Below are positions 1-64,000 of a stretch of DNA of 64,000 nucleotides, piece by piece. This DNA is from Butyrivibrio sp. YAB3001 (GTDB taxonomy: Bacteria > Bacillota > Clostridia > Lachnospirales > Lachnospiraceae), in the NCBI RefSeq assembly GCF_900112195.1, contig NZ_FOKR01000017.1, positions 17,829 to 81,828 of the forward strand, in the 5' to 3' direction. Both the position numbers and the translations under genes were made by a program. Under the pieces are notes generated by a model. It was not told where the DNA came from, searched no databases, and was given only the letters and a program-made list of their open reading frames with translations. The first letter of the stretch is position 1. The number at the start of each line of letters is the position of its first letter.

Positions 1-167
1 TAATTAAAATTGCCAGAGAACGTGAGGATTTTCTCCGTTATCAGGAAGCAAGGGAAAAGAAGATTTCTGATTTAACGCAGGAAGTCAGTTCTCTTACCTC
101 TGAAGTTGCAAAACTACATGAGTTATTAGAAAAGAATGGCATCAGTTACGAATCATCCGAAAACTAA
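1..167 (+). CDS. C-terminal end of an unidentified coiled-coil protein (5' end outside window)
   Basis: An open frame enters from the left edge and stops with TAA at 165-167, giving about 54 visible residues. They are rich in Glu, Lys and Leu with heptad-like spacing (QEVSSLTSEVAKLHELLEK), so a C-terminal coiled coil is likely. Tails like this occur on Rpn-family PD-(D/E)XK nuclease/transposase proteins and on other accessory proteins, but nothing visible identifies the family. It is followed directly by a hairpin terminator and is the only protein gene on this strand in the first 62 kb. Confidence 0.5.
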   Translation, partial: IKIAREREDFLRYQEAREKKISDLTQEVSSLTSEVAKLHELLEKNGISYESSEN

Positions 168-201
168 ATTATATAGTTAATTTTTATAAAACAAAGAGTC
201 T

Positions 202-227
202 GCTCCTTTATAGGAGCTTTCTTTTTG
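202..227 (+). terminator. Rho-independent terminator of the left-edge gene
   Basis: The stem GCTCCT/AGGAGC with loop TTAT is followed by TTTCTTTTT. It lies 35 bases after the stop codon of the partial gene on the same strand. Confidence 0.75.
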
Positions 228-233
228 ATCATA

Positions 234-698
234 TTACTCAACAGTTTTCATAAGTAATTTACGAGCCAGCATCCTCTTATAGTTATTTGCCCAATTACTT
301 AATTCTTTGCATAGCAACTCGCCCTGATTGGCATATTTTAAAAGTTCCACTGTCGTAGTTTTCTTTTTCAATAATGCATGAATGACAGCATTTCTATAGT
401 TCACTCACTCCATTACCTGCCCCATAAAATCATCAGCAAAATACCTTCCGATAATAGAACCCTTTTTCTCACTAAGTTTCATGATTTTATTTGCTTTTCT
501 GGAAAAAGAAATAAACTCTTTCGCATTTTTATGAATGATCTGTTTTCCATCATAGGCTAGGATAGATTCTGCTCTATCTTCCATGATTGCATATTCTATA
601 ATAATCGCCTCAAGGTAAAAATAATAAGCAAATGCTTTTTTCAAACGGCCAAATTATGCTTTATAATTCTGTTGTTTTTCTTTAATGGTTATTGCCAT
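234..698 (-). pseudogene. Small conserved-type protein inactivated by two nonsense codons
   Basis: One continuous frame runs from an ATG at 698, preceded by GGAGATAG, to TAA at 234-236, about 154 codons. It is broken in frame by TAA at 654-656 (codon 15) and TGA at 405-407. The sequence on either side of each stop reads as one protein: NYKA-stop-FGRLKKAFAYYFYLEA, and later MGQVME-stop-VNYRNAVIHALL. TGA is one substitution from TGG and TAA one from TAT or TAC, so simple point decay explains both. I do not recognise the function. The predicted protein is helical, charged and soluble. It sits at the decayed distal end of the polysaccharide locus. Confidence 0.7.
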
Positions 699-745
699 GA
701 ACTTCTATCTCCAAAAAAAATATAAGTAATTCCAACGTTTTCATC

Positions 746-1729
746 TCATGTTAACTTCTTGTATACATATTTTTTAAATATTGTCTCTTTAAAAACCGCA
801 AATATAACAGAAAAAGAAAGTGAAACTAATAAAACAATAATAGAAAGCGGCAACATACAATATAATCCATATTTTTTAAATATAGCTTCCAACAAGTAAC
901 CCATAGGACAATGAAATAAAAAAATGAAAACTGAACACTTGGTGCCAAATAAAACCAAGAATTTAGGAATCTTGATATTATATACTAGACCACACACTAT
1001 TAGGCTTATTGATAATATTACAGAACCAAAATACAAAAAAGAATCTCCCCAAAAAGTCCGTTCTACGATAGTAAATATAATTCCCACTATTACCGCACAT
1101 GCTGGCACACATTTCCAACCACAGTGTATTTCTTTAATACGTTGTTCTCTGATATAATAACCAATTAGAAAAAAGGGAATCCCTGTAAATAAAAAATTTG
1201 CAACCATCCAAAAATGCTCGCTGAATCTACTTGAAATAACGATATTACATAACAATAAAACAGGAACAATATAACGTATCTTATACAACAGTTTGTACTT
1301 ATTTAATGCAATGAATATGCAAAACACATAAAGTAACATGAAAAGATAATACATAACTGAACTTAAAAAACGTGCCCTATTAAAAAACAAAAATAAAATA
1401 AATGTCTTAAAGCTTAGCGCATCTAGTAACCACTGATAAAAATGTTTATTTTCCAATAAATTACAGAAAGTATTAGAAATTGCACTACTTACCACCCCAA
1501 AAAAAATCAAGCAAAGAGTAGCTTTTATTCTTTTTTTGGAATAACTTATGTTTTCTAATACAGTCCCGCGATTAGCAAAGTAGCCTGATAATAATAAAAA
1601 AAATGGTACCGCAAATCTCGCAAGCGCAGTTAAATATTTCCCATACCAGCACTCAATTTTAAAATGACAAAAAATCACAAGTATACATGCAATACCTCTG
1701 ATCAAATCAAAAAAATCATTTCTTTTCAA
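746..1729 (-). CDS. Acyltransferase 3 family membrane protein (OafA/YrhL-like)
   Basis: This 327-residue integral membrane protein has about ten hydrophobic segments. The N-terminal FFDLIRGIACILVIFCHF is typical of the acyltransferase 3 family, whose members transfer acetyl or other acyl groups to surface sugars. RFAVPFFLLLSGYF follows, also as in the family. Length matches the usual 330-370 residues. The start is a TTG at 1729, supported by GAGGTG five bases upstream; no ATG lies nearby in frame. It is the last apparently intact gene at the distal end of the polysaccharide locus and probably O-acylates a repeat-unit sugar. The specific acyl donor and acceptor cannot be read from sequence. 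Confidence 0.8.
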   Translation of the reverse strand: MKRNDFFDLIRGIACILVIFCHFKIECWYGKYLTALARFAVPFFLLLSGYFANRGTVLENISYSKKRIKATLCLIFFGVVSSAISNTFCNLLENKHFYQWLLDALSFKTFILFLFFNRARFLSSVMYYLFMLLYVFCIFIALNKYKLLYKIRYIVPVLLLCNIVISSRFSEHFWMVANFLFTGIPFFLIGYYIREQRIKEIHCGWKCVPACAVIVGIIFTIVERTFWGDSFLYFGSVILSISLIVCGLVYNIKIPKFLVLFGTKCSVFIFLFHCPMGYLLEAIFKKYGLYCMLPLSIIVLLVSLSFSVIFAVFKETIFKKYVYKKLT

Positions 1730-1880
1730 TTATTCACCTCAATTATCAGCAACTTTACACTACGCCTTGTAATGATTAGTTTCATTATTACATTTAAATC
1801 TACCTTTCCTATACAGCCACTATACCTGATAAAAAAATTAATGTATCAGAAAGCTTCTATTTTTTGTTCTAAGCATTTTG

Positions 1881-2317
1881 TTATAAAATATCATCTAACT
1901 GATGATAATTCCCTTGGTCACAAGCTATCACTTCGCCTGAAATACACCCAGATATATCACTCATCAAAAAAACAGCCAGCTCCGCTATCTCTTCAGGCAA
2001 ATAAATTCTTTTACCAATTGATTTTTTTCTATATAAATTGTCATTCTCCCCTACTCCCACCATATCAGATACCGTCACTCCGGGTACAATACCATTTACA
2101 CGAATATCATAATCGATTCCTCTTCTTGCTAAGCCCTTAATCAAACTATTAATCGCCGCTTTTGTCAATCCATATGGCAAATCATCACCCATTTTCCCAC
2201 GTTCAGATGAGATAAATAACAGATTTCCAGCATTCTTCATCGTGACTGTCACTTGCATTTTATCATTCAGGTACCACATACTTTATGAGCTGTCATCTCA
2301 AATACCTTCTTTATCAC
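1881..2317 (-). pseudogene. Short-chain dehydrogenase/reductase remnant
   Basis: The open part encodes 132 residues of the C-terminal half of a classical SDR: GNLLFISSERGK holds the catalytic Ser region, YGLTKAAINSL is the YxxxK motif, and INRVNGIVPG-like and ISGEVIACDQG segments follow. The N-terminal Rossmann half with its glycine-rich cofactor motif is missing. A stop lies two codons before the apparent ATG at 2279. The upstream sequence encoding VIKKVFEMTAHKV continues the protein in another frame, implying a one- or two-base indel near 2279-2283. Such enzymes often modify NDP-sugars or polyols in surface polysaccharide loci. This copy is most likely non-functional. Confidence 0.7.
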
Positions 2318-2365
2318 TCGGCATAAAATCTATGGCATATTGTAATCCTATCTTTCTCTTACATG

Positions 2366-3444
2366 TTATGATTCAATTTGGTTGCAAATCTTATCAACTA
2401 ATAAGTCTATTTTTATAATCTTTTTGCAATATTCCAAAACAATAGATATAAGCAAAGAAATAGTAAATAGGATAATAACAATCAATGCAAAATGCTTAAA
2501 CGAATATGTAAAATCGGCCATATAGCCGCCTCTTATAAATGAATGTATCAGAAAAATATTCATTGAATGTCTGCCAAAAAACTCTAGTATTTTATGTAAT
2601 AAATATATTGGCATTATATACTCTACGCAAAACATAATGAAAAACACTGGTGCAATACAAAAATGAAATTCCCAGAATATATTCAGAGGAAGTCTTATAT
2701 AAAACAATGCACAAATAAATAGTGCCAAAACCTCAACTATGCACTTTGTAGCCTTTTTTAGTACCCCCCCGAAAAAAACAATGTAGTGGCAAAAATGGAA
2801 CCACTGATAAATACTGGAATAAAGGCATAAATGGAATTGCTTCCAGTAAATGAACCTGCATCCGTATGGGATAAAATAACTCTAAGAAAAAACATACTAA
2901 AAATTAAAATAATCCAAGTTTTATCCTTCAGCTCCTTATACAGCAATGGCACTAATAGTATATACACGACAGCTGCACTCATATACCACCATGTAACTAA
3001 CAATGTATCTGTACCAAAAAGTTTAGCAAAACCTGCAAAATCCAAAAATACGCTTGCAATTCCAATCCAGATACCATGTCCAAAATACACTTTCAAAAAG
3101 CGGCTTCGAAAGATAATATTCACGAAAGCAAGTAAAATGTAAATAATCCAAAAACCAGAAAATGTTTTAATATATCTGCTCAAAGCCCATCTAGACGCTG
3201 TTGCCTTCTTTTTTTCATAGCTAATTATCAAACCATATCCAGAAATAAAAGCAAATAAAGCAACACATATCTTGCATATTACAGCTATGTTAACAATAAT
3301 ATTTTCCTTAAAAGGGAAGAACGAAATTGTATACTTTTCATAAAGCTCTGTTGAACTGAAGCAATGATGAAAAATCATCATAATTATTGCTATTCCTTTT
3401 AGAGCTTGAGCATCATCTTTTTTGAATGTATTTATCACAATCAT
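2366..3444 (-). pseudogene. Acyltransferase 3 family gene split by a one-base frameshift in a poly-G tract
   Basis: Two adjacent frames encode one protein. The first (about 228 residues, from 3444 or from GTG at 3438 after GGGGGAG) has the family N-terminus QALKGIAIIMMIFHHCF and ends in FFSGGY at a TAA near 2758. The second supplies the remaining 130 residues, with the family-like HSMNIFLIHSFIRGG. On the coding strand the break is at seven consecutive G residues (plus-strand C tract 2764-2770) next to a seven-T run. One extra G would join ...LFFSGG to VLKKATKCIVEVL and restore about 356 residues, normal for the family. It may be a fixed mutation or a reversible slipped-strand switch. Confidence 0.75.
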
Positions 3445-3563
3445 CTCCCCCGATAATCCAGTACTATCGCTCTTTCCTGGACATTTTTAAGCTACATATG
3501 CATAAAGCCCATATGTTCATTTCACATATAATCTATATAACGCTTAGATTTCTTAACATAAAA

Positions 3564-4589
3564 TCATAATTCAAAGCTGCTCTTCTCAGGCATTATGCAA
3601 TTAAAACTGTGATGTAACTTCTTTTTTATCGCTTTATATTCTTCAATTGTACACTTTGTATCATTCAAGCATATGCGCTTATACTGATGATTTTCTATCG
3701 CCTTGAAAAGCATCTCGTCGTTCGTTAATGACATCATTTTGCCTTCTTTTAATACATTCCGCGGAATAAAATTTCCTTTTAGAAGATTCCATATTCTCAT
3801 GACATATAAACATATATCCTTGTCACTTCGAAATTTCTGCATACACACAGAATCTAGCCTTTCCTCTTCTACATTCCATACTTCCTCATATGAACTTTTT
3901 AAATATGGCAAAGCATAATGTGGCGTTAGTATGCCAAAAAATTTTGGATATGGAATAATAAATTGCAAACAATTATAAAAAAGCAAGGCGCCATAATTGA
4001 TATTTAGTATTTTTCCCATTAATCTATTTTTATATTCATTCCTACGAAAATGATTACCTAGTAAACAATAGTTATTAACTAATATATGTGCCATTGCTTC
4101 ACTTCCACCACCACCACACATTATCGGGTATTCCATAAATGAATCGACAGGAACCCCTTTAATAAAAAAATCCTCTTTTTTCACATAATCGGTAAAATAA
4201 AAGTCATCATTTAGCACAATAAAATGCTCAGAAAGGCCTTTTATCCGATGATAGTTTAACTCAATAGTATTGCAATTAAATGTAGGTAGATATTTTGATG
4301 GTATATAATCTTTATGATCAACCAATACTAATTTAGGGTTCTCAAGATTAAGCCATTCAGGTCTTTGACCACAAGTAACAAAAAATACTTTATTTACCCA
4401 AGAAGCATACTTTTCTATACTACGAAAAACATATTTTAAACAATCCCAGTCCCTGTATCTAATATCATCAATACTTTTTTCTTCTTCTGACTGTTCCTTT
4501 TCGTATTGCTTTTTACTTTTTTTCCATACCGGATCATTACCATCAACCCAATCCAAAACTATATCTATGGGAAATAATTCTTCTTTCAT
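3564..4589 (-). CDS. Stealth family sugar-phosphate transferase
   Basis: This 341-residue protein shows the order of conserved regions of Stealth proteins, which transfer hexose-1-phosphate units to build phosphodiester-linked capsules. CR1 is IDIVLDWVDGNDP (residues 8-20). CR2 runs from RYRDWDCLKYVFRSIEKY through GLSEHFIVLNDDFYF (about 44-153). CR3 is around NHFRRNEYKNR. CR4 is near the C-terminus (CLNDTKCTIEEY and MPEKSSFEL). All four regions are present, so the copy looks intact. It is the last intact glycan gene in transcription order. A degraded second copy lies just upstream at 4.7-6.2 kb, showing that the gene was duplicated or replaced here. Confidence 0.85.
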   Translation of the reverse strand: MKEELFPIDIVLDWVDGNDPVWKKSKKQYEKEQSEEEKSIDDIRYRDWDCLKYVFRSIEKYASWVNKVFFVTCGQRPEWLNLENPKLVLVDHKDYIPSKYLPTFNCNTIELNYHRIKGLSEHFIVLNDDFYFTDYVKKEDFFIKGVPVDSFMEYPIMCGGGGSEAMAHILVNNYCLLGNHFRRNEYKNRLMGKILNINYGALLFYNCLQFIIPYPKFFGILTPHYALPYLKSSYEEVWNVEEERLDSVCMQKFRSDKDICLYVMRIWNLLKGNFIPRNVLKEGKMMSLTNDEMLFKAIENHQYKRICLNDTKCTIEEYKAIKKKLHHSFNCIMPEKSSFEL

Positions 4590-4662
4590 ACAACAACCTT
4601 ATCCTCTTTAAATAAAATCAGTATTTCTATAATCTATTCGTTACAAGTGCAATTATAATCTT

Positions 4663-6162
4663 TTACAATAATCGCCCGTTCTTCTTTTTTAAACTCATAA
4701 TTCCCCTAATATTATCCAACAATTTGTTTCGAAAGCAAAACCATAGTAATAACATAACAAACAATAATAAATACCTTAATACCAGACAATTATATGTAGA
4801 AAGCAGAACAAACCCACCAATCATAAAAGGTACAATTATACTTACAATCTTTTTGACATCATATGGATTATCTGTAGAGCAAATACTGCTTACATACTTT
4901 CTTCATAAATAAAAAATGTATCATACAGTATGTCATATAACATACTAACGTCGTATAACCAGCGGCAATATAACCATATTTTCTTATGAAAATGAAATTC
5001 AAAAGAACATTTAAAATTGCCCCTCCTACACTAGCTGCCATGATAAATCTTGTCTTCTCATAATAAAAAGCAAACTTAGCAAACAAATCATATAAAAACA
5101 AATAAAACACGCTCATTGCGACGGGAGGAATTACATAAATGGCTTCATAATAAGACTTAGGAGCAAAAATTGCCACTATCTCTGGTGCTAATGCAATAAG
5201 TAAAAGATTTACAATAGCAATTAACGTTAAAGCCACATACGCAATTGATGCGATGTCTTTTTCATTTTTCGTTTTTATTTTTTTATACATCCATGGACTT
5301 ATTGTTTGCATAAGCGCATTGTTAAAGATTAACATAATCATAGAAAGAGAATAAGCAACCCCGTAAATACCAGCTTGACTATCGCCAATCATTCTTTGAA
5401 TCATTATCCTATCAGATGAGTTAAGAACCGTTTGCGATAAATAATGAGGAATAAGCGGAATATTAAATCCAATAGCATAACTCCAATATTTTGTTATCTT
5501 GGAAGATACCATTCTTTTCTTCATACTGAAGAAAAACATCCATGAATAACCAATTATTTCTACTATAATTATGCATAAAATTCTTGCTGTCACCTTATCC
5601 TTCTTATAATCCATCCTAGAAAAGTGATCACCTAATAAACAATAATTATTTACAAAACAATGCCCCATTGCCCTACTAGCTCCACCACCACATGATATAG
5701 GGTATTCCATAAAGATATCTACCGGTAAAATATTTTTAAAAAAATCTTCCCTTTCTAAATAATTGGTAAAATACATATCATCGTTCATTACAATAAAATG
5801 ATCAGACAACCCCTTAATTCTATAATAATTTAACTCAATAGTATTAGAATTAAATGTCGGAAGCTATTTTTGCGGTATATAGTCTTTATGATTTACCAAT
5901 ACCAATTTTGAACAATTAACATTCAGCCACTCTGGTACTTGACCGCAAGTAACAAAATATACTTTATTTACCCATGGAGCAAATTTTTCAATTCCTCTAA
6001 ATAAGTATTTTAAGCAATACCAATCTCTAAATCTGATATTATCTATTTTCTTTTCTTCTATAGATTGATGATTTTCATATTTTTGTTTTCATTTTGCCAA
6101 TTAATATCGCTACCATCAACCCAATCCACCACTATATCTATAGGATATAATTCTTCTTTCAT
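4663..6162 (-). pseudogene. Chimeric pseudogene: Stealth N-terminal part joined to Wzx flippase C-terminal part
   Basis: Starting from ATG at 6162, the frame encodes a Stealth N-terminus (ELYPIDIVVDWVDGSD). A frameshift lies near 6080, and a TAG at 5864-5866 replaces the Tyr of the family's KYLPTF. Stealth sequence continues through GLSDHFIVMNDDMYF to SRMDYKK, then changes abruptly at DKVTARI into the C-terminal half of a polysaccharide flippase. That half closely matches the intact flippase at 7.3-8.8 kb (PHYLSQTVLNSSDRIMIQ is shared exactly). A second frameshift near 4888 separates the last 75 residues. The order implies a deletion or unequal exchange between a Stealth gene and a flippase gene. 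At least three lesions make it non-functional. Confidence 0.85.
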
Positions 6163-6267
6163 GAAAAATCTTATTCCTTTCTAAAATAAGTATTACTAAA
6201 AACGCATACGTTCCAAATACAATCGTATACTATCAACCATAAACATCTTTTTATAAATCAATTAATG

Positions 6268-7308
6268 TTATAAATCTATATCATTCATAAACAATTCCAA
6301 TGAATACACTAACCATTTCTGATCACCTGTCATTCCATCTTGACAATTAGGCAAAAACTCATTACGAGATGGTCCCTTCCATCTGCTTAACCATTCATTC
6401 ATTGGTCTTGGCATTGGAGTCTTTGGAGGTATAATCCAATCAGGATATAACCTTGAAAATAATTCTCTTACTAAATATTTATTTTCTCCGCTCCTAATCC
6501 TCTTCAAATCTAATGGTTCTTTCATTTTTGTATATGCATATGGAGCTACAAGATCCATTCCCGCAGTCTTAGTTGCGTTAATATAAAAATTCAATGATGC
6601 ATAATACTCAAACTCAGACAGAAATCTAGGGACATCGACCCAACCATCTACAGAATAATTCATATATGGCTCTGATATAAACTCAAAATCTTTTAATACA
6701 TAATATGGTTTTACGAAACTCCATCTATCTGCAAACTCTCCTATTGTCCAATCTCGAGAAAGAAGATTACTATGCCCACCATATACACAATCAGCTGTTT
6801 CTCCAAATATTAACGTATCAAAACCATCCTTTTTTGCTTGAAGTGACGCTTTATATATTTGAATTTCAATTGAATGTGTTGGACAATTCTTAGCTCTCAT
6901 AATTAAAGAAGCATATTTTTCAAAATCTTCCCAATATATATCTATAACTTTATGTTTCAACCCACACTCTTTAGCATATCGTGCAGCCATCTCCGTTTCG
7001 TCAGTCACTTTGCATCCAGGAACTATGCATCGAAATGTATATGCAGTAGCCCCCTCTGGCATAAACTTTGCCAATATAGCAGAATCTATTCCTCCACTCA
7101 ACGCAATAGCCGCTTTTCTGTTTTCACATGTTTTTCTAACAACTTTTCTTAAATGTTCTTCAAGTTGGTAACTATCAGATATTAAGTTTCTCTCTATATC
7201 CCTTACTAATTTAGTTTTTGTCATACTATCACAGAAGCATTTCTCTTGATCAACAATGAATCTATACATAAGAAATGAGCTCATACAATACTTTAAATCT
7301 ACTATCAT
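6268..7308 (-). CDS. Asparagine-synthase-like amidotransferase/ligase (synthetase domain only)
   Basis: The 346-residue protein carries a PP-loop ATP pyrophosphatase motif, ALSGGIDSAIL, near residue 70, and the family-like FGETADCVYGG near residue 170. It lacks an N-terminal glutamine-hydrolysing domain with a leading Cys, so it is not a complete AsnB. Proteins of this type in glycan loci are thought to adenylate a carboxylate and amidate a sugar acid or amino-acid substituent, but the substrate here is unknown. I place the start at ATG 7308 because AAGGTGG lies six bases upstream; a longer frame to 7347 has no such signal. The flippase stop is 40 bases upstream, so the genes are probably co-transcribed. 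Confidence 0.7.
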   Translation of the reverse strand: MIVDLKYCMSSFLMYRFIVDQEKCFCDSMTKTKLVRDIERNLISDSYQLEEHLRKVVRKTCENRKAAIALSGGIDSAILAKFMPEGATAYTFRCIVPGCKVTDETEMAARYAKECGLKHKVIDIYWEDFEKYASLIMRAKNCPTHSIEIQIYKASLQAKKDGFDTLIFGETADCVYGGHSNLLSRDWTIGEFADRWSFVKPYYVLKDFEFISEPYMNYSVDGWVDVPRFLSEFEYYASLNFYINATKTAGMDLVAPYAYTKMKEPLDLKRIRSGENKYLVRELFSRLYPDWIIPPKTPMPRPMNEWLSRWKGPSRNEFLPNCQDGMTGDQKWLVYSLELFMNDIDL

Positions 7309-7347
7309 CTTTAACCACCTTATCTTTAATACCAAGCACATTGGCAA

Positions 7348-8844
7348 TTAAACATTTTTCTTAATACCTTTTCGTATACTAAGCATTCCCTTTATTGCTA
7401 TAATTAACCTTTTTCTAAAAACAAAAATCATAATAATAAATACGGCCAGTATACAATAGCGAATAATGGAGTATTTGTATGTAAGAAGAAGAATGAATCC
7501 GCACAGTAAAAATGGAATCGCTATCATTAGTATTATTTTTGTTTCATATGGATATTTTCCAAAGCAACACAGTCTACAAACTCTCCTCATAAATAAATAA
7601 TGAGCAAGAGCATATGTAATATAGCAAATTAGTGTTGTATATCCAGCTGCAATATATCCATATTTCCGAATAAAGAAATAATTCAATATAACATTCAACA
7701 AAGCCCCTAAAACACTGGCTGTCATAATAAACTTTGTCTTTTCATAATAAAATGCAAATTTTGCAAATAAATCATATGAGAACAGAAAAAAAACACTCAT
7801 AGCTACCGGTGGAATAACATAAATTGCTTCATGATAGGATTTAGGTGCAAAAACAGCAATCACTTCTGGTGCCATAGCAATTAGTATAAGATTCACGACT
7901 GCTACAAAAAGTAATGATGCATATGCAATAGGAGCAATATCATTTTCCTTCCTATCCTTTATTTTTCTATATATCCATGGACTAATAGTCTGCATTAATG
8001 CAGTATTAAACAATGTCATTATTAATGATACAGAATATGCCAATCCATAAATACCTGATTGACTATCCCCTACCATTTTTTGAATCATTATGCGATCCGA
8101 CGAATTTAATACAGTTTGAGACAAATAATGTGGTACAAGCGGTAAATTAAATCCTAATGCATAAATCCAATATTTCTTCGAATAAATACCCTTTCCTTTA
8201 CGGATTAATGATAGAAACATCCAAGAAAATCCAATTAGTTCAACCGACACTAATCCAATTATTCTTGCCGTCACCTTATCTTTACACAATGATACCAGGA
8301 TTATCCCTAGTATAGGCTTAATGCAGGATACAATAATTGTAATGATTACTAAATTTCTGTATGCATATTTTATTCGCTGTTCATTAGCCCAAAAGTGAAA
8401 AACCGATGACGACCATACCTTTACCAACATCGCCACTATCTGTATCGTCGTTAATGATAAAAAAACATCAATATAATCATGAAGCAAAAAATAAATACCC
8501 ATCCACAATGATACTGAAAGTGTCATCAATCCAAGTAATGAAGATGAAAACAGATCTTTGTCTTTATCAAATTTAACTAATCCCTGCGTATGAACTCCTG
8601 AAGATAATGATAATCCTACTACAATAGCCACTATCCCCTGCCAAGAATTCCAAACTCCAAATCTCCCATATTCATCAGTACTCAGCAATCTAGTAAAAAT
8701 TGGCATTGTTATTACTGAAATACCTTTTTGCAAAAAAGAACATACTAAAAACCAAAATGATGCTCTAACTTGAACTGGTAAACTCTTATATTTTTTCAAT
8801 ATTCCTATACTTTTTTTATATCCAAATGAATCACTTAATATCAC
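7348..8844 (-). CDS. Wzx-type polysaccharide flippase (oligosaccharide translocase)
   Basis: A 498-residue protein with about 12-14 hydrophobic segments. The N-terminal part (PVQVRASFWFLVCSFLQKG, TMPIFTRLLSTDEYG) is typical of the polysaccharide transporter (PST/MOP) superfamily that flips undecaprenyl-diphosphate-linked repeat units outward. The start is a GTG at 8844, overlapping the end of the nucleotidylyltransferase gene by 14 bases, with AAGG about nine bases upstream. A degenerate relative of its C-terminal half forms part of the chimeric pseudogene at 4.7-6.2 kb. It is the only intact flippase in the window and should export the repeat unit built by the neighbouring transferases. Confidence 0.9.
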   Translation of the reverse strand: MILSDSFGYKKSIGILKKYKSLPVQVRASFWFLVCSFLQKGISVITMPIFTRLLSTDEYGRFGVWNSWQGIVAIVVGLSLSSGVHTQGLVKFDKDKDLFSSSLLGLMTLSVSLWMGIYFLLHDYIDVFLSLTTIQIVAMLVKVWSSSVFHFWANEQRIKYAYRNLVIITIIVSCIKPILGIILVSLCKDKVTARIIGLVSVELIGFSWMFLSLIRKGKGIYSKKYWIYALGFNLPLVPHYLSQTVLNSSDRIMIQKMVGDSQSGIYGLAYSVSLIMTLFNTALMQTISPWIYRKIKDRKENDIAPIAYASLLFVAVVNLILIAMAPEVIAVFAPKSYHEAIYVIPPVAMSVFFLFSYDLFAKFAFYYEKTKFIMTASVLGALLNVILNYFFIRKYGYIAAGYTTLICYITYALAHYLFMRRVCRLCCFGKYPYETKIILMIAIPFLLCGFILLLTYKYSIIRYCILAVFIIMIFVFRKRLIIAIKGMLSIRKGIKKNV

Positions 8845-9265
8845 TCAAATTATCCTTTCTCACAGCTTGAAGTGCCTGGGAGATTTTCGTACTAGAAACA
8901 CCCTTTGTATATGGGAAATAAACTATTTGAATTCCTTCCTTAGAAAAATCAATTTCATACTGCTTCCATTTTTCTGTACCATACCAATCATCACCAACAA
9001 ATAAATATGATGCCCCTAATTTTTTACATGCTTCAAGTTTATCCATATTATATTGTGGAACGGCAGCATCAACATATTTACATGAACGAACAATTTCAAG
9101 CCTATCTTCAAATGGAATCATTGCATTTTTTCCCTTGTATTGCACAAGTTCATCAACTGTAACCCCCACTATTAATTTGTCACACATTCCTTTAGCATTT
9201 TTTAGCAGATTCAAATGCCCCACATGAAACAAATCGTAAACACCTGTTGTATATCCAATTATCAT
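8831..9265 (-). CDS. TagD-like cytidylyltransferase (glycerol-3-phosphate cytidylyltransferase family)
   Basis: The 144-residue protein is a single nucleotidyltransferase domain. It has IGYTTGVYDLFHVGHLNLL (residues 2-20) with the HxGH signature, DRLEIVRSCKYVD in the middle, and KGVSSTKI at the C-terminus, equivalent to the RTEGISTTKI element of TagD. The family activates glycerol phosphate, and some relatives other alcohol phosphates, as CDP derivatives. Its position next to licD suggests that it makes the CDP-activated alcohol used by the LicD transferase. It overlaps licD by four bases (ATGA) and the flippase by 14, so translation is probably coupled. The alcohol cannot be deduced from sequence. 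Confidence 0.85.
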   Translation of the reverse strand: MIIGYTTGVYDLFHVGHLNLLKNAKGMCDKLIVGVTVDELVQYKGKNAMIPFEDRLEIVRSCKYVDAAVPQYNMDKLEACKKLGASYLFVGDDWYGTEKWKQYEIDFSKEGIQIVYFPYTKGVSSTKISQALQAVRKDNLSDIK

Positions 9266-10110
9266 AAATTTTCACCTCTTCTTTTCCTATCAGCGTAATA
9301 GCCAAAAGCATTGCACAAATCTAATAAATAAACGTTATGAAGTGTCTTTTGCTGTTCTTTCGGTGGTAGTTTCATATAATTTCCAAAATCCTGTTTTAGA
9401 TATTGATCATAGCCAATCGGAACCGCTATTGTTGTATTTTCAAATGGTACTTCCACCACAGAATCGAACATTTCTTTTGCATATACTTTCCTGTTTATTG
9501 ACGCTTTGTATCTCCAAGTAAATAAAGCCCTATCAGAATTTTCACCATCAAATTGCCTTAAACACTTTTCTATTTTGTTAGAATAATAATCAGGTTTATG
9601 GGTTATCTGAATTAATGCAAAAATGCAATGCTTTAGCTTACTTGACATAGATAATGATTTACGAAATGGCTTTCTATTTACATTATTCATATGAGATAAC
9701 TTTTTAACTTTTTTAATAACAAAATCAACTTTATCTGCAGGAATGGCATCAACCGGCATAACATCAATAAACACACCCGAATATCGACTTGGGAAATCAA
9801 CAAAATGCTGCTCTATATACGTTGTTCTGGAATCATGAATCTTCATATATAAGCCGTTATATATTTTGCAGTTATCACCATCAAGTTTTTGTAAGTAATC
9901 AGGTAACTCTTTATAATACTCTTTTCTGAATTTCTCATAATCTTCCCTAGGCATTGCAATGTCTATGTCATCATCCCAAGGAATGAAGCCCTGATGTCGG
10001 ACAGCTCCAATACATGTGCCTCCTATAGCAAAATAAGTTAATCCATGCCTTTCTAATACTTTCTTTACCTCGATGAAAATTTCTAATTCTTTCTTTTGAA
10101 GTTCATTCAT
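9262..10110 (-). CDS. LicD family phosphotransferase
   Basis: The 282-residue protein has the LicD/nucleotidyltransferase-fold core: YFAIGGTCIGAVRHQGFIPWDD (about residues 27-48) followed at once by the metal-binding DDDIDIAM. LicD proteins transfer phosphocholine or related alcohol phosphates from a CDP donor onto glycans. The start is taken as ATG 10110, nine bases after GAGAGGG. A longer frame would need a TTG inside the end of the preceding glycosyltransferase. The adjacent cytidylyltransferase can supply the donor. No choline kinase or choline transporter is visible, so glycerol phosphate or another polyol phosphate is as plausible as choline. Confidence 0.85.
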   Translation of the reverse strand: MNELQKKELEIFIEVKKVLERHGLTYFAIGGTCIGAVRHQGFIPWDDDIDIAMPREDYEKFRKEYYKELPDYLQKLDGDNCKIYNGLYMKIHDSRTTYIEQHFVDFPSRYSGVFIDVMPVDAIPADKVDFVIKKVKKLSHMNNVNRKPFRKSLSMSSKLKHCIFALIQITHKPDYYSNKIEKCLRQFDGENSDRALFTWRYKASINRKVYAKEMFDSVVEVPFENTTIAVPIGYDQYLKQDFGNYMKLPPKEQQKTLHNVYLLDLCNAFGYYADRKRRGENL

Positions 10111-10124
10111 AAGTGCATACCCTC

Positions 10125-11300
10125 TCAATAAATTGAACGATATAACTCAAAATATTGTTTTAACATAGTATCTTCATCAAATCTTTCCCTATCATATTTA
10201 AGAAAGGTATTCCTTACTGATAATTCTCTAAAAGACAACGTTTCAATAATACTCAATAATTCTTTTTCATCATCCAAAGAAAATACCCAACCATTTTTAG
10301 AATTGACTATTTCACTATTTCCTCCGCTATTACTTGCAATTGCCGGTGTTCCACATGATAAACTTTCCAACAGAGCACAAGAATAATTTTCAGCTGCGCT
10401 AGGCAAAATAAATACATCGCACTCCGCATATATTTGTGCCATAATTTTTTCATCAGTAATATACCCATGTTCTACAACTTTATACTCTGTAGAAAGCATA
10501 TCTGGCACGTCACCACCATAAATATGTAAAACAAACTTATTCTTTTCACGAACTTTATTCAAAACTCTAATCAGAAAACTAATATTCTTATATTTACTGT
10601 CATTTTTATTTGCACCAAATAGTATGGATATAGGACGATCATTCGAAAAATCTTTTGAAACATATTTAAAAATAGATAAACTAACACCATTACTTATCAG
10701 CACACGTTTTTGTGAACTCAAAAAACTCTCTTCCAGTAAATCAAATAACCATCTTGAAGGCGTAACATATGTTACACTTTCTCCATAAGCACTCTCTTTA
10801 TTCCTAAATAATCGTTTGGTATTACGAAATAACACCGATGGGTATAAATCCTTTTGTGCACATTTGAAACATTTTTCGTATTTCCATTTATCACATTTCA
10901 AAGAATAACCACAATGTGCTGTAATTGGCCACATATCATGTAAAGTCCAAACCACTTTACAGTACTTTTGAAAATATTTCATATCAGAATACCCAATATA
11001 ATTTCCATGAATATTGTGAAAATGAATTATGTCTATATGATATTTTTTAATTAGTGCTTTAACCTTATAACGTGTATAAAAATCTATTCTTCTCGCGTTA
11101 TCAGTAACAACAGAATATACGTAATTGATACCTCGTACCAAACCATTGTGTGAATAAACATGATATACTTCACCAGAAGTCTCTTTTCCTTCCAAAAAGT
11201 ATGTATTGCAGCCGTACTCTTTTTCCTTCTTGTACAATACCCTGGATATTTTTTCAGCACCACCGCCAACATATCTGGTATTTACATACAAAACATTCAT
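10125..11300 (-). CDS. Glycosyltransferase family 4 protein
   Basis: This 391-residue GT-B enzyme begins MNVLYVNTRYVGGGAEKI, the glycine-rich acceptor-side loop of GT4. The C-terminal nucleotide-sugar site is CDVFILPSAAENYSCALLESLSCGTPAIAS, with the E-x7-E arrangement. ATG 11300 is chosen because AGGTGG lies five bases upstream. A Cys-rich stretch (CGYSLKCDKWKYEKCFKC, about residues 130-150) is a recurrent insertion in some polysaccharide GT4 enzymes and may bind a metal. It probably adds one sugar of the repeat unit at the inner membrane face. Donor and linkage are not predictable. Confidence 0.9.
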   Translation of the reverse strand: MNVLYVNTRYVGGGAEKISRVLYKKEKEYGCNTYFLEGKETSGEVYHVYSHNGLVRGINYVYSVVTDNARRIDFYTRYKVKALIKKYHIDIIHFHNIHGNYIGYSDMKYFQKYCKVVWTLHDMWPITAHCGYSLKCDKWKYEKCFKCAQKDLYPSVLFRNTKRLFRNKESAYGESVTYVTPSRWLFDLLEESFLSSQKRVLISNGVSLSIFKYVSKDFSNDRPISILFGANKNDSKYKNISFLIRVLNKVREKNKFVLHIYGGDVPDMLSTEYKVVEHGYITDEKIMAQIYAECDVFILPSAAENYSCALLESLSCGTPAIASNSGGNSEIVNSKNGWVFSLDDEKELLSIIETLSFRELSVRNTFLKYDRERFDEDTMLKQYFELYRSIY

Positions 11301-11341
11301 ATTGACCACCTATATAACAATCACAAAATATTCACTTCATG

Positions 11342-13111
11342 CTAATATTGCCACACTACATATCTATCATTTTCATATACAATACTGTGATTCTTTATAT
11401 CTTTCATATTTTCATCATTATTAAGCGATATCACTAGTTTTCCTCTATCATCATCCGAAAACTCTTCTATCGTATCCTTTAAATATATCCTAGAGAACAT
11501 ATTGTTATACTGTAATAAACCACTACCATACTTAAAACCGTTATATACAATAAATTCGTCAACATCATTTAAAACTTTTTGTATGTCATATGTTTGTTCT
11601 ACATAATTTCGTTGTTTTTCATACAATTCCATAGATTCTTTATTTGCTATGGAAACAGATATAATTACTACAATTGAAAATGTTATTATCTCAATTTGCT
11701 TAGAAAATTTGCTTATATTTTTGGAAATAAAAATCAACCAAAATACTAATGAAATGCAAAGTAACCCCACCTGAGTATGGTACAATGTAGCTTCCCACGG
11801 TGAAGTCTCAAAATATTGGGAAATAACACCTGGACAAGCATTTCTAAAAGCAAATAATTTCTTAACTTTATGATCATGTAATACATTAAATGTCGACAAA
11901 CCTCCAATAATAAAAATCACCATTATAAAAATATATGCTCTTAATATTTTTTGAGTGTTTTTCTCAGTTAAAAGATACATCACCCCCAACATCAACATTG
12001 GTGCAAATAAATATGAACAATATCTCCCATAATGCATAAACTCAACACGTTTATAAACTGTTTTATTTGCAAATTGATATGTAGGTAAACAAATTCCGCC
12101 AATTGTAGTTGTAAAAATATAAAACAACCCGCCCCATTTATCTGGATTAAATAGTTTTATTCTCTTACGATTTTTCCATATATATGCAAATCCCCAAAAG
12201 AAAAGCCCACAATCTATAGCTCCGATATAATAAATCATTCCTCCAATGTTCTGAAGTGCTATAATCTCTTTGGATATATTAAGCAATATTCCTTTAATCA
12301 AAAACTCTAATGTGTACCCTCGGTCTGACAGTAAGTTTCCCATTTTCTTACCACTTTCGACAGCAGCATACATGGTCCCTTTATATATTGAAAGCGGAAG
12401 TTTATATGCAAGATAATAAAAAATCACTGAAGCCAAGCACGTAACGACAATTTTTGTTATCTCAATAAAGTTTATTTCTTTCCTAATAATACAAATCAAT
12501 ACTGCATAGGCAGATAGGAACACTGCCATTACAAGTAATAAAATACACCTTTGATGAACTGAAAAAGCATATATAGAAATAGCATTAATCAAGAAAACCT
12601 TGTACCATTTTCTTTCATTAAACCAACTTAAAGTCAGAGCTGAAAACGCCCAAAATACGAACCTTAATAAGCTTTCTGCAAAGAAAAAATAAACATAGAA
12701 CAAATCAGTAACAGAGATAACACTCACAAAAGCAACTATTATTTTTTTATAGTCTTCAACATCTGGAAAAATGATAGATATACAATAATACGATAAAAAT
12801 AAACAGCTAGCATGCATAATTGCTTGAAAACATAAAGCAACTTGTGTTAGTACACTGGAATTATGTCCAAATAAATTAACAAGAGGAGCAAGCAAGTAAC
12901 CATATCCAAATCCATAAAAACCATTTTCTGAAACTACCTCTTTCCAGTTAAGATTCAAAATCCATGCTGCCCCTTGCCATACGCCAAATTCATCATTTTG
13001 ATTCCAAATGGTCCGAACATCACGCACATGTAATGTTTCTAATAAAATAATCAAAACAAAGCTAATCAATAATGAAGTTTTTTGATCTATCCTAATTTGT
13101 TTTTTTAACAC
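11342..13111 (-). CDS. Multi-pass membrane protein, candidate polysaccharide polymerase (Wzy) or GT-C glycosyltransferase
   Basis: A 589-residue protein with about 11-13 hydrophobic helices and a C-terminal soluble tail of about 110 residues. A NQNDEFGVWQGAAWILN segment lies just after the first helix, where GT-C enzymes carry an acidic catalytic or metal-binding motif. No strong Wzy signature is visible, but this is the only large multi-TM protein besides the flippase, as expected for a Wzx/Wzy locus. The start is GTG at 13111, five bases after AAGGGGA, inside the end of the upstream GT2 gene (20-base overlap). Whether it polymerises repeat units or adds a side sugar from a lipid-linked donor is open. 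Confidence 0.6.
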   Translation of the reverse strand: MLKKQIRIDQKTSLLISFVLIILLETLHVRDVRTIWNQNDEFGVWQGAAWILNLNWKEVVSENGFYGFGYGYLLAPLVNLFGHNSSVLTQVALCFQAIMHASCLFLSYYCISIIFPDVEDYKKIIVAFVSVISVTDLFYVYFFFAESLLRFVFWAFSALTLSWFNERKWYKVFLINAISIYAFSVHQRCILLLVMAVFLSAYAVLICIIRKEINFIEITKIVVTCLASVIFYYLAYKLPLSIYKGTMYAAVESGKKMGNLLSDRGYTLEFLIKGILLNISKEIIALQNIGGMIYYIGAIDCGLFFWGFAYIWKNRKRIKLFNPDKWGGLFYIFTTTIGGICLPTYQFANKTVYKRVEFMHYGRYCSYLFAPMLMLGVMYLLTEKNTQKILRAYIFIMVIFIIGGLSTFNVLHDHKVKKLFAFRNACPGVISQYFETSPWEATLYHTQVGLLCISLVFWLIFISKNISKFSKQIEIITFSIVVIISVSIANKESMELYEKQRNYVEQTYDIQKVLNDVDEFIVYNGFKYGSGLLQYNNMFSRIYLKDTIEEFSDDDRGKLVISLNNDENMKDIKNHSIVYENDRYVVWQY

Positions 13112-13892
13112 TAGAATCCCCTTTAATGCGTTTCCATATATACATGTAATCTGATATCATCGGATTTATAGATACAATTTTTGTTTTAATGCTATTAACA
13201 TATCTATTGTGTTTCTTAGAATCTCTATTATATTTATGATTGATATCATCTATTTCCTCGTAAAGCGCAGAAAAATTCCTAGATGACACCCCTTCTCGAT
13301 CAAATGTCGAAACAATAATATTTATCAGCTCTAAATGATACCCATCTTCAAATAGCTTAAGCAAAAGGTCTCTATCAGCAGCAACTCTATATTTTGTATT
13401 GAACCTAATTTCTTTCATGAGTTTTGTCCTAACTAAAACAGATTGATGACAAAACCTAATACTATCCTTATTAATTAGAGGTTTCTCTATAAACTCTCCA
13501 CCATTACTCAAAATTGAATTCGTAGCTCCAATCATAGCATCTGCTGTGTTTTGGAACTTTATGCTGGCTAAGAGTTGCATCACATTCTTATCATATAAAG
13601 TATCACCAGCATTCAAGAAAAGAACATAATTGCTATCGCTACAAAAATCCAATCCCTGATTCATTGCATCGTAAATTCCACTATCTTTTTTTATAAAATG
13701 CTTAAATTCGATTTCCTTATCAGCAAATGCTTTTTCGTATTCCTTTAACATCTCATTTGTTCCATCTGTCGATTCACCATCTTTAACAACATACTCAAAA
13801 CTAGCATGCTGTTGATTCAAAACAGAATCCATAGTTTTTTTTAAGCCTTCTTTATCATTTAAGCAAATAGTAATTATTGTAATATAATTCAT
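13092..13892 (-). CDS. Glycosyltransferase family 2 protein (WcaA-type)
   Basis: A GT-A enzyme of about 266 residues. NYITIITICLND opens the domain, VVKDGESTDGT carries the first Asp site, and DSGIYDAMNQGLDF with LFLNAGDTL gives the family pattern; the DxD equivalent is degenerate (NAGD), as is common in this subgroup. The ATG at 13892 gives a normal family N-terminus. An in-frame ATG at 13967 would add 25 atypical residues and overlap the upstream gene further. No strong ribosome-binding site separates the options. It is probably translationally coupled to the flanking genes and adds one sugar to the repeat unit. Confidence 0.85.
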   Translation of the reverse strand: MNYITIITICLNDKEGLKKTMDSVLNQQHASFEYVVKDGESTDGTNEMLKEYEKAFADKEIEFKHFIKKDSGIYDAMNQGLDFCSDSNYVLFLNAGDTLYDKNVMQLLASIKFQNTADAMIGATNSILSNGGEFIEKPLINKDSIRFCHQSVLVRTKLMKEIRFNTKYRVAADRDLLLKLFEDGYHLELINIIVSTFDREGVSSRNFSALYEEIDDINHKYNRDSKKHNRYVNSIKTKIVSINPMISDYMYIWKRIKGDSSVKKTN

Positions 13893-13941
13893 CAAACAAC
13901 CCACATCTCTATAAACATTTAGTTCCATGATATCTGTATTA

Positions 13942-14964
13942 TTAAATAGCCTTTTTGAATTGAACATTCTTAAGAACTCTACATATTCTAACTGTAAATG
14001 AAACAGAAATCATCGATAAAGTGCTTAACACCCTAACCACCTTTGAAATATTATGATTCCTAAACACTTTAGTTTTATTCCGTTTTATAAAGTCCAAGTA
14101 TTCCTGAGCATAGCTACTGCTATCTTTATAATTCTTAATTTGAGAAAGTAAATCGTATGATAATACAAAAATTCTACTATCAATTGCATCACGTATAATC
14201 ACACTAGCTTCTTCTCTCTTATGAAGTAAATCTAAAAAATGCTTATGTGCTACTTCATAATCCAAATTATGTGTAATGCTGCTTACTACATCTAAATGGT
14301 AATAAAGGATTTTATTCACATATACTATCGTTTTTGCTCGTTCCAATACTTTACAGTTAAAATCTAAATCTTCTCCAAGTTTCAATTCATGTGAAAACCT
14401 AATATCACCAATAATGTCCTTACTAAAAAGTTTCAAATAAGGATATGGCATAACCAAGCGCTTATAAAACATTTTCTCTATGCTTTCTTCACCGCTCATA
14501 GTCAAGCAATCACTATCATTTAATTCACTTATATGTTTCGCGTACTCGGAATGAGAAAACTTATCTCTATCAAATTTCTCATAATTGCACATTACAATAT
14601 CAGCATTTCTTTTCTCTGCCACTGAATATAGCAAAGACAAATACTCAGGATGCACAAAATCATCTGCATCAACAAAGGTAATATATTTCCCAATTGCTTT
14701 TTCTAATCCTGCATTTCTGGCAGATGATGGTCCCTGATTCATTTGAGAAAAATATTTTATTCTTGAATCAGAAAATGCCAAAACTTTGCTCTCTGTCCTA
14801 TCCACAGATCCATCATTAATTACAATTAATTCCCATTTTGTAAACTTCTGAGCAGTAACCGCTTCAATCGCATCACCAATAGTATCTTGAGCATTATACG
14901 CAGGCATAATGACACTTATCTCAACATTATTCAGTTCATTTGCACTATTCATAGCTTGAACCAT
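13942..14964 (-). CDS. Glycosyltransferase family 2 protein
   Basis: A 340-residue enzyme with a complete GT-A domain: VEISVIMPAYNAQDTI (about residues 14-29), VINDGSVDRT, GPSSARNAGLEKA, and YITFVDADDF with the DAD metal-binding motif near residue 96. The C-terminal 200 residues contain the extended region typical of capsule GT2 enzymes. The gene begins ten bases after the GT4 stop. The ATG at 14964 has a weak ribosome-binding site and ATG 14952 is an alternative. It likely transfers a single sugar in repeat-unit assembly; donor unknown. Confidence 0.88.
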   Translation of the reverse strand: MVQAMNSANELNNVEISVIMPAYNAQDTIGDAIEAVTAQKFTKWELIVINDGSVDRTESKVLAFSDSRIKYFSQMNQGPSSARNAGLEKAIGKYITFVDADDFVHPEYLSLLYSVAEKRNADIVMCNYEKFDRDKFSHSEYAKHISELNDSDCLTMSGEESIEKMFYKRLVMPYPYLKLFSKDIIGDIRFSHELKLGEDLDFNCKVLERAKTIVYVNKILYYHLDVVSSITHNLDYEVAHKHFLDLLHKREEASVIIRDAIDSRIFVLSYDLLSQIKNYKDSSSYAQEYLDFIKRNKTKVFRNHNISKVVRVLSTLSMISVSFTVRICRVLKNVQFKKAI

Positions 14965-14973
14965 ATAACAGAC

Positions 14974-16104
14974 TCATACGAAATATAATTGCTCGACATG
15001 TTCAACTAGTCTTTCCCATGAAAAACAGGCCTTTTGTTCAACTATTCCAGCAGCACATTTCGTTGAATAATCTCCTTTATAAAAATCAATGACAGCTTTT
15101 GCAAAAGCCATAGAATCCTGCGCAGATACCAACAGCCCAGTCTCTCCATCTGTAACCACATCCGGCAAGCCACCAACATTTGTCGCAATAACCGGTTTAT
15201 CAAAGCCGTACGCAATCTGGACTATTCCGCTTTGTGTAGCACTAACATATGGAAGAACAACTACGTCACAAGCTGCAAAGAATTTCTCAACATCCTTGTC
15301 GGGGATGTAGCCGTCATAGATATCAATCACATCTGAAACATCTCCATCTTTGATAAGCCCAAGATACTCGTCCTTGTCATCTCCGAAGTCGCCAACTACC
15401 AGCAATCTGCAATCCGAGAGATTTTTCTTTACTTCCGGCATAGCTTTTATGAGGTAATCCAGACCCTTGTACTTTCTAACAAAGCCAAAGAACAGAAGGA
15501 TCTTTTCATCAGACTTTATACCAAGAAGTTGCCGAGCAGCTTCTTTTGACATATCCTGCATCTTGAACGCATTGTATGTAGGATGAACCGCTCTCTTATA
15601 CTTGGCATTAGGGATAATTGTCTTTAAATCTTCTTCATCCTGAGTGGATTGAACGATATAATAATCACCATTCTTCAAAGTTTTCTCTGTAAGCCATTTG
15701 TCCAATGGAAAACGCTCATGCGGAAACACGTTATGGCAAATGAACATAACTTTTGCTTTGATGTGCTTTGTCATAATCTGATAGCAAGGTGCAAAATATG
15801 GATGCCACCATTGAATGATCACCAGATCTGGTTTAAGCTCATTTATCCTCTTTGCAGAACTGATCCAATTTAAAGGGCTTGCAGTATGTATAAAAAATTG
15901 TGTATTATTAATCTTGAAAGCATCATTCGAATAATCCCTCTGCTCTTTTTTGTAGAGCACTTTGGGATACTGAAAAGAATACGAAACCATTGTTACGTCG
16001 TATTTCTTAGATAATGCCCTGTACATAAGTCCCGTATAATGTGATATTCCTCCCTTGTACGGATATACTGGACCAATCAGTACAATTCTTTTTAAATCGT
16101 TCAT
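14974..16104 (-). CDS. Glycosyltransferase family 4 protein, first gene of the polysaccharide operon
   Basis: A 376-residue GT-B enzyme. Its N-terminus RIVLIGPVYPYKGGISHY has the acceptor-side glycine loop. The C-terminus has LLFFGFVRKYKGLDYLI and CDVVVLPYVSATQSGIVQIAYGFDKPVIATNVGGLPDVV. The start is ATG 16104, five bases after AGGGG; a longer frame to 16131 has no such signal. It is the promoter-proximal gene of the locus. The DNA just upstream is one of two inverted recombination-like sites and then a terminator, so its expression probably depends on the orientation of the adjoining segment. Base composition at its 5' end is closer to core genes than that of the AT-rich distal genes. Confidence 0.9.
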   Translation of the reverse strand: MNDLKRIVLIGPVYPYKGGISHYTGLMYRALSKKYDVTMVSYSFQYPKVLYKKEQRDYSNDAFKINNTQFFIHTASPLNWISSAKRINELKPDLVIIQWWHPYFAPCYQIMTKHIKAKVMFICHNVFPHERFPLDKWLTEKTLKNGDYYIVQSTQDEEDLKTIIPNAKYKRAVHPTYNAFKMQDMSKEAARQLLGIKSDEKILLFFGFVRKYKGLDYLIKAMPEVKKNLSDCRLLVVGDFGDDKDEYLGLIKDGDVSDVIDIYDGYIPDKDVEKFFAACDVVVLPYVSATQSGIVQIAYGFDKPVIATNVGGLPDVVTDGETGLLVSAQDSMAFAKAVIDFYKGDYSTKCAAGIVEQKACFSWERLVEHVEQLYFV

Positions 16105-16162
16105 TTCAACCCCTAATCCTTCTTCATGCATAAATACTGACTATGCTTTGCATGAAAAAGCC

Positions 16163-16188
16163 GTTCCAAAATGTTTACTTTTTGGAAC
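16163..16188. repeat. Left 26-bp inverted site of a putative invertible segment
   Basis: The site is built as half-site GTTCCAAAATGT, central TT, then the complement of half-site GTTCCAAAAAGT. The two halves match at 11 of 12 positions around a two-base core, the layout of hix sites used by Hin-type serine invertases. It is the exact reverse complement of 17033-17058. It lies 59 bases upstream of the first polysaccharide gene and outside the recombinase gene. Confidence 0.8.
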
Positions 16189-16239
16189 AGCCGAAAACCC
16201 GCATGAATACTGCATTCAATTTTAAAAAAAATGAAAAAA

Positions 16240-16273
16240 GACAGAACTACATTTTGATATCTGTAGTTCTGTC
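16240..16273 (-). terminator. Strong terminator between recombinase and polysaccharide operon
   Basis: A perfect 12-bp stem GACAGAACTACA/TGTAGTTCTGTC with a ten-base loop is followed on the minus strand by a TTTTTT run and a second T-rich run. It lies inside the putative invertible segment and should stop recombinase transcripts from reading into the polysaccharide genes in the present orientation. Confidence 0.8.
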
Positions 16274-16302
16274 TCACTTTTTGGGTGGATATGCTTTTTA
16301 AA

Positions 16303-16905
16303 TCAGATTTCTCCAGCCTGCTTTGCCTTGTTATAGAAAGTGGTCTTGGACATGTTGCACTTATTGGCTGCTTCTGCTATTGTGCACTCATTGTTTCTAA
16401 GAAGAGTACAAACCACCTTGAAATTGCTGGGAAGCGCGGTTTTGGGTCTACCGAAGCGGACACCTCTTTTCTTGGCGGCAACTATTCCTTCTTTTTGCCT
16501 ACGCTTAATATTGTTTCTTTCTGTCTCGGCGACAAAGGATAAGATTTGTAACACCAGGTCGCTAATAAATGTACCAAGGAGATTTTTGGCAACTCGTGTG
16601 TCAAGAAGCGGCATATCAAGCACCACTACGTCAGCTTTGATGGTCTTGGTAATGTACTTCCACTGATCGATAATCTCCGTATAATTTCGTCCAAGTCTGT
16701 CGATGCTCTTGATAAAAAGGACATCAGATTCTCTAAGCTTTTTTATCAGCTCATTGTACTTGGGACGATCAAAGTCTTTGCCGGATTGCTTGTCTACATA
16801 GATGTTTTTTGGCTTTACGCCAGCTTTCAGAAATGCGTCAATCTGACGGTTTTCATTCTGATCACGGGAACTTACTCTTGCATATGCTAGTTTTCTTTGT
16901 CTCAT
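16303..16905 (-). CDS. Small serine recombinase (resolvase/invertase family), candidate DNA invertase
   Basis: The 200-residue protein has the complete small serine recombinase layout. The catalytic domain starts LAYARVSSRDQNENRQIDAF with the nucleophilic Ser in RVSS. FIKSIDRLGRNY supplies the active-site Arg region, and the long E helix includes SFVAETERNNIKRRQ. The C-terminal helix-turn-helix is TIAEAANKCNMSKTTFYNKA. Length matches Hin/Gin-type invertases and Tn3-type resolvases (180-210). The ATG at 16905 has GGAGG seven bases upstream. It lies between two 26-bp sites in inverted orientation, as hin lies between hixL and hixR. That placement, rather than the protein alone, argues for an invertase; a resolvase or cassette-transposition role is the alternative. 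Confidence 0.9.
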   Translation of the reverse strand: MRQRKLAYARVSSRDQNENRQIDAFLKAGVKPKNIYVDKQSGKDFDRPKYNELIKKLRESDVLFIKSIDRLGRNYTEIIDQWKYITKTIKADVVVLDMPLLDTRVAKNLLGTFISDLVLQILSFVAETERNNIKRRQKEGIVAAKKRGVRFGRPKTALPSNFKVVCTLLRNNECTIAEAANKCNMSKTTFYNKAKQAGEI

Positions 16906-16990
16906 TTTGTAACCTCCATGAGAATAAACAGATTAGTAAGTTACAAGTAATATTTCGACATACTTTTGCAAAAGTTTTTAAAATATACTA

Positions 16991-17019
16991 TTGAATTATT
17001 TTGATATTTTGAGTAGAAT
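16991..17019 (+). promoter_or_regulatory. Sigma-A-like promoter inside the invertible segment, facing its right edge
   Basis: TTGAAT and TAGAAT are separated by 17 bases, matching four and five of six consensus positions. Transcription would start about 7 bases before the right 26-bp site and run toward the 3' end of sigH. After inversion it would lie beside the left site and read into the first polysaccharide gene with a leader of about 90 bases. Prediction only. Confidence 0.5.
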
Positions 17020-17021
17020 AC

Positions 17022-17069
17022 AAAAAGAGTTTGTTCCAAAAAGTAAACATTTTGGAACAAACTCTTTTT
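17022..17069 (-). terminator. Terminator of sigH, with the right inverted site embedded in its stem
   Basis: A perfect 20-bp stem (arms 17022-17041 and 17050-17069) with an 8-base loop ends in a T run on the minus strand, downstream of the sigH stop. The inner part is the right 26-bp site, so inversion would swap one arm and leave only the inner stem. Confidence 0.7.
17033..17058. repeat. Right 26-bp inverted site of a putative invertible segment
   Basis: Half-site GTTCCAAAAAGT, central AA, then the complement of half-site GTTCCAAAATGT. It is the exact reverse complement of 16163-16188. Together the pair delimits an 844-bp segment (16189-17032) holding the recombinase gene, a terminator and an outward-facing promoter. 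Confidence 0.8.
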
Positions 17070-17096
17070 ATGATAGACAGTGCATCCTAGCACTTT

Positions 17097-17723
17097 TCAT
17101 TTATTTTTGAGATATTTCTTGAGTTTATTTCTGACTCTCTGCATAGCATTATCAGTAGACTTTTCATCTCTGGAAAGAACTGCAGATATCTGTTTGATAC
17201 TCATTCCTGTGATATAAAGATCGAGAACCTGCGTTTCCATAGGACTTAGCTCGCGCTCAATGGCTTCCTCGAGAGCGTTTAGATTTTCCTGGTCTATGAT
17301 ATGCTGTTCCGGGATAAGGCTTGAATCAGATTCCAGAATATCCTCAAGGGCAACATCGGAGCCCTCATCTTCGCCTTCTCTTTTTGCATAGATGGAGATA
17401 TAGCTGTTTAGAGGGGTATGTTTCTTGCGGGCGAGAGCTTTTACCGCAGAGTACATCTGACGGGAAATGCACAGGTCAGCAAATGTGGCAAAGCTTGCAT
17501 CTCTTCCGTAGTCATAATCACGGATTGCTTTAAAAAGACCTATCATTCCTTCCTGAATGAGATCGTCTCTATCAGCACCGAGGATAAACATTGAAGCGGC
17601 TTTCTTCTTTACAAGGTGCTTGTATTTATTCATGATATAGTCAACGGCATCTTTTTCCTCGTTATCATGAATCGAGAGGATCAGTTCTTCATCCGATTTG
17701 TCTCTGTACTTATTCTCGTTCAA
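17097..17723 (-). CDS. sigH: RNA polymerase sigma-H factor (sporulation/stationary phase type)
   Basis: A 208-residue sigma-70 family protein. Region 2 includes ADRDDLIQEGMIGLFKAIRDYD (core binding) and SFATFADLCISRQMYSAVKA (-10 recognition). Region 4 is LSPMETQVLDLYITGMSIKQISAVL followed by the recognition helix DEKSTDNAMQRVRNKLKKYL. This matches SigH (Spo0H). The order cysS-mrnC-rlmB-sigH, conserved across Firmicutes, supports the name; the yacP gene found between rlmB and sigH in Bacillus is absent. The start is TTG at 17723, seven bases after GGAGAGG. SigH directs early sporulation and competence genes in Bacilli, but many non-sporulating Lachnospiraceae retain it with an unclear role. 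Confidence 0.88.
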   Translation of the reverse strand: MNENKYRDKSDEELILSIHDNEEKDAVDYIMNKYKHLVKKKAASMFILGADRDDLIQEGMIGLFKAIRDYDYGRDASFATFADLCISRQMYSAVKALARKKHTPLNSYISIYAKREGEDEGSDVALEDILESDSSLIPEQHIIDQENLNALEEAIERELSPMETQVLDLYITGMSIKQISAVLSRDEKSTDNAMQRVRNKLKKYLKNK

Positions 17724-17834
17724 ATGAAATCCTCTCCTCTCTCATAAACGACATATTCTATTGATTATCTTTATAATAAACTGTAAATATATCTAACCAA
17801 TATTCAAATATATAACCATTACTACCACAGCATC

Positions 17835-18584
17835 TTACAACAGTCTCTGTCTCACGATCTCGTAAGCAAGAACACCGCAAGCTACAGAAGCATTAAGGGA
17901 ATCGATGTCTCCCTTCATAGGGATTGAAGCTATCATGTCACATTTTTCTTTTACAAGGCGTCCTACTCCGCTTCCCTCATTACCGATAACAAGGCCGATT
18001 GGCCCCTTAAGATTAAGGTCATACATAGTTGTTCCGCCCATATCTGCGCAGACAAACCAAAGTCCTTTTTCCTTGAGTTCTTCAATAGTAGCAGCGATAT
18101 TTGTAACCTTGGCAACAGGAGTATAATTGATTGCTCCTGCAGAAGCCTTGGCAACAGTAGCTGTAAGTGATGCAGCCCTGTGTTTAGGGATAATAACACC
18201 ATGAGCGCCTGCCAGATTAGCAGTACGGATGATAGCACCTAAATTGTGTGGATCTTCGATATTGTCAAGGACTATAACAAATGGCTCTTCGCCCTTTTCA
18301 CTTGCTCTGTCAAGAATATCCTCAACTTCCACATACTCATAAGAAGCAGCATAGGCAAGAACGCCCTGATGCTTGCCAGTTTCTGAGAGCTGATCAAGTC
18401 TTTCTTTTTTCACAAAGCTGATAACGGTATCCTTATGTTTCTTGGCTTCACGCAAAATTGTCTGAACCGGTCCGTCTTTGCAGCCATCAAGTACAAAGAG
18501 TCTGTCGATTGTCTTCCCTGAACGAAAGGCCTCCAAAACTGCGTTTCTTCCCTCTATTATCCTGCTTTCAAAATTCTCTTCCAT
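17835..18584 (-). CDS. rlmB: 23S rRNA (guanosine-2'-O-)-methyltransferase, TrmH/SpoU family
   Basis: About 249 residues. A substrate-binding N-terminal domain (IIEGRNAVLEAFRSGKTIDRLFV) is followed by a SPOUT domain with VILDN-like VLDNIEDPHNLGAIIRTANLAGAHGVI, GLVIGNEGSGVGRLV and ASIPMKGDIDSLNASVACGVLAYE. These are the three knotted SAM-binding motifs of group 3 TrmH enzymes. The start is ATG 18584, just after AGAGGTAATGA; an upstream extension to 18656 is unlike the family. It 2'-O-methylates a guanosine in 23S rRNA. Synteny with mrnC and cysS is the usual Firmicute arrangement. Confidence 0.9.
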   Translation of the reverse strand: MEENFESRIIEGRNAVLEAFRSGKTIDRLFVLDGCKDGPVQTILREAKKHKDTVISFVKKERLDQLSETGKHQGVLAYAASYEYVEVEDILDRASEKGEEPFVIVLDNIEDPHNLGAIIRTANLAGAHGVIIPKHRAASLTATVAKASAGAINYTPVAKVTNIAATIEELKEKGLWFVCADMGGTTMYDLNLKGPIGLVIGNEGSGVGRLVKEKCDMIASIPMKGDIDSLNASVACGVLAYEIVRQRLL

Positions 18585-18726
18585 TTCATTACCTCTAAAA
18601 ATCGTAAAACAATTCATACTATCCAAACCACATATGAATTGATAATATTTATACAATAAATACCTTATTCTTTACTACAACATGAACTCAATTGCAGCTA
18701 AATTACCTATCATTTCCATCAGATGG

Positions 18727-19167
18727 TCACTTCAATATATCCAGTTCCAATCTTTCAATTCCCTTTGCCACAAGTTCACAGGCTCTGTCCATGTTGTCTG
18801 TAAGATAAAGAAATCCTATCACTGCTTCAAAGCCTGTAGCCTCAAGGTAGTCCATCGTTGTGGCATTCTTAGCCTTGGTGTGTGGCTTGGAATTGCGACC
18901 TCTTCTATAATAATCAGCCTCTTCCTCAGTCAGATCATCCATGAGAACTTTGACAAAAGCAGCCTGAGTCTGTGCCTTAACCACCTGACTGGCTCTTTTA
19001 TGAAGATTGTTGACAGCCGTGTTTCCTTTATTGACAAGTATTGAACGGATAATCACATCAAATATCGCATCGCCTATATACGCCAGCGTAAGTGGTGAAT
19101 AGGTCCTGATATCTTTTCCCTCAATACCAAATCTGTCATTTAGATAATCATTTAAACCAGCTGCCAT
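18727..19167 (-). CDS. mrnC: Mini-ribonuclease III
   Basis: A 146-residue RNase III domain without a double-stranded RNA-binding domain. LTLAYIGDAIFDVIIRSIL (about residues 27-45) carries the catalytic Asp; LHKRASQVVKAQTQA and YYRRGRNSK follow; TTMDYLEATGFEAVIGFLYL contains the second acidic cluster. The family matures 23S rRNA ends. The gene starts inside the end of cysS (16-base overlap), as in the conserved Firmicute cysS-mrnC pair. Confidence 0.92.
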   Translation of the reverse strand: MAAGLNDYLNDRFGIEGKDIRTYSPLTLAYIGDAIFDVIIRSILVNKGNTAVNNLHKRASQVVKAQTQAAFVKVLMDDLTEEEADYYRRGRNSKPHTKAKNATTMDYLEATGFEAVIGFLYLTDNMDRACELVAKGIERLELDILK

Positions 19168-20576
19168 TTTACTCCCTCGCGAGTATCCTTGATCTCAACG
19201 CCTTTTGCAAGAAGTTCAGCACGAATAGCATCAGCTGTAGCAAAGTCTTTGGCCTTCTTTGCTGCTGTTCTGCGCTCAATGGCATCAAGAATATATGCCT
19301 CAAGTTCTGAATCTATCTCAGTTCCTTCTGAAAGGCTCTTTGCATGATTTATAAGGTCAAGAGAAAGAACCTTATCAAAGCTGTCAATAAGAGCAAGTTT
19401 GGTTGCATCGTTAGTATCAGCTTTAAGAGCATCATAAAGAACTGTGATAGCCATTGAAGTGTTCAGATCACCGCATACTGCATCTCTGAACTTGTCCTCA
19501 AACTGAGCCTTAACTGCCTCATCAACTGCTCCATCCTCTTTAAGCTCAGAAACTCTCTTCACAAGCTTATTGAATACAAGCGCTGCATTATCAAGAGCAT
19601 CAAAAGAAAACTCCAAAGGCTTTCTATAATGTGACTGGAGGCAGAAGAATCTGTATACAAGCGGATCATAGCCTTTTTCCTTAAGAACAGAAACTGTAAG
19701 GACTGCTCCCTTGGATTTACTCATCTTGCCGGCTCTGTCATTTAAGTGATTGCTATGGAACCAGAATTTACACCACTCATGTCCAAGATAGCTTTCTGAC
19801 TGAGCAATCTCATTAGTATGATGAGGGAAAATATTGTCGACACCGCCGCAGTGGATATCGATATATTCGCCAAGATGCTTCATGGAAATGCATGAACACT
19901 CAATGTGCCAGCCGGGATAACCAACTCCCCAAGGGCTGTCCCACTTAAGAGCCTGATCCTCAAACTTGGACTTTGTAAACCAAAGTACGAAGTCGGTCTT
20001 ATTCTTTTTATTAACATCTTCCTCAACGTCGTCGCGTACGCCTACCTGAAGCTGCTCTTTTTCCACATCTGATGAAAAGACATAGTAATCCTTGAGCTTG
20101 CTGGTGTCAAAATATACGTTTCCGCCTGCGACATAGGCAAAGCCTTTTCCCAAAAGAACTTCAACCATGTTGATAAACTCAGGAATGCAGTTTGTAGCAG
20201 GTTCCACAATATCAGGACGCTTATTGCCTACAGCATCAAAATCTGTAAAGAAAGCATCTGTATAGAACTTTGCAATTTCCATAACTGTCTTGTGTTCTCT
20301 CTTTGCGCCTGCCAGCATCTTATCTTCACCGGTGTCAGCATCTGAAGAAAGATGTCCAACATCTGTGATATTCATTACTCTCTTTACGTCGTATCCCGCA
20401 TATTCAAGGGATTTGATAAGAACATCCTGCATGATATATGTTCTGATATTTCCAATATGAGCAAAATGATAAACTGTAGGGCCGCAGGTATACATTGAAA
20501 CCTTGCCCTCTTCTCTTGGTCTGAACTCTTCGACCTTTCTTGATAAAGTATTATAAAAAGTAAACTCGTGTGCCAT
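19152..20576 (-). CDS. cysS: Cysteinyl-tRNA synthetase
   Basis: A 474-residue class I synthetase. It shows YTCGPTVYHFAHIGN (HIGH-type motif, with the first zinc Cys), HIECSCISMKHLGEYIDIHCGGVDNIFPHHTNEIAQSE (zinc site and substrate pocket) and KMSKSKGAV. The C-terminal helical domain ends DTREGVKW. Length is normal. ATG 20576 is preferred because AGGAGA lies five bases upstream; eight further residues upstream are atypical. No T-box leader consensus was found between it and ispF (56 bases apart), so the gene is probably transcribed with ispF and the downstream genes. Confidence 0.95.
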   Translation of the reverse strand: MAHEFTFYNTLSRKVEEFRPREEGKVSMYTCGPTVYHFAHIGNIRTYIMQDVLIKSLEYAGYDVKRVMNITDVGHLSSDADTGEDKMLAGAKREHKTVMEIAKFYTDAFFTDFDAVGNKRPDIVEPATNCIPEFINMVEVLLGKGFAYVAGGNVYFDTSKLKDYYVFSSDVEKEQLQVGVRDDVEEDVNKKNKTDFVLWFTKSKFEDQALKWDSPWGVGYPGWHIECSCISMKHLGEYIDIHCGGVDNIFPHHTNEIAQSESYLGHEWCKFWFHSNHLNDRAGKMSKSKGAVLTVSVLKEKGYDPLVYRFFCLQSHYRKPLEFSFDALDNAALVFNKLVKRVSELKEDGAVDEAVKAQFEDKFRDAVCGDLNTSMAITVLYDALKADTNDATKLALIDSFDKVLSLDLINHAKSLSEGTEIDSELEAYILDAIERRTAAKKAKDFATADAIRAELLAKGVEIKDTREGVKWQLV

Positions 20577-20632
20577 GTTATCTCCTGTATTAATTCTCAA
20601 AAAGAGTTATTGTATTATTCTTATATTGTTTT

Positions 20633-21175
20633 TCAGCCCTTACACTTAGGGCAGCCTCCGCAGCCGTTTCCTTCGCTGTCATAAACTGATCTGCTTGCTT
20701 CAAAAAGACTCTCTATCATACAGATTGCCTGCGATGATATTCCTTCACCTGTACCGGTAAAACCAAGTCCTTCCTCAGTTGTAGCTTTAACGCTTACCTG
20801 AGATATATCTATTCCAAGTGTATCAGCAATATTCTTTCTCATGTTATCGATATGAGGTCTCATCTTAGGCGCCTGGGCGATTATCGTGGCATCGATATTT
20901 CCAACAAGATACCCGTTTTCTTCCAGGATTTCTCCAACTCTTTTTAAAAGAACCAGTGAATCAGCGCCCTTATACTCAGGATCAGTATCAGGGAAATGCT
21001 TTCCAATATCTCCCAGTGCTGCTGCTCCAAGAAGCGCATCCATTATAGCATGTAAAAGAACATCTGCATCAGAATGTCCCAAAAGACCTTTTTCATAAGG
21101 AATCTTCACACCGCCCATAATGAGGTCTCTTCCCTCAACAAGCCGGTGCACATCATATCCCATTCCAACTCTCAT
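20633..21175 (-). CDS. ispF: 2-C-methyl-D-erythritol 2,4-cyclodiphosphate synthase with Cys-rich tail
   Basis: A 180-residue protein. [12 protein letters not shown] holds the DxH zinc site, [33 protein letters not shown] is the IspF signature, and [10 protein letters not shown] is the CDP-ME2P contact near the C-terminus. It makes MEcPP in the non-mevalonate isoprenoid pathway. ATG 21175 follows AAGGAA. The last 20 residues (ending [11 protein letters not shown]) extend beyond the usual 156-160-residue enzyme and carry a CxxCxxC cluster that could bind a metal. No other isoprenoid gene is nearby. Confidence 0.93.
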
Positions 21176-21208
21176 GTCAATTTCCTTCCCAAAAAACAAG
21201 TTATTAAA

Positions 21209-21511
21209 TTACAACAGCAGCTCAACCAGAAATGCTGCTCCGCAGGCACAGCCTGCAACGGTCAAAAGGCTCTTTTTATTAAAAGCAAGAATAAGCGCAA
21301 CCGCAAATCCTGCAATAGATGAAGCTACATAATCTGTAGCCTTAAGTATAGCCGGAAAAGTCATGGCTGCCAGTGTTGCATAAGGTACATAATAAAGAAA
21401 AGATCTGATAAACTTACTCTTTATCTCTTTTCTTATAAGTGTCAGCGGCAAAGCCCTGATAAGATATGTAACTACAGCCATAAGGAGAATATATAAATAA
21501 ACTTTACTCAT
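21209..21511 (-). CDS. azlD: AzlD family branched-chain amino acid transport protein
   Basis: A 100-residue protein with four hydrophobic segments. VTYLIRALPLTLIRK near the N-terminus and YVPYATLAAMTFPAIL are typical of AzlD. It overlaps azlC by eight bases and is the usual small partner of AzlC in the LIV-E type exporter. The pair likely exports branched-chain amino acids or analogues such as azaleucine. It ends 34 bases before ispF and is probably part of the same transcript. Confidence 0.88.
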   Translation of the reverse strand: MSKVYLYILLMAVVTYLIRALPLTLIRKEIKSKFIRSFLYYVPYATLAAMTFPAILKATDYVASSIAGFAVALILAFNKKSLLTVAGCACGAAFLVELLL

Positions 21512-22253
21512 TCCTTTCCTCCTTTATGGGCGCAAGAATCGCGGCAACAGCTGCAACCGCTATTGTAACAATTATTATTCTAAATCCTGATGATATTAGC
21601 TTTAAAAATGGCGCGTAAGTAAACACACAGCTCATCACCATTGCGCAGATAACAACAAGCGCCACTGCCTTGCTGCTCCTTGTTTCAGGAATTATTATCG
21701 CTATAAACATACCATAAATTGCAAGTCCAAGACAACTTATCAGTCTCTGGGGAAGTAATTGTCCCGCCACGGCGCCAAGGACTGTGCCAAGCACCCAGCC
21801 AAAGACCGAAGTAAAGATAAGTCCATAGGAAAACATAGGATAAAGTTTTCCTTTTTTTAGAACGCTTACGCCAAAAATCTCATCTGTAACACCATATGAG
21901 ATACCCAGTCTGTGCCCTGTGCTTACGCTAGAATCAAGTTTTTGTGAAAGTGCGCAGGACATAAGCATATATCTAAGATTAATTATAAACTGTAAAACCG
22001 CAAGTTCTATAAAGCTGCCATTTCTGGCAATTATCTCAAGCGCTGAAAACTGACCGGCGCTTGTGACATTAAGAAGCGATGTCATAGCCGCCTGGAAAGG
22101 TGTCATTCCTACCTTGGCGCTCTCGATTCCAAATGCAAAAGAAACTGCAATGTAACCAAGGCATATGGGAATCGCGTTTTGGCATCCCTCTTTAAAATCC
22201 TGTAAGCTTCCGCTGCTCATTCCTGACTCTTCCTCTGAAACTCCAACATCCAT
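21504..22253 (-). CDS. azlC: AzlC family branched-chain amino acid exporter subunit
   Basis: A 249-residue protein with about seven hydrophobic helices. The GCQNAIPICLGYIAVSFAFGI N-terminus and SLLNVTSAGQFSALEI segment are characteristic of AzlC. It forms the large subunit of a two-component branched-chain amino acid exporter with AzlD, which follows with an eight-base overlap. The first twelve residues before the conserved core are acidic and variable; ATG at 22253 or the internal Met 12 are both possible starts. Confidence 0.88.
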   Translation of the reverse strand: MDVGVSEEESGMSSGSLQDFKEGCQNAIPICLGYIAVSFAFGIESAKVGMTPFQAAMTSLLNVTSAGQFSALEIIARNGSFIELAVLQFIINLRYMLMSCALSQKLDSSVSTGHRLGISYGVTDEIFGVSVLKKGKLYPMFSYGLIFTSVFGWVLGTVLGAVAGQLLPQRLISCLGLAIYGMFIAIIIPETRSSKAVALVVICAMVMSCVFTYAPFLKLISSGFRIIIVTIAVAAVAAILAPIKEERNE

Positions 22254-22294
22254 CAGCCATTCACTCCCAATTTTCTTGCCATGTTACTGTTCAC

Positions 22295-23476
22295 TCACTT
22301 CACCGCAGATACTACCGTTTCCTTCACACTCTCGATATCATCTGCAAAAAGACTTCCCTGCACCATGTTCGCAGAACCGCCGCCCTTTGCTCCAAACTTT
22401 TCCCTTAAAACATTTACAACCTGCTTAAGGTCTTTATTAAGGCTTCCTGACCCCAGTATAAATCTGTAGCCATCAGCCTTATTTCCACATAAAACGCCGC
22501 AAACTCCTGCATGCTCAGCACAAAGAGAATTCACCAGCTTGCGCATGGAATTATTGTCGATTCCATCTTTTACAAGTATCACATTTTCAAGAGATGAATC
22601 TATTTCTTTAAGCTCATATTCTATCAATGCTTCGTTAAGGCTTGCAAGTTTGCCCTTGATATCGGCATTCTCTTGAAGCACCTTATTTATTGCTGCCTCA
22701 ACCTTGTCTGAAGAAGTTGTAAACTTCCCGGAAAGGTCACTTACAATTCTCTGCTGCTCATTTAAGAATTCTAAAGCTCTTTTACCGCAAAGGATATTGA
22801 CTCTCACGCCACCTTTGTAGTTCTGAAGGCCTACCACTTTAAGAAGACCGATCTCACCAGTTTTTTCAACGTGTGGCGCGCAGCAGGCGCATACATCGTA
22901 GCCATCTATTGTAACAAGCCTTATCCTGCCTGTCAGTTCCTTCTTACTTCTGTAATCGATATTCTCAAGTTCTTTTTCACTGGGAAAATCAGCAGATACA
23001 CGGATATTCTCCCAAATTGCCTGATTCACCCTCATCTCGATATCAGAAATCTGCTCCCTGGTCAGAGCCTTGTCATAATCCATTGTAACTTCCGAATCAC
23101 TCAGGTGAAATCCAACATTGTTGGCCCCATACATGCTATTTACAATTCCGGAAAAGATATGTTCTCCGGTATGCTGCTGCATGTTGCCAAATCTCCGCTC
23201 CCAGTCGATCACGCCATGGACCTTGGTTCCCACAGGAATCTCAATATCAGAACAGTGCTTTATATCTGCACCAATGCTAACATGGGAAACCTGCGCCTTA
23301 GTCTCATCCGCTCCATAGACAAGAACGCCTATATCGCTCCCCTGTCCGCCCTGTTCCGGAAAAAAAGCTGTCTCATCAAGAACTATCTCGTATCCGGCAT
23401 CAGTTTTCTCGCAACTTAAAACTTTCGCGTCAAATTCCTTAATGTACGCGCTATCATAATATAACTCTTTCGTCAT
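22295..23476 (-). CDS. Alanyl-tRNA editing protein (AlaX-L type, with DHHA1 domain)
   Basis: The 393-residue protein resembles the editing half of alanyl-tRNA synthetase without a synthetase domain. FPEQGGQGSD marks the N-terminal barrel. MQQHTGEHIFSG gives the HxxxH zinc motif. CACCAPHVEKTGEIG supplies the remaining Cys/His ligands near residue 200. A helical linker and a C-terminal DHHA1 domain (GGGSANMVQGS) complete the AlaX-L layout. The family hydrolyses Ser- or Gly-mischarged tRNA-Ala in trans. It lies 42 bases upstream of azlC, so the two may be co-transcribed although functionally unrelated. Confidence 0.88.
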   Translation of the reverse strand: MTKELYYDSAYIKEFDAKVLSCEKTDAGYEIVLDETAFFPEQGGQGSDIGVLVYGADETKAQVSHVSIGADIKHCSDIEIPVGTKVHGVIDWERRFGNMQQHTGEHIFSGIVNSMYGANNVGFHLSDSEVTMDYDKALTREQISDIEMRVNQAIWENIRVSADFPSEKELENIDYRSKKELTGRIRLVTIDGYDVCACCAPHVEKTGEIGLLKVVGLQNYKGGVRVNILCGKRALEFLNEQQRIVSDLSGKFTTSSDKVEAAINKVLQENADIKGKLASLNEALIEYELKEIDSSLENVILVKDGIDNNSMRKLVNSLCAEHAGVCGVLCGNKADGYRFILGSGSLNKDLKQVVNVLREKFGAKGGGSANMVQGSLFADDIESVKETVVSAVK

Positions 23477-23547
23477 ACCTTCATCCTCAAAAAATCAATC
23501 ACTGCTTATTCTAACACATTTCACGGATAAATAACATGATGAAAAAA

Positions 23548-23570
23548 GGAGACTGCATCATGCAGTCTCC
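23548..23570 (-). terminator. Terminator overlapping the CarD stop codon
   Basis: The palindrome GGAGACTGCAT/ATGCAGTCTCC with a one-base centre is followed on the minus strand by a T6 run. The TGA of the CarD-family gene (23558-23560) lies inside it, so the last few codons form one arm. Confidence 0.8.
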
Positions 23571-24076
23571 AATGGAAGGTCTGAAAGCACTCCTATTACT
23601 CTTCTCTTGATAACATCCTTTTCCGTCTCAAGAGAAAACGCAAGTTCAGTGTAAAGTATTTTCTCAGCCATATTCAAGTATTTTTCATTAAGAGTTGCAA
23701 ACTTCTTGCCTTCGGCCTCTCTATGCGATTTGATCTTATGCAAGGACTTCACAAGACCCATCATCTCATACGCTGTGTTCCTCTTAATGATCGCCATTAT
23801 CGCGGGCTCAGCCTTTTTACCCTCCGGAAGCTCAGTCTCCGGTGCTTCCTCAATGTCGTCTATCAATCCTTCAGCATAGTCAGCGCTAATAACTTCTCTT
23901 ATCTTATCCTCGGCACCCTCTACCGGAACGTAGAGGACACTTCCGACATCGACAGCGGAAATCATCATGTAATATAGTTTCTCTTTTCCCCTCTCAAGAA
24001 ACGACGGTACGAGAATATCCCGAACCTTACATAAACCATGACTACCGTAAATTACGCACTCTCCGATATTTAACAT
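23558..24076 (-). CDS. CarD family transcriptional regulator
   Basis: A 172-residue protein. The first 60 residues (MLNIGECVIYGSHGLCKVRDI and LYYMMISAVDVGSVLYVPVE) form the Tudor-like RNA polymerase interaction domain shared by CarD/CdnL and Mfd. The C-terminal part is a helical bundle with basic segments (KIKSHREAEGKK) that contacts promoter DNA upstream of -10. Such proteins modulate open-complex stability at many promoters, including rRNA promoters. It is monocistronic, with its own promoter and terminator, and the leader carries a perfect cre-type palindrome, suggesting carbon-source control. Confidence 0.9.
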   Translation of the reverse strand: MLNIGECVIYGSHGLCKVRDILVPSFLERGKEKLYYMMISAVDVGSVLYVPVEGAEDKIREVISADYAEGLIDDIEEAPETELPEGKKAEPAIMAIIKRNTAYEMMGLVKSLHKIKSHREAEGKKFATLNEKYLNMAEKILYTELAFSLETEKDVIKRRVIGVLSDLPLETA

Positions 24077-24113
24077 TTTGTTCCTCCTTTGCGAAACAAT
24101 AACAACTGCTACC

Positions 24114-24127
24114 TGAAAGCGCTTTCA
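24114..24127. promoter_or_regulatory. Catabolite-responsive element-like palindrome in the CarD leader
   Basis: TGAAAGC GCTTTCA is a perfect inverted repeat and fits the Firmicute cre consensus TGWAANCGNTNWCA at every defined position. It lies about 70-80 bases downstream of the predicted transcription start and 38 bases before the CarD start codon, a position compatible with CcpA roadblock repression. Confidence 0.55.
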
Positions 24128-24203
24128 TGCCTGAAGGAAAAGAAAAACATGGCAAGAGGATGTCCTTGGTCCCCACTTACCATGTCCTTGCTCGCATGGG
24201 AAT

Positions 24204-24232
24204 ATTATACCATACTATTACAAAATTTGTAA
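24204..24232 (-). promoter_or_regulatory. Sigma-A promoter of the CarD gene
   Basis: On the minus strand TTACAA and TATAAT are separated by exactly 17 bases, reading toward the CarD gene, with a leader of about 120 bases. This leader and its surroundings fill the 283-base gap before the GNAT gene; no small gene was seen there. Confidence 0.7.
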
Positions 24233-24313
24233 CACTTTTACATGTTTTTTTGATACTTTTTTATAAAAATATGTTACCTAAGGCTTACTCTTGCACTGAT
24301 GATACAAAGAAAA

Positions 24314-24365
24314 AAATGATTTAGGATTGTTCCGCAAAATGCACGCTCACACCCCTAAATCATTT
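24314..24365 (-). terminator. Terminator overlapping the GNAT stop codon
   Basis: The 12-bp arms AAATGATTTAGG and CCTAAATCATTT are separated by 28 bases; a T7 run follows on the minus strand. The TGA of the acetyltransferase gene lies in the proximal arm. Confidence 0.6.
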
Positions 24366-24914
24366 ATAGTAAAAAAAGAACTCCTCTCTAGTAAGAACAT
24401 TTATATGCTCCACTTTTGTCTCGCCAAGCATGATAACCTTAGTATCATTATTAGTGCGAAGATACTTAAAGCAACATTTTTCCTGGACTCTTTTTGACCT
24501 CTCATTTCCCTGAAAGTATCCGCAGAGAACTCTTTTTAGGCCAAGATCCATAAAGCCATGCTTCAGAATTTCAATCGCCGCCTCGGGAACAAGCCCCCGC
24601 CCCCAAAAAGGATATCCAATCCAATATCCAAGCTCTGCTTCACCCTCCGAAAGAGGCCTTTCCTTGCTGCCTTCAAGAGTAAGTCCAATGCTGCCAACCG
24701 GCTCTTTTTCCATGCCTTTAAGGCAGATGGCATAGACCTCATCCCTGGCAAAAACAGTCCGTATCACAGCCCTGCTGTAACTTACATCTTTATGGGGCGG
24801 CCATCCGGCAGCCGGTCCTATCCTTTCATCGCTTGCATACTTAAAGAGACTGGGGGCATCTTCATCTCTCCAGCCTCTTAACAACAGCCTCTCTGTTTCC
24901 AATATCATCCTCAT
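24360..24914 (-). CDS. GNAT family N-acetyltransferase (RimJ/RimL-like)
   Basis: A 184-residue GNAT protein. ILETERLLLRGWRDEDAPSLFKYASDERIG is the RimJ/RimL-type N-terminus. ELGYWIGYPFWGRGLVPEAAIEIL is the acetyl-CoA pyrophosphate loop region, and VQEKCCFKYL matches the NxxSxrvleKlGF segment of the family with Cys-Cys in place of Gly. The start overlaps the upstream gene's stop by four bases (ATGA), so the two are translationally coupled. The substrate is unknown; relatives acetylate ribosomal protein N-termini, antibiotics or small amines. Confidence 0.85.
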   Translation of the reverse strand: MRMILETERLLLRGWRDEDAPSLFKYASDERIGPAAGWPPHKDVSYSRAVIRTVFARDEVYAICLKGMEKEPVGSIGLTLEGSKERPLSEGEAELGYWIGYPFWGRGLVPEAAIEILKHGFMDLGLKRVLCGYFQGNERSKRVQEKCCFKYLRTNNDTKVIMLGETKVEHINVLTREEFFFYYK

Positions 24915-25354
24915 CTGCTATGGCTCATGTACTGAAATCCGGTTCTGGCGGTAATTCCTTCAATGTATTTTTTGAACATGGTAAAATAAGCTTCTTCCTT
25001 ATGAACAGCGTCATGAGACATGAAGAAGATTACCTTTCCACTCTTAATATCAAACTCTATATCATGCTGAGGATCAAGCGCATCGATATCTTTAAAGGAC
25101 AAACCAAACTTTTGTCTGCAATAGTCATCCTTATTATCCATATCCATTGTTGCCTCAATGATCTTACTCTTTGCTTTTATGAGAGTATCAATTTCCTCAA
25201 GCATTATCTGCTGAACGATATTAAGAGACGTTATTTCATAACCTACAAGTCTCATATCCGATATGATTCGGTCAAAATCTACTGCAGTAAGTTCAAATGG
25301 ATCAATCTTATTTTCTCCATAACCAAAAACCGCATTATAAAGACCTTCGTTCAT
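24911..25354 (-). CDS. Uncharacterised protein, coupled to GNAT acetyltransferase
   Basis: A 147-residue soluble protein I do not recognise. AAGGAG lies six bases before ATG 25354. It has an acidic N-terminal third, a predicted long helix (VQQIMLEEIDTLIKAKSKIIEAT), and a C-terminal part ending YFTMFKKYIEGITARTG. There is no signal peptide, membrane segment or metal motif. The four-base overlap with the downstream acetyltransferase suggests a shared role. The EAL-domain gene begins its stop 37 bases upstream, so these three genes may form one transcript. Confidence 0.7.
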   Translation of the reverse strand: MNEGLYNAVFGYGENKIDPFELTAVDFDRIISDMRLVGYEITSLNIVQQIMLEEIDTLIKAKSKIIEATMDMDNKDDYCRQKFGLSFKDIDALDPQHDIEFDIKSGKVIFFMSHDAVHKEEAYFTMFKKYIEGITARTGFQYMSHSR

Positions 25355-25391
25355 TGCCTTCTCCTTTCGTCAAAACGATCACACTTTTTGA

Positions 25392-27311
25392 CTATACGTT
25401 TGTACTTTCAAACATTCCCTTTTGTGCTTTAAGAAAATCTATATATTCATTCTCAGGAATTGCCTTTGAGTAATAAAAGCCCTGAAGATACTCAACTCCT
25501 TTATCCACAAGGATTTTGGCCTGATCAAGATTCTCAACGCCTTCCGCAAGAATATGAAGCCCAAAATCTTTGAGGAAGTTTATTGTATACTCCAGCATTT
25601 TCATATTTTCAGGTCTGGTTATATCAAGACAATTCCAGACAAATTCTTTATCAAGTTTGACAAGGGCGTAATCCATTTTCAGTATTTCCAGCAGATTCGA
25701 GTAGCCCGATCCGAAATCATCCATGGAAAAAGAACTTCCTACTGCCTTAAGTCTTTTTACATTCTCAAGAAATACCTCGTCGTTACTAATATACGAGGTT
25801 TCAGTTATCTCAAAATTGATAAACTGAGGCGGTATATGATATTTTTCCATCTTGTTAAGAAGTCTTACATGCGTCTGTTCATCAACAACCTCATTTCCCG
25901 ACAGATTGACTTCTATGATCTTTATTCCCAATCGTGGCAGATTTTCTCTTGCGATAAAAGAACATACTTTTTCAAAAACAAGATCATCGATCTCAAGGAT
26001 AAGTCCGCACTTCTCAGCTATAGGTATAAAGTCTTCCGGTGAAACAAACTTCCCCGTGTCCGGGTGCTTAAGTCTTACAAGCGCCTCCGCGGATGAAAAC
26101 TTTCCTGTCTCCACGCAAAGGATTGGCTGATAATAAACCTCAAACGCTTTTTCTTTTACCGCCTGCCTTACCACATCTTCGATGGTATTTCTAAAGATCA
26201 TCTTATCAACAACGTTCTGATCTATGACAAGGTTTGGCGATGACTGGGTGTAAACATATTCCCCGGAAACGTAATTTAATATCTGAATGACCTGTTCTGC
26301 CCCATTCGCATATCTTTGCACATCCAGGACACTAAAGGTAAGCCGGTAGTTTTTGCCCTCACTGTCTTTAATGTTATTGATGCTGGTCATGAAGCTTTCC
26401 ACCTTTTCAGGCGAATAAATGATCGAACAGAGTGTATTCCAATTGAACAGATATGCCGGAACTCCGATCTTATTCTCAGAAATCTTTCCTACATTCTTCA
26501 TAAGCTCTGCCAGTTCAATTCTGTCAGAATTGCTCATTATTGCTGTTTTTCCGGTAAAAATAACAGAGATCACAAAAAATGATTTGTGCCCCGGTCCAAA
26601 TCGCTCCGGCAGGACCATATTGAAAGCGTCCCGGTTTCTTATCCCATCTATCGACCGTTCATAAAACTCTTTCGGGTTTTCCATCGACAGGAAAAGAATA
26701 AGCTCCATCAGCATAGTAGCAACAGATGATACCTGCATATCTCTTTTAATAAACTGAAAAGCCGCTAAAACCGCCCAAACGCCCAGGCCTACAATAATAG
26801 CGGTAAAGTTTTCGACAGATAGCCTGTCTCTTAAGAATACCACCCTTATTATCGCGACAATTATGTACATAAAGCCGATAATATAGCATACTCCGATGAC
26901 CGGTCCATAATTGTAATATATGCCTTTATCATTAACTCCAAATTCAATCTGTCTAAAGAAAATAGCTGTAAAAGCAAGCATTGCAGGCGCAAACGAAATA
27001 AGTATCGCCATGTTCTGTACGCCTATTCTCTTGGTAGTCTTGGAATAAACGTAGACGCACATCACCGCGGCTGTCAGTATAATGGACATAACGTACATTC
27101 CCTGCGAGACATGCCTTAGCGCCACAAAAGAATCATCCAGGTAGTAAAATACGGCACATTCAATTATTTCGCACAGGTTATTAAAAAAGACCGCAATCAA
27201 GAAAACGAAAAATATCCTTGCAGAGATAAGCTGCGGAAGATTTTTCCTGAGGTAAATGACAATCAATATAATAGATACTAAAATTGCAATAATTGGTGTA
27301 CGTATTTCCAT
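25392..27311 (-). CDS. Membrane-bound EAL-domain cyclic-di-GMP phosphodiesterase with degenerate GGDEF
   Basis: A 639-residue protein. Residues 1-215 contain about seven or eight hydrophobic helices (a MASE-like sensor). Residues 225-365 occupy the place of a GGDEF domain but lack the GGDEF signature, so no cyclase activity is expected. Residues 380-630 are a full EAL domain: YQPILCVETGKFSSAEALVRLKHP (EAL motif), VNLSGNEV, FEITETSYI, MDDFGSGYSN and KLDKEFVWN retain the usual catalytic acidic residues. It likely hydrolyses c-di-GMP in response to a membrane or redox cue, opposing the GGDEF-EAL protein encoded 4 kb away. Confidence 0.88.
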   Translation of the reverse strand: MEIRTPIIAILVSIILIVIYLRKNLPQLISARIFFVFLIAVFFNNLCEIIECAVFYYLDDSFVALRHVSQGMYVMSIILTAAVMCVYVYSKTTKRIGVQNMAILISFAPAMLAFTAIFFRQIEFGVNDKGIYYNYGPVIGVCYIIGFMYIIVAIIRVVFLRDRLSVENFTAIIVGLGVWAVLAAFQFIKRDMQVSSVATMLMELILFLSMENPKEFYERSIDGIRNRDAFNMVLPERFGPGHKSFFVISVIFTGKTAIMSNSDRIELAELMKNVGKISENKIGVPAYLFNWNTLCSIIYSPEKVESFMTSINNIKDSEGKNYRLTFSVLDVQRYANGAEQVIQILNYVSGEYVYTQSSPNLVIDQNVVDKMIFRNTIEDVVRQAVKEKAFEVYYQPILCVETGKFSSAEALVRLKHPDTGKFVSPEDFIPIAEKCGLILEIDDLVFEKVCSFIARENLPRLGIKIIEVNLSGNEVVDEQTHVRLLNKMEKYHIPPQFINFEITETSYISNDEVFLENVKRLKAVGSSFSMDDFGSGYSNLLEILKMDYALVKLDKEFVWNCLDITRPENMKMLEYTINFLKDFGLHILAEGVENLDQAKILVDKGVEYLQGFYYSKAIPENEYIDFLKAQKGMFESTNV

Positions 27312-27360
27312 ATATCGATTATATTATAGTTTCCTCGCACTCACAATAGTTACGCCTTAT

Positions 27361-28302
27361 TCAGTTACTCTTTTCCTTTAAAAATCTGTCAAAGCAGATA
27401 GGATAAACACCTACAACAATAAATGTTGAAATCCCATAGCGAAGTGTCCGTACAAGATGCGCAAGAAGCGTCCCAGATGCAAGAAAATCCTTGCTAAAAG
27501 GCATCTTCAAAACTGTATTGAAGGCTAAAAATATCGCGCCGCCACAGACTACTCTCAATATGCACTTTAAAATATTCTTTGTATTCTTAAAGCGAATATT
27601 TTTTTCGTCGAACTCTATTCCCACGAAAAATCCTGCCATAATCCCCAGGCTTGCAAAATAATCATCTGTCTTGCAATAGAAATACCCAAGGCAGGATACT
27701 AAAAAAATGATCAGATTAAGGAGCCATCTCTTTTCCCCATAAAATTTCCCCATAAGGAAAGACAGAAGGAAAACTATTACTAATCCGGACAGCCATCCCA
27801 CAAGTACATCCGTAGGATAATGAACGCCCACAGACACTCTTGAAAAGCCAACTAAAAGCGGCATCACAACTGCCAGTATCGTAAGCGCCTTTTTCTTTCC
27901 GTATTTGGCGATCGCGCTATACACCGTTACCGAATTTGTTGAATGACCACTGGGAAAAGAAAAGCCCTGCGCTGAAATGTCATATATATCAGTTCCCTTT
28001 TCCACCGGCCTGAAGCACTTTATCCCCGGATTATCAAAATACGGTCTTCTTCTCAAAAAGACATTTTTAATCATGGGATTTGCAATTATTCCTACAACAA
28101 GATTCGTTCCCACAAATATCCCGAATTTCTTGTCATAGCACCAATAAAGAAACCCCATAATGATTATCAAAAGAAATTCTTCCCCAAATGCTGAAAAATT
28201 TGATACAAATAACGCCCCTGTTTCCCCTAATAACTGCTGAAGTGCTTCCATAAGCCTGACTTCAAAATCAAAATAAAAAGTATTACCTACAATTGCCTCC
28301 AT
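27361..28302 (-). CDS. PAP2 superfamily membrane phosphatase
   Basis: A 313-residue protein with about eight hydrophobic segments and the three-part phosphatase signature: KNVFLRRRP (KxxxxxxRP, about residues 75-83), FSFPSGHST (PSGH, near 115) and GFSRVSVGVHYPTDVLVG (SRxxxxxHxxxD, near 150). It could dephosphorylate undecaprenyl diphosphate, phosphatidic acid or another lipid phosphate. The C-terminal 120 residues add further helices beyond a minimal PAP2 domain. It is the terminal gene of a minus-strand block that faces the tRNA-Met gene. Confidence 0.9.
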   Translation of the reverse strand: MEAIVGNTFYFDFEVRLMEALQQLLGETGALFVSNFSAFGEEFLLIIIMGFLYWCYDKKFGIFVGTNLVVGIIANPMIKNVFLRRRPYFDNPGIKCFRPVEKGTDIYDISAQGFSFPSGHSTNSVTVYSAIAKYGKKKALTILAVVMPLLVGFSRVSVGVHYPTDVLVGWLSGLVIVFLLSFLMGKFYGEKRWLLNLIIFLVSCLGYFYCKTDDYFASLGIMAGFFVGIEFDEKNIRFKNTKNILKCILRVVCGGAIFLAFNTVLKMPFSKDFLASGTLLAHLVRTLRYGISTFIVVGVYPICFDRFLKEKSN

Positions 28303-28428
28303 ATTCTCTCTTAAGCTCCATTCCCGTTATTCACTACTCTTAATCCCATTTTACCACATTATGCCCATGCGTATTTCTGATAATTCTATAACGGTAAAAA
28401 AATTTTTAAAAAAATTTTATTTTATGTG

Positions 28429-28457
28429 TTGACATTAGTCTCTAAACGAGGTATATT
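28429..28457 (+). promoter_or_regulatory. Promoter of tRNA-Met
   Basis: A perfect TTGACA and TATATT (five of six) are separated by 17 bases, ending 42 bases before the tRNA. This is a strong sigma-A promoter. Confidence 0.88.
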
Positions 28458-28499
28458 ATACGAGTCGGCTGCGGAACACAGCGACAGAGAAACAGACAT

Positions 28500-28573
28500 G
28501 GCGAGATAGCTCAGCTGGCTAGAGCACGCGGTTCATACCCGCGGTGTCGAGGGTTCGAACCCCCCTCTCGCTA
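28500..28573 (+). tRNA. tRNA-Met (anticodon CAT)
   Basis: The cloverleaf is complete. The acceptor arm is GGCGAGA/TCTCGCT with one G-T pair, the D-arm is GCTC/GAGC, the anticodon stem CGCGG/CCGCG encloses TTCATAC, and the T-loop is TTCGAAC. CCA is not encoded. The T-stem has one apparent A-C mismatch. The anticodon stem lacks the three consecutive G-C pairs of initiator tRNA, so elongator Met is preferred; a lysidine-modified tRNA-Ile2 cannot be excluded from the anticodon alone. It has its own promoter and terminator and is one of few plus-strand genes here. Confidence 0.9.
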
Positions 28574-28584
28574 CTAAATTTAAA

Positions 28585-28614
28585 GCTCATCAGGAATTCC
28601 TGATGAGCTTTTTT
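28585..28614 (+). terminator. Terminator of tRNA-Met
   Basis: A fully palindromic stem (arms GCTCATCAGGAA and its complement) is followed by TTTTTT, 11 bases after the tRNA. On the opposite strand it may also terminate the L,D-transpeptidase transcript. Confidence 0.88.
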
Positions 28615-28619
28615 GTTGT

Positions 28620-29282
28620 CTAATGAACCTTGACCATCGTTCCAATATCCACCATATCATAGAGCGTCTTTGCCACATCCGACGGAAGATTTACGCATCC
28701 ATGCGAACCATTTCTCTTATATATATCACCGCCAAATTCACTTCTCCAGCTGGCATCGTGAAGTCCCACGTTTCCGGTAAATTTCATCCATCTGTCTACC
28801 CACACATTCCAGGTTGGCCCCACAAGGTATTTCCCTGGAATCTTGGTATTTATATAAAATGTTCCGGTGGGAGTATCATTCCCATTACTTGCATTGCCCG
28901 TAACAATTGCAGATGATAAAACAGGCTCACCAAGCACATAATAGGTCATCTGCTGATTTGCTATATCCACATCCACATAGGTCTCAAATGACTGTAAAGC
29001 ACCGGGAGTAGCAGGAGTATCAGAAGCAGCAGGCGTCTCATCATATCCGATACCATAAGCCATTTCTTCAGCGTTTTTATATCTATTCTCATGAACTCCA
29101 AATGTAACATAGTGATTATAAAGTGCCTCCGGATCTGTACCACACACAGCCACAACATCAGGATACATCTTTGCATAGAACTCAGCATCAAAATCAGAAG
29201 CTTTTGCACTGGTACTTAAAAATATCATTCCCCCAAGAAACAGAGAAACCGTAATAATCATAGTAACAACAGACTTTTTCAT
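28620..29282 (-). CDS. Secreted L,D-transpeptidase (YkuD domain)
   Basis: A 220-residue protein. The N-terminal signal peptide (KSVVTMIITVSLFLGGMIFLSTSAKA) is followed by a short domain beginning FDAEFYAKMYPDVVAVCG, of the kind found in secreted Lachnospiraceae proteins. The YkuD catalytic domain covers about residues 95-220, with VGLHDASWRSEFGG and NGSHGCVNLP (HxxGSHGC) containing the catalytic His and Cys. It would form 3-3 peptidoglycan cross-links or anchor proteins. Its ATG overlaps the stop of the GGDEF-EAL gene (ATGA), so expression is coupled to a c-di-GMP protein, an unusual pairing. Confidence 0.9.
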   Translation of the reverse strand: MKKSVVTMIITVSLFLGGMIFLSTSAKASDFDAEFYAKMYPDVVAVCGTDPEALYNHYVTFGVHENRYKNAEEMAYGIGYDETPAASDTPATPGALQSFETYVDVDIANQQMTYYVLGEPVLSSAIVTGNASNGNDTPTGTFYINTKIPGKYLVGPTWNVWVDRWMKFTGNVGLHDASWRSEFGGDIYKRNGSHGCVNLPSDVAKTLYDMVDIGTMVKVH

Positions 29283-31795
29283 AAAAATACCCCCTTATCC
29301 ACCTCAAAATCAATCGCAGCATCAGGCTCAAGCGGCTTGCTAAAGAAAAATCCCTGCACAGCATCCGCCTCAAATTCACGCAGTTTGGTAAACTGCCATT
29401 CTTCTTCGACACCCTCGATGATAATGTCTTTCTTTATATCATGGACAAGCTTAATCACATCGCCGATAAACTCATCTTTTCCCGGAACCAGATACGCATC
29501 AACCAGTGATTTATCAAGCTTAATTTCATCTATTGGCACATAAATAAGATATCCAAGAGACGAATAACCTGTTCCAAAATCATCCATCAAAAGCCTTATT
29601 CCAAGATGTTTGAACTCATCGAACAGCTTTTTTGTCTGAAGGCTCTGTTCTATCAAAAGCCCTTCAGTAATCTCAATTTCCAGATATCTTGCAGGAATAT
29701 CGTATTTAAAAAGAAGTTCCTTCAAAAAATCTATATATCCGATATCATTGACCTGTTTAGATGAAAAGTTAATGGAAACCGGCAACAGTTCTTTTCCCGC
29801 CTTCTGCCACTCTGAAAGCTGTTTTAGCACCATCTCTGTAATAAGTCTTCCAAGCCTTATTACCCATCCGTTTTTTTCAATTAAAGGCACAAAAACATCC
29901 GGCCCCTGCTCAAAATCTCTGATTCTTACAAGCGCTTCAAATCCTATGATCTTGCCGGTCTTGGTATGCACCTTAGGCTGGTACAGCATATAAAAATCAT
30001 CATCTTCGAAAGCTTCTATTATCCTGGCCTTTAGCTTATTTTCCTCACGCACCTTTATCTGCATCTCATCAGCGTAGACAAATGCATTATTTTTGCCATG
30101 CTCTTTAGCCTCATACATGGCTATTTCAGCATTAATGATGTGCTGCTCCGGATAGCCGGTACCCTCAGAATTAGCAATACCCATGCTGGCAGAAAGAATT
30201 ATCGTATCTTCTCCTGCAGTTATCGGCCTTCTGAAAACATCCAGCACCAGCTTAGTCTGTCTTGAATCCACATCAAGGCTTTCATCAGGCACCATGATGA
30301 TAAACTCATCACCGCCATATCTGCCGAGGAGCCACCTGTTAGCATCAGATGCTTCTTTTAGCTTATCCGACAGGTATTTCAGGATATAATCAGACATACT
30401 GTGCCCATAGTTCTCATTGATTTCCTTAAATGCATCAATATCAACCATCATTACGGAATATTCCTGATCACTCCGCACAGCTTTATTCATAGCATCAACT
30501 ATAGCCCGCCTGTTTAAGATACCTGTCAGATCATCATGTTCAGCCTGATATCTTAATTTTTTCTGGGATGCTCTTATCTCATCCCTGGACCTTCGCAGCT
30601 GCTCATAGTCTTTTCTTTGCTGCACAAGCGTAAGTCTGTCGCTAATTATAAGAAGTATCAATGCCCCAACTATCATCAGCATCGTTGGGATGATATCTTT
30701 ATAATACTCAAAGAAATTAAACGGCCTGTTAATTATTTCTGCGTTCGCAGGAAGCAGCTTTTCATTGATGTTATATTTTTGCATCAGGCGATAGTTATAC
30801 ACTGTTTTGCTGGGAGTATCGGTATCCAGAGGATATTCCGAAATATCAGTCTTTTTTTCCAGAACATTATAAACAATAATCGCTGCATCCCTGCACTGCA
30901 CAGTAAAATCCATATATGTGCCGCCAAGAACGCCCTCATTTCTACCACCTGAATAATTTCTTATAATAGGCACATCAGCGTATCTTACAATAGTTGCGGT
31001 CCTGTCCTGCATGGATTTGGTTGTTCCATTGATCCCGCTATAGCAGGTCATGTAAAAGAGAACAGAATCTTCAGGAAGGCTTTTTAGTTTCTCAATAAGT
31101 TCCTCTTCAGTAAGCTGCTCAGTATTAATATCCGTAAAAGAATAATCCGGATATTTCTGATCATAGGAATAAAAAATCTCCGCATCAGCCTTTCCGGCTG
31201 CAGAATCATCATGAAGCGCCACAAATTTCTTTCTATCCGGCATTGTGGCCACAGCCTGTTCAATACAATCCCTCAGATAATCTTTTTCATAAAAGCCGGT
31301 AATCATAGGATTTTTAGCAGCTTCTATTGCAGCACTTGCATCATTTATACCAAAAAACACCATGGGATATCCCGAAAACAGTTCATCCTGATATTCAAGG
31401 GCAAAAGAAAGAGCATCATCATCGCCAAGGATAATTGCCTCATATCCTCTGTCTTTTTTTAATCTCTCCTTCAGATAATCATGAAAGACTTTCTTATCAG
31501 ATTCCGTGTCATAGTTCTTGGAATCCATGTAGACAACATCAAAATCAATTCCATTAGGATAAAGGCCTTCCTTGAGGCCTTCAATCTGATCATCATATGT
31601 AAAATAAAGTGAATTATACGCGCATAAGAACAATACGCGGTGGCTTACCATAGAAGGCTCCTGCAATTCGTACTCATCAGTATCTGAACGTGTTATACTG
31701 ACGAGCACAAAAACAGAAGCAACCAGAATCAACATTCCAATTACAGTTAAGGCGTAGCGTATGTAAAAAATATTGTTTCTATTATTTTTATCCAT
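29279..31795 (-). CDS. GGDEF-EAL protein with periplasmic ABC-substrate-binding-like sensor
   Basis: About 838 residues. After one N-terminal TM helix, residues 45-350 form an extracytoplasmic domain like the TrpX/PF04392 substrate-binding family (RVLFLCAYNSLYFTYDDQIEGL, AIILGDDDALSFAL, YPMVFFGINDA). A second TM helix lies near 375-395. A GGDEF domain follows with an intact RYGGDEFIIMV, then an EAL domain with IGFEALVRI, INFSSKQV, EITEGLLIE, MDDFGTGYSS and KLDKSLV, all catalytic positions present. It could make and degrade c-di-GMP depending on ligand. ATG 31795 is chosen over an upstream TTG. It overlaps the transpeptidase gene by four bases. Confidence 0.9.
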   Translation of the reverse strand: MDKNNRNNIFYIRYALTVIGMLILVASVFVLVSITRSDTDEYELQEPSMVSHRVLFLCAYNSLYFTYDDQIEGLKEGLYPNGIDFDVVYMDSKNYDTESDKKVFHDYLKERLKKDRGYEAIILGDDDALSFALEYQDELFSGYPMVFFGINDASAAIEAAKNPMITGFYEKDYLRDCIEQAVATMPDRKKFVALHDDSAAGKADAEIFYSYDQKYPDYSFTDINTEQLTEEELIEKLKSLPEDSVLFYMTCYSGINGTTKSMQDRTATIVRYADVPIIRNYSGGRNEGVLGGTYMDFTVQCRDAAIIVYNVLEKKTDISEYPLDTDTPSKTVYNYRLMQKYNINEKLLPANAEIINRPFNFFEYYKDIIPTMLMIVGALILLIISDRLTLVQQRKDYEQLRRSRDEIRASQKKLRYQAEHDDLTGILNRRAIVDAMNKAVRSDQEYSVMMVDIDAFKEINENYGHSMSDYILKYLSDKLKEASDANRWLLGRYGGDEFIIMVPDESLDVDSRQTKLVLDVFRRPITAGEDTIILSASMGIANSEGTGYPEQHIINAEIAMYEAKEHGKNNAFVYADEMQIKVREENKLKARIIEAFEDDDFYMLYQPKVHTKTGKIIGFEALVRIRDFEQGPDVFVPLIEKNGWVIRLGRLITEMVLKQLSEWQKAGKELLPVSINFSSKQVNDIGYIDFLKELLFKYDIPARYLEIEITEGLLIEQSLQTKKLFDEFKHLGIRLLMDDFGTGYSSLGYLIYVPIDEIKLDKSLVDAYLVPGKDEFIGDVIKLVHDIKKDIIIEGVEEEWQFTKLREFEADAVQGFFFSKPLEPDAAIDFEVDKGVFL

Positions 31796-31896
31796 ACGAT
31801 TTTTCAAACCAAAACAAACTGTTAATAGCTACACCATAATTATATTTAAGTTCACAATATAATTTAATTAAAAAAACATTAAAATACTAAGAAGTA

Positions 31897-33261
31897 CTAC
31901 GAAACAACTTTGTGTATCCATTTTCCCCTGTAAAATCTGATTGTAAAAATTATTCCGCGGATTCCCCAGTCGCAGAACATTCCAATCCAGACACCCATAG
32001 CTCCGATCCCGGCAACGCGGATGAGGTATGTAGCAAGAGTAACTCTGCAAAGCCACATGGTAAGCGTAGCCACGATCATTGAAAATCTCACATCTCCTGC
32101 AGCCCTCATTGCATACGGTGTAACAAAAGAAACAGGCCACAAAACAGGCTTTATTATGGTTATCCATCCAAGCATGTATACGCAAAGTCTTGCGCTCTCT
32201 TCTTCCATACCGGCAAGATATGTTACAGGCCTTGAAATAGCGTATGTCAAAAGACAACTACTAAGTATCGCAATATATCCCCATCCGATCATCTTTTTGG
32301 TGTAATATACTGCTTCATCCTTTCGACCGGCGCCAAGACACTGGCCCGTAATTGTCATAAGCCCTATTCCAACGCCTATTCCGGCGACACCATTTACATT
32401 TTCAAATATATTGGTCATTGACTGGGCAGCAATAGCCGCAGTCCCTAAGATAGAAACAGATGACTGGATAGCAAGTTTTCCAAACTGGAACATGGAGTTC
32501 TCTATTCCATTTGGTATTCCCATTGCAAGTATGGTTCTTATCTTTTCAAAATCAGGACGAATCTTGTGATAATCTCTTACAAAAACAGCATTCTTATCTT
32601 TCCTTAGCATATAAAGAAGGACGACCGCCGAAAAGATTCTTGAAGATAGCGTCGCTATTGCTGCGCCATAAACTCCAAGATTAAAACCCCATATAAGGAT
32701 GGCATTTCCTGCCACATTTAAAATATTGGAAACAATCGCAACGTTCATGGGAAGTCTTGTATTGGACTGAGCTCTGAAGATTGCGCTTCCCGCAGCAGCA
32801 AGGGATACTCCCGGATATGAAAGAATGGTCAAAAGGAAATATATGCTTGCAGCCTGCATGACATCCTTATCAATCTGCCCAAATATCATACTTAGAAGCT
32901 GATTTCTGAAAAGAAGGCATATAACCATCAGCAAAAATGAAATAAAAGCAGATACAAGCATCACCTGTCTGGCTGCGTCGTTAGCTCTTTTCATATCCTT
33001 TTGTCCCACATAGGTAGAACATATGATAACGCCGCCGGTAGCCATAGCATTAAAAGCCTGAACCACCAGATTGTTGATGGAATCCACAAGTGATACTCCA
33101 GAAAGCGCCGCAGCGCCCACATTGCTGACCATCATTGAATCAGCCATACCCATAAGGGAGTTTAAGAATTGTTCCGCTATAATAGGAATCAGCAACAGGA
33201 GAAGTTTCCTGTTGCTGAACATATGATTTGTATTTTTTACTTTGTTTTCTTTAATATTCAT
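31897..33261 (-). CDS. MATE family efflux transporter
   Basis: A 454-residue protein with twelve predicted helices. LLLLIPIIAEQFLNSLMGMADSMMVSNVGAAALSGVSLVDS at the N-terminus and the internal repeat around GIPNGIENSMFQFGKLAIQ are typical of MATE/NorM antiporters (DinF/NorM-like subgroup). It likely exports cationic compounds in exchange for Na+ or H+; the substrate is unknown. No regulator is adjacent. It ends about 100 bases upstream of the GGDEF-EAL gene, without an obvious terminator between them. Confidence 0.9.
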   Translation of the reverse strand: MNIKENKVKNTNHMFSNRKLLLLLIPIIAEQFLNSLMGMADSMMVSNVGAAALSGVSLVDSINNLVVQAFNAMATGGVIICSTYVGQKDMKRANDAARQVMLVSAFISFLLMVICLLFRNQLLSMIFGQIDKDVMQAASIYFLLTILSYPGVSLAAAGSAIFRAQSNTRLPMNVAIVSNILNVAGNAILIWGFNLGVYGAAIATLSSRIFSAVVLLYMLRKDKNAVFVRDYHKIRPDFEKIRTILAMGIPNGIENSMFQFGKLAIQSSVSILGTAAIAAQSMTNIFENVNGVAGIGVGIGLMTITGQCLGAGRKDEAVYYTKKMIGWGYIAILSSCLLTYAISRPVTYLAGMEEESARLCVYMLGWITIIKPVLWPVSFVTPYAMRAAGDVRFSMIVATLTMWLCRVTLATYLIRVAGIGAMGVWIGMFCDWGIRGIIFTIRFYRGKWIHKVVS

Positions 33262-33310
33262 AATATGTAATAAATCAAATTTTCCCGCATCTTACATGCG
33301 ACACTCTGTT

Positions 33311-35080
33311 TTACATTCTCTCAGGCGCATCAAATCCAAGAAGATCTATTCCTGTTTCCAATACCTTAAGAGTTATAGCAAGAAGAGCTATATAGCTGCT
33401 CTTTTTATCAGCATCACTCTCTGTAAGGATCTTTGTTCCATGATAGAAACTGTTAAATGCGTTACTAAGGTCATAAATATATGCACAGATTCTGTTAGGT
33501 GAAAGGTCTCTCGCAGCACTTTCAACTGAATCAGCAAATCTTGTAAGCAGAAGCATAAGATCCTTCATTGCTGCACTGTCTGGCTGATCAAGCTTTGCAT
33601 CCTTGACATTTCCACCTTCAGCCTCATATTTCTTGAGAATAGACTTGATTCTTACCATTGTGTAAAGAATGTATGGGCCTGTATCTCCTTCAAATGAAGT
33701 GAATTTATCAATATCAAAGATATAATCCTTAGAAGGCTGATTTGAAAGATCGCCATATTTAAGAGCTGAAACAGCAACCTTATGAGCTGTATCCTTAGCT
33801 TCCTCATCGCTTACATCAGGATTTCCTTCTTTAATCCTGTTATACATCTTTTCATCAATCTCTGCGATAAGATTCTCAAGACGCATAACTCCGCCTTCTC
33901 TTGTCTTGAAAGGCTTACCATCGCTTCCGTTCATAGTTCCAAAGCCTACGAAATGAAGTTCAGTCTCAGGTAAAACAAGTTTGGTCTTGCGCGCACATCT
34001 GAATACCTGAGTGAAATAAAGCTCCTGTCTCTTATCTACCACATAAATGATTCCCTGTGGATGCTCTCCGTCCATACGCTGCTTGATAGTAGCAAGGTCA
34101 GTTGTGTTATAAAGTGAAGCTCCGTCTGACTTCAAGATCATGCATGGAGGAATTTCCTTTGTATCTGTCTCTTTTGCCACATCAACAACAAGAGCTCCCT
34201 GGCTTTCATGTGCATAGCCATGGGATTTCATGTATTCAACCATTCCCGGGATTGTCTCATGAGCATCTGACTCACCCTTCCAGAGGTCGAAATTAACATT
34301 TAATTTATTGTAATTCTTCTTAAGGTCTGTAACAGATACATTAAGAATATGATGCCATAAAGCTCTGTAAGGCTTATAGCCATCCTGTAAAAGCTTGGTA
34401 GCCTCCATAGCCTCAGCCTTAAATGCCTCATCTTCCTTGGACTTCTTGCTGGCTGCAGGATAAATCTCCTCAAGCTCAGTAACAGTAAATGGAGCTTCCT
34501 TAGGATAAGCGCCTGTATAATCAGGATCAAAGTAGCAAAGATCAGGCTTTCTCTCCTTAAGACCTGTGATTACAAGTCCCATCTGAAGTCCCCAGTCGCC
34601 AAGATGAACATCACCGATTACTTTATTACCTGTATATTTAAGGATTCTCTTAATACTCTCTCCGATTACTGCAGAACGAAGATGGCCTACATGAAGTGGC
34701 TTTGCAACGTTAGGTCCGCCGTAGTCAATGATATATGTAGGCTCATGTCCCGGCATTGTAACTCCCATGTGCTTTTCATGGAGCATTCTGACAATGTAGC
34801 CTCTTACAAATTCACCACTTACAGTGATGTTTAAGAATCCGGGCTTTACAGACTCAACCTTATCAAATATATCATTTCCCTGAAGATTTGCTGCAACTTC
34901 ATCAGCAATGATAAAAGGAGCTTTTCCATACTTTTTGGCTCCTGCCATAGCGCCATTGCACTGATATTCGCAAAGGTCAGGTCTGTTTGACAAAGTTACC
35001 TTGCCAAGCTCACGCTCATATCCTGCCTTTTCAAATGCATCTCCTACCTCTTTAGAAATAAGTTCAAGTATTTTTTCCAA
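33311..35080 (-). CDS. argS: Arginyl-tRNA synthetase
   Basis: A 589-residue class I synthetase. The N-terminal additional domain is followed by YGGPNVAKPLHVGHLRSAVIGES (HIGH motif HVGH, about residue 125). The KMSKS position is occupied by KPFKTREGGVMRLENLI. The C-terminal DALR anticodon-binding domain ends LGFDAPERM. Length and order match bacterial ArgS. No T-box leader was seen in the 140 bases upstream. The gene stands alone between queH and the MATE gene. Confidence 0.95.
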   Translation of the reverse strand: MEKILELISKEVGDAFEKAGYERELGKVTLSNRPDLCEYQCNGAMAGAKKYGKAPFIIADEVAANLQGNDIFDKVESVKPGFLNITVSGEFVRGYIVRMLHEKHMGVTMPGHEPTYIIDYGGPNVAKPLHVGHLRSAVIGESIKRILKYTGNKVIGDVHLGDWGLQMGLVITGLKERKPDLCYFDPDYTGAYPKEAPFTVTELEEIYPAASKKSKEDEAFKAEAMEATKLLQDGYKPYRALWHHILNVSVTDLKKNYNKLNVNFDLWKGESDAHETIPGMVEYMKSHGYAHESQGALVVDVAKETDTKEIPPCMILKSDGASLYNTTDLATIKQRMDGEHPQGIIYVVDKRQELYFTQVFRCARKTKLVLPETELHFVGFGTMNGSDGKPFKTREGGVMRLENLIAEIDEKMYNRIKEGNPDVSDEEAKDTAHKVAVSALKYGDLSNQPSKDYIFDIDKFTSFEGDTGPYILYTMVRIKSILKKYEAEGGNVKDAKLDQPDSAAMKDLMLLLTRFADSVESAARDLSPNRICAYIYDLSNAFNSFYHGTKILTESDADKKSSYIALLAITLKVLETGIDLLGFDAPERM

Positions 35081-35222
35081 AATCCAACCTTCTTTCTTTA
35101 TATATAAAAAACACCATTTTCACAACAAACATACAAGATTTTAACAAAATATCCCCCATCAATCAACACACAATTATCATTATATTATGAATTATATTTT
35201 TCCTTGTATTTCTGAATCATGT

Positions 35223-35990
35223 TCATAAGAATTTCGCAGCACAGTGCGTATTTTCTTCTAATCTTTTTTGTTCTTTTTCCCTCTCCCTCTGTGCCTTTGA
35301 AAAACCACAGCCGCAAAAATCCTGCCTGTAGAGACCAAACTTCTCAGATAGTTCCACTGACCGCTTATATCCGTTCTTTTTCTTAAAATCAGATGGTAAG
35401 AAAAAGACTCTGTCTATTGTTCTTAAATCTTTATCGCCGGATAAAGTGCCCGAAGCATTGACCATTTCAGCCGCCTGCTCTCCCACCTCATTAAGTACAT
35501 CTGCATTTTTGAGAGGGCTTATGGTTAAAGTGGTCGTAAAAAATTCAAATCCATTTTCAAGCGCTGCCCTTGCCGTTTCATTAAGTCGCAGTTCAAAGCA
35601 CTTCCTGCATCTTTCGCCGCCTTCAGGGCAATTCTCCAACCCTTTTACTGCCTCAAAGTACTCTGACGGGAAATACTTTCCTTCCAAAATATTTATTTTT
35701 CTCGCCTTTGCATCGGAATTCATTCCTTCAAAATCACTATCATCTATCTGCCTGTTATATTCTTCAATCAGCCTCTTTTCCTCTTCAACACGCTTTCTGT
35801 ACTCTGTCTCTTCTGTAATATTGGGGTTATAGAAAAAAACTGTAACATCAAAGTATTCTCTTAAATATTCCAGACAATATGATGAGCATGGTGCGCAGCA
35901 GGCATGAAGCAGCAATTTGGGATATATCCCCTTTTGCTGAAACTCTGCTATTTTCTTTTCAAGTTCTTTTGCATAATTTCGTTTATTCAT
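35223..35990 (-). CDS. queH: Epoxyqueuosine reductase QueH (DUF208)
   Basis: About 255 residues. LLLHACCAPCSSYCLEYLREYF near the N-terminus holds the CCxxC pair of QueH. NCPEGGERCRKCFELRLNETA contains the second Cys cluster, and RQDFCGCGFSK the C-terminal one; these ligate an Fe-S cluster and an adjacent metal. The enzyme performs the last step of queuosine synthesis in organisms without QueG. ATG 35990 lies four bases after the aroE-aroK stop, so the two genes are coupled; a TTG start at 36014 is possible but less typical. Confidence 0.9.
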   Translation of the reverse strand: MNKRNYAKELEKKIAEFQQKGIYPKLLLHACCAPCSSYCLEYLREYFDVTVFFYNPNITEETEYRKRVEEEKRLIEEYNRQIDDSDFEGMNSDAKARKINILEGKYFPSEYFEAVKGLENCPEGGERCRKCFELRLNETARAALENGFEFFTTTLTISPLKNADVLNEVGEQAAEMVNASGTLSGDKDLRTIDRVFFLPSDFKKKNGYKRSVELSEKFGLYRQDFCGCGFSKAQREREKEQKRLEENTHCAAKFL

Positions 35991-35994
35991 AAGA

Positions 35995-37476
35995 TCAGAT
36001 AAAACTAACTCCAAGTCTATTTATTATTTCTCTTGCAATCTCCGCAGGCGTAAGTTCGTCGGTATCTATGATAATATCAGCTATGCTCTCATATTTTTCC
36101 GACCTCTCACCAAGAAGATCATTTATTCTTTTAAGAGGATCATCGCTCTTAAGAAGTGGTCTTGTGGTATCTCCCTTAAGCCTGTTATAGACTGTCTGTG
36201 CCTTTGTCCTTAGATAAACAATTTTTCCTGCCGCCTTAAGGAGCTCACCATTTTTTTCTCTAAGAGGAAGGCCTCCTCCAAGGGAAACTACCATATCTCT
36301 GTAATGCTCAGCAACAACAGATTCAATAAGTTCTGTCTCCATGTCTCTAAATGAAGCTTCGCCGTCCTGTTCAAATATCTCCTTGATGGTTCTTTCCTCA
36401 GCCTCTTCTATGGCCTTATCCGTATCTAAAAGTTCCATATCGAGTAAAGCTGCGAGTTCTTCAGCCACAGTAGACTTGCCGCTCCCCATAAAACCCTCAA
36501 GAATAATATTTCTCGCGCCTATAATCTCAAGCTCAAGCAGCCTGTACACTTCATCAGCCTGCTCTCTGCTCACCTTTATCTTTTCATCTCCCTCTTCATT
36601 ATTCCATAACTCAAATGCGTCTATTCCCTGATAAAGCAGCATCTTAAGACCGGAATATGCCGTCGCTCCTGCCTCTTTTACCAATTTCATAAACTTAGTT
36701 TCGATAGGGCGATAAATCATATCCATCGCAACACTTACATGCTTATAAAACTCACTATCCTCGATAACAGCGCTGTTCACATCCGGGAAAAGCCCTACAG
36801 AGGTGCATTGCAGCACGATAAACTTATCTTCTTTATATAAATCCTTATAATCCTCAAGACGCATGGGAATTACAATCTGAGGATACTCCGAATCTTCGCC
36901 GTTTGCAGGAATTCCATCCGCAGTCAGCTTCTCATCATTCCCATACTCAAAGATAGCCTTGTTTACTTCATCAGCCACGCTCTCAGCCTTATCATAAGTT
37001 CTGTTCAAAAGAAATACTTTCTCAGCGCCCTTTGTTCCGCAAAGAAACGCTGCAGGCCTTGCTACGCCCCCTGCTCCAAGAATGACCACTGTTTTTCCCT
37101 GAAAATCTACTCCCTCCTCCTGTAAGAAACGGTAAAGGCCTGTCATATCCGTATTATAGCCCTTAAAGCCGCCATTTTTCATTCTGACTATGGTATTTAC
37201 CGCCCCTATTCCCTTTGCCAGAGGATCAATATCATCAAGGTACGGAATCACTTCATTCTTATAAGGAATTGTAACGTTCAGCCCAAGAATATTAAGAGCC
37301 TTTGCACCTTTTACCGCGTCCTGAATACTGCCTGAAGGCACTTCAAAAGGGACGTAAACCATATTGATGCCAAACATCTGCGCAAGGTTATTATGTATAA
37401 ACGGAGAAAGCGTATGCCTTGCCGGATTCGCTAAAAGTCCACATGTTCTTGTATTACCATCAGTATAATTTACCAT
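35995..37476 (-). CDS. Bifunctional shikimate dehydrogenase - shikimate kinase (AroE-AroK fusion)
   Basis: A 493-residue fusion. Residues 1-300 are AroE: GLLANPARHTLSPFIHN (shikimate site), NVTIPYKNEV, AVNTIVRMKNGGFKGYNTD, VVILGAGGVARPAAFL (NADP-binding loop) and YSGLKMLLYQGIDAFELW. Residues 315-493 are shikimate kinase: LEGFMGSGKSTVAEELA (P-loop), LLDTDKAIEE, SFRDMETEL and VVSLGGGLPLR. It would carry out two consecutive steps, dehydroshikimate to shikimate-3-phosphate. No other aro gene is adjacent. The fusion boundary (KVSREQADEVYRLLELEIIG) is a short helical linker. Confidence 0.92.
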   Translation of the reverse strand: MVNYTDGNTRTCGLLANPARHTLSPFIHNNLAQMFGINMVYVPFEVPSGSIQDAVKGAKALNILGLNVTIPYKNEVIPYLDDIDPLAKGIGAVNTIVRMKNGGFKGYNTDMTGLYRFLQEEGVDFQGKTVVILGAGGVARPAAFLCGTKGAEKVFLLNRTYDKAESVADEVNKAIFEYGNDEKLTADGIPANGEDSEYPQIVIPMRLEDYKDLYKEDKFIVLQCTSVGLFPDVNSAVIEDSEFYKHVSVAMDMIYRPIETKFMKLVKEAGATAYSGLKMLLYQGIDAFELWNNEEGDEKIKVSREQADEVYRLLELEIIGARNIILEGFMGSGKSTVAEELAALLDMELLDTDKAIEEAEERTIKEIFEQDGEASFRDMETELIESVVAEHYRDMVVSLGGGLPLREKNGELLKAAGKIVYLRTKAQTVYNRLKGDTTRPLLKSDDPLKRINDLLGERSEKYESIADIIIDTDELTPAEIAREIINRLGVSFI

Positions 37477-37611
37477 TTGTCTGCCTCCCCAACGCGTACA
37501 TTATTTTTGGTCTATTTTACACCAAGCGTAACTTTCTATTCAAGGATAAAAAGACATGCATACAAAGCTGAACTATTATATTTAAAATGACATTTATTCA
37601 TATTAAAAGAA

Positions 37612-37640
37612 AAAGAACCATGCATCGAACACGGTTCTTT
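37612..37640 (-). terminator. Terminator downstream of the uncharacterised gene at 37.7-38.1 kb
   Basis: Stem AAAGAACC/GGTTCTTT with a 13-base loop is followed on the minus strand by a T-rich tract (TTTTTCTTTT). The rest of the 240-base gap before aroE-aroK shows nothing else that I can support. Confidence 0.75.
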
Positions 37641-37717
37641 CATAATCATGATGTAAAGTTCAAAAGTGATGTCACGGATTGTTCCGAACAATGTACTCAA
37701 ACAATTCTTCGAAATAA

Positions 37718-38140
37718 TTACAGTTTAATTACAACTCCATCACCGGTATCTGCAATAATCTTGTTTTCTTTTTCAACATTCACACTGCTTCCTACAAAAT
37801 ACTGATACTCATGTAAAATATGGTCTTTTCTCATTCCGGAAATAGCGTTTCTCATATCATCAGAAGCAAGTCCTCTTTCACCCATGATATCTAGTGAAGA
37901 AGCATCATAAACACCAAAGGTAATCGCAACGTTCTCAATCGAAGCATTTTCTCTTACCGGTATCTCAGCTACTGACAAATCAAATTCTTTTTCGCTTCCA
38001 GATTTTTGTTTCTCCTGCTGATTGGTCTCAGGATGCTGCTTTTCATTTAAAAGAGTCCTCTCATCGACCTTAAAATCATTAGACGCAGGAGGAATGCTAT
38101 AAGCATTATAATTACTTATATACCCGCCTAATCTGTTCAA
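37718..38140 (-). CDS. Uncharacterised small protein
   Basis: A 140-residue protein I do not recognise. It starts MNRLGGYISNYNAYSIP, followed by a low-complexity polar stretch rich in Gln, Glu and Lys (about residues 30-55), and a more ordered second half (VAITFGVYDASSLDIMG, ASDDMRNAISGMRKDHILHEYQYFVGS). There is no signal peptide or membrane segment. The second half reads like a small globular domain and the N-terminus like a short conserved tag. It has its own downstream terminator. Codon use resembles the neighbouring core genes, so I take it as real. Confidence 0.65.
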   Translation of the reverse strand: MNRLGGYISNYNAYSIPPASNDFKVDERTLLNEKQHPETNQQEKQKSGSEKEFDLSVAEIPVRENASIENVAITFGVYDASSLDIMGERGLASDDMRNAISGMRKDHILHEYQYFVGSSVNVEKENKIIADTGDGVVIKL

Positions 38141-38353
38141 TATTATCTCCCCATCCTTTCCAACATATCCGCCATTACTCTCAACTTATATATCGGAAAA
38201 TTCATACTTTTCTTAATATGATTATATAAAAAAATGCGTCCCCTGTCTTGCACTAATTTATCATAAACACACATCACTTAATTCGCAGTTACTGTTCACT
38301 CGCTATCAGCTCGCTCCAGTAACAAATTATATGTCTATTTGCAGAACAATATT

Positions 38354-39112
38354 CTACTTCCTGATTCCCGCAGCCTGCAGTAGTTGCTTTGTATAATCAG
38401 CCTTGGGATTTTTGTACATTTCCCTTGTGTTGCCGTACTCTACGACTCTTCCATTTTTCATTACAAGACAATTATCACTTATCTGATATACAACCCTGAG
38501 ATCATGTGAAATAAATATTATTGAAATTCCAAGCTTTTTATGAAGATTAGTCAAAAGCTCCATTATCTGAGCCTGAATTGTTACATCCAAAGCAGAAACC
38601 GGCTCATCAGCAATAAGAACCTTGGGATTTCTCATAAGAGCCATGCCTATGCATACTCTCTGCCTCTGTCCTCCGGAAAGCTGAGAAGGATATCTGTCAA
38701 GCATAGATAACGGAAGTTCAATCTCCTTCATTATCTCCTCAACTCTTTTCTTTCTCTCTTCCTTGGTCCATTTACGCTGAGTATCAACTTTTAACGGCTC
38801 TTCCAAAAGCCAGCCGATCTTTTTGGCAGGATTAAGCGAATTATATGGATCCTGAAAAACCATCTGCGGTCTCTCGTACTTTTGCCATATTTCACCGTTA
38901 TAATCTCTGTTTATGCCAACGATTGCCCTGGCAAGCGTAGATTTACCGCAACCGGATTCTCCTGCGATTGCAAGCACTTCGCCCTCTTTCATTTCCAAAG
39001 AGACATCAAACAGCGCCTGAATCTTCTTATCTTTTTTTGAAAAGAGCTTTCTTTTCCTGTTTTTGTAAAAAACATTCAGGTTAGTCACTCTTAAAACAAC
39101 ATCATTTTCCAT
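38354..39112 (-). CDS. Oligopeptide/dipeptide ABC transporter ATP-binding protein (OppF/DppF-type)
   Basis: A 252-residue ATPase. Walker A is AGESGCGKSTLA, the Q-loop sits in MVFQDPYNSLNPAKKI, the signature is LSGGQRQR, and Walker B is KVLIADEPVSALDV, with the switch His in FISHDLRVV. QDPYNSLNP is characteristic of the peptide/nickel transporter subfamily. It is the last gene of a five-gene importer operon (SBP, two permeases, two ATPases), 18 bases after the OppD-type gene. The usual C-terminal Opp/Dpp Fe-S-like extension is very short here. Confidence 0.92.
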   Translation of the reverse strand: MENDVVLRVTNLNVFYKNRKRKLFSKKDKKIQALFDVSLEMKEGEVLAIAGESGCGKSTLARAIVGINRDYNGEIWQKYERPQMVFQDPYNSLNPAKKIGWLLEEPLKVDTQRKWTKEERKKRVEEIMKEIELPLSMLDRYPSQLSGGQRQRVCIGMALMRNPKVLIADEPVSALDVTIQAQIMELLTNLHKKLGISIIFISHDLRVVYQISDNCLVMKNGRVVEYGNTREMYKNPKADYTKQLLQAAGIRK

Positions 39113-39130
39113 CTGACACCTTGTTTTTCA

Positions 39131-39925
39131 TTAAATATCTATTTTAGGAATTGCCGCTATAAGCTTTTTTGTATACACATCCCTTGGATTCATGAAAACA
39201 CTTTTAGTCGGGCCACTCTCAACTATTTTGCCCTTCTGCATTACAATTACCCTCTCACAGAGCTGATTCACAAGACTAAGGTCATGTGAGATAAAAATAA
39301 TTGAGGTTCCTTTTTCTTTGTTAAGCTTTTTAAGAAGTTCAACTATCTGTGCCTGAACAGTTACGTCAAGAGCTGTTGTGGGCTCATCAGCGATAAGGAT
39401 CTGCGGATTACCTATCATTGCAGCAGCTATCATTACTCTCTGTCTCATTCCGCCTGACAATTCATGAGGATACATATAATAGACATCCTCTGCATTTTCA
39501 AGGCCTACATCCTTTAGCATATCGATAGCAAGCTTTTTTCTTTCTTTTTTCTTTATCTCCGGATGATGAATAAAAAGCGGTTCCTCGACCTGCCAACCGA
39601 TGCGTTTAACCGGATTAAGACTTGTCATTGGCTCCTGGAAAATGATTGAAATCTCATCTCCCTGAAACGAACGAAGCATCTTTCTGTCACAGGTAAGAAG
39701 ATCCTGGCCCGCAAACATTATTCGGCCCGTCTTGGAAATCGCATGTCTGTTCAAAAGACCTGCAATCGCAAGCGCGCTCATACTCTTTCCCGAGCCTGAC
39801 TCTCCGACAATACCAACTATTTCGCCCTTGCCAAGCATCAGATCAAAGTCTTCAACTGCTGTCTCCGGCTGATCCGAATCATGAAATTCTATATGAAGAT
39901 CCGTAACGTCTAATATTATTTCCAT
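39131..39925 (-). CDS. Oligopeptide/dipeptide ABC transporter ATP-binding protein (OppD/DppD-type)
   Basis: A 264-residue ATPase. Walker A is GESGSGKSMSALAIAG, the Q-loop is IIFQEPMTSLNPVKRI, the signature is LSGGMRQRVMIA, and Walker B is ILIADEPTTALDVTVQAQI. It pairs with the OppF-type ATPase as the motor of the importer. ATG 39925 is preferred: GGGAGGG lies about nine bases upstream and the family N-terminus (LDVTDLHIEF) begins there. A longer frame to 39991 runs inside the permease gene. It overlaps the permease stop by ten bases. Confidence 0.92.
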   Translation of the reverse strand: MEIILDVTDLHIEFHDSDQPETAVEDFDLMLGKGEIVGIVGESGSGKSMSALAIAGLLNRHAISKTGRIMFAGQDLLTCDRKMLRSFQGDEISIIFQEPMTSLNPVKRIGWQVEEPLFIHHPEIKKKERKKLAIDMLKDVGLENAEDVYYMYPHELSGGMRQRVMIAAAMIGNPQILIADEPTTALDVTVQAQIVELLKKLNKEKGTSIIFISHDLSLVNQLCERVIVMQKGKIVESGPTKSVFMNPRDVYTKKLIAAIPKIDI

Positions 39926-40740
39926 CTCTTGATTCCCTCCCCAAGAAATGCAAATCCAAGAACCATAAGAACTATTACAAGTCCCGGACATAAGACATAA
40001 CTTGGTCTGGTAAACATATATTGCTGTGCATCAGATAACATTCTTCCAAGACTTGCATACGGAGGCTGTGAGCCTACTCCAAGATAACTTAGTCCCGCTT
40101 CTGCAAGCACCGCGTTGTTAAAGCCTATAAGAATCGAAGATGCCAGTACTCCCTTGATATTTGGAAGAATATGCACAAATATCATCCTGAGGTCCGATAC
40201 CCCTATCAGTCTGGCATTTTCAATATAATCCATATTTTTACAGCGAAGAACTTCGCCTCTTACTATTCTGGCAAAGCTTGGCACAAACGCTATTCCAAGT
40301 GAGACCACAAGCTGTACCCAACCTACACCAAAAACACTTACGATTACCAGCGCCAAAAGAATACTTGGAAATGCGAACAGCGCATCAATTATTCTCATTA
40401 CCACTTCATCAATAATGCCGCCATAGTAACCTGTAATGGCCCCGATAATAGTGCCAAGTCCTGCACCGATGATAATCGTTCCGATAGCGATCATCAGTGT
40501 AACTCTGCTACCATACATCACTCTGCTGAATACATCACGTCCCATATTGTCAGTTCCCATAATGTGTTTTAATGAGATTCCCTGAAGCTTCTCTGCTGCA
40601 TTCATTTTAGTAGGTTCATACGGCATCCAGAAGCATCCGACAATGATCATAAGAAGAACCATTCCCATGATCACAGTCCCAAACAAAAGATATGGATCCT
40701 TTATGAACTTTTTGATATTGTTCTTAGCCATTTTAGCCAT
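39916..40740 (-). CDS. Oligopeptide/dipeptide ABC transporter permease (OppC/DppC-type)
   Basis: A 274-residue permease with six predicted helices. An N-terminal OppC-type helix is followed by GTDNMGRDVFSRVMYGSRVTL and the EAA coupling loop (ENARLIGVSDLRMIFVHILPN). It starts at ATG 40740, which shares one base with the stop of the OppB-type gene (TAATG), so the permeases are translationally coupled. Substrates of this class are peptides, nickel or other small solutes; sequence does not decide. Confidence 0.92.
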   Translation of the reverse strand: MAKMAKNNIKKFIKDPYLLFGTVIMGMVLLMIIVGCFWMPYEPTKMNAAEKLQGISLKHIMGTDNMGRDVFSRVMYGSRVTLMIAIGTIIIGAGLGTIIGAITGYYGGIIDEVVMRIIDALFAFPSILLALVIVSVFGVGWVQLVVSLGIAFVPSFARIVRGEVLRCKNMDYIENARLIGVSDLRMIFVHILPNIKGVLASSILIGFNNAVLAEAGLSYLGVGSQPPYASLGRMLSDAQQYMFTRPSYVLCPGLVIVLMVLGFAFLGEGIKRWK

Positions 40741-41684
40741 TACTCATCTATTCCTATTCTCGGGTCAATTATCCTGTAAATAATATCCACCAAAAAATTA
40801 ATTCCGATAACAATCATCGCAATTCCCATTATTATTGCCTCAACAACAGGATAATCCCTGTTACTGATGCTGGTAAGCAGTATTCTGCTTATTCCGGGAA
40901 TGCTGAAAACCTGTTCAACAACGATACTTCCTGCCACCATATCGGCAAGCGCCATTCCAAGGAAAGTTATGACCGGTATCATTGCATTTTTAAGCACATG
41001 TCTGTAAAGCACTCCATTTGTATTATTTCCACGGCTGTAGGCAGTTCTGGCATAATCCTTAGCTGCTTCGTCAATAAGATTGCCTCTAAGCATCTTGACC
41101 GTCATGGATATCTTAGGAAGTGCAATAGCCAAAGACGGAAAGAAAAGATATCTGAAAAATCCTTTCAGATTATCCGTATAGGATACAAATCCTCCCGGTG
41201 TAAATAATCTAAATATCATTCCAAAAACGAAAGTAATAAGTATTCCTGAAAAAAACGGCGGTATAGCCATTATAACCTGATTTATAACAGTAATTGTCCT
41301 ATCAAGAAGTCCGTTCTCATACTTGGCTGTAAGAATTCCAAGCGGGATAGAAACAAGAACTGTAAGAATAAAAGCATATATTCCCAAAGTAAATGTGATT
41401 GGTATCTTACTTGCGACCATACCAGCAACCGGAACGCTGTAAGTGTAAGAAGTACCAAAATCACCATGTAAAAACGCAAAAAACCATCTAAAATACCTTA
41501 CCAGGAGCGGGTCATTTAACCCCATTCTCTCTCTTGTCTGTTCAACCAGTTCCGGTGATGCCTCAAGTCCAAGCATTCTGACTGCAGGGTCACCCGGAAG
41601 CACATTAAAAGCGAGGAATACGCATAATGAAACCACCACCAAAGTCACTATCATAGATGAAAGCTTTTTAAGTGTATATTTCAT
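40740..41684 (-). CDS. Oligopeptide/dipeptide ABC transporter permease (OppB/DppB-type)
   Basis: A 314-residue permease. MKYTLKKLSSMIVTLVVVSLCVFL is the standard OppB N-terminal helix, followed by LPGDPAVRMLG, FGTSYTYSVPV and the EAA loop (DYARTAYSRGNNTNGVLYRHVLKNAMIPVI). ATG 41684 is chosen because GAGG lies nine bases upstream; upstream in-frame Met codons lack a ribosome-binding site. It follows the substrate-binding protein gene by about 135 bases. Confidence 0.92.
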   Translation of the reverse strand: MKYTLKKLSSMIVTLVVVSLCVFLAFNVLPGDPAVRMLGLEASPELVEQTRERMGLNDPLLVRYFRWFFAFLHGDFGTSYTYSVPVAGMVASKIPITFTLGIYAFILTVLVSIPLGILTAKYENGLLDRTITVINQVIMAIPPFFSGILITFVFGMIFRLFTPGGFVSYTDNLKGFFRYLFFPSLAIALPKISMTVKMLRGNLIDEAAKDYARTAYSRGNNTNGVLYRHVLKNAMIPVITFLGMALADMVAGSIVVEQVFSIPGISRILLTSISNRDYPVVEAIIMGIAMIVIGINFLVDIIYRIIDPRIGIDE

Positions 41685-41820
41685 ATTCATATTCCTCGCT
41701 ATAAATTCATTGTATTGTAGCAAAAGACATATTAGTATAACCGTCATCTGCTAATATTATTAAACTATTACTGTCCATTCAGATGCAGCTTACATTTCTG
41801 TCTAAGCAGCAACATTAGGT

Positions 41821-43428
41821 TCATTCTGCCGGTTTGATCTTGGCAATGTTCTGAACATAAAGTGGATAAAATACATATCCTGTAAATTTCTTGTTAAGCA
41901 CTACAAACTCAGGAAGATCCTGAATATATACGCTTGCTGCTTCCTCTGAAAGAATAGTCTCACACTCTTTGTAGAACTTAGTCTTTTCAGCATCATCAGT
42001 TGTAGACTGCGCATTCTTGTATGCTGTATCATATGCTTCACTGTTGAAGTTTACGAAGTTCTTTCCTGCGTCAGATACATATCTTGAAAGAAGAGCTGAT
42101 GCAGAAAGTGTTGAAGCATCGATTCCAACTACTGTAGCCTCATACTGTCTTCCGGAATAAACATCACTAACCCATGAATTCCACTCGATTTCCTGAATGT
42201 TTGCTGTAACGCCTATTTCCTTGAGTTCCTCAGCAATTACCTGTGCTGTGTCAACATGCTGACCATAGTTGGATGGAACTGTAATTGTAAATTCAAAGCC
42301 ATCTGGATATCCGGCTTCTTTAAGAAGTTCTTTTGCCTTCTCTGTATCTGTATTGTATGTGTCATTGAGTTCAGGCATATAATACTTGGTAAATGCAGGG
42401 AACATAGCACTTCCAACTTCTGTTCCTGCTCCGTCTGATACGAAATCCATAATCTGCTGAGGGTCAACCGCATAGCAAAGTGCCTGACGAACTCTCACAT
42501 CATCAAATGGTTTAACCGCATTGTTAAGATAAAGAGCCTGTACAAGGTTCATAGTTCCTTCATATACCTGGAACTTATCAGATAGCTGATTTACCTGTGT
42601 GCTTGTCACACGCGCCATCATATCGATTGAACCGCCTTCAAGGTCCATTACGATAGCATCCATATTTGACTCGATCTTAAATACAACGTCCTTGATGTAT
42701 GCCTTTTCACCCCAATAATCATCGAATCTTGTAACGATGAAATTCTCCTGTGGTGAATTAGAAACATATTTGTATGGACCAGTTCCGATAGGTGTTGTCT
42801 CCGGATGCTCGTTAGCTGCAGGAATTATTGCAACTGTAAGCTGAGTAAGGAAATCTGAATCTGCATCCTTAAGTACAACTTCTACATGGCTGTCATCTAC
42901 AATATTTACACTATCAATCTGTGCATAAGCGCGGATAAGTGGCTCGCTGCCATCAACGCCCATATTTCTTTCAAGGGAATATTTAATATCCTCTACAGTA
43001 ACTAATGAACCATCATGGAATTTGATTCCATCACGTAATGTAAATGTGTAAACTTTACTGTCTTCTGAGATTGTGTATTCACTGGCTACAGCAGGGTTAA
43101 GATTACCGTTTTCGTCTGCTTTGACAAGGCCCTCAAAAATATTGTAGAACACTTCTCTGGTTCCTGCCCCCGTTGAATTGTGAGGGTCAAGTCCGTCGAT
43201 ATCCTGAGGTATACCTACGATAAGCTTAGAAAGATCATCCGCAGTTTCTGTTGTGGAGCTTTCAGCTGTGCTTGCTACTGTATCTGTAGCTGCCTCTGTT
43301 CCATTACTGCTATTTGCGGAATCTCCTGCCTTGTCGCTTGAACATCCGCTCAATGCAACAGTCAGTGTTGTTAACACGACCATCAGAAGTGAACAACCTG
43401 CCTTTCCAATAGTTCTTCTTCTCATCAT
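41821..43428 (-). CDS. ABC transporter substrate-binding lipoprotein (SBP family 5)
   Basis: A 535-residue lipoprotein. The signal peptide ends in VALSGCSS, a lipobox with Cys 29, followed by a Ser/Thr/Ala-rich linker. The mature domain has the family 5 features DIDGLDPHNSTGAGTREVFYNIFEGLV, YTFTLRDGIKFHDG and VRQALCYAVDP. It captures the ligand for the downstream permease. It is the first gene of the operon and has a strong promoter with two palindromic operators 95-140 bases upstream. AGGAGG precedes the ATG by about 11 bases. Confidence 0.92.
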   Translation of the reverse strand: MMRRRTIGKAGCSLLMVVLTTLTVALSGCSSDKAGDSANSSNGTEAATDTVASTAESSTTETADDLSKLIVGIPQDIDGLDPHNSTGAGTREVFYNIFEGLVKADENGNLNPAVASEYTISEDSKVYTFTLRDGIKFHDGSLVTVEDIKYSLERNMGVDGSEPLIRAYAQIDSVNIVDDSHVEVVLKDADSDFLTQLTVAIIPAANEHPETTPIGTGPYKYVSNSPQENFIVTRFDDYWGEKAYIKDVVFKIESNMDAIVMDLEGGSIDMMARVTSTQVNQLSDKFQVYEGTMNLVQALYLNNAVKPFDDVRVRQALCYAVDPQQIMDFVSDGAGTEVGSAMFPAFTKYYMPELNDTYNTDTEKAKELLKEAGYPDGFEFTITVPSNYGQHVDTAQVIAEELKEIGVTANIQEIEWNSWVSDVYSGRQYEATVVGIDASTLSASALLSRYVSDAGKNFVNFNSEAYDTAYKNAQSTTDDAEKTKFYKECETILSEEAASVYIQDLPEFVVLNKKFTGYVFYPLYVQNIAKIKPAE

Positions 43429-43522
43429 GTTAAAATCTTCCTCCTATATAATTGTAAAATTGCTGCTTCATTGAAAGAAGTCAGCGACTGTGACACAGAT
43501 ATTGCTTTAAACAATAGTCTCT

Positions 43523-43566
43523 TTTGTCACAATGACAAATATACGGCTTTGACAAAGATTTGTCAA
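43523..43566. promoter_or_regulatory. Two palindromic operators at the peptide-importer promoter
   Basis: Palindrome A (43523-43539) is TTTGTCA-N3-TGACAAA. Palindrome B (43549-43566) is TTGACAAA-N2-TTTGTCAA with perfect 8-bp arms. B spans the -35 box and spacer and A abuts the -10 box and likely start site, so a dimeric repressor bound to both would block RNA polymerase. The shared half-site TTGACA/TGACAAA suggests one regulator, which is not encoded nearby. Confidence 0.65.
43538..43566 (-). promoter_or_regulatory. Sigma-A promoter of the peptide-importer operon
   Basis: On the minus strand a perfect TTGACA and TATATT (five of six) are separated by 17 bases, directed toward the substrate-binding protein gene. 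Confidence 0.8.
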
Positions 43567-43590
43567 CATGACATACGGCCTAAACATATA

Positions 43591-43635
43591 AAAAAAGCTC
43601 CGCATAAAAGCATCATATACAACTCTATGCGAAGC
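43591..43635 (-). terminator. Terminator of nrdR
   Basis: Stem GCTCCGCATA/TATGCGAAGC (nine of ten paired) is followed on the minus strand by T6, nine bases after the nrdR stop. It separates the division/nrdR transcript from the importer promoter. Confidence 0.7.
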
Positions 43636-43643
43636 CAAAAATA

Positions 43644-44162
43644 TCACTCTTTCTTAAGGAGCGGCGTATTCTTATTGGTTGAATCTGTGATGGTTCCCTC
43701 AGCCTCTTTTCTAAGAACAGACTTAAGTTCATCCATAAAGGTATTAACATCCTTGAATTCTCTGTAAACAGAAGCAAAACGAACATATGCAACAGGATCA
43801 AGGTTCTTCATCTTATCCATTACAATTTCACCGATTGCACGGCTCTGTATTTCTTTCTGTTCCATGTTGAATACTTCTGTCTCAACAGCATCTACAAGCT
43901 GTGTGATCTGTTCTGCGCTTACCGGACGTTTATGACATGCTCTGAATACACCTGCTTCTATCTTAGCTCTGTCATAAGGCTCGCGAATATCTCCTTTTTT
44001 AATAACAATAAGTGGAATAGTCTCAACCTTTTCATAAGTTGTAAAACGCTTACCGCATGAATCGCATACCCTTCGCCTTCTTATAGATGTATTCTCATCA
44101 GCAGGCCTTGAATCAATTACTCTTGTGTCATCTTTTCCGCAAAAAGGGCATTTCATTTCCAT
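43644..44162 (-). CDS. nrdR: Transcriptional repressor NrdR
   Basis: A 172-residue protein. The zinc ribbon is CPFCGKDDTRVIDSR and RRRVCDSCGKRFTTYE (two CxxC pairs, residues 4-37). The ATP-cone covers about residues 48-138 (VIKKGDIREPYDRAKIEAGVFRACHKRPVS). NrdR represses ribonucleotide reductase genes according to dATP/ATP levels. The last 25 residues are a variable polar tail. It lies downstream of ftsZ, a common place in Clostridia. Confidence 0.95.
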   Translation of the reverse strand: MEMKCPFCGKDDTRVIDSRPADENTSIRRRRVCDSCGKRFTTYEKVETIPLIVIKKGDIREPYDRAKIEAGVFRACHKRPVSAEQITQLVDAVETEVFNMEQKEIQSRAIGEIVMDKMKNLDPVAYVRFASVYREFKDVNTFMDELKSVLRKEAEGTITDSTNKNTPLLKKE

Positions 44163-44305
44163 ACCTCCATCAACAAAACTTTAGTACTGTATATTGTGCA
44201 AATAATAAAGCGCTCTACCATTTATTGTATCATCAATTTTTACTCTTTTCTACAATTTATTAACAAAGAATAAAATTATAAATGAAATTGCAGAAATACA
44301 CAAAA

Positions 44306-44333
44306 AACCCTCCTGTAATCAAACAAGAGGGTT
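44306..44333 (-). terminator. Terminator of the ftsZ transcript
   Basis: Stem AACCCTC/GAGGGTT with a 14-base loop is followed by T6 on the minus strand, 13 bases after the ftsZ stop. nrdR beyond it must have its own promoter or depend on read-through. Confidence 0.8.
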
Positions 44334-44345
44334 ATCATCAATCAT

Positions 44346-45587
44346 TTATTTTCTTTGAAGGAAATCCGGAATCTTAAGAGATTTAGGTTCTACTGTGCTC
44401 TTAATCTCTGATGGCTTATTAAGAGTAAGAGTTGAAGTAGGTCTTGGAATATTAACTGTATTTACTGGCTCTGGAGCAACCGTGCTAGGTGTAACAACTG
44501 ACTGTAAAGGTGTGATTGGCTGCGTCTGAACCGGACTCACAGTTGGCTGAACCTGTGTCATTCCCATTGGAGCTGCCTGTGGCTGCTGAGGAATCGGCTG
44601 TGCAGCCGGCTTACTTGGAAGCGGAATTTCATTAGCCTTATCCTCAATACCTGTAGCAATTACAGTAATTGTACATGTATCAGTCTTGGTCTCATCATAC
44701 ATAGCACCAAAGATAACATTAGTATCATCTCCTGCAAGACTACGAACATACTCTGAAGCATCTGATGCATCAGCGAGTGTTATATCACCGGAAATATTGA
44801 TAATAACATTTGAAGCGCCATTGATCTGTGTCTCAAGAAGAGGACTCTCTACTGCCATCTTAACAGCATCTGTAGCCTTATCATCGCCCTTACCGCTACC
44901 GATACCGATATGCGCAATACCTCTGTCCTTCATAACAGTCTGAACGTCAGCAAAGTCAAGATTGATTACAGCAGGTACATTAATAAGGTCAGTAATACCC
45001 TGTACTGCCTGCTGAAGAACCTCATCAGCCTTCTTAAGAGCATCAGGCATTGTTGTACGTCTGTCTACAATCTCAAGAAGCTTATCGTTAGGGATAACAA
45101 TAAGTGTATCTACATTACTCTTTATATTCTGAATACCGAGCATAGCGTTCTGCATACGAACTCTTGCCTCAAACTTAAAAGGCTTTGTAACTACGCCAAC
45201 AGTAAGGATACCCATTTCCTTGGCAAGTTTGGAAACAACAGGAGCTGCACCTGTACCGGTTCCGCCGCCCATACCGCAAGTAACAAATACCATGTCTGCG
45301 CCCTTCAACGCTGCTGATATTTCCTCTGCACTCTCCTCGGCTGCCTTCTGACCAATCTCAGGCTTTGCACCTGCACCAAGTCCCTTAGTAAGCTTCTCAC
45401 CAATCTGTAGAAGCTTAGGTGCCTTACAAAGCTGAAGTGCCTGCTTATCAGTATTGATACCAATAAACTCAACACCAGTAATATTCTCATCTACCATTCT
45501 ATTTACAGCATTATTACCTGCGCCGCCAACCCCGACAACGATGATTTTGCAGCCAGATTCAGCCTCATTTGACTTAATCTCCAGCAA
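44346..45587 (-). CDS. ftsZ: Cell division protein FtsZ
   Basis: A 413-residue tubulin-like GTPase. [18 protein letters not shown] opens the Rossmann core, and [18 protein letters not shown] contains the GTP-binding GGGTGTG tubulin signature (about residues 105-111). The T7 loop and a Pro/Gln/Thr-rich linker (about 320-400) follow. The C-terminal peptide [10 protein letters not shown] would bind FtsA, SepF or similar partners. Length and layout are normal. It is the last gene before a terminator in the division cluster and forms the cytokinetic ring. Confidence 0.97.
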
Positions 45588-45698
45588 GATAACTCCTCCT
45601 TCATAAACCTCATAAACTACTAATAGTTATGATACGATTTTTTTTTTTATTTATCAACCAGTTTTTTAATACTTAATTTATAATTTTGCGAAGAAATT

Positions 45699-46556
45699 TT
45701 ATTGCTTTTTTTCCTCAAATGTGACGTTCTTTTTATCTTCGCTAAAATCCTTCATTTCCAATATTCCTTTTTTGTCAGCCAGATTAGGAAGTATATATTG
45801 AAGCTGAATAATCTTTTCATCAATATAATCATTAGTTCCAAGACTGACCTCAACGTCATCAAAATATAAGTATACATTATATTCCGAATCAAAAAAGATT
45901 TTATTTGCATTTAGCTGATATTTATCCAAAAGCTGCGTGATATCAAGTATCTCGGAAAACACCTTCTCATTCTCTACAGGAAGCTTCTCATACAATATGC
46001 AATAATGAAAGTCCAGCCCCATGACCTGCGGAACACTGTCTGATGTTTCCATCGAGCTTTCAACAACTATACCATCCCTGTCAAAGTACATGTAATGCCC
46101 AAGATATGCGATATATCCGGCAACAGCCTTCTCGTAGACATTTATTCTTACAGTGTCAGGCGATATTATGTCAACATCCATTTTTTGAACAAACGGAATA
46201 TCTTCAATGCTCTTATCTCTATATTTAAGTGAAAGAAAAATCGAATTATGACTAAGTTTATCAGTCATTACCATATCGATTATCTCTTCATTTGTATAAT
46301 GCGTATTTCCATTTACATATATGTTTGTGATCGTATACTTTGTCGACACATAATTAAAAACTATAAAAGCCACAGCAAACAGCATAAGGATTATAGCAAA
46401 AATAATGCATATACTGCGGCTATATTTCAAAAGATTTTTAAGCGACTCCAACGGATGAAAATCCGCAAGCCTTTCGCCAAGGCTCGGAGTGTAATCATCA
46501 TAATAATAGTCTCTTGTCCGCCTTCGCAGAACTTTTCTTTTTCGCTTCTTTACCAT
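45699..46556 (-). CDS. ftsQ: Cell division protein FtsQ/DivIB
   Basis: A 285-residue bitopic protein. A basic cytoplasmic N-terminus (KKRKRKVLRRRTRDYYYDD) precedes one TM helix (about residues 50-70). The extracellular POTRA domain begins YTITNIYVNGNTHYTNEEIIDMV, followed by the beta domain (RINVYEKAVAGYIAYLGHYMYFDRDGIVV). It belongs to the FtsQBL divisome complex. It sits between ftsW and ftsZ, seven bases after the ftsW stop. Confidence 0.88.
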   Translation of the reverse strand: MVKKRKRKVLRRRTRDYYYDDYTPSLGERLADFHPLESLKNLLKYSRSICIIFAIILMLFAVAFIVFNYVSTKYTITNIYVNGNTHYTNEEIIDMVMTDKLSHNSIFLSLKYRDKSIEDIPFVQKMDVDIISPDTVRINVYEKAVAGYIAYLGHYMYFDRDGIVVESSMETSDSVPQVMGLDFHYCILYEKLPVENEKVFSEILDITQLLDKYQLNANKIFFDSEYNVYLYFDDVEVSLGTNDYIDEKIIQLQYILPNLADKKGILEMKDFSEDKKNVTFEEKKQ

Positions 46557-46563
46557 AATGCCA

Positions 46564-47730
46564 TTATCGTCCTATATTTCGCGCAACATTCAGAGTCATT
46601 CCAACTTCCGCAAGCTGAATGATAACAGCCGAACCGCCATAGCTTATAAATGGCAAGGTAATTCCGGTGTTTGGTATTGTGTTTGTTACAACTGCAATAT
46701 TCAGAATAACCTGAATAGCAATGTGTCCCATTACACCGATTACCAAAAGCGCGCCAAACATATCCGGAGCATTATTGGCAATTACCATAAGTCTCCATAT
46801 AAGAAGAATGAACATAATCATAACAGCAATTGCGCCAAACAAGCCAAGTTCCTCGCAAATGATAGAGAAAATCATATCATTCTGTGCCTCTGGAAGCTTC
46901 ATCTTCTGCATGCTCTCTCCAAGACCTTTGCCAAAGATACCGCCCGATCCAATTGCATAAAGAGCCTGGAGCGTCTGGAAACTCTTGTCACTGGCATACG
47001 CATTGGGATCAAGCCATGCCAGAATACGTTCAAAACGATAGTTCTTACCGCCGTTATCCTTCGAATTAACTACAATCATAATTACTGCTGCTATAAATGC
47101 CGCCAGCGCCAAGCCCCCGAGTATATATCTCTTGTACCCCGGAGTAGCCACAAAAAGCATAATTACCGTTATTCCGATTATAATAACTGCCGAGCTTAAG
47201 TTTCTGGTGATCTTATATACCATAAATGCCAAAATTGCCGGAAAAAGAATAGCAATTCCAAAGCCTTTTGGCGTAGTAAGATTTTTTTGAAGCTTGATAA
47301 TAATTGTCGCAGTAAAAACTATTGTCGCAACCTTTGCAGCCTCCGCAGGCTGAATTGACACACTTCCGATATATATCCAACGTCTTGCTCCATTAATAGT
47401 TCTTCCAAACGGAATAACCAGTATAAGAAGCAGGGCCGCCACTCCGTATATTATAACTGTCATTTTTTGCCATAACTTATACGGAATAAAAGAAATCACA
47501 ATCATAAACGAAAGTCCGATTATAGTTGGCAATAGCTGATGCTTGAAATAATAAGCAGGATCACCTGTTTGTAAATTAGCATCGTAAGAACTTGTAGAAT
47601 ATAGCATTATAAGCCCAAACATAACCAAAAACAAGATTATAAATATCAGGCTGTAATCCACATATCTCTCTTCCCTTTGTTTCTTTAATGTAGCTGTTCT
47701 ATTCAAATTCATCCCCCATAAAACAGGCAT
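46564..47730 (-). CDS. ftsW: Septal peptidoglycan glycosyltransferase FtsW (SEDS family)
   Basis: A 388-residue SEDS protein with about ten TM helices. VDYSLIFIILFLVMFGLIMLYSTSS is the N-terminal helix pair. GARRWIYIGSVSIQPAEAAKVATI is the SEDS signature containing the conserved Glu and Lys. GESMQKMKLPEAQNDMIFSIICEELG includes the PEAxxDFIFAVxxEE-type loop with the catalytic Asp, and NTGITLPFISYGGSA the C-terminal motif. It polymerises septal glycan together with the PBP encoded upstream. The start may be ATG 47730 or the Met six codons later; neither has a strong ribosome-binding site. Confidence 0.93.
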   Translation of the reverse strand: MPVLWGMNLNRTATLKKQREERYVDYSLIFIILFLVMFGLIMLYSTSSYDANLQTGDPAYYFKHQLLPTIIGLSFMIVISFIPYKLWQKMTVIIYGVAALLLILVIPFGRTINGARRWIYIGSVSIQPAEAAKVATIVFTATIIIKLQKNLTTPKGFGIAILFPAILAFMVYKITRNLSSAVIIIGITVIMLFVATPGYKRYILGGLALAAFIAAVIMIVVNSKDNGGKNYRFERILAWLDPNAYASDKSFQTLQALYAIGSGGIFGKGLGESMQKMKLPEAQNDMIFSIICEELGLFGAIAVMIMFILLIWRLMVIANNAPDMFGALLVIGVMGHIAIQVILNIAVVTNTIPNTGITLPFISYGGSAVIIQLAEVGMTLNVARNIGR

Positions 47731-47831
47731 TTCTTGTTAATACCATTCCCATAAGATATACATTCATTACCACTCAAAAATCGCAGTAATTACGCGTTTC
47801 TGCAATTCTTTCAGACATAAAATATCATCGA

Positions 47832-49205
47832 TCAATCCGGGAGTTTATTTACATATTCCTTAAACTTCTTTCCTCTTGTCTCATAGTTAGGGAACATATC
47901 CCAGCTTGCACAGGCAGGTGATAAAAGAACTGCATCACCGGGCTCTGCATTTTCTGTACAGAATCTAAGTGCATCTTCATAGGTATCCTTGAACACAAAA
48001 TTGTTAAAGCCGTGCTTTTTCGCACATTCTGCAATTTTTTCCTTAGTCTGTCCTATAAGAACAAGGAGTTTGACTGTATCACCAAAGTTTTCAATCCACT
48101 CATCATATTCGTTGCCTTTATCATAGCCACCACCTATAAGAATAGTAGGCTTGCTCATCGCTCTGATTCCCTGGATCGCTGCGTCAGGATTAGTTCCCTT
48201 TGAATCATTATAATAATCAACGCCCCTCTTGGTTGCAACAAATTCGATTCTGTGTTCCACTGCCTTAAAGTTTCTGATAACGCTAAGAATAGTAGCAAGC
48301 GGCACATCCATTGCAAGTGACATAGCAAGGGCAGCCATAACGTTCTCGATATTGCACATTCCAACCAGATTCATATCATGAACATTCATCACTTTCATGG
48401 CATTTCCTGCGGTTGCCATATAAATGTCCTCGCCATCAAGATAAAAGCCATCCTGAAGCTTTTCTTTTGATGAAAAGAAAACAACCTTTGCAGGACATCT
48501 CTTCCCGAAGTCCCTTGTATATTCATTGTCATAGTTAAGGACACAGGTATCCTCTTTTGTCTGATTATGCGCAATATTCTCTTTCATGGAAGCATAGCAT
48601 TCCATTGTATGATGTCTGTTAAGATGATCAGGCGTTACATTTAATATAGCAGAAACATTGGCATGAAAATTATCTACTGCCTCTAACTGAAAAGAGCTTA
48701 TTTCTCCTACAGTAACTGAAGAATCCGTCATCTCAAGCGCGCTCTCCGCATAGGAAACGCCAATGTTACCAACAACATATGCTTTTCCAAAATGAGCTTT
48801 CATTATTTCGCCAACCAAAGTAGTTGTTGTTGTCTTGCCATTTGTTCCTGTAATTGCTACAAACTTACCCTTTGCAAAATTAAAAGCAAGCTCTATCTCA
48901 CTCCAAATAGGAATATTTCTATCCTTTATACGCATTATTGTTGGTGTATCAAGAGGTACTGCAGGACTTGGAACAACCAGTGATATTTCATCAAGAACTT
49001 CATCAGAAATTGTTCCTATTATAATCTGAGTATTCTCACGGTCTGCATCATGTAGTTTCCCTCTGATGTCATCTTCAGATACTTTTGTATTCTCCTCAAG
49101 CATTATCGGAACTGCGCCAACCTTATTAAGAAGGCTCACTGAGCCGACTCCTGATAAACCAGAGCCTATTACAAGTACCTTTTTTCCTTTTAATTCCGCT
49201 ACCAT
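47832..49205 (-). CDS. murD: UDP-N-acetylmuramoyl-L-alanine--D-glutamate ligase
   Basis: A 457-residue Mur ligase. KKVLVIGSGLSGVGSVSLL is the N-terminal nucleotide-like loop. FVAITGTNGKTTTTTLVGEIM is the ATP P-loop (about residue 115). VGEISSFQLEAV and LNVTPDHLNRH are central-domain motifs, and YYNDSKGTNPDAAIQGI and LIGGGYDKGNEYDEW are C-terminal ones, typical of MurD. It adds D-Glu to UDP-MurNAc-L-Ala in the cytoplasm. In many Firmicutes mraY precedes murD; here it does not. Confidence 0.96.
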   Translation of the reverse strand: MVAELKGKKVLVIGSGLSGVGSVSLLNKVGAVPIMLEENTKVSEDDIRGKLHDADRENTQIIIGTISDEVLDEISLVVPSPAVPLDTPTIMRIKDRNIPIWSEIELAFNFAKGKFVAITGTNGKTTTTTLVGEIMKAHFGKAYVVGNIGVSYAESALEMTDSSVTVGEISSFQLEAVDNFHANVSAILNVTPDHLNRHHTMECYASMKENIAHNQTKEDTCVLNYDNEYTRDFGKRCPAKVVFFSSKEKLQDGFYLDGEDIYMATAGNAMKVMNVHDMNLVGMCNIENVMAALAMSLAMDVPLATILSVIRNFKAVEHRIEFVATKRGVDYYNDSKGTNPDAAIQGIRAMSKPTILIGGGYDKGNEYDEWIENFGDTVKLLVLIGQTKEKIAECAKKHGFNNFVFKDTYEDALRFCTENAEPGDAVLLSPACASWDMFPNYETRGKKFKEYVNKLPD

Positions 49206-49259
49206 TTGCTTTTTCCTCGTAATTATATTGTTTTTTCGTTAAACTATCACAGTTAGTAA

Positions 49260-51530
49260 TCATTCACCGTTATTTTCCTCGGCACTGCCATCTGGCTCTG
49301 CTCCTCCCTCAAAATCAGGAAGTGTATCCGCTCCGGAAGGACTTCCATTATTCGGGTCAAGAAGCTTCCCTGTATCTGGGTCAATATAATACCCCGTCTC
49401 AGGGTCTACGTCAAATGACTGCCAAATTGAAGATCTGCCAGATTCTTCCTGTGTTTCTTCTACGGTTATCTCTACAGTCTCTTCCGAGTTCTGGCCTTCT
49501 TCGCCTTCATTTCCTTCAGCATTTTCCTCGGCTCCCTCTTCAGTTTCCGTAGCAACCGGAGTAACCATCTTTTCCCTGAGCTCAGCAAGTTCAGTCTGTT
49601 CAGACTCAGAAAGTTCCTCAGTCATAGGGAAATTCAGATATGGAAGAGCCTCTGTAAGAATGCTTCTCACAAGTAAAGTTGCCAGCCTTGTTGCTGTATC
49701 CTGATATTGCACATTTGGTCTGTCTACAACAACATATATTGCTATCTTAGGGTCATTAGCAGGAGCATATCCCATAAAAGAAAGTACATACTGCCTGTTT
49801 TTTCTGGGAAGTGTCTGCGCTGTACCAGTTTTTCCGCCTATCATGTAGCCTGCAGGTCTTGCAGTTTTACCCGTTCCTTCGTCACTGGAAACTACTTTAT
49901 TACAATACTGAATTACTTTTTCAGAAGTGCTTGCGGAAATAGTCTGTCTAAGAACCCTTGGCTCTATGCTTTTTACCGTCGCACCGCTTGAATTAATAAT
50001 TTTCTTTACAATGTGTGGTTCATAATAATATCCGCCATTGATCAGTGAGCAAAAGCTTGTGATCATCTCTATCATGTCCACGTTGAAGCCCTGGCCGAAA
50101 GTATTGGTCGCAAGTTCAGTCGGTCCCATATTTGAAGCATTATAGGTAAGCCCCTCAGTTCTTGCCTCACCTGCAAGGTCAATGTTAGTCTTTAGACCAA
50201 ATCCGAAATTCTTCTGAAATGTTGTAAAATTATTAACTCCTATAGCCTGACCGATATACATCATCGCTACGTTACAGGATATCGCAATACCTCTCTCAAC
50301 AGATACTGCGCCATCACCATATGTATTATGGCAGGAAATATCCCAGCCACCCACATTCAGATAGCCTTTACAATTATACACTTCATTTCCCGTGATAGCA
50401 CCTGTTTCAAGGCCCGTTGCCACAGTAAACGGCTTAGCGACAGATCCCGGCTCATATGTATCTGCTATGCAAAAATTCTTCCAAAGCGCATTATAATTCT
50501 GATAAAGCTGTTCATCAGAAAACTCTTCAAGCATCTCTTCCGTAATATATACACCTGAATCATAGATGCTCTCTCCCTTAACTTTATTACCCTTTTCATC
50601 TACCGCAGGCATACCAAGCAGTTTGGACTTGTCCCTTGGATTATTAAGATCAAAATTAGGGTAGCTCGCCATCGCCATTACTTCCCCGGAATCCACATCC
50701 ATTATGATGCAACCCACGTTGTTGGCGCCATTTCCATATCTTACGTTATTCTGATAAGTCTCGTTAAATTCATTCAGATGTTTCTCAACGATATTCTGAA
50801 GATTTCCATCTATTGTAGTAACTATACTGTCGCCATCAGTTGCCGGTATTGTTGTCCTCTCAAGATTGGAATCATCATCCAGATACCCGTACTCTCGCCC
50901 CATCGTACCGCTAAGTGTATCGTTGTAATACTCCTCAAGTCCATACATTCCGTTGTTATCACCTGATGTGAAGCCTATTACATCACATGCAAGTGACCCA
51001 TTGGGATATTTGCGGATATATCCGGATTCAAACCAGATTCCCTGAATGTTCTCATCATAATTATCTGTACCGGGAGTTATCATCTCCTGAAAATTAGCTA
51101 TCTGATCAAAAGAAAGTTTTTTAGCAAGTATATAATACTGAGAAGTCGGATTTTCTTTGAGATACGCTCTTATCTGTGAAATATCCAGATCAAAATTTGA
51201 AGAAAGCGCATTTAATGTTGGCTCTAAATATTTTTCATCTCGTAAAAGAATTTTTGCGTCAAGTATAAGATTATATACTTTTTCGCTGTATGCAAGGATT
51301 GTTCCGTTGGCATCAAGGATTTCTCCTCTTCTGAAAGGTAATGTCTTCGAATCATACTGCTGTTGTGATAAAACCTGTCTTTCGTATTCTTCTCCGTTAT
51401 TTTTCGTTATCAGAATAAGTCTTACCCCTAATCCAACGAAAGCCAGTAGTACCAATGTAAATAGCACTACCAGCTTTTTCTTCATCCAAATTGTAAACTT
51501 TTGGCCAACTTTTTTTCTATTACGTTTCAT
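49260..51530 (-). CDS. Class B penicillin-binding protein (FtsI/SpoVD type) with acidic C-terminal tail
   Basis: A 756-residue protein. One N-terminal TM helix and the PBP dimerisation domain (RRGEILDANGTILAYSEKVY) precede a transpeptidase domain at about residues 260-640, with the catalytic Ser in YEPGSVAKPF (SxxK), SCN in AISCNVAMM and KTG in MIGGKTGTAQT. It cross-links septal peptidoglycan with FtsW. The last 110 residues are a highly acidic low-complexity tail (runs of Glu, then DVDPETGYYIDPDTGKLLDPNNG) in place of the PASTA domains of many Gram-positive homologues. It follows the FtsL-type gene by ten bases. Confidence 0.92.
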   Translation of the reverse strand: MKRNRKKVGQKFTIWMKKKLVVLFTLVLLAFVGLGVRLILITKNNGEEYERQVLSQQQYDSKTLPFRRGEILDANGTILAYSEKVYNLILDAKILLRDEKYLEPTLNALSSNFDLDISQIRAYLKENPTSQYYILAKKLSFDQIANFQEMITPGTDNYDENIQGIWFESGYIRKYPNGSLACDVIGFTSGDNNGMYGLEEYYNDTLSGTMGREYGYLDDDSNLERTTIPATDGDSIVTTIDGNLQNIVEKHLNEFNETYQNNVRYGNGANNVGCIIMDVDSGEVMAMASYPNFDLNNPRDKSKLLGMPAVDEKGNKVKGESIYDSGVYITEEMLEEFSDEQLYQNYNALWKNFCIADTYEPGSVAKPFTVATGLETGAITGNEVYNCKGYLNVGGWDISCHNTYGDGAVSVERGIAISCNVAMMYIGQAIGVNNFTTFQKNFGFGLKTNIDLAGEARTEGLTYNASNMGPTELATNTFGQGFNVDMIEMITSFCSLINGGYYYEPHIVKKIINSSGATVKSIEPRVLRQTISASTSEKVIQYCNKVVSSDEGTGKTARPAGYMIGGKTGTAQTLPRKNRQYVLSFMGYAPANDPKIAIYVVVDRPNVQYQDTATRLATLLVRSILTEALPYLNFPMTEELSESEQTELAELREKMVTPVATETEEGAEENAEGNEGEEGQNSEETVEITVEETQEESGRSSIWQSFDVDPETGYYIDPDTGKLLDPNNGSPSGADTLPDFEGGAEPDGSAEENNGE

Positions 51531-51540
51531 TTGCTATACA

Positions 51541-51978
51541 TCACTTTCCATCGCTTTCAGGAATAGGCGCTACCTGACGAACATAATCATTCCCACCACC
51601 ATCAGAATATGTAACTATCTGACCTTCTGTAGCGTATGACATTCCGTATTCCTGGATGGCTATTCTTTTCACTTCATCGAGATCCAAGTTGCCATTCGCT
51701 CTATTATACGCCTCATCATTCTCCTGTTTCAATGTATTAAGTTGACTTTCTAAACTGGCTATATTTTTGACACTGCCCTGTATCTGTGACTGCAATGAGA
51801 TGTACCACGCAAGTGTTGCCGCCATCATCATTACTGCCAGAGATAAAAACAAAAGATAACCAAGGCTCATATGATGTCTTCTGGTTCTTGAAGGTTCATG
51901 AACATGGTAATATCTACTGTCATGAACCGGCTCTTTTACTTTTCTAACAGTATTCCCATACACGTATCTGTTTGCCAT
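51541..51978 (-). CDS. ftsL: FtsL-like cell division protein
   Basis: A 145-residue bitopic protein. A basic His-rich cytoplasmic segment (PSRTRRHHM) leads into a TM helix (LGYLLFLSLAVMMMAATLAWYI). A leucine-zipper-like coiled coil follows (IQGSVKNIASLESQLNTLKQENDEAYNRA) and then the short conserved motif LDLDEVKRIAIQEYGMSYA. This is the standard FtsL/DivIC layout, and position between rsmH and the PBP gene assigns FtsL. ATG 51978 is certain because AAGGAGG lies six bases upstream. Confidence 0.85.
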   Translation of the reverse strand: MANRYVYGNTVRKVKEPVHDSRYYHVHEPSRTRRHHMSLGYLLFLSLAVMMMAATLAWYISLQSQIQGSVKNIASLESQLNTLKQENDEAYNRANGNLDLDEVKRIAIQEYGMSYATEGQIVTYSDGGGNDYVRQVAPIPESDGK

Positions 51979-52077
51979 GTCCAACCTCCTTCTTATAGTA
52001 GTCTTGCTCATATGAGCTATAGTTTGTTAAGAAAATACCGACCAAATCAATAATGTCAGCATCTTATATTCACTAAA

Positions 52078-53019
52078 TCAATTCATTGCTTTCTCAAAGA
52101 CTCTAAGTTTAGCGCTTTGAGATCTCTTATTTTCTGAAAGTTCCTCTTCACTTGGTAAAATGGGTTTCCTTGTCACCACTTTACCCTTGGACTTTTTGCC
52201 ACATACACATACCGGAAAATCAGACGGGCATGTACATGGATTTTCATTTTTCCTGAAATTGTTCTTGGTTATTCTATCCTCCAGAGAATGGAATGTAATT
52301 ACGCAAAGCCTTCCACCCGGATTCAGGAAATCAATAAAACCATCCAGTGAGTTCTGAAGAACATCAAGTTCTCTGTTAAGGGCAATTCGAATTGCCTGAT
52401 AAGTTCTCTTGGAAGGATGTCCTCCCTTTTCTCGCATCTTGGCCGGAATAGCTGCCTTAATTATGTCATTTAGCTGAAATGTTGTTTCAATAGGCGCTTT
52501 GCTTCGCTCTATACAAATATGCTTTGCTATATTCTTGGCAAATTTATCTTCTCCATAATCTCTGATAATATGGAAAATCTCAGTTTCGGAATAATTATTA
52601 ACTATGTCTCTGGCTGTGAGTGTCTGCCTCTGGTCCATTCTCATATCAAGCGGAACATCTTCCTTATAAGTAAAGCCTCTGTCTGCGTTATCAAGCTGAT
52701 ATGAAGAAACACCAAGATCAAGTAAAATCCCATCAACTCCGGTAACTCCCAAAGCTCTCAATCTGTCAACAGCATTCTCATAATTGTCTCTTATGATGGT
52801 AACTCTGTCTGCGAATGGCTCAAGGCGCTTCGTTGCAGCATTTATTGCAGCTTCATCCTGATCTGTTCCATATAGATGACCACCATCGTTAAGTCTCTCA
52901 GCTATATGAAAAGAATGTCCTGCTCCGCCCAATGTCCCGTCAAGATAAATACCATCCGGCTTAATATTCAGATTTTCCAGGCACTCCTCAAGGAGTACAG
53001 AATAATGTTTAAATTCCAT
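52078..53019 (-). CDS. rsmH: 16S rRNA (cytosine-1402-N4)-methyltransferase
   Basis: A 313-residue SAM methyltransferase. [32 protein letters not shown] is the conserved N-terminus, followed by [33 protein letters not shown] and [25 protein letters not shown] is the C-terminal signature. A Cys-rich stretch ([17 protein letters not shown]) near residue 270 is common in Gram-positive RsmH. It methylates C1402 of 16S rRNA. It follows mraZ in the standard order. Confidence 0.96.
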
Positions 53020-53066
53020 GTCTCTACCACTTTAAACCCGAAACCAATCATCAGATCATCACATTA

Positions 53067-53507
53067 TTAAATGCTAAGTCCGTATTCACTCATCTTGGCG
53101 GCTATCTCGTTAATGTCATCAAAGCTGCAAGCCTTCTCCCACTCTTCCTTGCTCCAGATTTCTGCCCTGTTACCAACACCGGCAATCACAGCCTCTTTCT
53201 CGATCTTGGCATATTCAAGAAGATTGGTGGGAATATTTATTCGTCCCTGCTTATCCACTTCAGCATCACAGGCTCCTGAGATAAAAAAGCGGCTCAATGC
53301 TCTAGCACCGGGATTATCCATAGGAAGTTTCTGAATCTTACCCTCAAACACTTCCCACTCATCATTGGAGAACACAAATAAACATCCGTCAAAGCCCTTA
53401 GTAACCACAAACTGTTCACCAAGAAGTTCACGGAATTTAGCAGGTATTATGAGTCTTCCCTTGGCGTCTATGGAATGACTATATTCTCCTTTGAACGCTG
53501 CTCCCAC
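53067..53507 (-). CDS. mraZ: Transcriptional regulator MraZ
   Basis: A 146-residue protein with two AbrB-like SpoVT domains, each with a DxxGR loop: SHSIDAKGRLIIPAKFRELL (residues 9-28) and CDAEVDKQGRINIPTNLLEYA (about 80-100). It represses the division/wall operon it begins. The predicted start is GTG at 53507, giving the short N-terminus GAAFKGEY. No clear Shine-Dalgarno sequence precedes it. The start codon is itself part of the MraZ-box array, an unusual overlap of operator and translation start. Confidence 0.92.
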   Translation of the reverse strand: MGAAFKGEYSHSIDAKGRLIIPAKFRELLGEQFVVTKGFDGCLFVFSNDEWEVFEGKIQKLPMDNPGARALSRFFISGACDAEVDKQGRINIPTNLLEYAKIEKEAVIAGVGNRAEIWSKEEWEKACSFDDINEIAAKMSEYGLSI

Positions 53508-53548
53508 TTATCTACCACTTTCAACCACTTTTTGACACTTTTTACCAC
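53503..53548 (-). promoter_or_regulatory. MraZ-box operator array
   Basis: On the minus strand GTGGT, GTGTC, GTGGT, GTGGT and GTGGG occur at 10-, 10-, 10- and 11-base intervals. This fits the TGGGN-like direct repeats with five-base spacers bound by MraZ upstream of its own operon. The last repeat contains the mraZ start codon. Confidence 0.75.
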
Positions 53549-53613
53549 CTGATTGTATTATAAGATATTTTTTTTCATTAAACAACCCTGTTTTCCGCAC
53601 TATCCAGGTAAAG

Positions 53614-53653
53614 CAACAAAAAAATCCACCCAACAACAAATAGTTGGGTGGAT
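53614..53653 (-). terminator. Terminator of lgt
   Basis: An 11-bp perfect stem ATCCACCCAAC/GTTGGGTGGAT with an eight-base loop is followed by T7 on the minus strand, about 95 bases after the lgt stop. It insulates the division operon from lgt. Confidence 0.85.
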
Positions 53654-53747
53654 ATAAAACATTCCATCAATATATAGTTATAAAAAAATATAACTTTTTA
53701 TAAAATCATAAAAATAATCGCTCCGTCGCCTCAAGCAGCAATCTCTC

Positions 53748-54641
53748 TTATTCAGATACAGGCCAGGTTTCAGCCTTGTTTTTCCCAAGTTTAATTCTGA
53801 CAACAATATCAGCAACTACCGCAAAAACGATAAGTCCTATAGCAAGCATCTGTGAAACCGGAAGTCCCAAAGAATGCATCTTAAGCTGGTCGGTTCTAAG
53901 TCCTTCAATCCAGGCTCTTCCAAGTCCATAGCCTCCCAGATAAAGAAGTACAATCTCACCGTTAAACTTCTTGTGCTTACAATATAATAGAAGAATCAGA
54001 AGCAAACAAAGATTCCAGAGACTTTCATACAAAAATGTGGGGCTAACCTGAACATAGTTGATATTACCGGTGATATGTTCCTTCATAAGTTCAGTGATCT
54101 CACCACTTCTCACCATTTCGATAGGAATTCTCATTGCAAGAAGCCCGTTTGTATATTCGCCGAAAGCTTCTCTGTTCGTAAAATTCCCCCATCTTCCAAG
54201 CACCTGCCCCAGAACAAGACCATACATAATTGTATCGGTCATCATCAGGAAGCTCTTTTTCTTTATTCTGGTGTAAATAAATGCTGTAGTAAAGCCAGCA
54301 ATCACCCCACCGTAAATAGCCAGTCCGCCATTTCTGATATACAGTATGCTTATCGGGTTGCTCTTATAATAATCCCATGCAAAAAAAACATAATATAATC
54401 TCGCACCGATAATTGAAAACACTATTATATATGTAGCAATATCCCAATAATCATCAGAGTTCTGACCGGTTCTTTTTGCCATTGCAGAAATAAAAACAAG
54501 TGCAAGGAAAAATCCAAGTCCGATTATCACGCCATACAAGGCAATTGTAAAACCAAAAATCGTGAAATTCTTAGGTACATTCTCCAGATAGATATTGATA
54601 TTTGGAAATGCAATATCCATCTTCCCCATTATCTCCGGCAT
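53748..54641 (-). CDS. lgt: Phosphatidylglycerol--prolipoprotein diacylglyceryl transferase
   Basis: A 297-residue membrane protein with seven helices. GRWGNFTNREAFG is the Lgt signature loop holding the essential Arg, Asn and Glu. YALY-like FGFTIALYGVIIGLGF lies near the N-terminus and PTFLYESLWN downstream. It transfers diacylglycerol from phosphatidylglycerol to lipobox cysteines, for example that of the substrate-binding lipoprotein encoded at 41.8-43.4 kb. The start is ATG 54641, five bases after GGAGG. It ends the transcript begun by ychF or its own promoter. Confidence 0.94.
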   Translation of the reverse strand: MPEIMGKMDIAFPNINIYLENVPKNFTIFGFTIALYGVIIGLGFFLALVFISAMAKRTGQNSDDYWDIATYIIVFSIIGARLYYVFFAWDYYKSNPISILYIRNGGLAIYGGVIAGFTTAFIYTRIKKKSFLMMTDTIMYGLVLGQVLGRWGNFTNREAFGEYTNGLLAMRIPIEMVRSGEITELMKEHITGNINYVQVSPTFLYESLWNLCLLLILLLYCKHKKFNGEIVLLYLGGYGLGRAWIEGLRTDQLKMHSLGLPVSQMLAIGLIVFAVVADIVVRIKLGKNKAETWPVSE

Positions 54642-54686
54642 ATCATCCTCCAAACCCGCAAATTTGTGTATTTCAGCTATCTTGAA

Positions 54687-55784
54687 TCATACATTGAATC
54701 TGAACAAAATAACGTCTCCATCCTGTACCACGTACTCTTTTCCTTCCATACGTACAAGTCCCTTTTCCTTGGCAGCTGCTATTGAACCCTCGCGAAGAAG
54801 ATCTTCATAATTAATTACTTCAGCCTTAATAAATCCTCTCTCGAAATCAGTGTGGATCTTACCTGCTGCCTGTGGAGCCTTTGTTCCGATTTTGATTGTC
54901 CAGGCTCTTGTCTCATCTTCACCTGATGTAAGGAAGCTCATAAGTCCGAGTGTCTTGTAGCTTGCTGCTATAAGCTTATCAAGACCTGACTCTTCAAGTC
55001 CAAGGCTCTCCAAAAACTCAGCCTTTTCATCAGCTTCAAGTTCAGATATTTCTGCTTCAATCTGCGCACTTATCACAAATACTTCACTTCCTGACTTAGC
55101 AGCAAGGTCTCTAACCTTTGCAACATATTCATTAGAAGCGCCATCATCAGCAAGATCATCATCCTTAACGTTGGCAGCATAAATAACCGGCTTCCATGTA
55201 AGAAGATCATAACCATTCATAAGCGCAAGCTCATCTTCATCATCAATCTCAAGTTCTCTTGCCATCTTGCCTGCTTCAAGAACTTCTTTTATCTTATTAA
55301 GAAGTTCAAGTTCCTTAGCTGCTGACTTATCCATTCTTGCAGTCTTGGAAGTCTTGGCAATTCTGCGCTCAAGCACTTCAAGGTCAGCAAAAACAAGTTC
55401 AAGATTAATTGTCTCGATATCTCTTGCAGGATCAACTGAACCGTCAACATGTACTACATTAGGATCCTCAAAGCATCTTACAACATGAACAATCGCATCA
55501 GTCTCACGGATATTGGCAAGGAACTGGTTTCCAAGTCCTTCACCCTTTGATGCTCCCTTAACAAGTCCCGCAATATCTACAAATTCAATTGTTGCAGGTG
55601 TAACCTTCTTGGAATGATAAAGATCTCCTAAAAGCTTAAGTCTCTTATCCGGAACAGCAACCACACCTACATTGGGATCAATAGTTGCAAACGGATAGTT
55701 TGCAGCAAGCGCCCCCGCATTTGTAAGTGAATTAAACAGTGTACTTTTTCCAACGTTTGGAAGTCCTACGATTCCTAGTTTCAT
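54687..55784 (-). CDS. ychF: Redox-regulated ATPase YchF (OBG family)
   Basis: A 365-residue TRAFAC GTPase-like ATPase. The P-loop is [22 protein letters not shown] (about residues 4-25), followed by [15 protein letters not shown] and [22 protein letters not shown]. The NKxD motif is replaced by [10 protein letters not shown], the substitution that gives YchF/OLA1 its ATP preference. The C-terminal TGS domain runs [27 protein letters not shown] through [16 protein letters not shown]. It associates with ribosomes. Confidence 0.96.
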
Positions 55785-55892
55785 ATTTGTATATTCTCCT
55801 TCTAAAAATGCTTTATTTAAGCCATTTGTTATCTCAGCTTATTGTACCGAGTACCACGCCGGGCACCATTTATCTATTATGACATAAAAATA

Positions 55893-55929
55893 GTCCTGAC
55901 ACAGCGAATATATATTACCATGTCAGGAC
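55893..55929 (-). terminator. Terminator downstream of the chemoreceptor gene and left repeat
   Basis: Stem GTCCTGACA/TGTCAGGAC with a 19-base loop is followed by TATTTTTA on the minus strand. Between it and the chemoreceptor stop lies only the left copy of the 328-bp element. Confidence 0.6.
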
Positions 55930-55973
55930 GGATTTGTAAAAACATGCAGTAATGAACCTAGGGAATGGACCTA

Positions 55974-56302
55974 GGGGACGGGGTCAATGTCATTTAGATA
56001 AGAAAAAGATGTGACAGAGCAACAAGCATGATATTTATAGCGTTTACGTGAGATGCTGCTCTTTATTAGTTGTAGAACACGTAAAACTAAACAGATATTT
56101 GGAAAAAATACGTGAGGAGAGGCTTGTTAATGGGGGTGTATCACGTAGAATGCCAGAAAATCATTGCGAAAATACGTGATAACAGTCTAAAGATAAAGCT
56201 GTGTCACGTAGATATCCACGCTACTGTATAATCTGAAGAACGTAGCGTGCCTATTTCGCATTTACTGCATTTTCTTATCTAAATGACATTGGAACCGTCC
56301 CC
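55974..56302. repeat. Left copy of a ~328-bp non-coding element with terminal inverted repeats and phased ACGT motifs
   Basis: The element is bounded by GGGGACGG-type ends. Inverted termini of about 30 bases share CAATGTCATTTAGATAAG and the following A-rich bases (near 55980-56006 and 56270-56298). Inside, ACGT tetramers start at 56046, 56079, 56110, 56143, 56174, 56206 and 56240 (spacings 33, 31, 33, 31, 32, 34). Six of them sit in alternating TACGTGA and (T)CACGTA heptamers that could pair as three tandem hairpins. No open frame of note is present. The other copy, at 58059-58384, is in inverted orientation. Confidence 0.85.
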
Positions 56303-56342
56303 GTGACTTCCCGTCCCCGTGATTGCCCTGACCGGTATTACA

Positions 56343-57791
56343 TTATTTCAGCCTCTGCGCCTGATCATATATCCCCTTCAGCAGAATATCAAACTCATCA
56401 AATTTCTCCACCGCTGTCCTTGCTCCCTCTTCGCCCATACTGGACAAAGATGCCACCTGCTCACTTGTGGCGGCGAGGCTCGCAATATTATTATTGATCT
56501 CCGTTGCACTTCTTCCTATAGCTTCTATGGAAGTACCGATATCATTAAATCTTCCTATAAGGTTTCCAACGTTCTCCCCGATCTCTTCAAAAGTATCTGC
56601 GGTCTCTCTGATAAGAATGTCCTGAGCCTTGACAGACTCAGCTACCGCATTGGTAGAGTCTACCGCATTCTGAACATCAGCGGAAAGCTCCTGCATGATG
56701 CTGGTGATCTGATTTGAAGCACTGCTGGTCTGCTCCGACAGCTGCCTTATCTCATCGGCAACCACAACGAAACCTTTCCCGGCTTCTCCCGCACGCGCTG
56801 CCTCAATTGAAGCATTGAGCGCAAGAAGATTGGTCTGCTTTGATATCGATATGATGGAACCGACAATCTTCTCAACCTTTTCGACCTTCTCAGTGACAGC
56901 TTTTGTGGATGCCACCGTCTTATCACTCATCTCAACAACATTTGCGGTCTTGTCCTTGAGCTGGTCGATGACCTTAGTCCCATCAATAACGGCTTTCTGC
57001 GTGCTCTCGGACATCTCAACCATCTGATTTCTCTTGGCATCAGCCACTTCCGTCTGCTCATGGATATCTGCTATCTGATGTGACTGCTCTGTCACGGCAG
57101 CTGCGGTATTTCCTGTGCTGCCCGCAATTTCCCTCATGCCATCGTGGTTTCTTCCTATGATGCTCTTTAACTCATCGACTTCCCCATGGGCCTCATCAAA
57201 CAGCCCCGTAATTTCCTTGGCGATCTCCACCATCTGGATACGGGTCTTTTCCTGGGTCTCCTGCCCTTTCTTGATGGCCTCGTCGTCCTCTCTTACCAGG
57301 GTCCGCCTCATCTTAAGCGACTCTATTCCGGCAATTCCCGCAAGAATGATTATGAAACAGGCCACAAAATGGTCCCTGGGTATCGAACCTGTAGCAATAA
57401 GATTTCTGACCAGGACAATAAGTCCGCCTATGGTCATAGCCATCTGTCCCACCACATAGAGCCTTAAGTCCAGATAAAGAATACACGACAGCATTACCGG
57501 TATCGCGAATGCATAAAAAATCATTTCATTTTGTATTATCATGATAATGATATAGTAAAGAGTCGGACCTCCCAGAATGACCACTGCGCCAAACCTGGTC
57601 TCTCTGAATTTGATAAATCCAACCGTCATCTGCAGCACACCTGCCAGGACAGCGACAATATCGATGACAAGCCCCAGGCTCATTCCGTGTGTTGTAGCAT
57701 CCAGCACTACCATTAAAAGCGCAGTAAAGGCAATAATAAGGTTGATCTGAAATACTTTTTTGTTTGATCTTGCATACTGGTCAGGGGTCAT
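56343..57791 (-). CDS. Methyl-accepting chemotaxis protein with multi-TM N-terminal domain
   Basis: A 482-residue protein. Residues 15-170 contain five or six hydrophobic helices with hardly any extracellular domain, so it probably senses membrane or intracellular state. No HAMP domain is obvious. The C-terminal cytoplasmic helical bundle has the MCP hairpin tip [40 protein letters not shown] (about residues 345-385), the CheA/CheW contact. ATG 57791 follows AAGGAGA by about eight bases. No che or flagellar genes are adjacent. The gene is bracketed by two inverted copies of a ~328-bp element. Confidence 0.9.
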
Positions 57792-57887
57792 ATAATTATC
57801 TCCTTTAGCCATGAAAACAGAATTTAACTGTACAATAACTGACAAAATAATTATATACTATTTCGTTGTGAACAATTATTAAATAAC

Positions 57888-57967
57888 GCTAAAACCAATC
57901 TTGCATCCGGTTATGAAGTCAGGCATGGGAAAACTATCGCCTGACCGTATGCAAGATTGGTTTTAGC
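57888..57967. repeat. 80-base perfect hairpin upstream of the chemoreceptor gene
   Basis: Arms 57888-57906 and 57949-57967 are perfectly complementary over 19 bp (ends GCTAAAACC and GGTTTTAGC). An inner 7-bp stem, GTCAGGC/GCCTGAC, lies inside. It is about 100 bases upstream of the chemoreceptor start. No T run follows on the minus strand, so it is not a standard terminator; it may be a small palindromic mobile unit or a 5'-leader structure. Confidence 0.8.
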
Positions 57968-58058
57968 AGTATCGCCCTGATCTTTACTACGGCTCAATTG
58001 TTGTATTATTGACAGGAACAACATAGAATTCTGCCTAAGACAGTACAGTGGAGTCATT

Positions 58059-58384
58059 GGGGACGGTTCCAATGCTATTTAGATAAGAAAACGTAGTAAA
58101 TGCGAAATGGGCACGCTACGTTCTGCAGATTATTCAGTGGCGTAGACATCTACGTGACAATGTTTTATCTTTTGAATGTTATCACGTAGTTTTGCAATGA
58201 TTTTCAGGCATTCTACGTGATGCACCTTCGTTAACAGACCTATCCTTACGTAATTTTTCTAAATATCTGTTCATTTCTACGTGGTCTACAACTAATAAAG
58301 AGCAACATATCACGTAGGCGCTATAAATATCATGCTTGTTGCTCTGTCACAAATTTTTCTTATCTAAATGACATTGGGACGGGG
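58059..58384. repeat. Right (inverted) copy of the ~328-bp non-coding element
   Basis: Read on the minus strand this copy matches 55974-56302 along its length, with scattered substitutions. ACGT tetramers start at 58118, 58152, 58184, 58215, 58248, 58279 and 58312 (spacings 34, 32, 31, 33, 31, 33), exactly mirroring the left copy. An eighth lies at 58091. Ends are GGGGACGG on the left and its complement form GGGACGGGG on the right. It fills most of the gap between the chemoreceptor gene and the DUF5688-like remnant. Confidence 0.85.
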
Positions 58385-58553
58385 TTTGTGGTCCATTATA
58401 TAGCTCAAAGTTCTGGTGTTTTAATCTTGTTTATATGAAACTACGTCTTACTACCACTTTCGTATAAGCCACCTATTTTCTTGACTTACATGAAATCCTG
58501 CATCCAGGTCACTTTTGTACAATGGACTCAGAGAATACCCCCAGTGGACGGAG

Positions 58554-58655
58554 TCATAAATAATATGAGTTCTTAAATGATGTTTGTCCAGTTCTTGTCT
58601 CTAACTCTCTTCTTACATCTTCTACTACCTTGTCTTTGAATTCTTCGTAGTTCAT
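58554..58655 (-). pseudogene. Truncated DUF5688-like N-terminal remnant
   Basis: A 33-codon frame starts at ATG 58655 behind a strong AAGGAGG and reads MNYEEFKDKVVEDVRREL then a few more residues to TGA. It resembles the N-terminus of DUF5688-type Lachnospiraceae proteins, which are about 300 residues, so this looks like a 5' remnant whose body was lost. The ribosome-binding site is intact and a short peptide could still be made. The assignment is from memory of the family's N-terminus and is tentative. The rest of the 500-base gap (58385-58882) shows only terminator-like hairpins. Confidence 0.45.
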
Positions 58656-58702
58656 CGCCTACCTCCTTCTGAAAGTGAATTGTTTCAGGCTCAAAATGAG
58701 CG

Positions 58703-58736
58703 CAAAAAAGCAGCTACCTCGTTTGAGATAACTGCT
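58703..58736 (-). terminator. Terminator of the DUF1016-type nuclease gene
   Basis: Imperfect stem AGCAGCTACCTC/GAGATAACTGCT is followed by T6 on the minus strand. The same hairpin family recurs near 60041-60068 and, truncated, near 63184-63200. Confidence 0.55.
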
Positions 58737-58882
58737 CTATGTAAGCTTTTTATTTCAAAAAATTTGGTGTAACTACTCTCAAATTATCCCTCAAGTTGAG
58801 GGATAATTTCATCTGGATACAGTTGCATAATTTAGTTTCATTTAAACGTGAGCCTTATTTCTTACATTGTCTAATCCTAAGC

Positions 58883-59971
58883 TCAATCAATATTTCCAAA
58901 CTCTGCTTCAATTTCTTCAATCGTTGGCATACTTCCTTTAAATTCTTCTGGAATCAACTTTGATAATTCGTAACTGGATACGCCAATAGGTTGGCTACTT
59001 GATTCCAACGCATATTGAGCCTCTACTTTGTCAAGATCTTTACATATCAACAAGCCAACAGTTGGATTATCTTCTTCTGACTTAATCTGGTGATTTACTG
59101 CTACAACATATGTGCCAAGCTGTCCAGCATATGAAGAATCAAACTTGCCCGTTTTCACTTCCAAAACTACATAGCAGTGTCGCTTGGTGTTGTAAAAGAG
59201 CATATCAATAAACTTCTCAGTATCACCTACTTCAATCCTGACTTCTCGACCCATATATGCAAAGCCTGTACCAAGTTCCATAAGGAACTTCTCGGCCTTG
59301 TTTATAAGCGCATCCTTAAGCTCTTTCTCATCATACTTTTCTCTCAATGTTAAGAAATCAAATCTATATGGATCCTTCGTCATAGCCTGCGCAAGATCAC
59401 TCTGCTCTGCTGGTAATGTTAATGCAAAGTTGGTTACTGCCTTACCTTGTCTCTCATACAGATCAGTATCAAGGAAGTTCAAAAGAACATCCCTTGACCA
59501 ATTGTTTTCCAATGTTTTCTTCACATAGAACAGTGCCTTTGCGGAATCTCCTTTACACTTATCTATGATAACTTTGTTATGCCCCCAAGGAATAAAAAAT
59601 ATTGCATTTTCCAAATCGTCCCCAGCCTGGGGACGATTTAATTCATTTTCAGAATCGTCCCCAAGTTGAGGACGATTTAATATTTCTGGATACATCTCAT
59701 AAAAATATCTCATATATTTAAGATTTGTAGGCGAAAACGATTTAATATCTGGAAAGATATCTTTAAGATCCTCACTAATTGTTTTATAAAAGCCAGAACC
59801 GTAATTATTCTTCTCGCTCATTCCAACAATATCTCTGCCAAGAGACCAATAGAATCTAAGCATATCGCTATTAGTCTTCACAGCAGCTTTTAGCTGGGTC
59901 TGTCTGAAACGCTTTGATACTTCTGTAACCCAGTTTTTATATTCATTATCAATTTTAATAAGGTTGCTCAT
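58883..59971 (-). CDS. DUF1016/YhcG-type PD-(D/E)XK nuclease domain protein
   Basis: A 362-residue protein. The helical N-terminal domain is LKAAVKTNSDMLRFYWSLGRDIV and GFYKTISEDLKDIFPDIKSFSPTNLKYMRYFYEMYP (DUF1016-N). The C-terminal nuclease domain has FIDMLFYNTKRHCYVVLEVKTGKFDSSYAGQL (the D and ExK catalytic pattern). ATG 59971 follows GGAGGCGAGAT. Between the domains is a 13-residue tandem duplication, NRPQLGDDSENEL and NRPQAGDDLENAI, encoded by palindromic DNA. Such genes often accompany restriction or mobile systems, but no methylase or specificity gene is in the window. Confidence 0.85.
   Translation of the reverse strand: MSNLIKIDNEYKNWVTEVSKRFRQTQLKAAVKTNSDMLRFYWSLGRDIVGMSEKNNYGSGFYKTISEDLKDIFPDIKSFSPTNLKYMRYFYEMYPEILNRPQLGDDSENELNRPQAGDDLENAIFFIPWGHNKVIIDKCKGDSAKALFYVKKTLENNWSRDVLLNFLDTDLYERQGKAVTNFALTLPAEQSDLAQAMTKDPYRFDFLTLREKYDEKELKDALINKAEKFLMELGTGFAYMGREVRIEVGDTEKFIDMLFYNTKRHCYVVLEVKTGKFDSSYAGQLGTYVVAVNHQIKSEEDNPTVGLLICKDLDKVEAQYALESSSQPIGVSSYELSKLIPEEFKGSMPTIEEIEAEFGNID
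59614..59690. repeat. In-frame 39-bp duplication containing palindromes inside the nuclease gene
   Basis: A 23-bp palindrome at 59615-59637 (arms ATCGTCCCCAG) and an imperfect one at 59653-59677 (arms AATCGTCC) lie 38-39 bases apart. Each encodes NRPQ-x-GDD. The arms resemble the GGGGACG ends of the ~328-bp elements nearby, suggesting a REP-like unit that inserted without breaking the frame. Confidence 0.7.
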
Positions 59972-60034
59972 ATCTCGCCTCCAAATATTTCTATCAAGCA
60001 AATTCAATTATACAGTATTGACTATATCATGTGT

Positions 60035-60068
60035 AAAAAAGACAGCTATCTCTTTCGAAATAACTGCC
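60035..60068 (-). terminator. Terminator downstream of the hydrolase operon
   Basis: An imperfect stem (GACAGCTATCTC with GAAATAACTGCC) is followed by T6 on the minus strand, just before the nuclease gene. It is related in sequence to the hairpin at 58709-58736. Confidence 0.5.
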
Positions 60069-60133
60069 CTTAAATTCAAAAACCCCGGTGAAATTATCAC
60101 TCCATATTTCTTTCTGCAAGAGGATCGATCAAT

Positions 60134-60298
60134 TCATGTACTTGCCGATAGCTTTTGAATAATACCAACAATGATCTGCGTATGTGTCAGGACAAACAAT
60201 ATCCCTCCTGCCAGAACCGCAAGTATTACTATAAATATGATCAATATTTTCCGAATCGGTTTCTTTTTTTCTCGTTCATTGATTCTTCTCCACATCCT
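60134..60298 (-). CDS. Small single-TM protein of unknown function
   Basis: A 54-residue frame, MWRRINEREKKKPIRKILI followed by a clear TM helix (IFIVILAVLAGGILFVLTH) and a short tail, TQIIVGIIQKLSAST. It overlaps the 3' end of the hydrolase gene by 23 bases in another frame. GCAGG directly before ATG is too close for ideal spacing, so the start is uncertain. The basic N-terminus plus TM resembles the anchors of the two hydrolases upstream, so it could be a degenerate third family member or a genuine small membrane protein. Weakly supported. Confidence 0.4.
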   Translation of the reverse strand, partial: RMWRRINEREKKKPIRKILIIFIVILAVLAGGILFVLTHTQIIVGIIQKLSAST

Positions 60299-61238
60299 GC
60301 CAGTTATTATTATGCAGGATTTCTGCATTTTCCCCAACAAAGACTGCAGCCGCCTCTTCATCTCCTGCAAGCTGATACAGCATCCATGCTGTCATATATC
60401 CATCCGAACGCATCAGCATCTGCTCATGCTCAGCGCCAACAGCTCTTGCACGCACCTTTTGCACATCATCAGAAATACTGTTGTAGTTCGATGTAAGTGC
60501 TGAAAGCGGGGAAACACCTCCATAGCTTGTTTCAGGATCAGACCCGGAATCGTCCGACTTTCCCGTTCCAGCAACCATAAAATAAGGGATCGTCACTCTA
60601 GAGGCGTCATATTCCCAGCCCATGTTTCTGGCAAGTGTTGGATACGCAGCACTTCCGGTAAACATAGCTTTGTAATACGCACCATTTTCATATTTCGTCA
60701 CTGCGCAGATTGCACCGGCTCCTCCCTGGGAGTATCCGATGATTCCCATGTTATGGTAATCTATTTTTCTTGCAAGAACGCTGTCAGACGGAACATTCAG
60801 CATGAAATCTAATGTAATGGATGCTGTCTGACCGTTTCCGGTCTGCCCGTCTTCATTGCCAACCACTACAAAGCCCCATGAAGCAAGCCGCGGAAAGAAT
60901 GGCTCATAGGATGAAGCAGGCGTTCCGCTGGCATTGACGACCATGATCATCGGCCAAATTTTATCACTGCCTTCCAATTCTGTCGGATACCAGACTCTTA
61001 CCTTTCCGATGGATTCATTATCAGAGGTAAACTCGGTGTAGCTTGTCTCAAATGAACTTGGATTTGCGTACCGCATCTCCAGTGGTTCATCGGACTGAAA
61101 GCGCTCATAATACCCTTCCGTGATGTCATTATTTCCGCCCCCATTTGGAAGCTTCGATTTAATGTAAAAAAATACAGCTATTAGCAGGATGAGTACGACA
61201 CCCAGCAAAATCAATACAATCTTCATGACCTTTCGCAT
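60276..61238 (-). CDS. Membrane-anchored alpha/beta hydrolase (dienelactone hydrolase/lipase-like)
   Basis: A 320-residue protein. An N-terminal signal anchor (VMKIVLILLGVVLILLIAVFFYI) precedes an alpha/beta hydrolase domain. WPMIMVVNASGTPASSYEPF forms the oxyanion-side strand, GIIGYSQGGAGAI the nucleophile elbow with Ser, and the Asp/His pair is probably in GTGKSDDSG and GAEHEQML. Substrate unknown; secreted esterase activity on plant or host glycan esters is plausible in a rumen-type organism. It is the second gene of a pair divergent from a TetR regulator, 22 bases after the pectinacetylesterase-like gene. Confidence 0.78.
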   Translation of the reverse strand: MRKVMKIVLILLGVVLILLIAVFFYIKSKLPNGGGNNDITEGYYERFQSDEPLEMRYANPSSFETSYTEFTSDNESIGKVRVWYPTELEGSDKIWPMIMVVNASGTPASSYEPFFPRLASWGFVVVGNEDGQTGNGQTASITLDFMLNVPSDSVLARKIDYHNMGIIGYSQGGAGAICAVTKYENGAYYKAMFTGSAAYPTLARNMGWEYDASRVTIPYFMVAGTGKSDDSGSDPETSYGGVSPLSALTSNYNSISDDVQKVRARAVGAEHEQMLMRSDGYMTAWMLYQLAGDEEAAAVFVGENAEILHNNNWQDVEKNQ

Positions 61239-61260
61239 TCCGACCTCCTACTGTTTCCTA

Positions 61261-62376
61261 TCATTTGAGCAGCTCTAATCCATGACTTTGAACATTCCCG
61301 TTCACAGCTGCATAAATCCAATCTGCCACACTGACTTCGGCCTCGAGTTTGTCAAATACATTACTGGATATGATAGTATGCTGCGTATTATGCGTTTCCG
61401 GATTCTCACCATATTTCCAAATAAATATGCCAACGCTGAGGATGTTCTTCTGTAATCCATCAACCATCTCCGCAAGATCCTTCTGGAACAGGTCTCCATT
61501 TTCCTTGCTTCTTGTCATCGTCCCGGTCCTGATATATGCCTGATACTCCTGCAATGTATCATCACGATAGGAACAGTCAAACAGGATTTTAACGGTATCA
61601 CCCCGTTTGTTGTATAAAGCGGTAAGACTATCAAGTACCAGATTATCACTAACCAGTCGATCGGCAATTACTGTTGGTGTTTTCCATAATCCGTCAGCCG
61701 TCTCATGCCATCCGTCATAGAGAAGCAGTGAACTGTCCACACATACCGTGATATTTTCCGCAGAAGGAAACCTGTCAATCACATCGTCCGCCAAAAGAGA
61801 TGTCGCAAATCCGCCCGCAGAAAAACCGATTACCAGTAAAGTGTCCGGATTGCCAACATAAGGCATAGCCGCATCCATGAAAGCCGAATAATTGTTATAT
61901 CCGTTATGATATACCACCCTCTCTTTGCTACCGTCCATGTAATGATACTCGCCTGTTCCGCTGTGAAAATCTCCGGAGGCATATGGCAGAACAAGATAAG
62001 TCCAATCACGGAAAGGATTCTCTTCCGAAGTGCTTCCTATTCCTCCGGAAGCAACGAAATCCTGGACTTTTGCTGTCGTAGCAAAAAATTCTTTACCGTG
62101 CTCGGAAGTATATCCGTTGATGCTTGCACCACCGCCGAAAAAGTATACCACGACCTTATTCTCAGATCCGAGTCTGATGAGTCCATGCCATTCGCTTCCA
62201 TCAGAAGATATTGTCCCCTCCGGGGTGATACGATACCACTTGCCAATCTCCGGTTCGCCTTTGAGCTCCGGATGTTTGACAAAAACAGTTTTGCTAAGTA
62301 TCACTCCTACAATAATCGCTACAATCGCCGCAACCGCAATTATAGTAATGCCGACAATTTTCATGACCTTTTTCAT
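61261..62376 (-). CDS. Pectinacetylesterase-family secreted/membrane-anchored hydrolase
   Basis: A 371-residue protein. After a signal anchor (VMKIVGITIIAVAAIVAIIVGVIL) the domain shows WYRITPEGTISSDGSEWHGLI, VVVYFFGGGASIN (oxyanion region), ENPFRDWTYLVLPYASGDFHSG and VIGFSAGGFATSLL (nucleophile Ser), as in pectinacetylesterase/NOTUM-type enzymes. The C-terminal TQHTIISS probably holds the catalytic His. ATG 62376 is supported by AAGGAGG five bases upstream. The substrate could be an acetylated pectin or another ester. It is transcribed divergently from the TetR-type gene across a palindromic operator. Confidence 0.78.
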   Translation of the reverse strand: MKKVMKIVGITIIAVAAIVAIIVGVILSKTVFVKHPELKGEPEIGKWYRITPEGTISSDGSEWHGLIRLGSENKVVVYFFGGGASINGYTSEHGKEFFATTAKVQDFVASGGIGSTSEENPFRDWTYLVLPYASGDFHSGTGEYHYMDGSKERVVYHNGYNNYSAFMDAAMPYVGNPDTLLVIGFSAGGFATSLLADDVIDRFPSAENITVCVDSSLLLYDGWHETADGLWKTPTVIADRLVSDNLVLDSLTALYNKRGDTVKILFDCSYRDDTLQEYQAYIRTGTMTRSKENGDLFQKDLAEMVDGLQKNILSVGIFIWKYGENPETHNTQHTIISSNVFDKLEAEVSVADWIYAAVNGNVQSHGLELLK

Positions 62377-62398
62377 GGTATCCTCCTTGACAAGTTGT

Positions 62399-62458
62399 TG
62401 AAACAAATGTATCATAAACTCACCGACGATACAAGTGTTTCAGCAAAAATGATACATA
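62399..62458. promoter_or_regulatory. Palindromic operators between the hydrolase and TetR genes
   Basis: Arms TGAAACAAATGTAT (62399-62412) and ATACAAGTGTTTCA (62429-62442) are complementary at 12 of 14 positions. A second pair, ATGTATCAT (62407-62415) and ATGATACAT (62450-62458), is perfect. They lie in the 104-base divergent gap, the expected place for TetR autoregulation and hydrolase control. Confidence 0.65.
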
Positions 62459-62480
62459 TTTGGGAGGTTTGTTTCATCGC

Positions 62481-63017
62481 ATGAACATGAACAATGAACA
62501 AAAAAATACATACGTCAAAAAGCAGATTTTAGCCGCTCTTCTTGATCTCCTAAAGGAAAAGCCGCTCTCCGATATTTCTGTCAGCGAACTAACAAGCAGA
62601 GCCGAAATCGGGCGCGTCTCTTTTTACCGCAACTACCAGAATAAAGAGGATATTCTGAAAGAAGAGTCAGACCGTCTCATTAAGGAATGGGGAAGGCTAT
62701 ATGAATCCAACCCCGATTCAACACCGGAGAGTCTATTCCCATCACTATTCGATTTTTACCGTGATCATAGAGAATTTTATACCATTCTCTACAACGCAGG
62801 CATGTCCTCCATCATGATGAAAACCATCATCGGCACCATTCAGATACTGCCTGAAATGCCCAATTTTGAAGCATACATGAAATCATTTTGGGCATATGGC
62901 ATTTACGGCTGGATGCTTGAATGGATCAAACGCGGTATGCATGAAAGCGGCGATGAATTAAAGGCTCTCTTTGCACTTGCTCACCAAGGGAACGAAAACA
63001 AAGGTGATGCTTCTTAA
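62481..63017 (+). CDS. TetR/AcrR family transcriptional regulator
   Basis: A 178-residue protein. The N-terminal helix-turn-helix runs QILAALLDLLKEKPLSDISVSELTSRAEIGRVSFYRNYQNKEDILKE, the TetR pattern with its FYRNYxxKEDIL recognition-helix end. The C-terminal ligand domain is variable and includes a helix rich in aromatic residues (FWAYGIYGWMLEWI). GGGAGG lies 13 bases before ATG 62481, a long spacing; a TTG start at 62469 is not better placed. It is the only plus-strand protein gene in the right half and probably represses the two hydrolase genes. Confidence 0.88.
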   Translation: MNMNNEQKNTYVKKQILAALLDLLKEKPLSDISVSELTSRAEIGRVSFYRNYQNKEDILKEESDRLIKEWGRLYESNPDSTPESLFPSLFDFYRDHREFYTILYNAGMSSIMMKTIIGTIQILPEMPNFEAYMKSFWAYGIYGWMLEWIKRGMHESGDELKALFALAHQGNENKGDAS

Positions 63018-63053
63018 CATAGCCGTTTTCTATTTTTTCAATGATAGTTCGTA

Positions 63054-63161
63054 TCAGAATCGATCCATATCATCCTGAGATGCCAGAGTGCTGTATGCGC
63101 CTTGGTTCTCATCGTTTTGCATTTCCGTGTACATATCATTGATCTCTCCGATATTTTTCAC
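63054..63161 (-). pseudogene. Short C-terminal remnant of an unidentified gene
   Basis: A 35-codon frame reads VKNIGEINDMYTEMQNDENQ through LASQDDMDRF and ends at TGA 63054-63056. In-frame stop TGA lies three codons upstream and there is no usable start with a ribosome-binding site. Composition is protein-like (acidic, no low-complexity), so it may be a gene fragment. Otherwise the 290 bases between the TetR and AIM24 genes hold only a terminator. Confidence 0.3.
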
Positions 63162-63239
63162 CCACCATCAAACCTGAAAAAAAGCAGCTACCTCGTTTGT
63201 TATATAAGGTAATAATTTTATAATCAAACTATGTATAAA

Positions 63240-63284
63240 GGGGCTGTGAAAAAATGAGATAATCATTTTTTCACAGCCCCTTTT
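63240..63284. terminator. Bidirectional terminator between the TetR and AIM24 genes
   Basis: An 18-bp perfect stem (ends GGGGCTGTGAAA and its complement) with a five-base loop has TTTTCTT on the plus side and TTTATA on the minus side. It serves the converging TetR-type and AIM24-family genes. Confidence 0.8.
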
Positions 63285-63307
63285 CTTATAATCTTGCTTA
63301 AACAAAA

Positions 63308-64000
63308 TCATTTTCCAAATGTATTGCTCGTAATTGCTGCAGCCTTTGCCGCTAAAGTATTTGTAGCTGCATATAGCGAGCCTGTAGGTGCAACAGGGCT
63401 CATGAGAACTTTTCCTGTTCCCCTATAAACATTTACAAGCCCTTCTCCACTTACTGCAGATCCAAGGAGCGTCTTGGTAGACCTTTCAACAGTAAAATCA
63501 AGGTTTGAAGACCAGCATACAGCAAGATTTCCATCTATCTTCAGAGTATCGTTATTGAGTTCTACCTCTATGAGCTCAGCATATGGGACATTACTCTCAA
63601 GAGCTGCAATCCCATTGCCGGAAAGGCTCAAGTTGAAGAGGCCTTCTCCGCCGAGTGCTGCTGATGAAAGATTCTTTCTGGATACAACACTGTTTTTTAC
63701 TGTTCCAGAGCATGCATAAAACATGCCGTCCTCAATGGTGATGCCAGGTCCCCATGATGCGACATCCACAAGAATGATATATTTGTAGGTAGGTTCAAGA
63801 ACAAGCCAACCATTTCCAACATATTCCGGCTTTACTGCAGATTCTTTTGTTACAGCTCCTTTTACCATCTTTCCAAAAAGATCACCAACACCTTTAACAC
63901 CGGATGTAGCCTGAACATTACCAGCCATCCACTGCATAGCACCTGCCTGGATAATCGCAGAGTTGTTACCATCAAGTTCAATAGCAAGCTGCCTTCTGTG
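63308..64000 (-). CDS. AIM24 family protein (5' end outside window)
   Basis: The frame is open to the window edge, giving at least 230 residues; HRRQLAIELDGNNSAIIQAGAMQWMAG is the visible N-terminal part. GEGLFNLSLSGNGIAALES and SGEGLVNVYRGTGKVLMSP are the repeated beta-strand motifs of AIM24/TIGR00266 proteins (tryptophan-RNA-binding-attenuator-like fold). ISWGPG-like ASWGPGITIEDG is also typical. Function in bacteria is unknown. It converges on the TetR gene with a shared bidirectional terminator. Confidence 0.85.
   Translation of the reverse strand, partial: HRRQLAIELDGNNSAIIQAGAMQWMAGNVQATSGVKGVGDLFGKMVKGAVTKESAVKPEYVGNGWLVLEPTYKYIILVDVASWGPGITIEDGMFYACSGTVKNSVVSRKNLSSAALGGEGLFNLSLSGNGIAALESNVPYAELIEVELNNDTLKIDGNLAVCWSSNLDFTVERSTKTLLGSAVSGEGLVNVYRGTGKVLMSPVAPTGSLYAATNTLAAKAAAITSNTFGK

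Follow-up and report, generated by a model that had tools for sequence, protein, structure and literature searches.

The DNA analysed here is a 64,000-nucleotide stretch of a Butyrivibrio sp. YAB3001 contig (NZ_FOKR01000017.1; hereafter the window), in which a polysaccharide operon of nine genes in total stands next to a serine recombinase gene enclosed by two inverted copies of one short sequence (Table 1). Besides the first operon gene, which encodes a GT4-type glycosyltransferase, the others (6268 to 14964) encode two further glycosyltransferases, a 589-aa protein without assignment, another glycosyltransferase, LicD, a cytidylyltransferase, a polysaccharide flippase-type protein and an asparagine synthase-like protein. 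The product is presumably a surface glycan.

Table 1. Features of the putative switch and its neighbours in the window.
Feature	Position	Strand	Basis or remark
Rest of operon	6268..14964	-	eight more tightly packed ORFs
GT4-type glycosyltransferase, first operon gene	14974..16104	-	longest ORF starts at 16131
Leader, left site to GT4 start	16105..16162	-	no promoter match of at least 7.5
Left recombination site	16163..16188	+	12+12 half-sites, core TT
Predicted invertible segment between the cores, 872 bp	16175..17046		sequence; in-silico inversion
Probable recombinase-gene terminator	16239..16274	-	repeat scan; 13-bp inverted repeat, then T-run
Serine recombinase, 200 aa, Resolvase domain	16303..16905	-	ORF and Pfam
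Promoter TTGAAT-17-TAGAAT	16991..17019	+	promoter scan; directed away from operon in the assembly, conserved in the C23 switch
Palindrome around right site, 48 bp	17022..17069		predicted OFF-state terminator of the outward promoter, broken by inversion
Right recombination site	17033..17058	-	exact inverted copy of left; core AA on + strand
SigH-type sigma factor	17097..17723	-	far side; reads toward right-site palindrome

The pair of sites is far beyond chance. A sequence-only reading of this DNA had described two identical 26-bp sites in exact inverted orientation, 844 bp apart, each with half-sites matching at 11 of 12 positions around a TT or AA core; all of this holds, and the identity extends even to 27 nt. 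Ten shuffles of the window gave no exact inverted repeats of at least 20 nt at 60–3,000 bp spacing; in the real window, the only such repeats are this pair and an unrelated set (55985–58376). Two 12-bp halves around a 2-bp core are the layout of Hin and Gin sites, and the repeats flank a promoter upstream of a gene, as in an inverton.

The gene between the sites, taken from the start for a Hin-size serine recombinase, is an intact ORF whose product matches Pfam Resolvase (PF00239, E=1.9e-28, residues 7–149), as small serine recombinases do; a C-terminal helix-turn-helix was assigned by eye. The label Hin-like stands for the site layout, which is that of hix, but not for the sequence, which is nearer to Sin, Bin3 and plasmid recombinases. 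The best solved relative was the Tn552 'DNA-invertase bin3' chain 2r0q (4.5e-30; DNA-invertase is the depositors' own title), and Sin (5.4e-21), Tn3 resolvase (5.7e-21) and gamma-delta resolvases were also among the best, against 2.1e-12 and 3e-12 for the chains titled simply 'DNA-invertase', which we take to be Gin. Enteric DNA invertases, the closest solved relatives expected of the Hin/Gin subfamily, were not the closest here, and with the Mpi family model (NCBIfam NF009949) the recombinase (P0001) reached 49.2 bits, the cut-off being 272. Plasmid recombinases are up to 53% identical to it, and two of them, from Priestia, carry a single site with this consensus ~170 bp ahead of their gene, as would be expected if the sites were the enzyme's own; we infer that the window recombinase acts on the sites that enclose it. 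These plasmid and resolvase relatives would also suit a remnant of a mobile or plasmid-derived resolvase, the repeats being resolution sites or transposon ends. We regard such an origin of the repeats as very improbable, because the Priestia plasmids lack an inverted pair, the recombinase is the only ORF of at least 80 aa on its strand between the sites, the core dinucleotides lie head-to-head in all three pattern pairs of this genome (see below), and promoter orientation differs among relatives.

TTGAAT-17-TAGAAT was confirmed to face away from the operon and is the top promoter in 16101–17100 (score 10.0), the second-best match (9.4) lying directly ahead of it on that strand. The promoter matches beside the operon had been called weak, and the operon-directed minus strand of this interval indeed has none at the 7.5 threshold. 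Since the promoter within the segment points away from the operon, the assembly is read as the OFF state. When the segment was inverted in silico, the transcription start (taken as 7 nt past the -10 box) came to lie 90 nt from the ATG at 16104, in agreement with the distance of about 90 bases predicted earlier. The terminator proposed between the recombinase and the first glycosyltransferase corresponds to a terminator-like repeat (Table 1), and no RNA families were found by Rfam in window positions 14000–19000.

Taken together with the comparisons below, it is very probable that the window contains a self-contained, reversible promoter switch for the polysaccharide operon. The recombinase made from within the segment would bind both inverted 26-bp sites, cut their 2-bp cores and flip the 872 bp between them. 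In the OFF orientation, the promoter would fire rightward and its transcript would stop at once, because the right site and its flanks form a perfect 16-bp stem followed by UUUU (75 nt fold to -27.2 kcal/mol). After inversion, the promoter would read all nine genes from ~90 nt before the start of the GT4 gene, and the terminator would be split, since only a single arm moves: the stem of the site is reduced to 9 bp and GGC precedes the U-run. The ON transcript keeps a hairpin and a nearby U-run, and its 75-nt stretch folds to -21.8, so that read-through is a prediction. Inversion presumably occurs in this strain, and transcription of the operon would be expected to follow the orientation. The right site lies within an excellent 48-bp terminator-like palindrome, and the repeats next to sigH and the recombinase gene might be mere bidirectional terminators, their resemblance to recombination sites incidental. 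This is extremely improbable, given that the left copy lacks the long arms of the right one (its own are 15 nt at 87%) yet shares 27 identical nt with it, the asymmetric core included, and that similar motif pairs recur at related recombinases and at other glycosyltransferase operons.

The switch does not stand alone; it represents one form of a type that recurs. A whole-genome scan with a degenerate site pattern (at most two mismatches; written after the sites were seen; reversed control, zero) hit seven places, six of which make up three inverted pairs, the seventh being a weak solitary site. All three pairs head glycosyltransferase operons: that of the window (C8), C23 (L011, 9085–10140; switch at C23:30134-32287) and C48 (L005, 7291–8589; switch at C48:42929-43189); a fourth, degenerate pair (C43) precedes an AMP-binding gene rather than a glycosyltransferase. 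C8 and C23 enclose a recombinase and both read OFF, and they keep a common promoter block (TTGAAT/TTGCAC-17-TAGAAT), which in C23 scores 8.8 and ranks third in its region, behind 9.5 and 9.0. C48 is an orphan and reads ON, with TTGACA-17-GATAAT aimed into the operon (11.4 versus 7.6 on the opposite strand); an OFF terminator like that of the window was not seen there (-29.9 OFF and -39.5 ON for 170 nt folded). C8 and C48 have common half-sites and different cores (TT and GT), and C23 and C48 a common core and different half-sites. As C48 encloses no recombinase and its half-sites are those of C8, action in trans is possible. That both enclosed switches read OFF, and that no promoter scoring at least 7.5 is predicted for the window recombinase gene, would agree with a switch real in origin but now locked, with a dead recombinase or dead sites and an operon permanently silent or otherwise driven. 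We consider locking improbable, for the identical sites, the intact ORF and the promoter conserved with C23 argue for continued use.

In the congeners G069 and G004, the orthologous operon, with a GT4 75% identical to that of the window, has a fixed TTGACA-17-GATAAT promoter (in L124, 118 bp ahead of the gene), and the 8.2 and 8.5 kb examined contained no site pair. These congeners, the site pairs of the genome and the occurrence of both promoter orientations among relatives support the reading of the locus as an invertible promoter switch that would at present be OFF.

An inverted-site cassette directly follows the recombinase gene in 26 of 59 related locus entries, and one of 2,360 shuffles of these stretches passed the same threshold; 33 entries missed it, five of these (four distinct loci) without enough downstream DNA. 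Better-strand promoter scores are higher in the cassettes than in shuffles (means 9.8 vs 7.0), and judged by score the promoter points onward in eight cassettes and back in twelve, six being unclear. Both orientations, which the sequence-only reading had proposed to seek in related genomes, are found among these cassettes: that of L020 is homologous to those of L024 and L028, from congeners, but flipped, with the same site polarity (scores 78–80; maximum of 51 in 400 shuffles). The enclosed switch of G006, with 11.0 outward and also 9.2 inward at its far end, probably reads OFF like the two enclosed ones of this genome.

The flanks of the switches bear on what they control. The OFF promoter of the window faces the 3′ end of sigH, and inversion weakens the sigH-side hairpin from -34.2 to -20.5 (90 nt folded), so that inversion might mainly regulate sigH, through antisense transcription or terminator strength, instead of the operon. 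This is very improbable, as the OFF transcript is predicted to stop before sigH and the glycosyltransferase operon is the constant neighbour in C23, C48 and L063, whereas the other flank varies.

The part common to the relatives' sites is a GTNNAC centre; the strict GTTCC...GGAAC pattern has sites in just four of 79 genomes across the genus, that of the window included. With an overly strict palindrome rule, the first pair scans in relatives turned up few pairs, and N runs and a palindromic contig end (L062, L073) dominated the output of a generic scan for inverted repeats close to recombinases. Viral contigs yielded two distant relatives only (37% identical), and three fecal phage records with recombinases 54–61% identical had no pair at threshold. 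Two GTATAC-centred sites are visible by eye in fecal phage record L128.

That promoter inversion makes surface polysaccharides phase-variable is well established for Bacteroides, and gut invertons were reportedly catalogued with PhaseFinder by Jiang in 2019. In the Salmonella Hin/hix switch, the recombinase gene and an outward promoter lie within an invertible segment bounded by 26-bp sites of two 12-bp halves and a 2-bp core. The window has the same arrangement and site layout; unlike Hin, which targets flagellin, its switch would target a polysaccharide operon, and its enzyme is closer to Bin3/Sin than to the plain 'DNA-invertase' chains. In its available parts, PMC5903667 describes Bacteroides fragilis capsule promoters inverted by the serine recombinase Mpi, mentions Hin/hix and cites a title likening the repeats to the hin region. 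Both Mpi and the present case involve a serine recombinase and promoter inversion (here predicted) at several polysaccharide loci per genome, but Mpi acts globally on many loci, whereas here two of the three pattern pairs each have a recombinase of their own inside. For Clostridioides difficile cwpV, it was proposed that the OFF transcript gains or loses an intrinsic terminator through inversion (PMC2784873, available parts), as also predicted in the window; the promoter of cwpV has a fixed place outside the region that inverts, whereas promoter and recombinase here are both inside. PhaseFinder and PhaseFinderDC gut invertons are short invertible elements near surface genes, Clostridia included, as is proposed for the window (PMC11892184, available parts); the strongest recombinase link reported there for Clostridia invertons is tyrosine-type, and 'serine' is absent from the main text. 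Published Clostridia cases, as far as these partial sources go, involve tyrosine recombinases, unlike the window. Bin3/Sin-type and plasmid recombinases share its sequence family, and the two Priestia plasmids its site consensus, but with one upstream site instead of an inverted pair around a promoter. Among the matches listed from the open-licence literature, judged by title or the opening of the abstract, no serine-recombinase promoter switch in Lachnospiraceae was recognised. Invertible promoters are already known; the window switch is a variant not met before.

With somewhat less than even confidence, we propose that the host family harbours widespread, apparently undescribed serine-recombinase promoter switches derived from plasmid-type resolvases. 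The enclosed variant would move the promoter and dismantle the OFF terminator together, the three switches of this genome would be insulated while using one site grammar, and the window recombinase could flip C48 in trans without fusing the loci. Placed before polysaccharide, acyltransferase and restriction-like genes, recurrent serine-recombinase cassettes would allow anaerobic gut Firmicutes a surface variation comparable to that of Bacteroides, with relevance to phage resistance and host contact. Common half-sites with different cores offer a testable model of how several switches coexist without chromosome rearrangement, and if promoter gain goes along with terminator loss, the OFF state should be tight.

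There is weak support for the site on the recombinase side being, as a rule, the better terminator (folding energy, p=0.07; U content, p=0.008; 24 of 26 cassettes, L109 and the weakest, L091, left out), and in C48 the rule fails. The enclosed and adjacent architectures may be two clades: in a tree of 61 rows, 31 of them unlabelled and three enclosed, they are separated by one change among the labelled rows (support 74/82). The enclosed variant has so far been found at polysaccharide operons only.

The sites flanking the recombinase gene are exact inverted copies, as the sequence-only reading had described (27 nt with one extra base), each made of two 12-bp halves alike at 11 of 12 positions with TT or AA as the core; no exact inverted repeat of at least 20 nt at such spacing arose in 10 shuffled versions of the window. 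The enclosed gene, on the minus strand, encodes a serine recombinase of 200 aa (Pfam Resolvase, 1.9e-28), and the terminator-like repeat said to follow it is present. The proposed promoter, TTGAAT-17-TAGAAT, lies at the far end of the segment and points right, away from the operon. With a hand-written sigma-70 matrix it scores 10.0, the top match in 16101-17100; the runner-up (9.4) directly precedes it on the same strand, and the minus strand has no score of 7.5 or more, in agreement with the claim that only weak matches stand beside the operon. In-silico inversion shifts the start to 16194, 90 nt before the GT4 ATG at 16104, the distance that had been proposed.

Coordinates of the features discussed (window positions unless a locus is named)
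Feature	Position	Strand
Left site, C8 (the window's pair)	16163-16188	
Terminator-like repeat	16239-16274	
Recombinase ORF	16303-16905	-
Promoter TTGAAT-17-TAGAAT	16991-17019	+
Right-site palindrome	17022-17069	
Right site, C8	17033-17058	
SigH-type gene	17097-17723	
318-nt inverted repeat	55985-58376	
GT4-type gene at C23	L011 9085-10140	
ORF across left C48 site	L005 6747-7106	
GT4-type gene at C48	L005 7291-8589	
Invertible segment of L063	L063 6614-9142	

A degenerate site pattern, devised after the sites had been seen, finds three inverted pairs and one weak single site in the 4.59 Mb genome at up to 2 mismatches; the reversed pattern finds none. All three pairs (C8, C23 and C48) head glycosyltransferase operons with genes of CDP-linked polyol or choline phosphate type, whose products, judging from gene families, would be surface glycans; the window operon includes LicD and a cytidylyltransferase. 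C23 encloses a recombinase 69% identical to the window's and a PD-(D/E)XK protein, and lies at the start of a GT4-type gene, whose longest ORF begins within the site and which has an in-frame ATG preceded by AGGAG directly past it; a CDP-glycerol transferase, an IspD-like gene and further genes follow. The C48 sites, whose starts are 235 bp apart with no recombinase between them, lie directly ahead of a GT4-type gene; downstream of that gene come a CDP-glycerol transferase and an IspD-like gene whose protein is, by eye, nearly the same as that of C23. A 119-aa ORF, which may be a chance ORF, crosses the left C48 site into the segment, and its C-terminal part would change on inversion. A fourth pair, C43, is more degenerate and was missed by the pattern; its sites, about 94 bp apart, lie beside a recombinase 45% identical to the window's and precede an AMP-binding gene. 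A second genome (L074) has the C43 recombinase too, again with a degenerate pair (about 94 bp apart) and an AMP-binding enzyme gene after it; over the matched stretch the two species' proteins are identical, which suggests recent transfer.

C8 and C23 share a promoter block beside the right site (TTGAAT or TTGCAC, 17 bp, TAGAAT), within an alignment that covers about 105 bp up to and including the site and leaves out the remaining upstream region. The block is directed away from the operon in both, which would place both in the OFF state, although in C23 its score of 8.8 is slightly exceeded by two other matches (9.5 and 9.0). C48, where TTGACA-17-GATAAT toward the operon scores 11.4 and the opposite strand's best 7.6, appears to be ON.

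Of the 79 genomes of the genus, 38 carry a match to the recombinase at E 1e-3 or better, many of these distant; at E 1e-30 or better, 123 of 396 genomes in the family do. We compared 59 locus entries, mostly the best matches with DNA available, omitting the window, C23, a palindromic contig end, one duplicate and the distant or partial L033-L046 and L055-L056, which were scanned separately; L023/L065 and L027/L070 are each one locus twice, and L108/L109 look alike. In 26 entries the recombinase is followed by an inverted pair of sites with GTNNAC at the centre, at 4 to 48 bp from its extrapolated end and with site starts 94-207 bp apart, as against 1 of 2,360 shuffles of the same stretches. 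The entries below threshold include five (four loci) without downstream DNA, L027/L070 and L047, short by one point, and L057, by two. An ORF of at least 134 aa begins 5-173 bp beyond the second site in 18 cassettes and at +384 in L024; the ORFs of L101, L107 and L110 span just 94-113 aa, L108/L109 have none, and none is listed for L090 and L093, where little DNA remains. By eye, the genes that follow include glycosyltransferase, MBOAT acyltransferase, IspD-like, LytR-type and restriction- or helicase-like proteins.

In the cassettes of related genomes, where the sequence-only reading had proposed to look for both orientations, the promoter by score points onward in 8, back in 12 and is ambiguous in 6. 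The mean score of the better strand is 9.8, and 7.0 in shuffles (p=1e-9, with 20 non-independent shuffles per cassette). Moreover, the L020 cassette aligns reversed to those of L024 and L028 (scores of 78 and 80, where 400 shuffles reach at most 51) with site polarity the same in all three, so that, on this sequence comparison, the difference is an inversion between congeners. With a tighter cassette pattern, 6 of the 79 genomes give a match; the pattern in reverse, as a control, matches nothing.

A scan of 66 loci for sites on either side of the recombinase gave, apart from C8 and C23, a single further case, L063 (G006); when all 66 were shuffled five times, one match turned up in total. The L063 sites lie 2.77 kb from each other, and a polysaccharide-type operon, which includes two GT2, a dTDP-sugar epimerase and a GT4, begins 105 bp past one of them with an ORF that has no Pfam match. 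The promoter near the far end scores 11.0 outward and 9.2 inward, making an OFF state likely, if not firm. By eye, the recombinase shares this segment with a toxin-antitoxin-like pair and an XRE-type regulator.

In predicted folds, the window's OFF transcript, assumed to start at 17026, forms a perfect 16-bp stem followed by UUUU (-27.2 kcal/mol for 75 nt). In-silico inversion leaves a site stem of 9 bp with GGC between it and the U-run, and part of the U-run itself is predicted to pair within another hairpin (-21.8 for 75 nt). For C23, a similar hairpin ahead of a U-run is predicted in the OFF transcript (-22.1, versus -18.9 after inversion). Since one terminator arm is fixed and the other moves, inversion would bring the promoter to the operon and at the same time clear its path. 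Among 24 relatives the read-out on the recombinase side contains more U (4.8 vs 3.1 of 10, p=0.008), with folding energy showing only a tendency in that direction (p=0.07). For C. difficile cwpV, where the promoter is fixed, inversion has already been proposed to create an OFF terminator (PMC2784873); the window's promoter lies within the segment. The coupling does not extend to the orphan C48: its predicted folding energy over 170 nt is -29.9 OFF and -39.5 ON. The shuffle control strengthens the cassette claim, while the C43 pair and C48 folding slightly weaken the wider reading. The right-site palindrome also resembles a terminator of the SigH-type gene; inversion would weaken it from -34.2 to -20.5 kcal/mol (90 nt folded), and read-through from sigH might add to operon transcription in the ON state.

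A GT4 as close as 75% identity to the window's occurs in two other genomes of the 79 (E 1e-80 or better). In both, G069 and G004, a TTGACA-17-GATAAT promoter is present (in L124 its -10 box lies 118 bp ahead of the start codon), and scans of 8.2 and 8.5 kb showed no inverted pair of sites. G004 has no match to the window recombinase and G069 only a distant one (8.1e-6). In the window, the switch occupies the position that a fixed promoter holds in these congeners.

The description of the switch as Hin-like holds for the site layout (12-bp halves, 2-bp core) but not for the enzyme sequence, which is nearest to 2r0q (titled Tn552 DNA-invertase bin3; 4.5e-30), then to Sin and Tn3-type resolvases; chains titled simply DNA-invertase are more distant (2e-12 to 3e-12). 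The recombinase also falls below the cut-off of the Mpi model (49.2 of 272 bits). Its plasmid relatives are up to 53% identical. In two Priestia plasmid loci one site sharing this consensus stands some 170 bp upstream of the recombinase gene, with no inverted pair at threshold, and two Sporosarcina loci have a similar lone upstream site, which ties the motif to the recombinase family. A resolvase may, on this evidence, have been co-opted as a promoter switch. Of the four half-sites at C48, two equal a C8 half-site base for base and the remaining two agree at 11 of 12 positions; for the C23 half-sites the agreement is 9-10 of 12. The core is TT in C8 and GT in C48 and C23. With common half-sites and differing cores, the window recombinase could possibly flip C48 in trans, the differing core preventing C8-C48 joining.

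Elsewhere in the window, an ORF with a methyl-accepting chemotaxis signalling domain lies between the arms of a 318-nt inverted repeat; the arms are 88% complementary and 1756 nt apart, and a 60-nt part of the left arm region itself recurs in inverted form.
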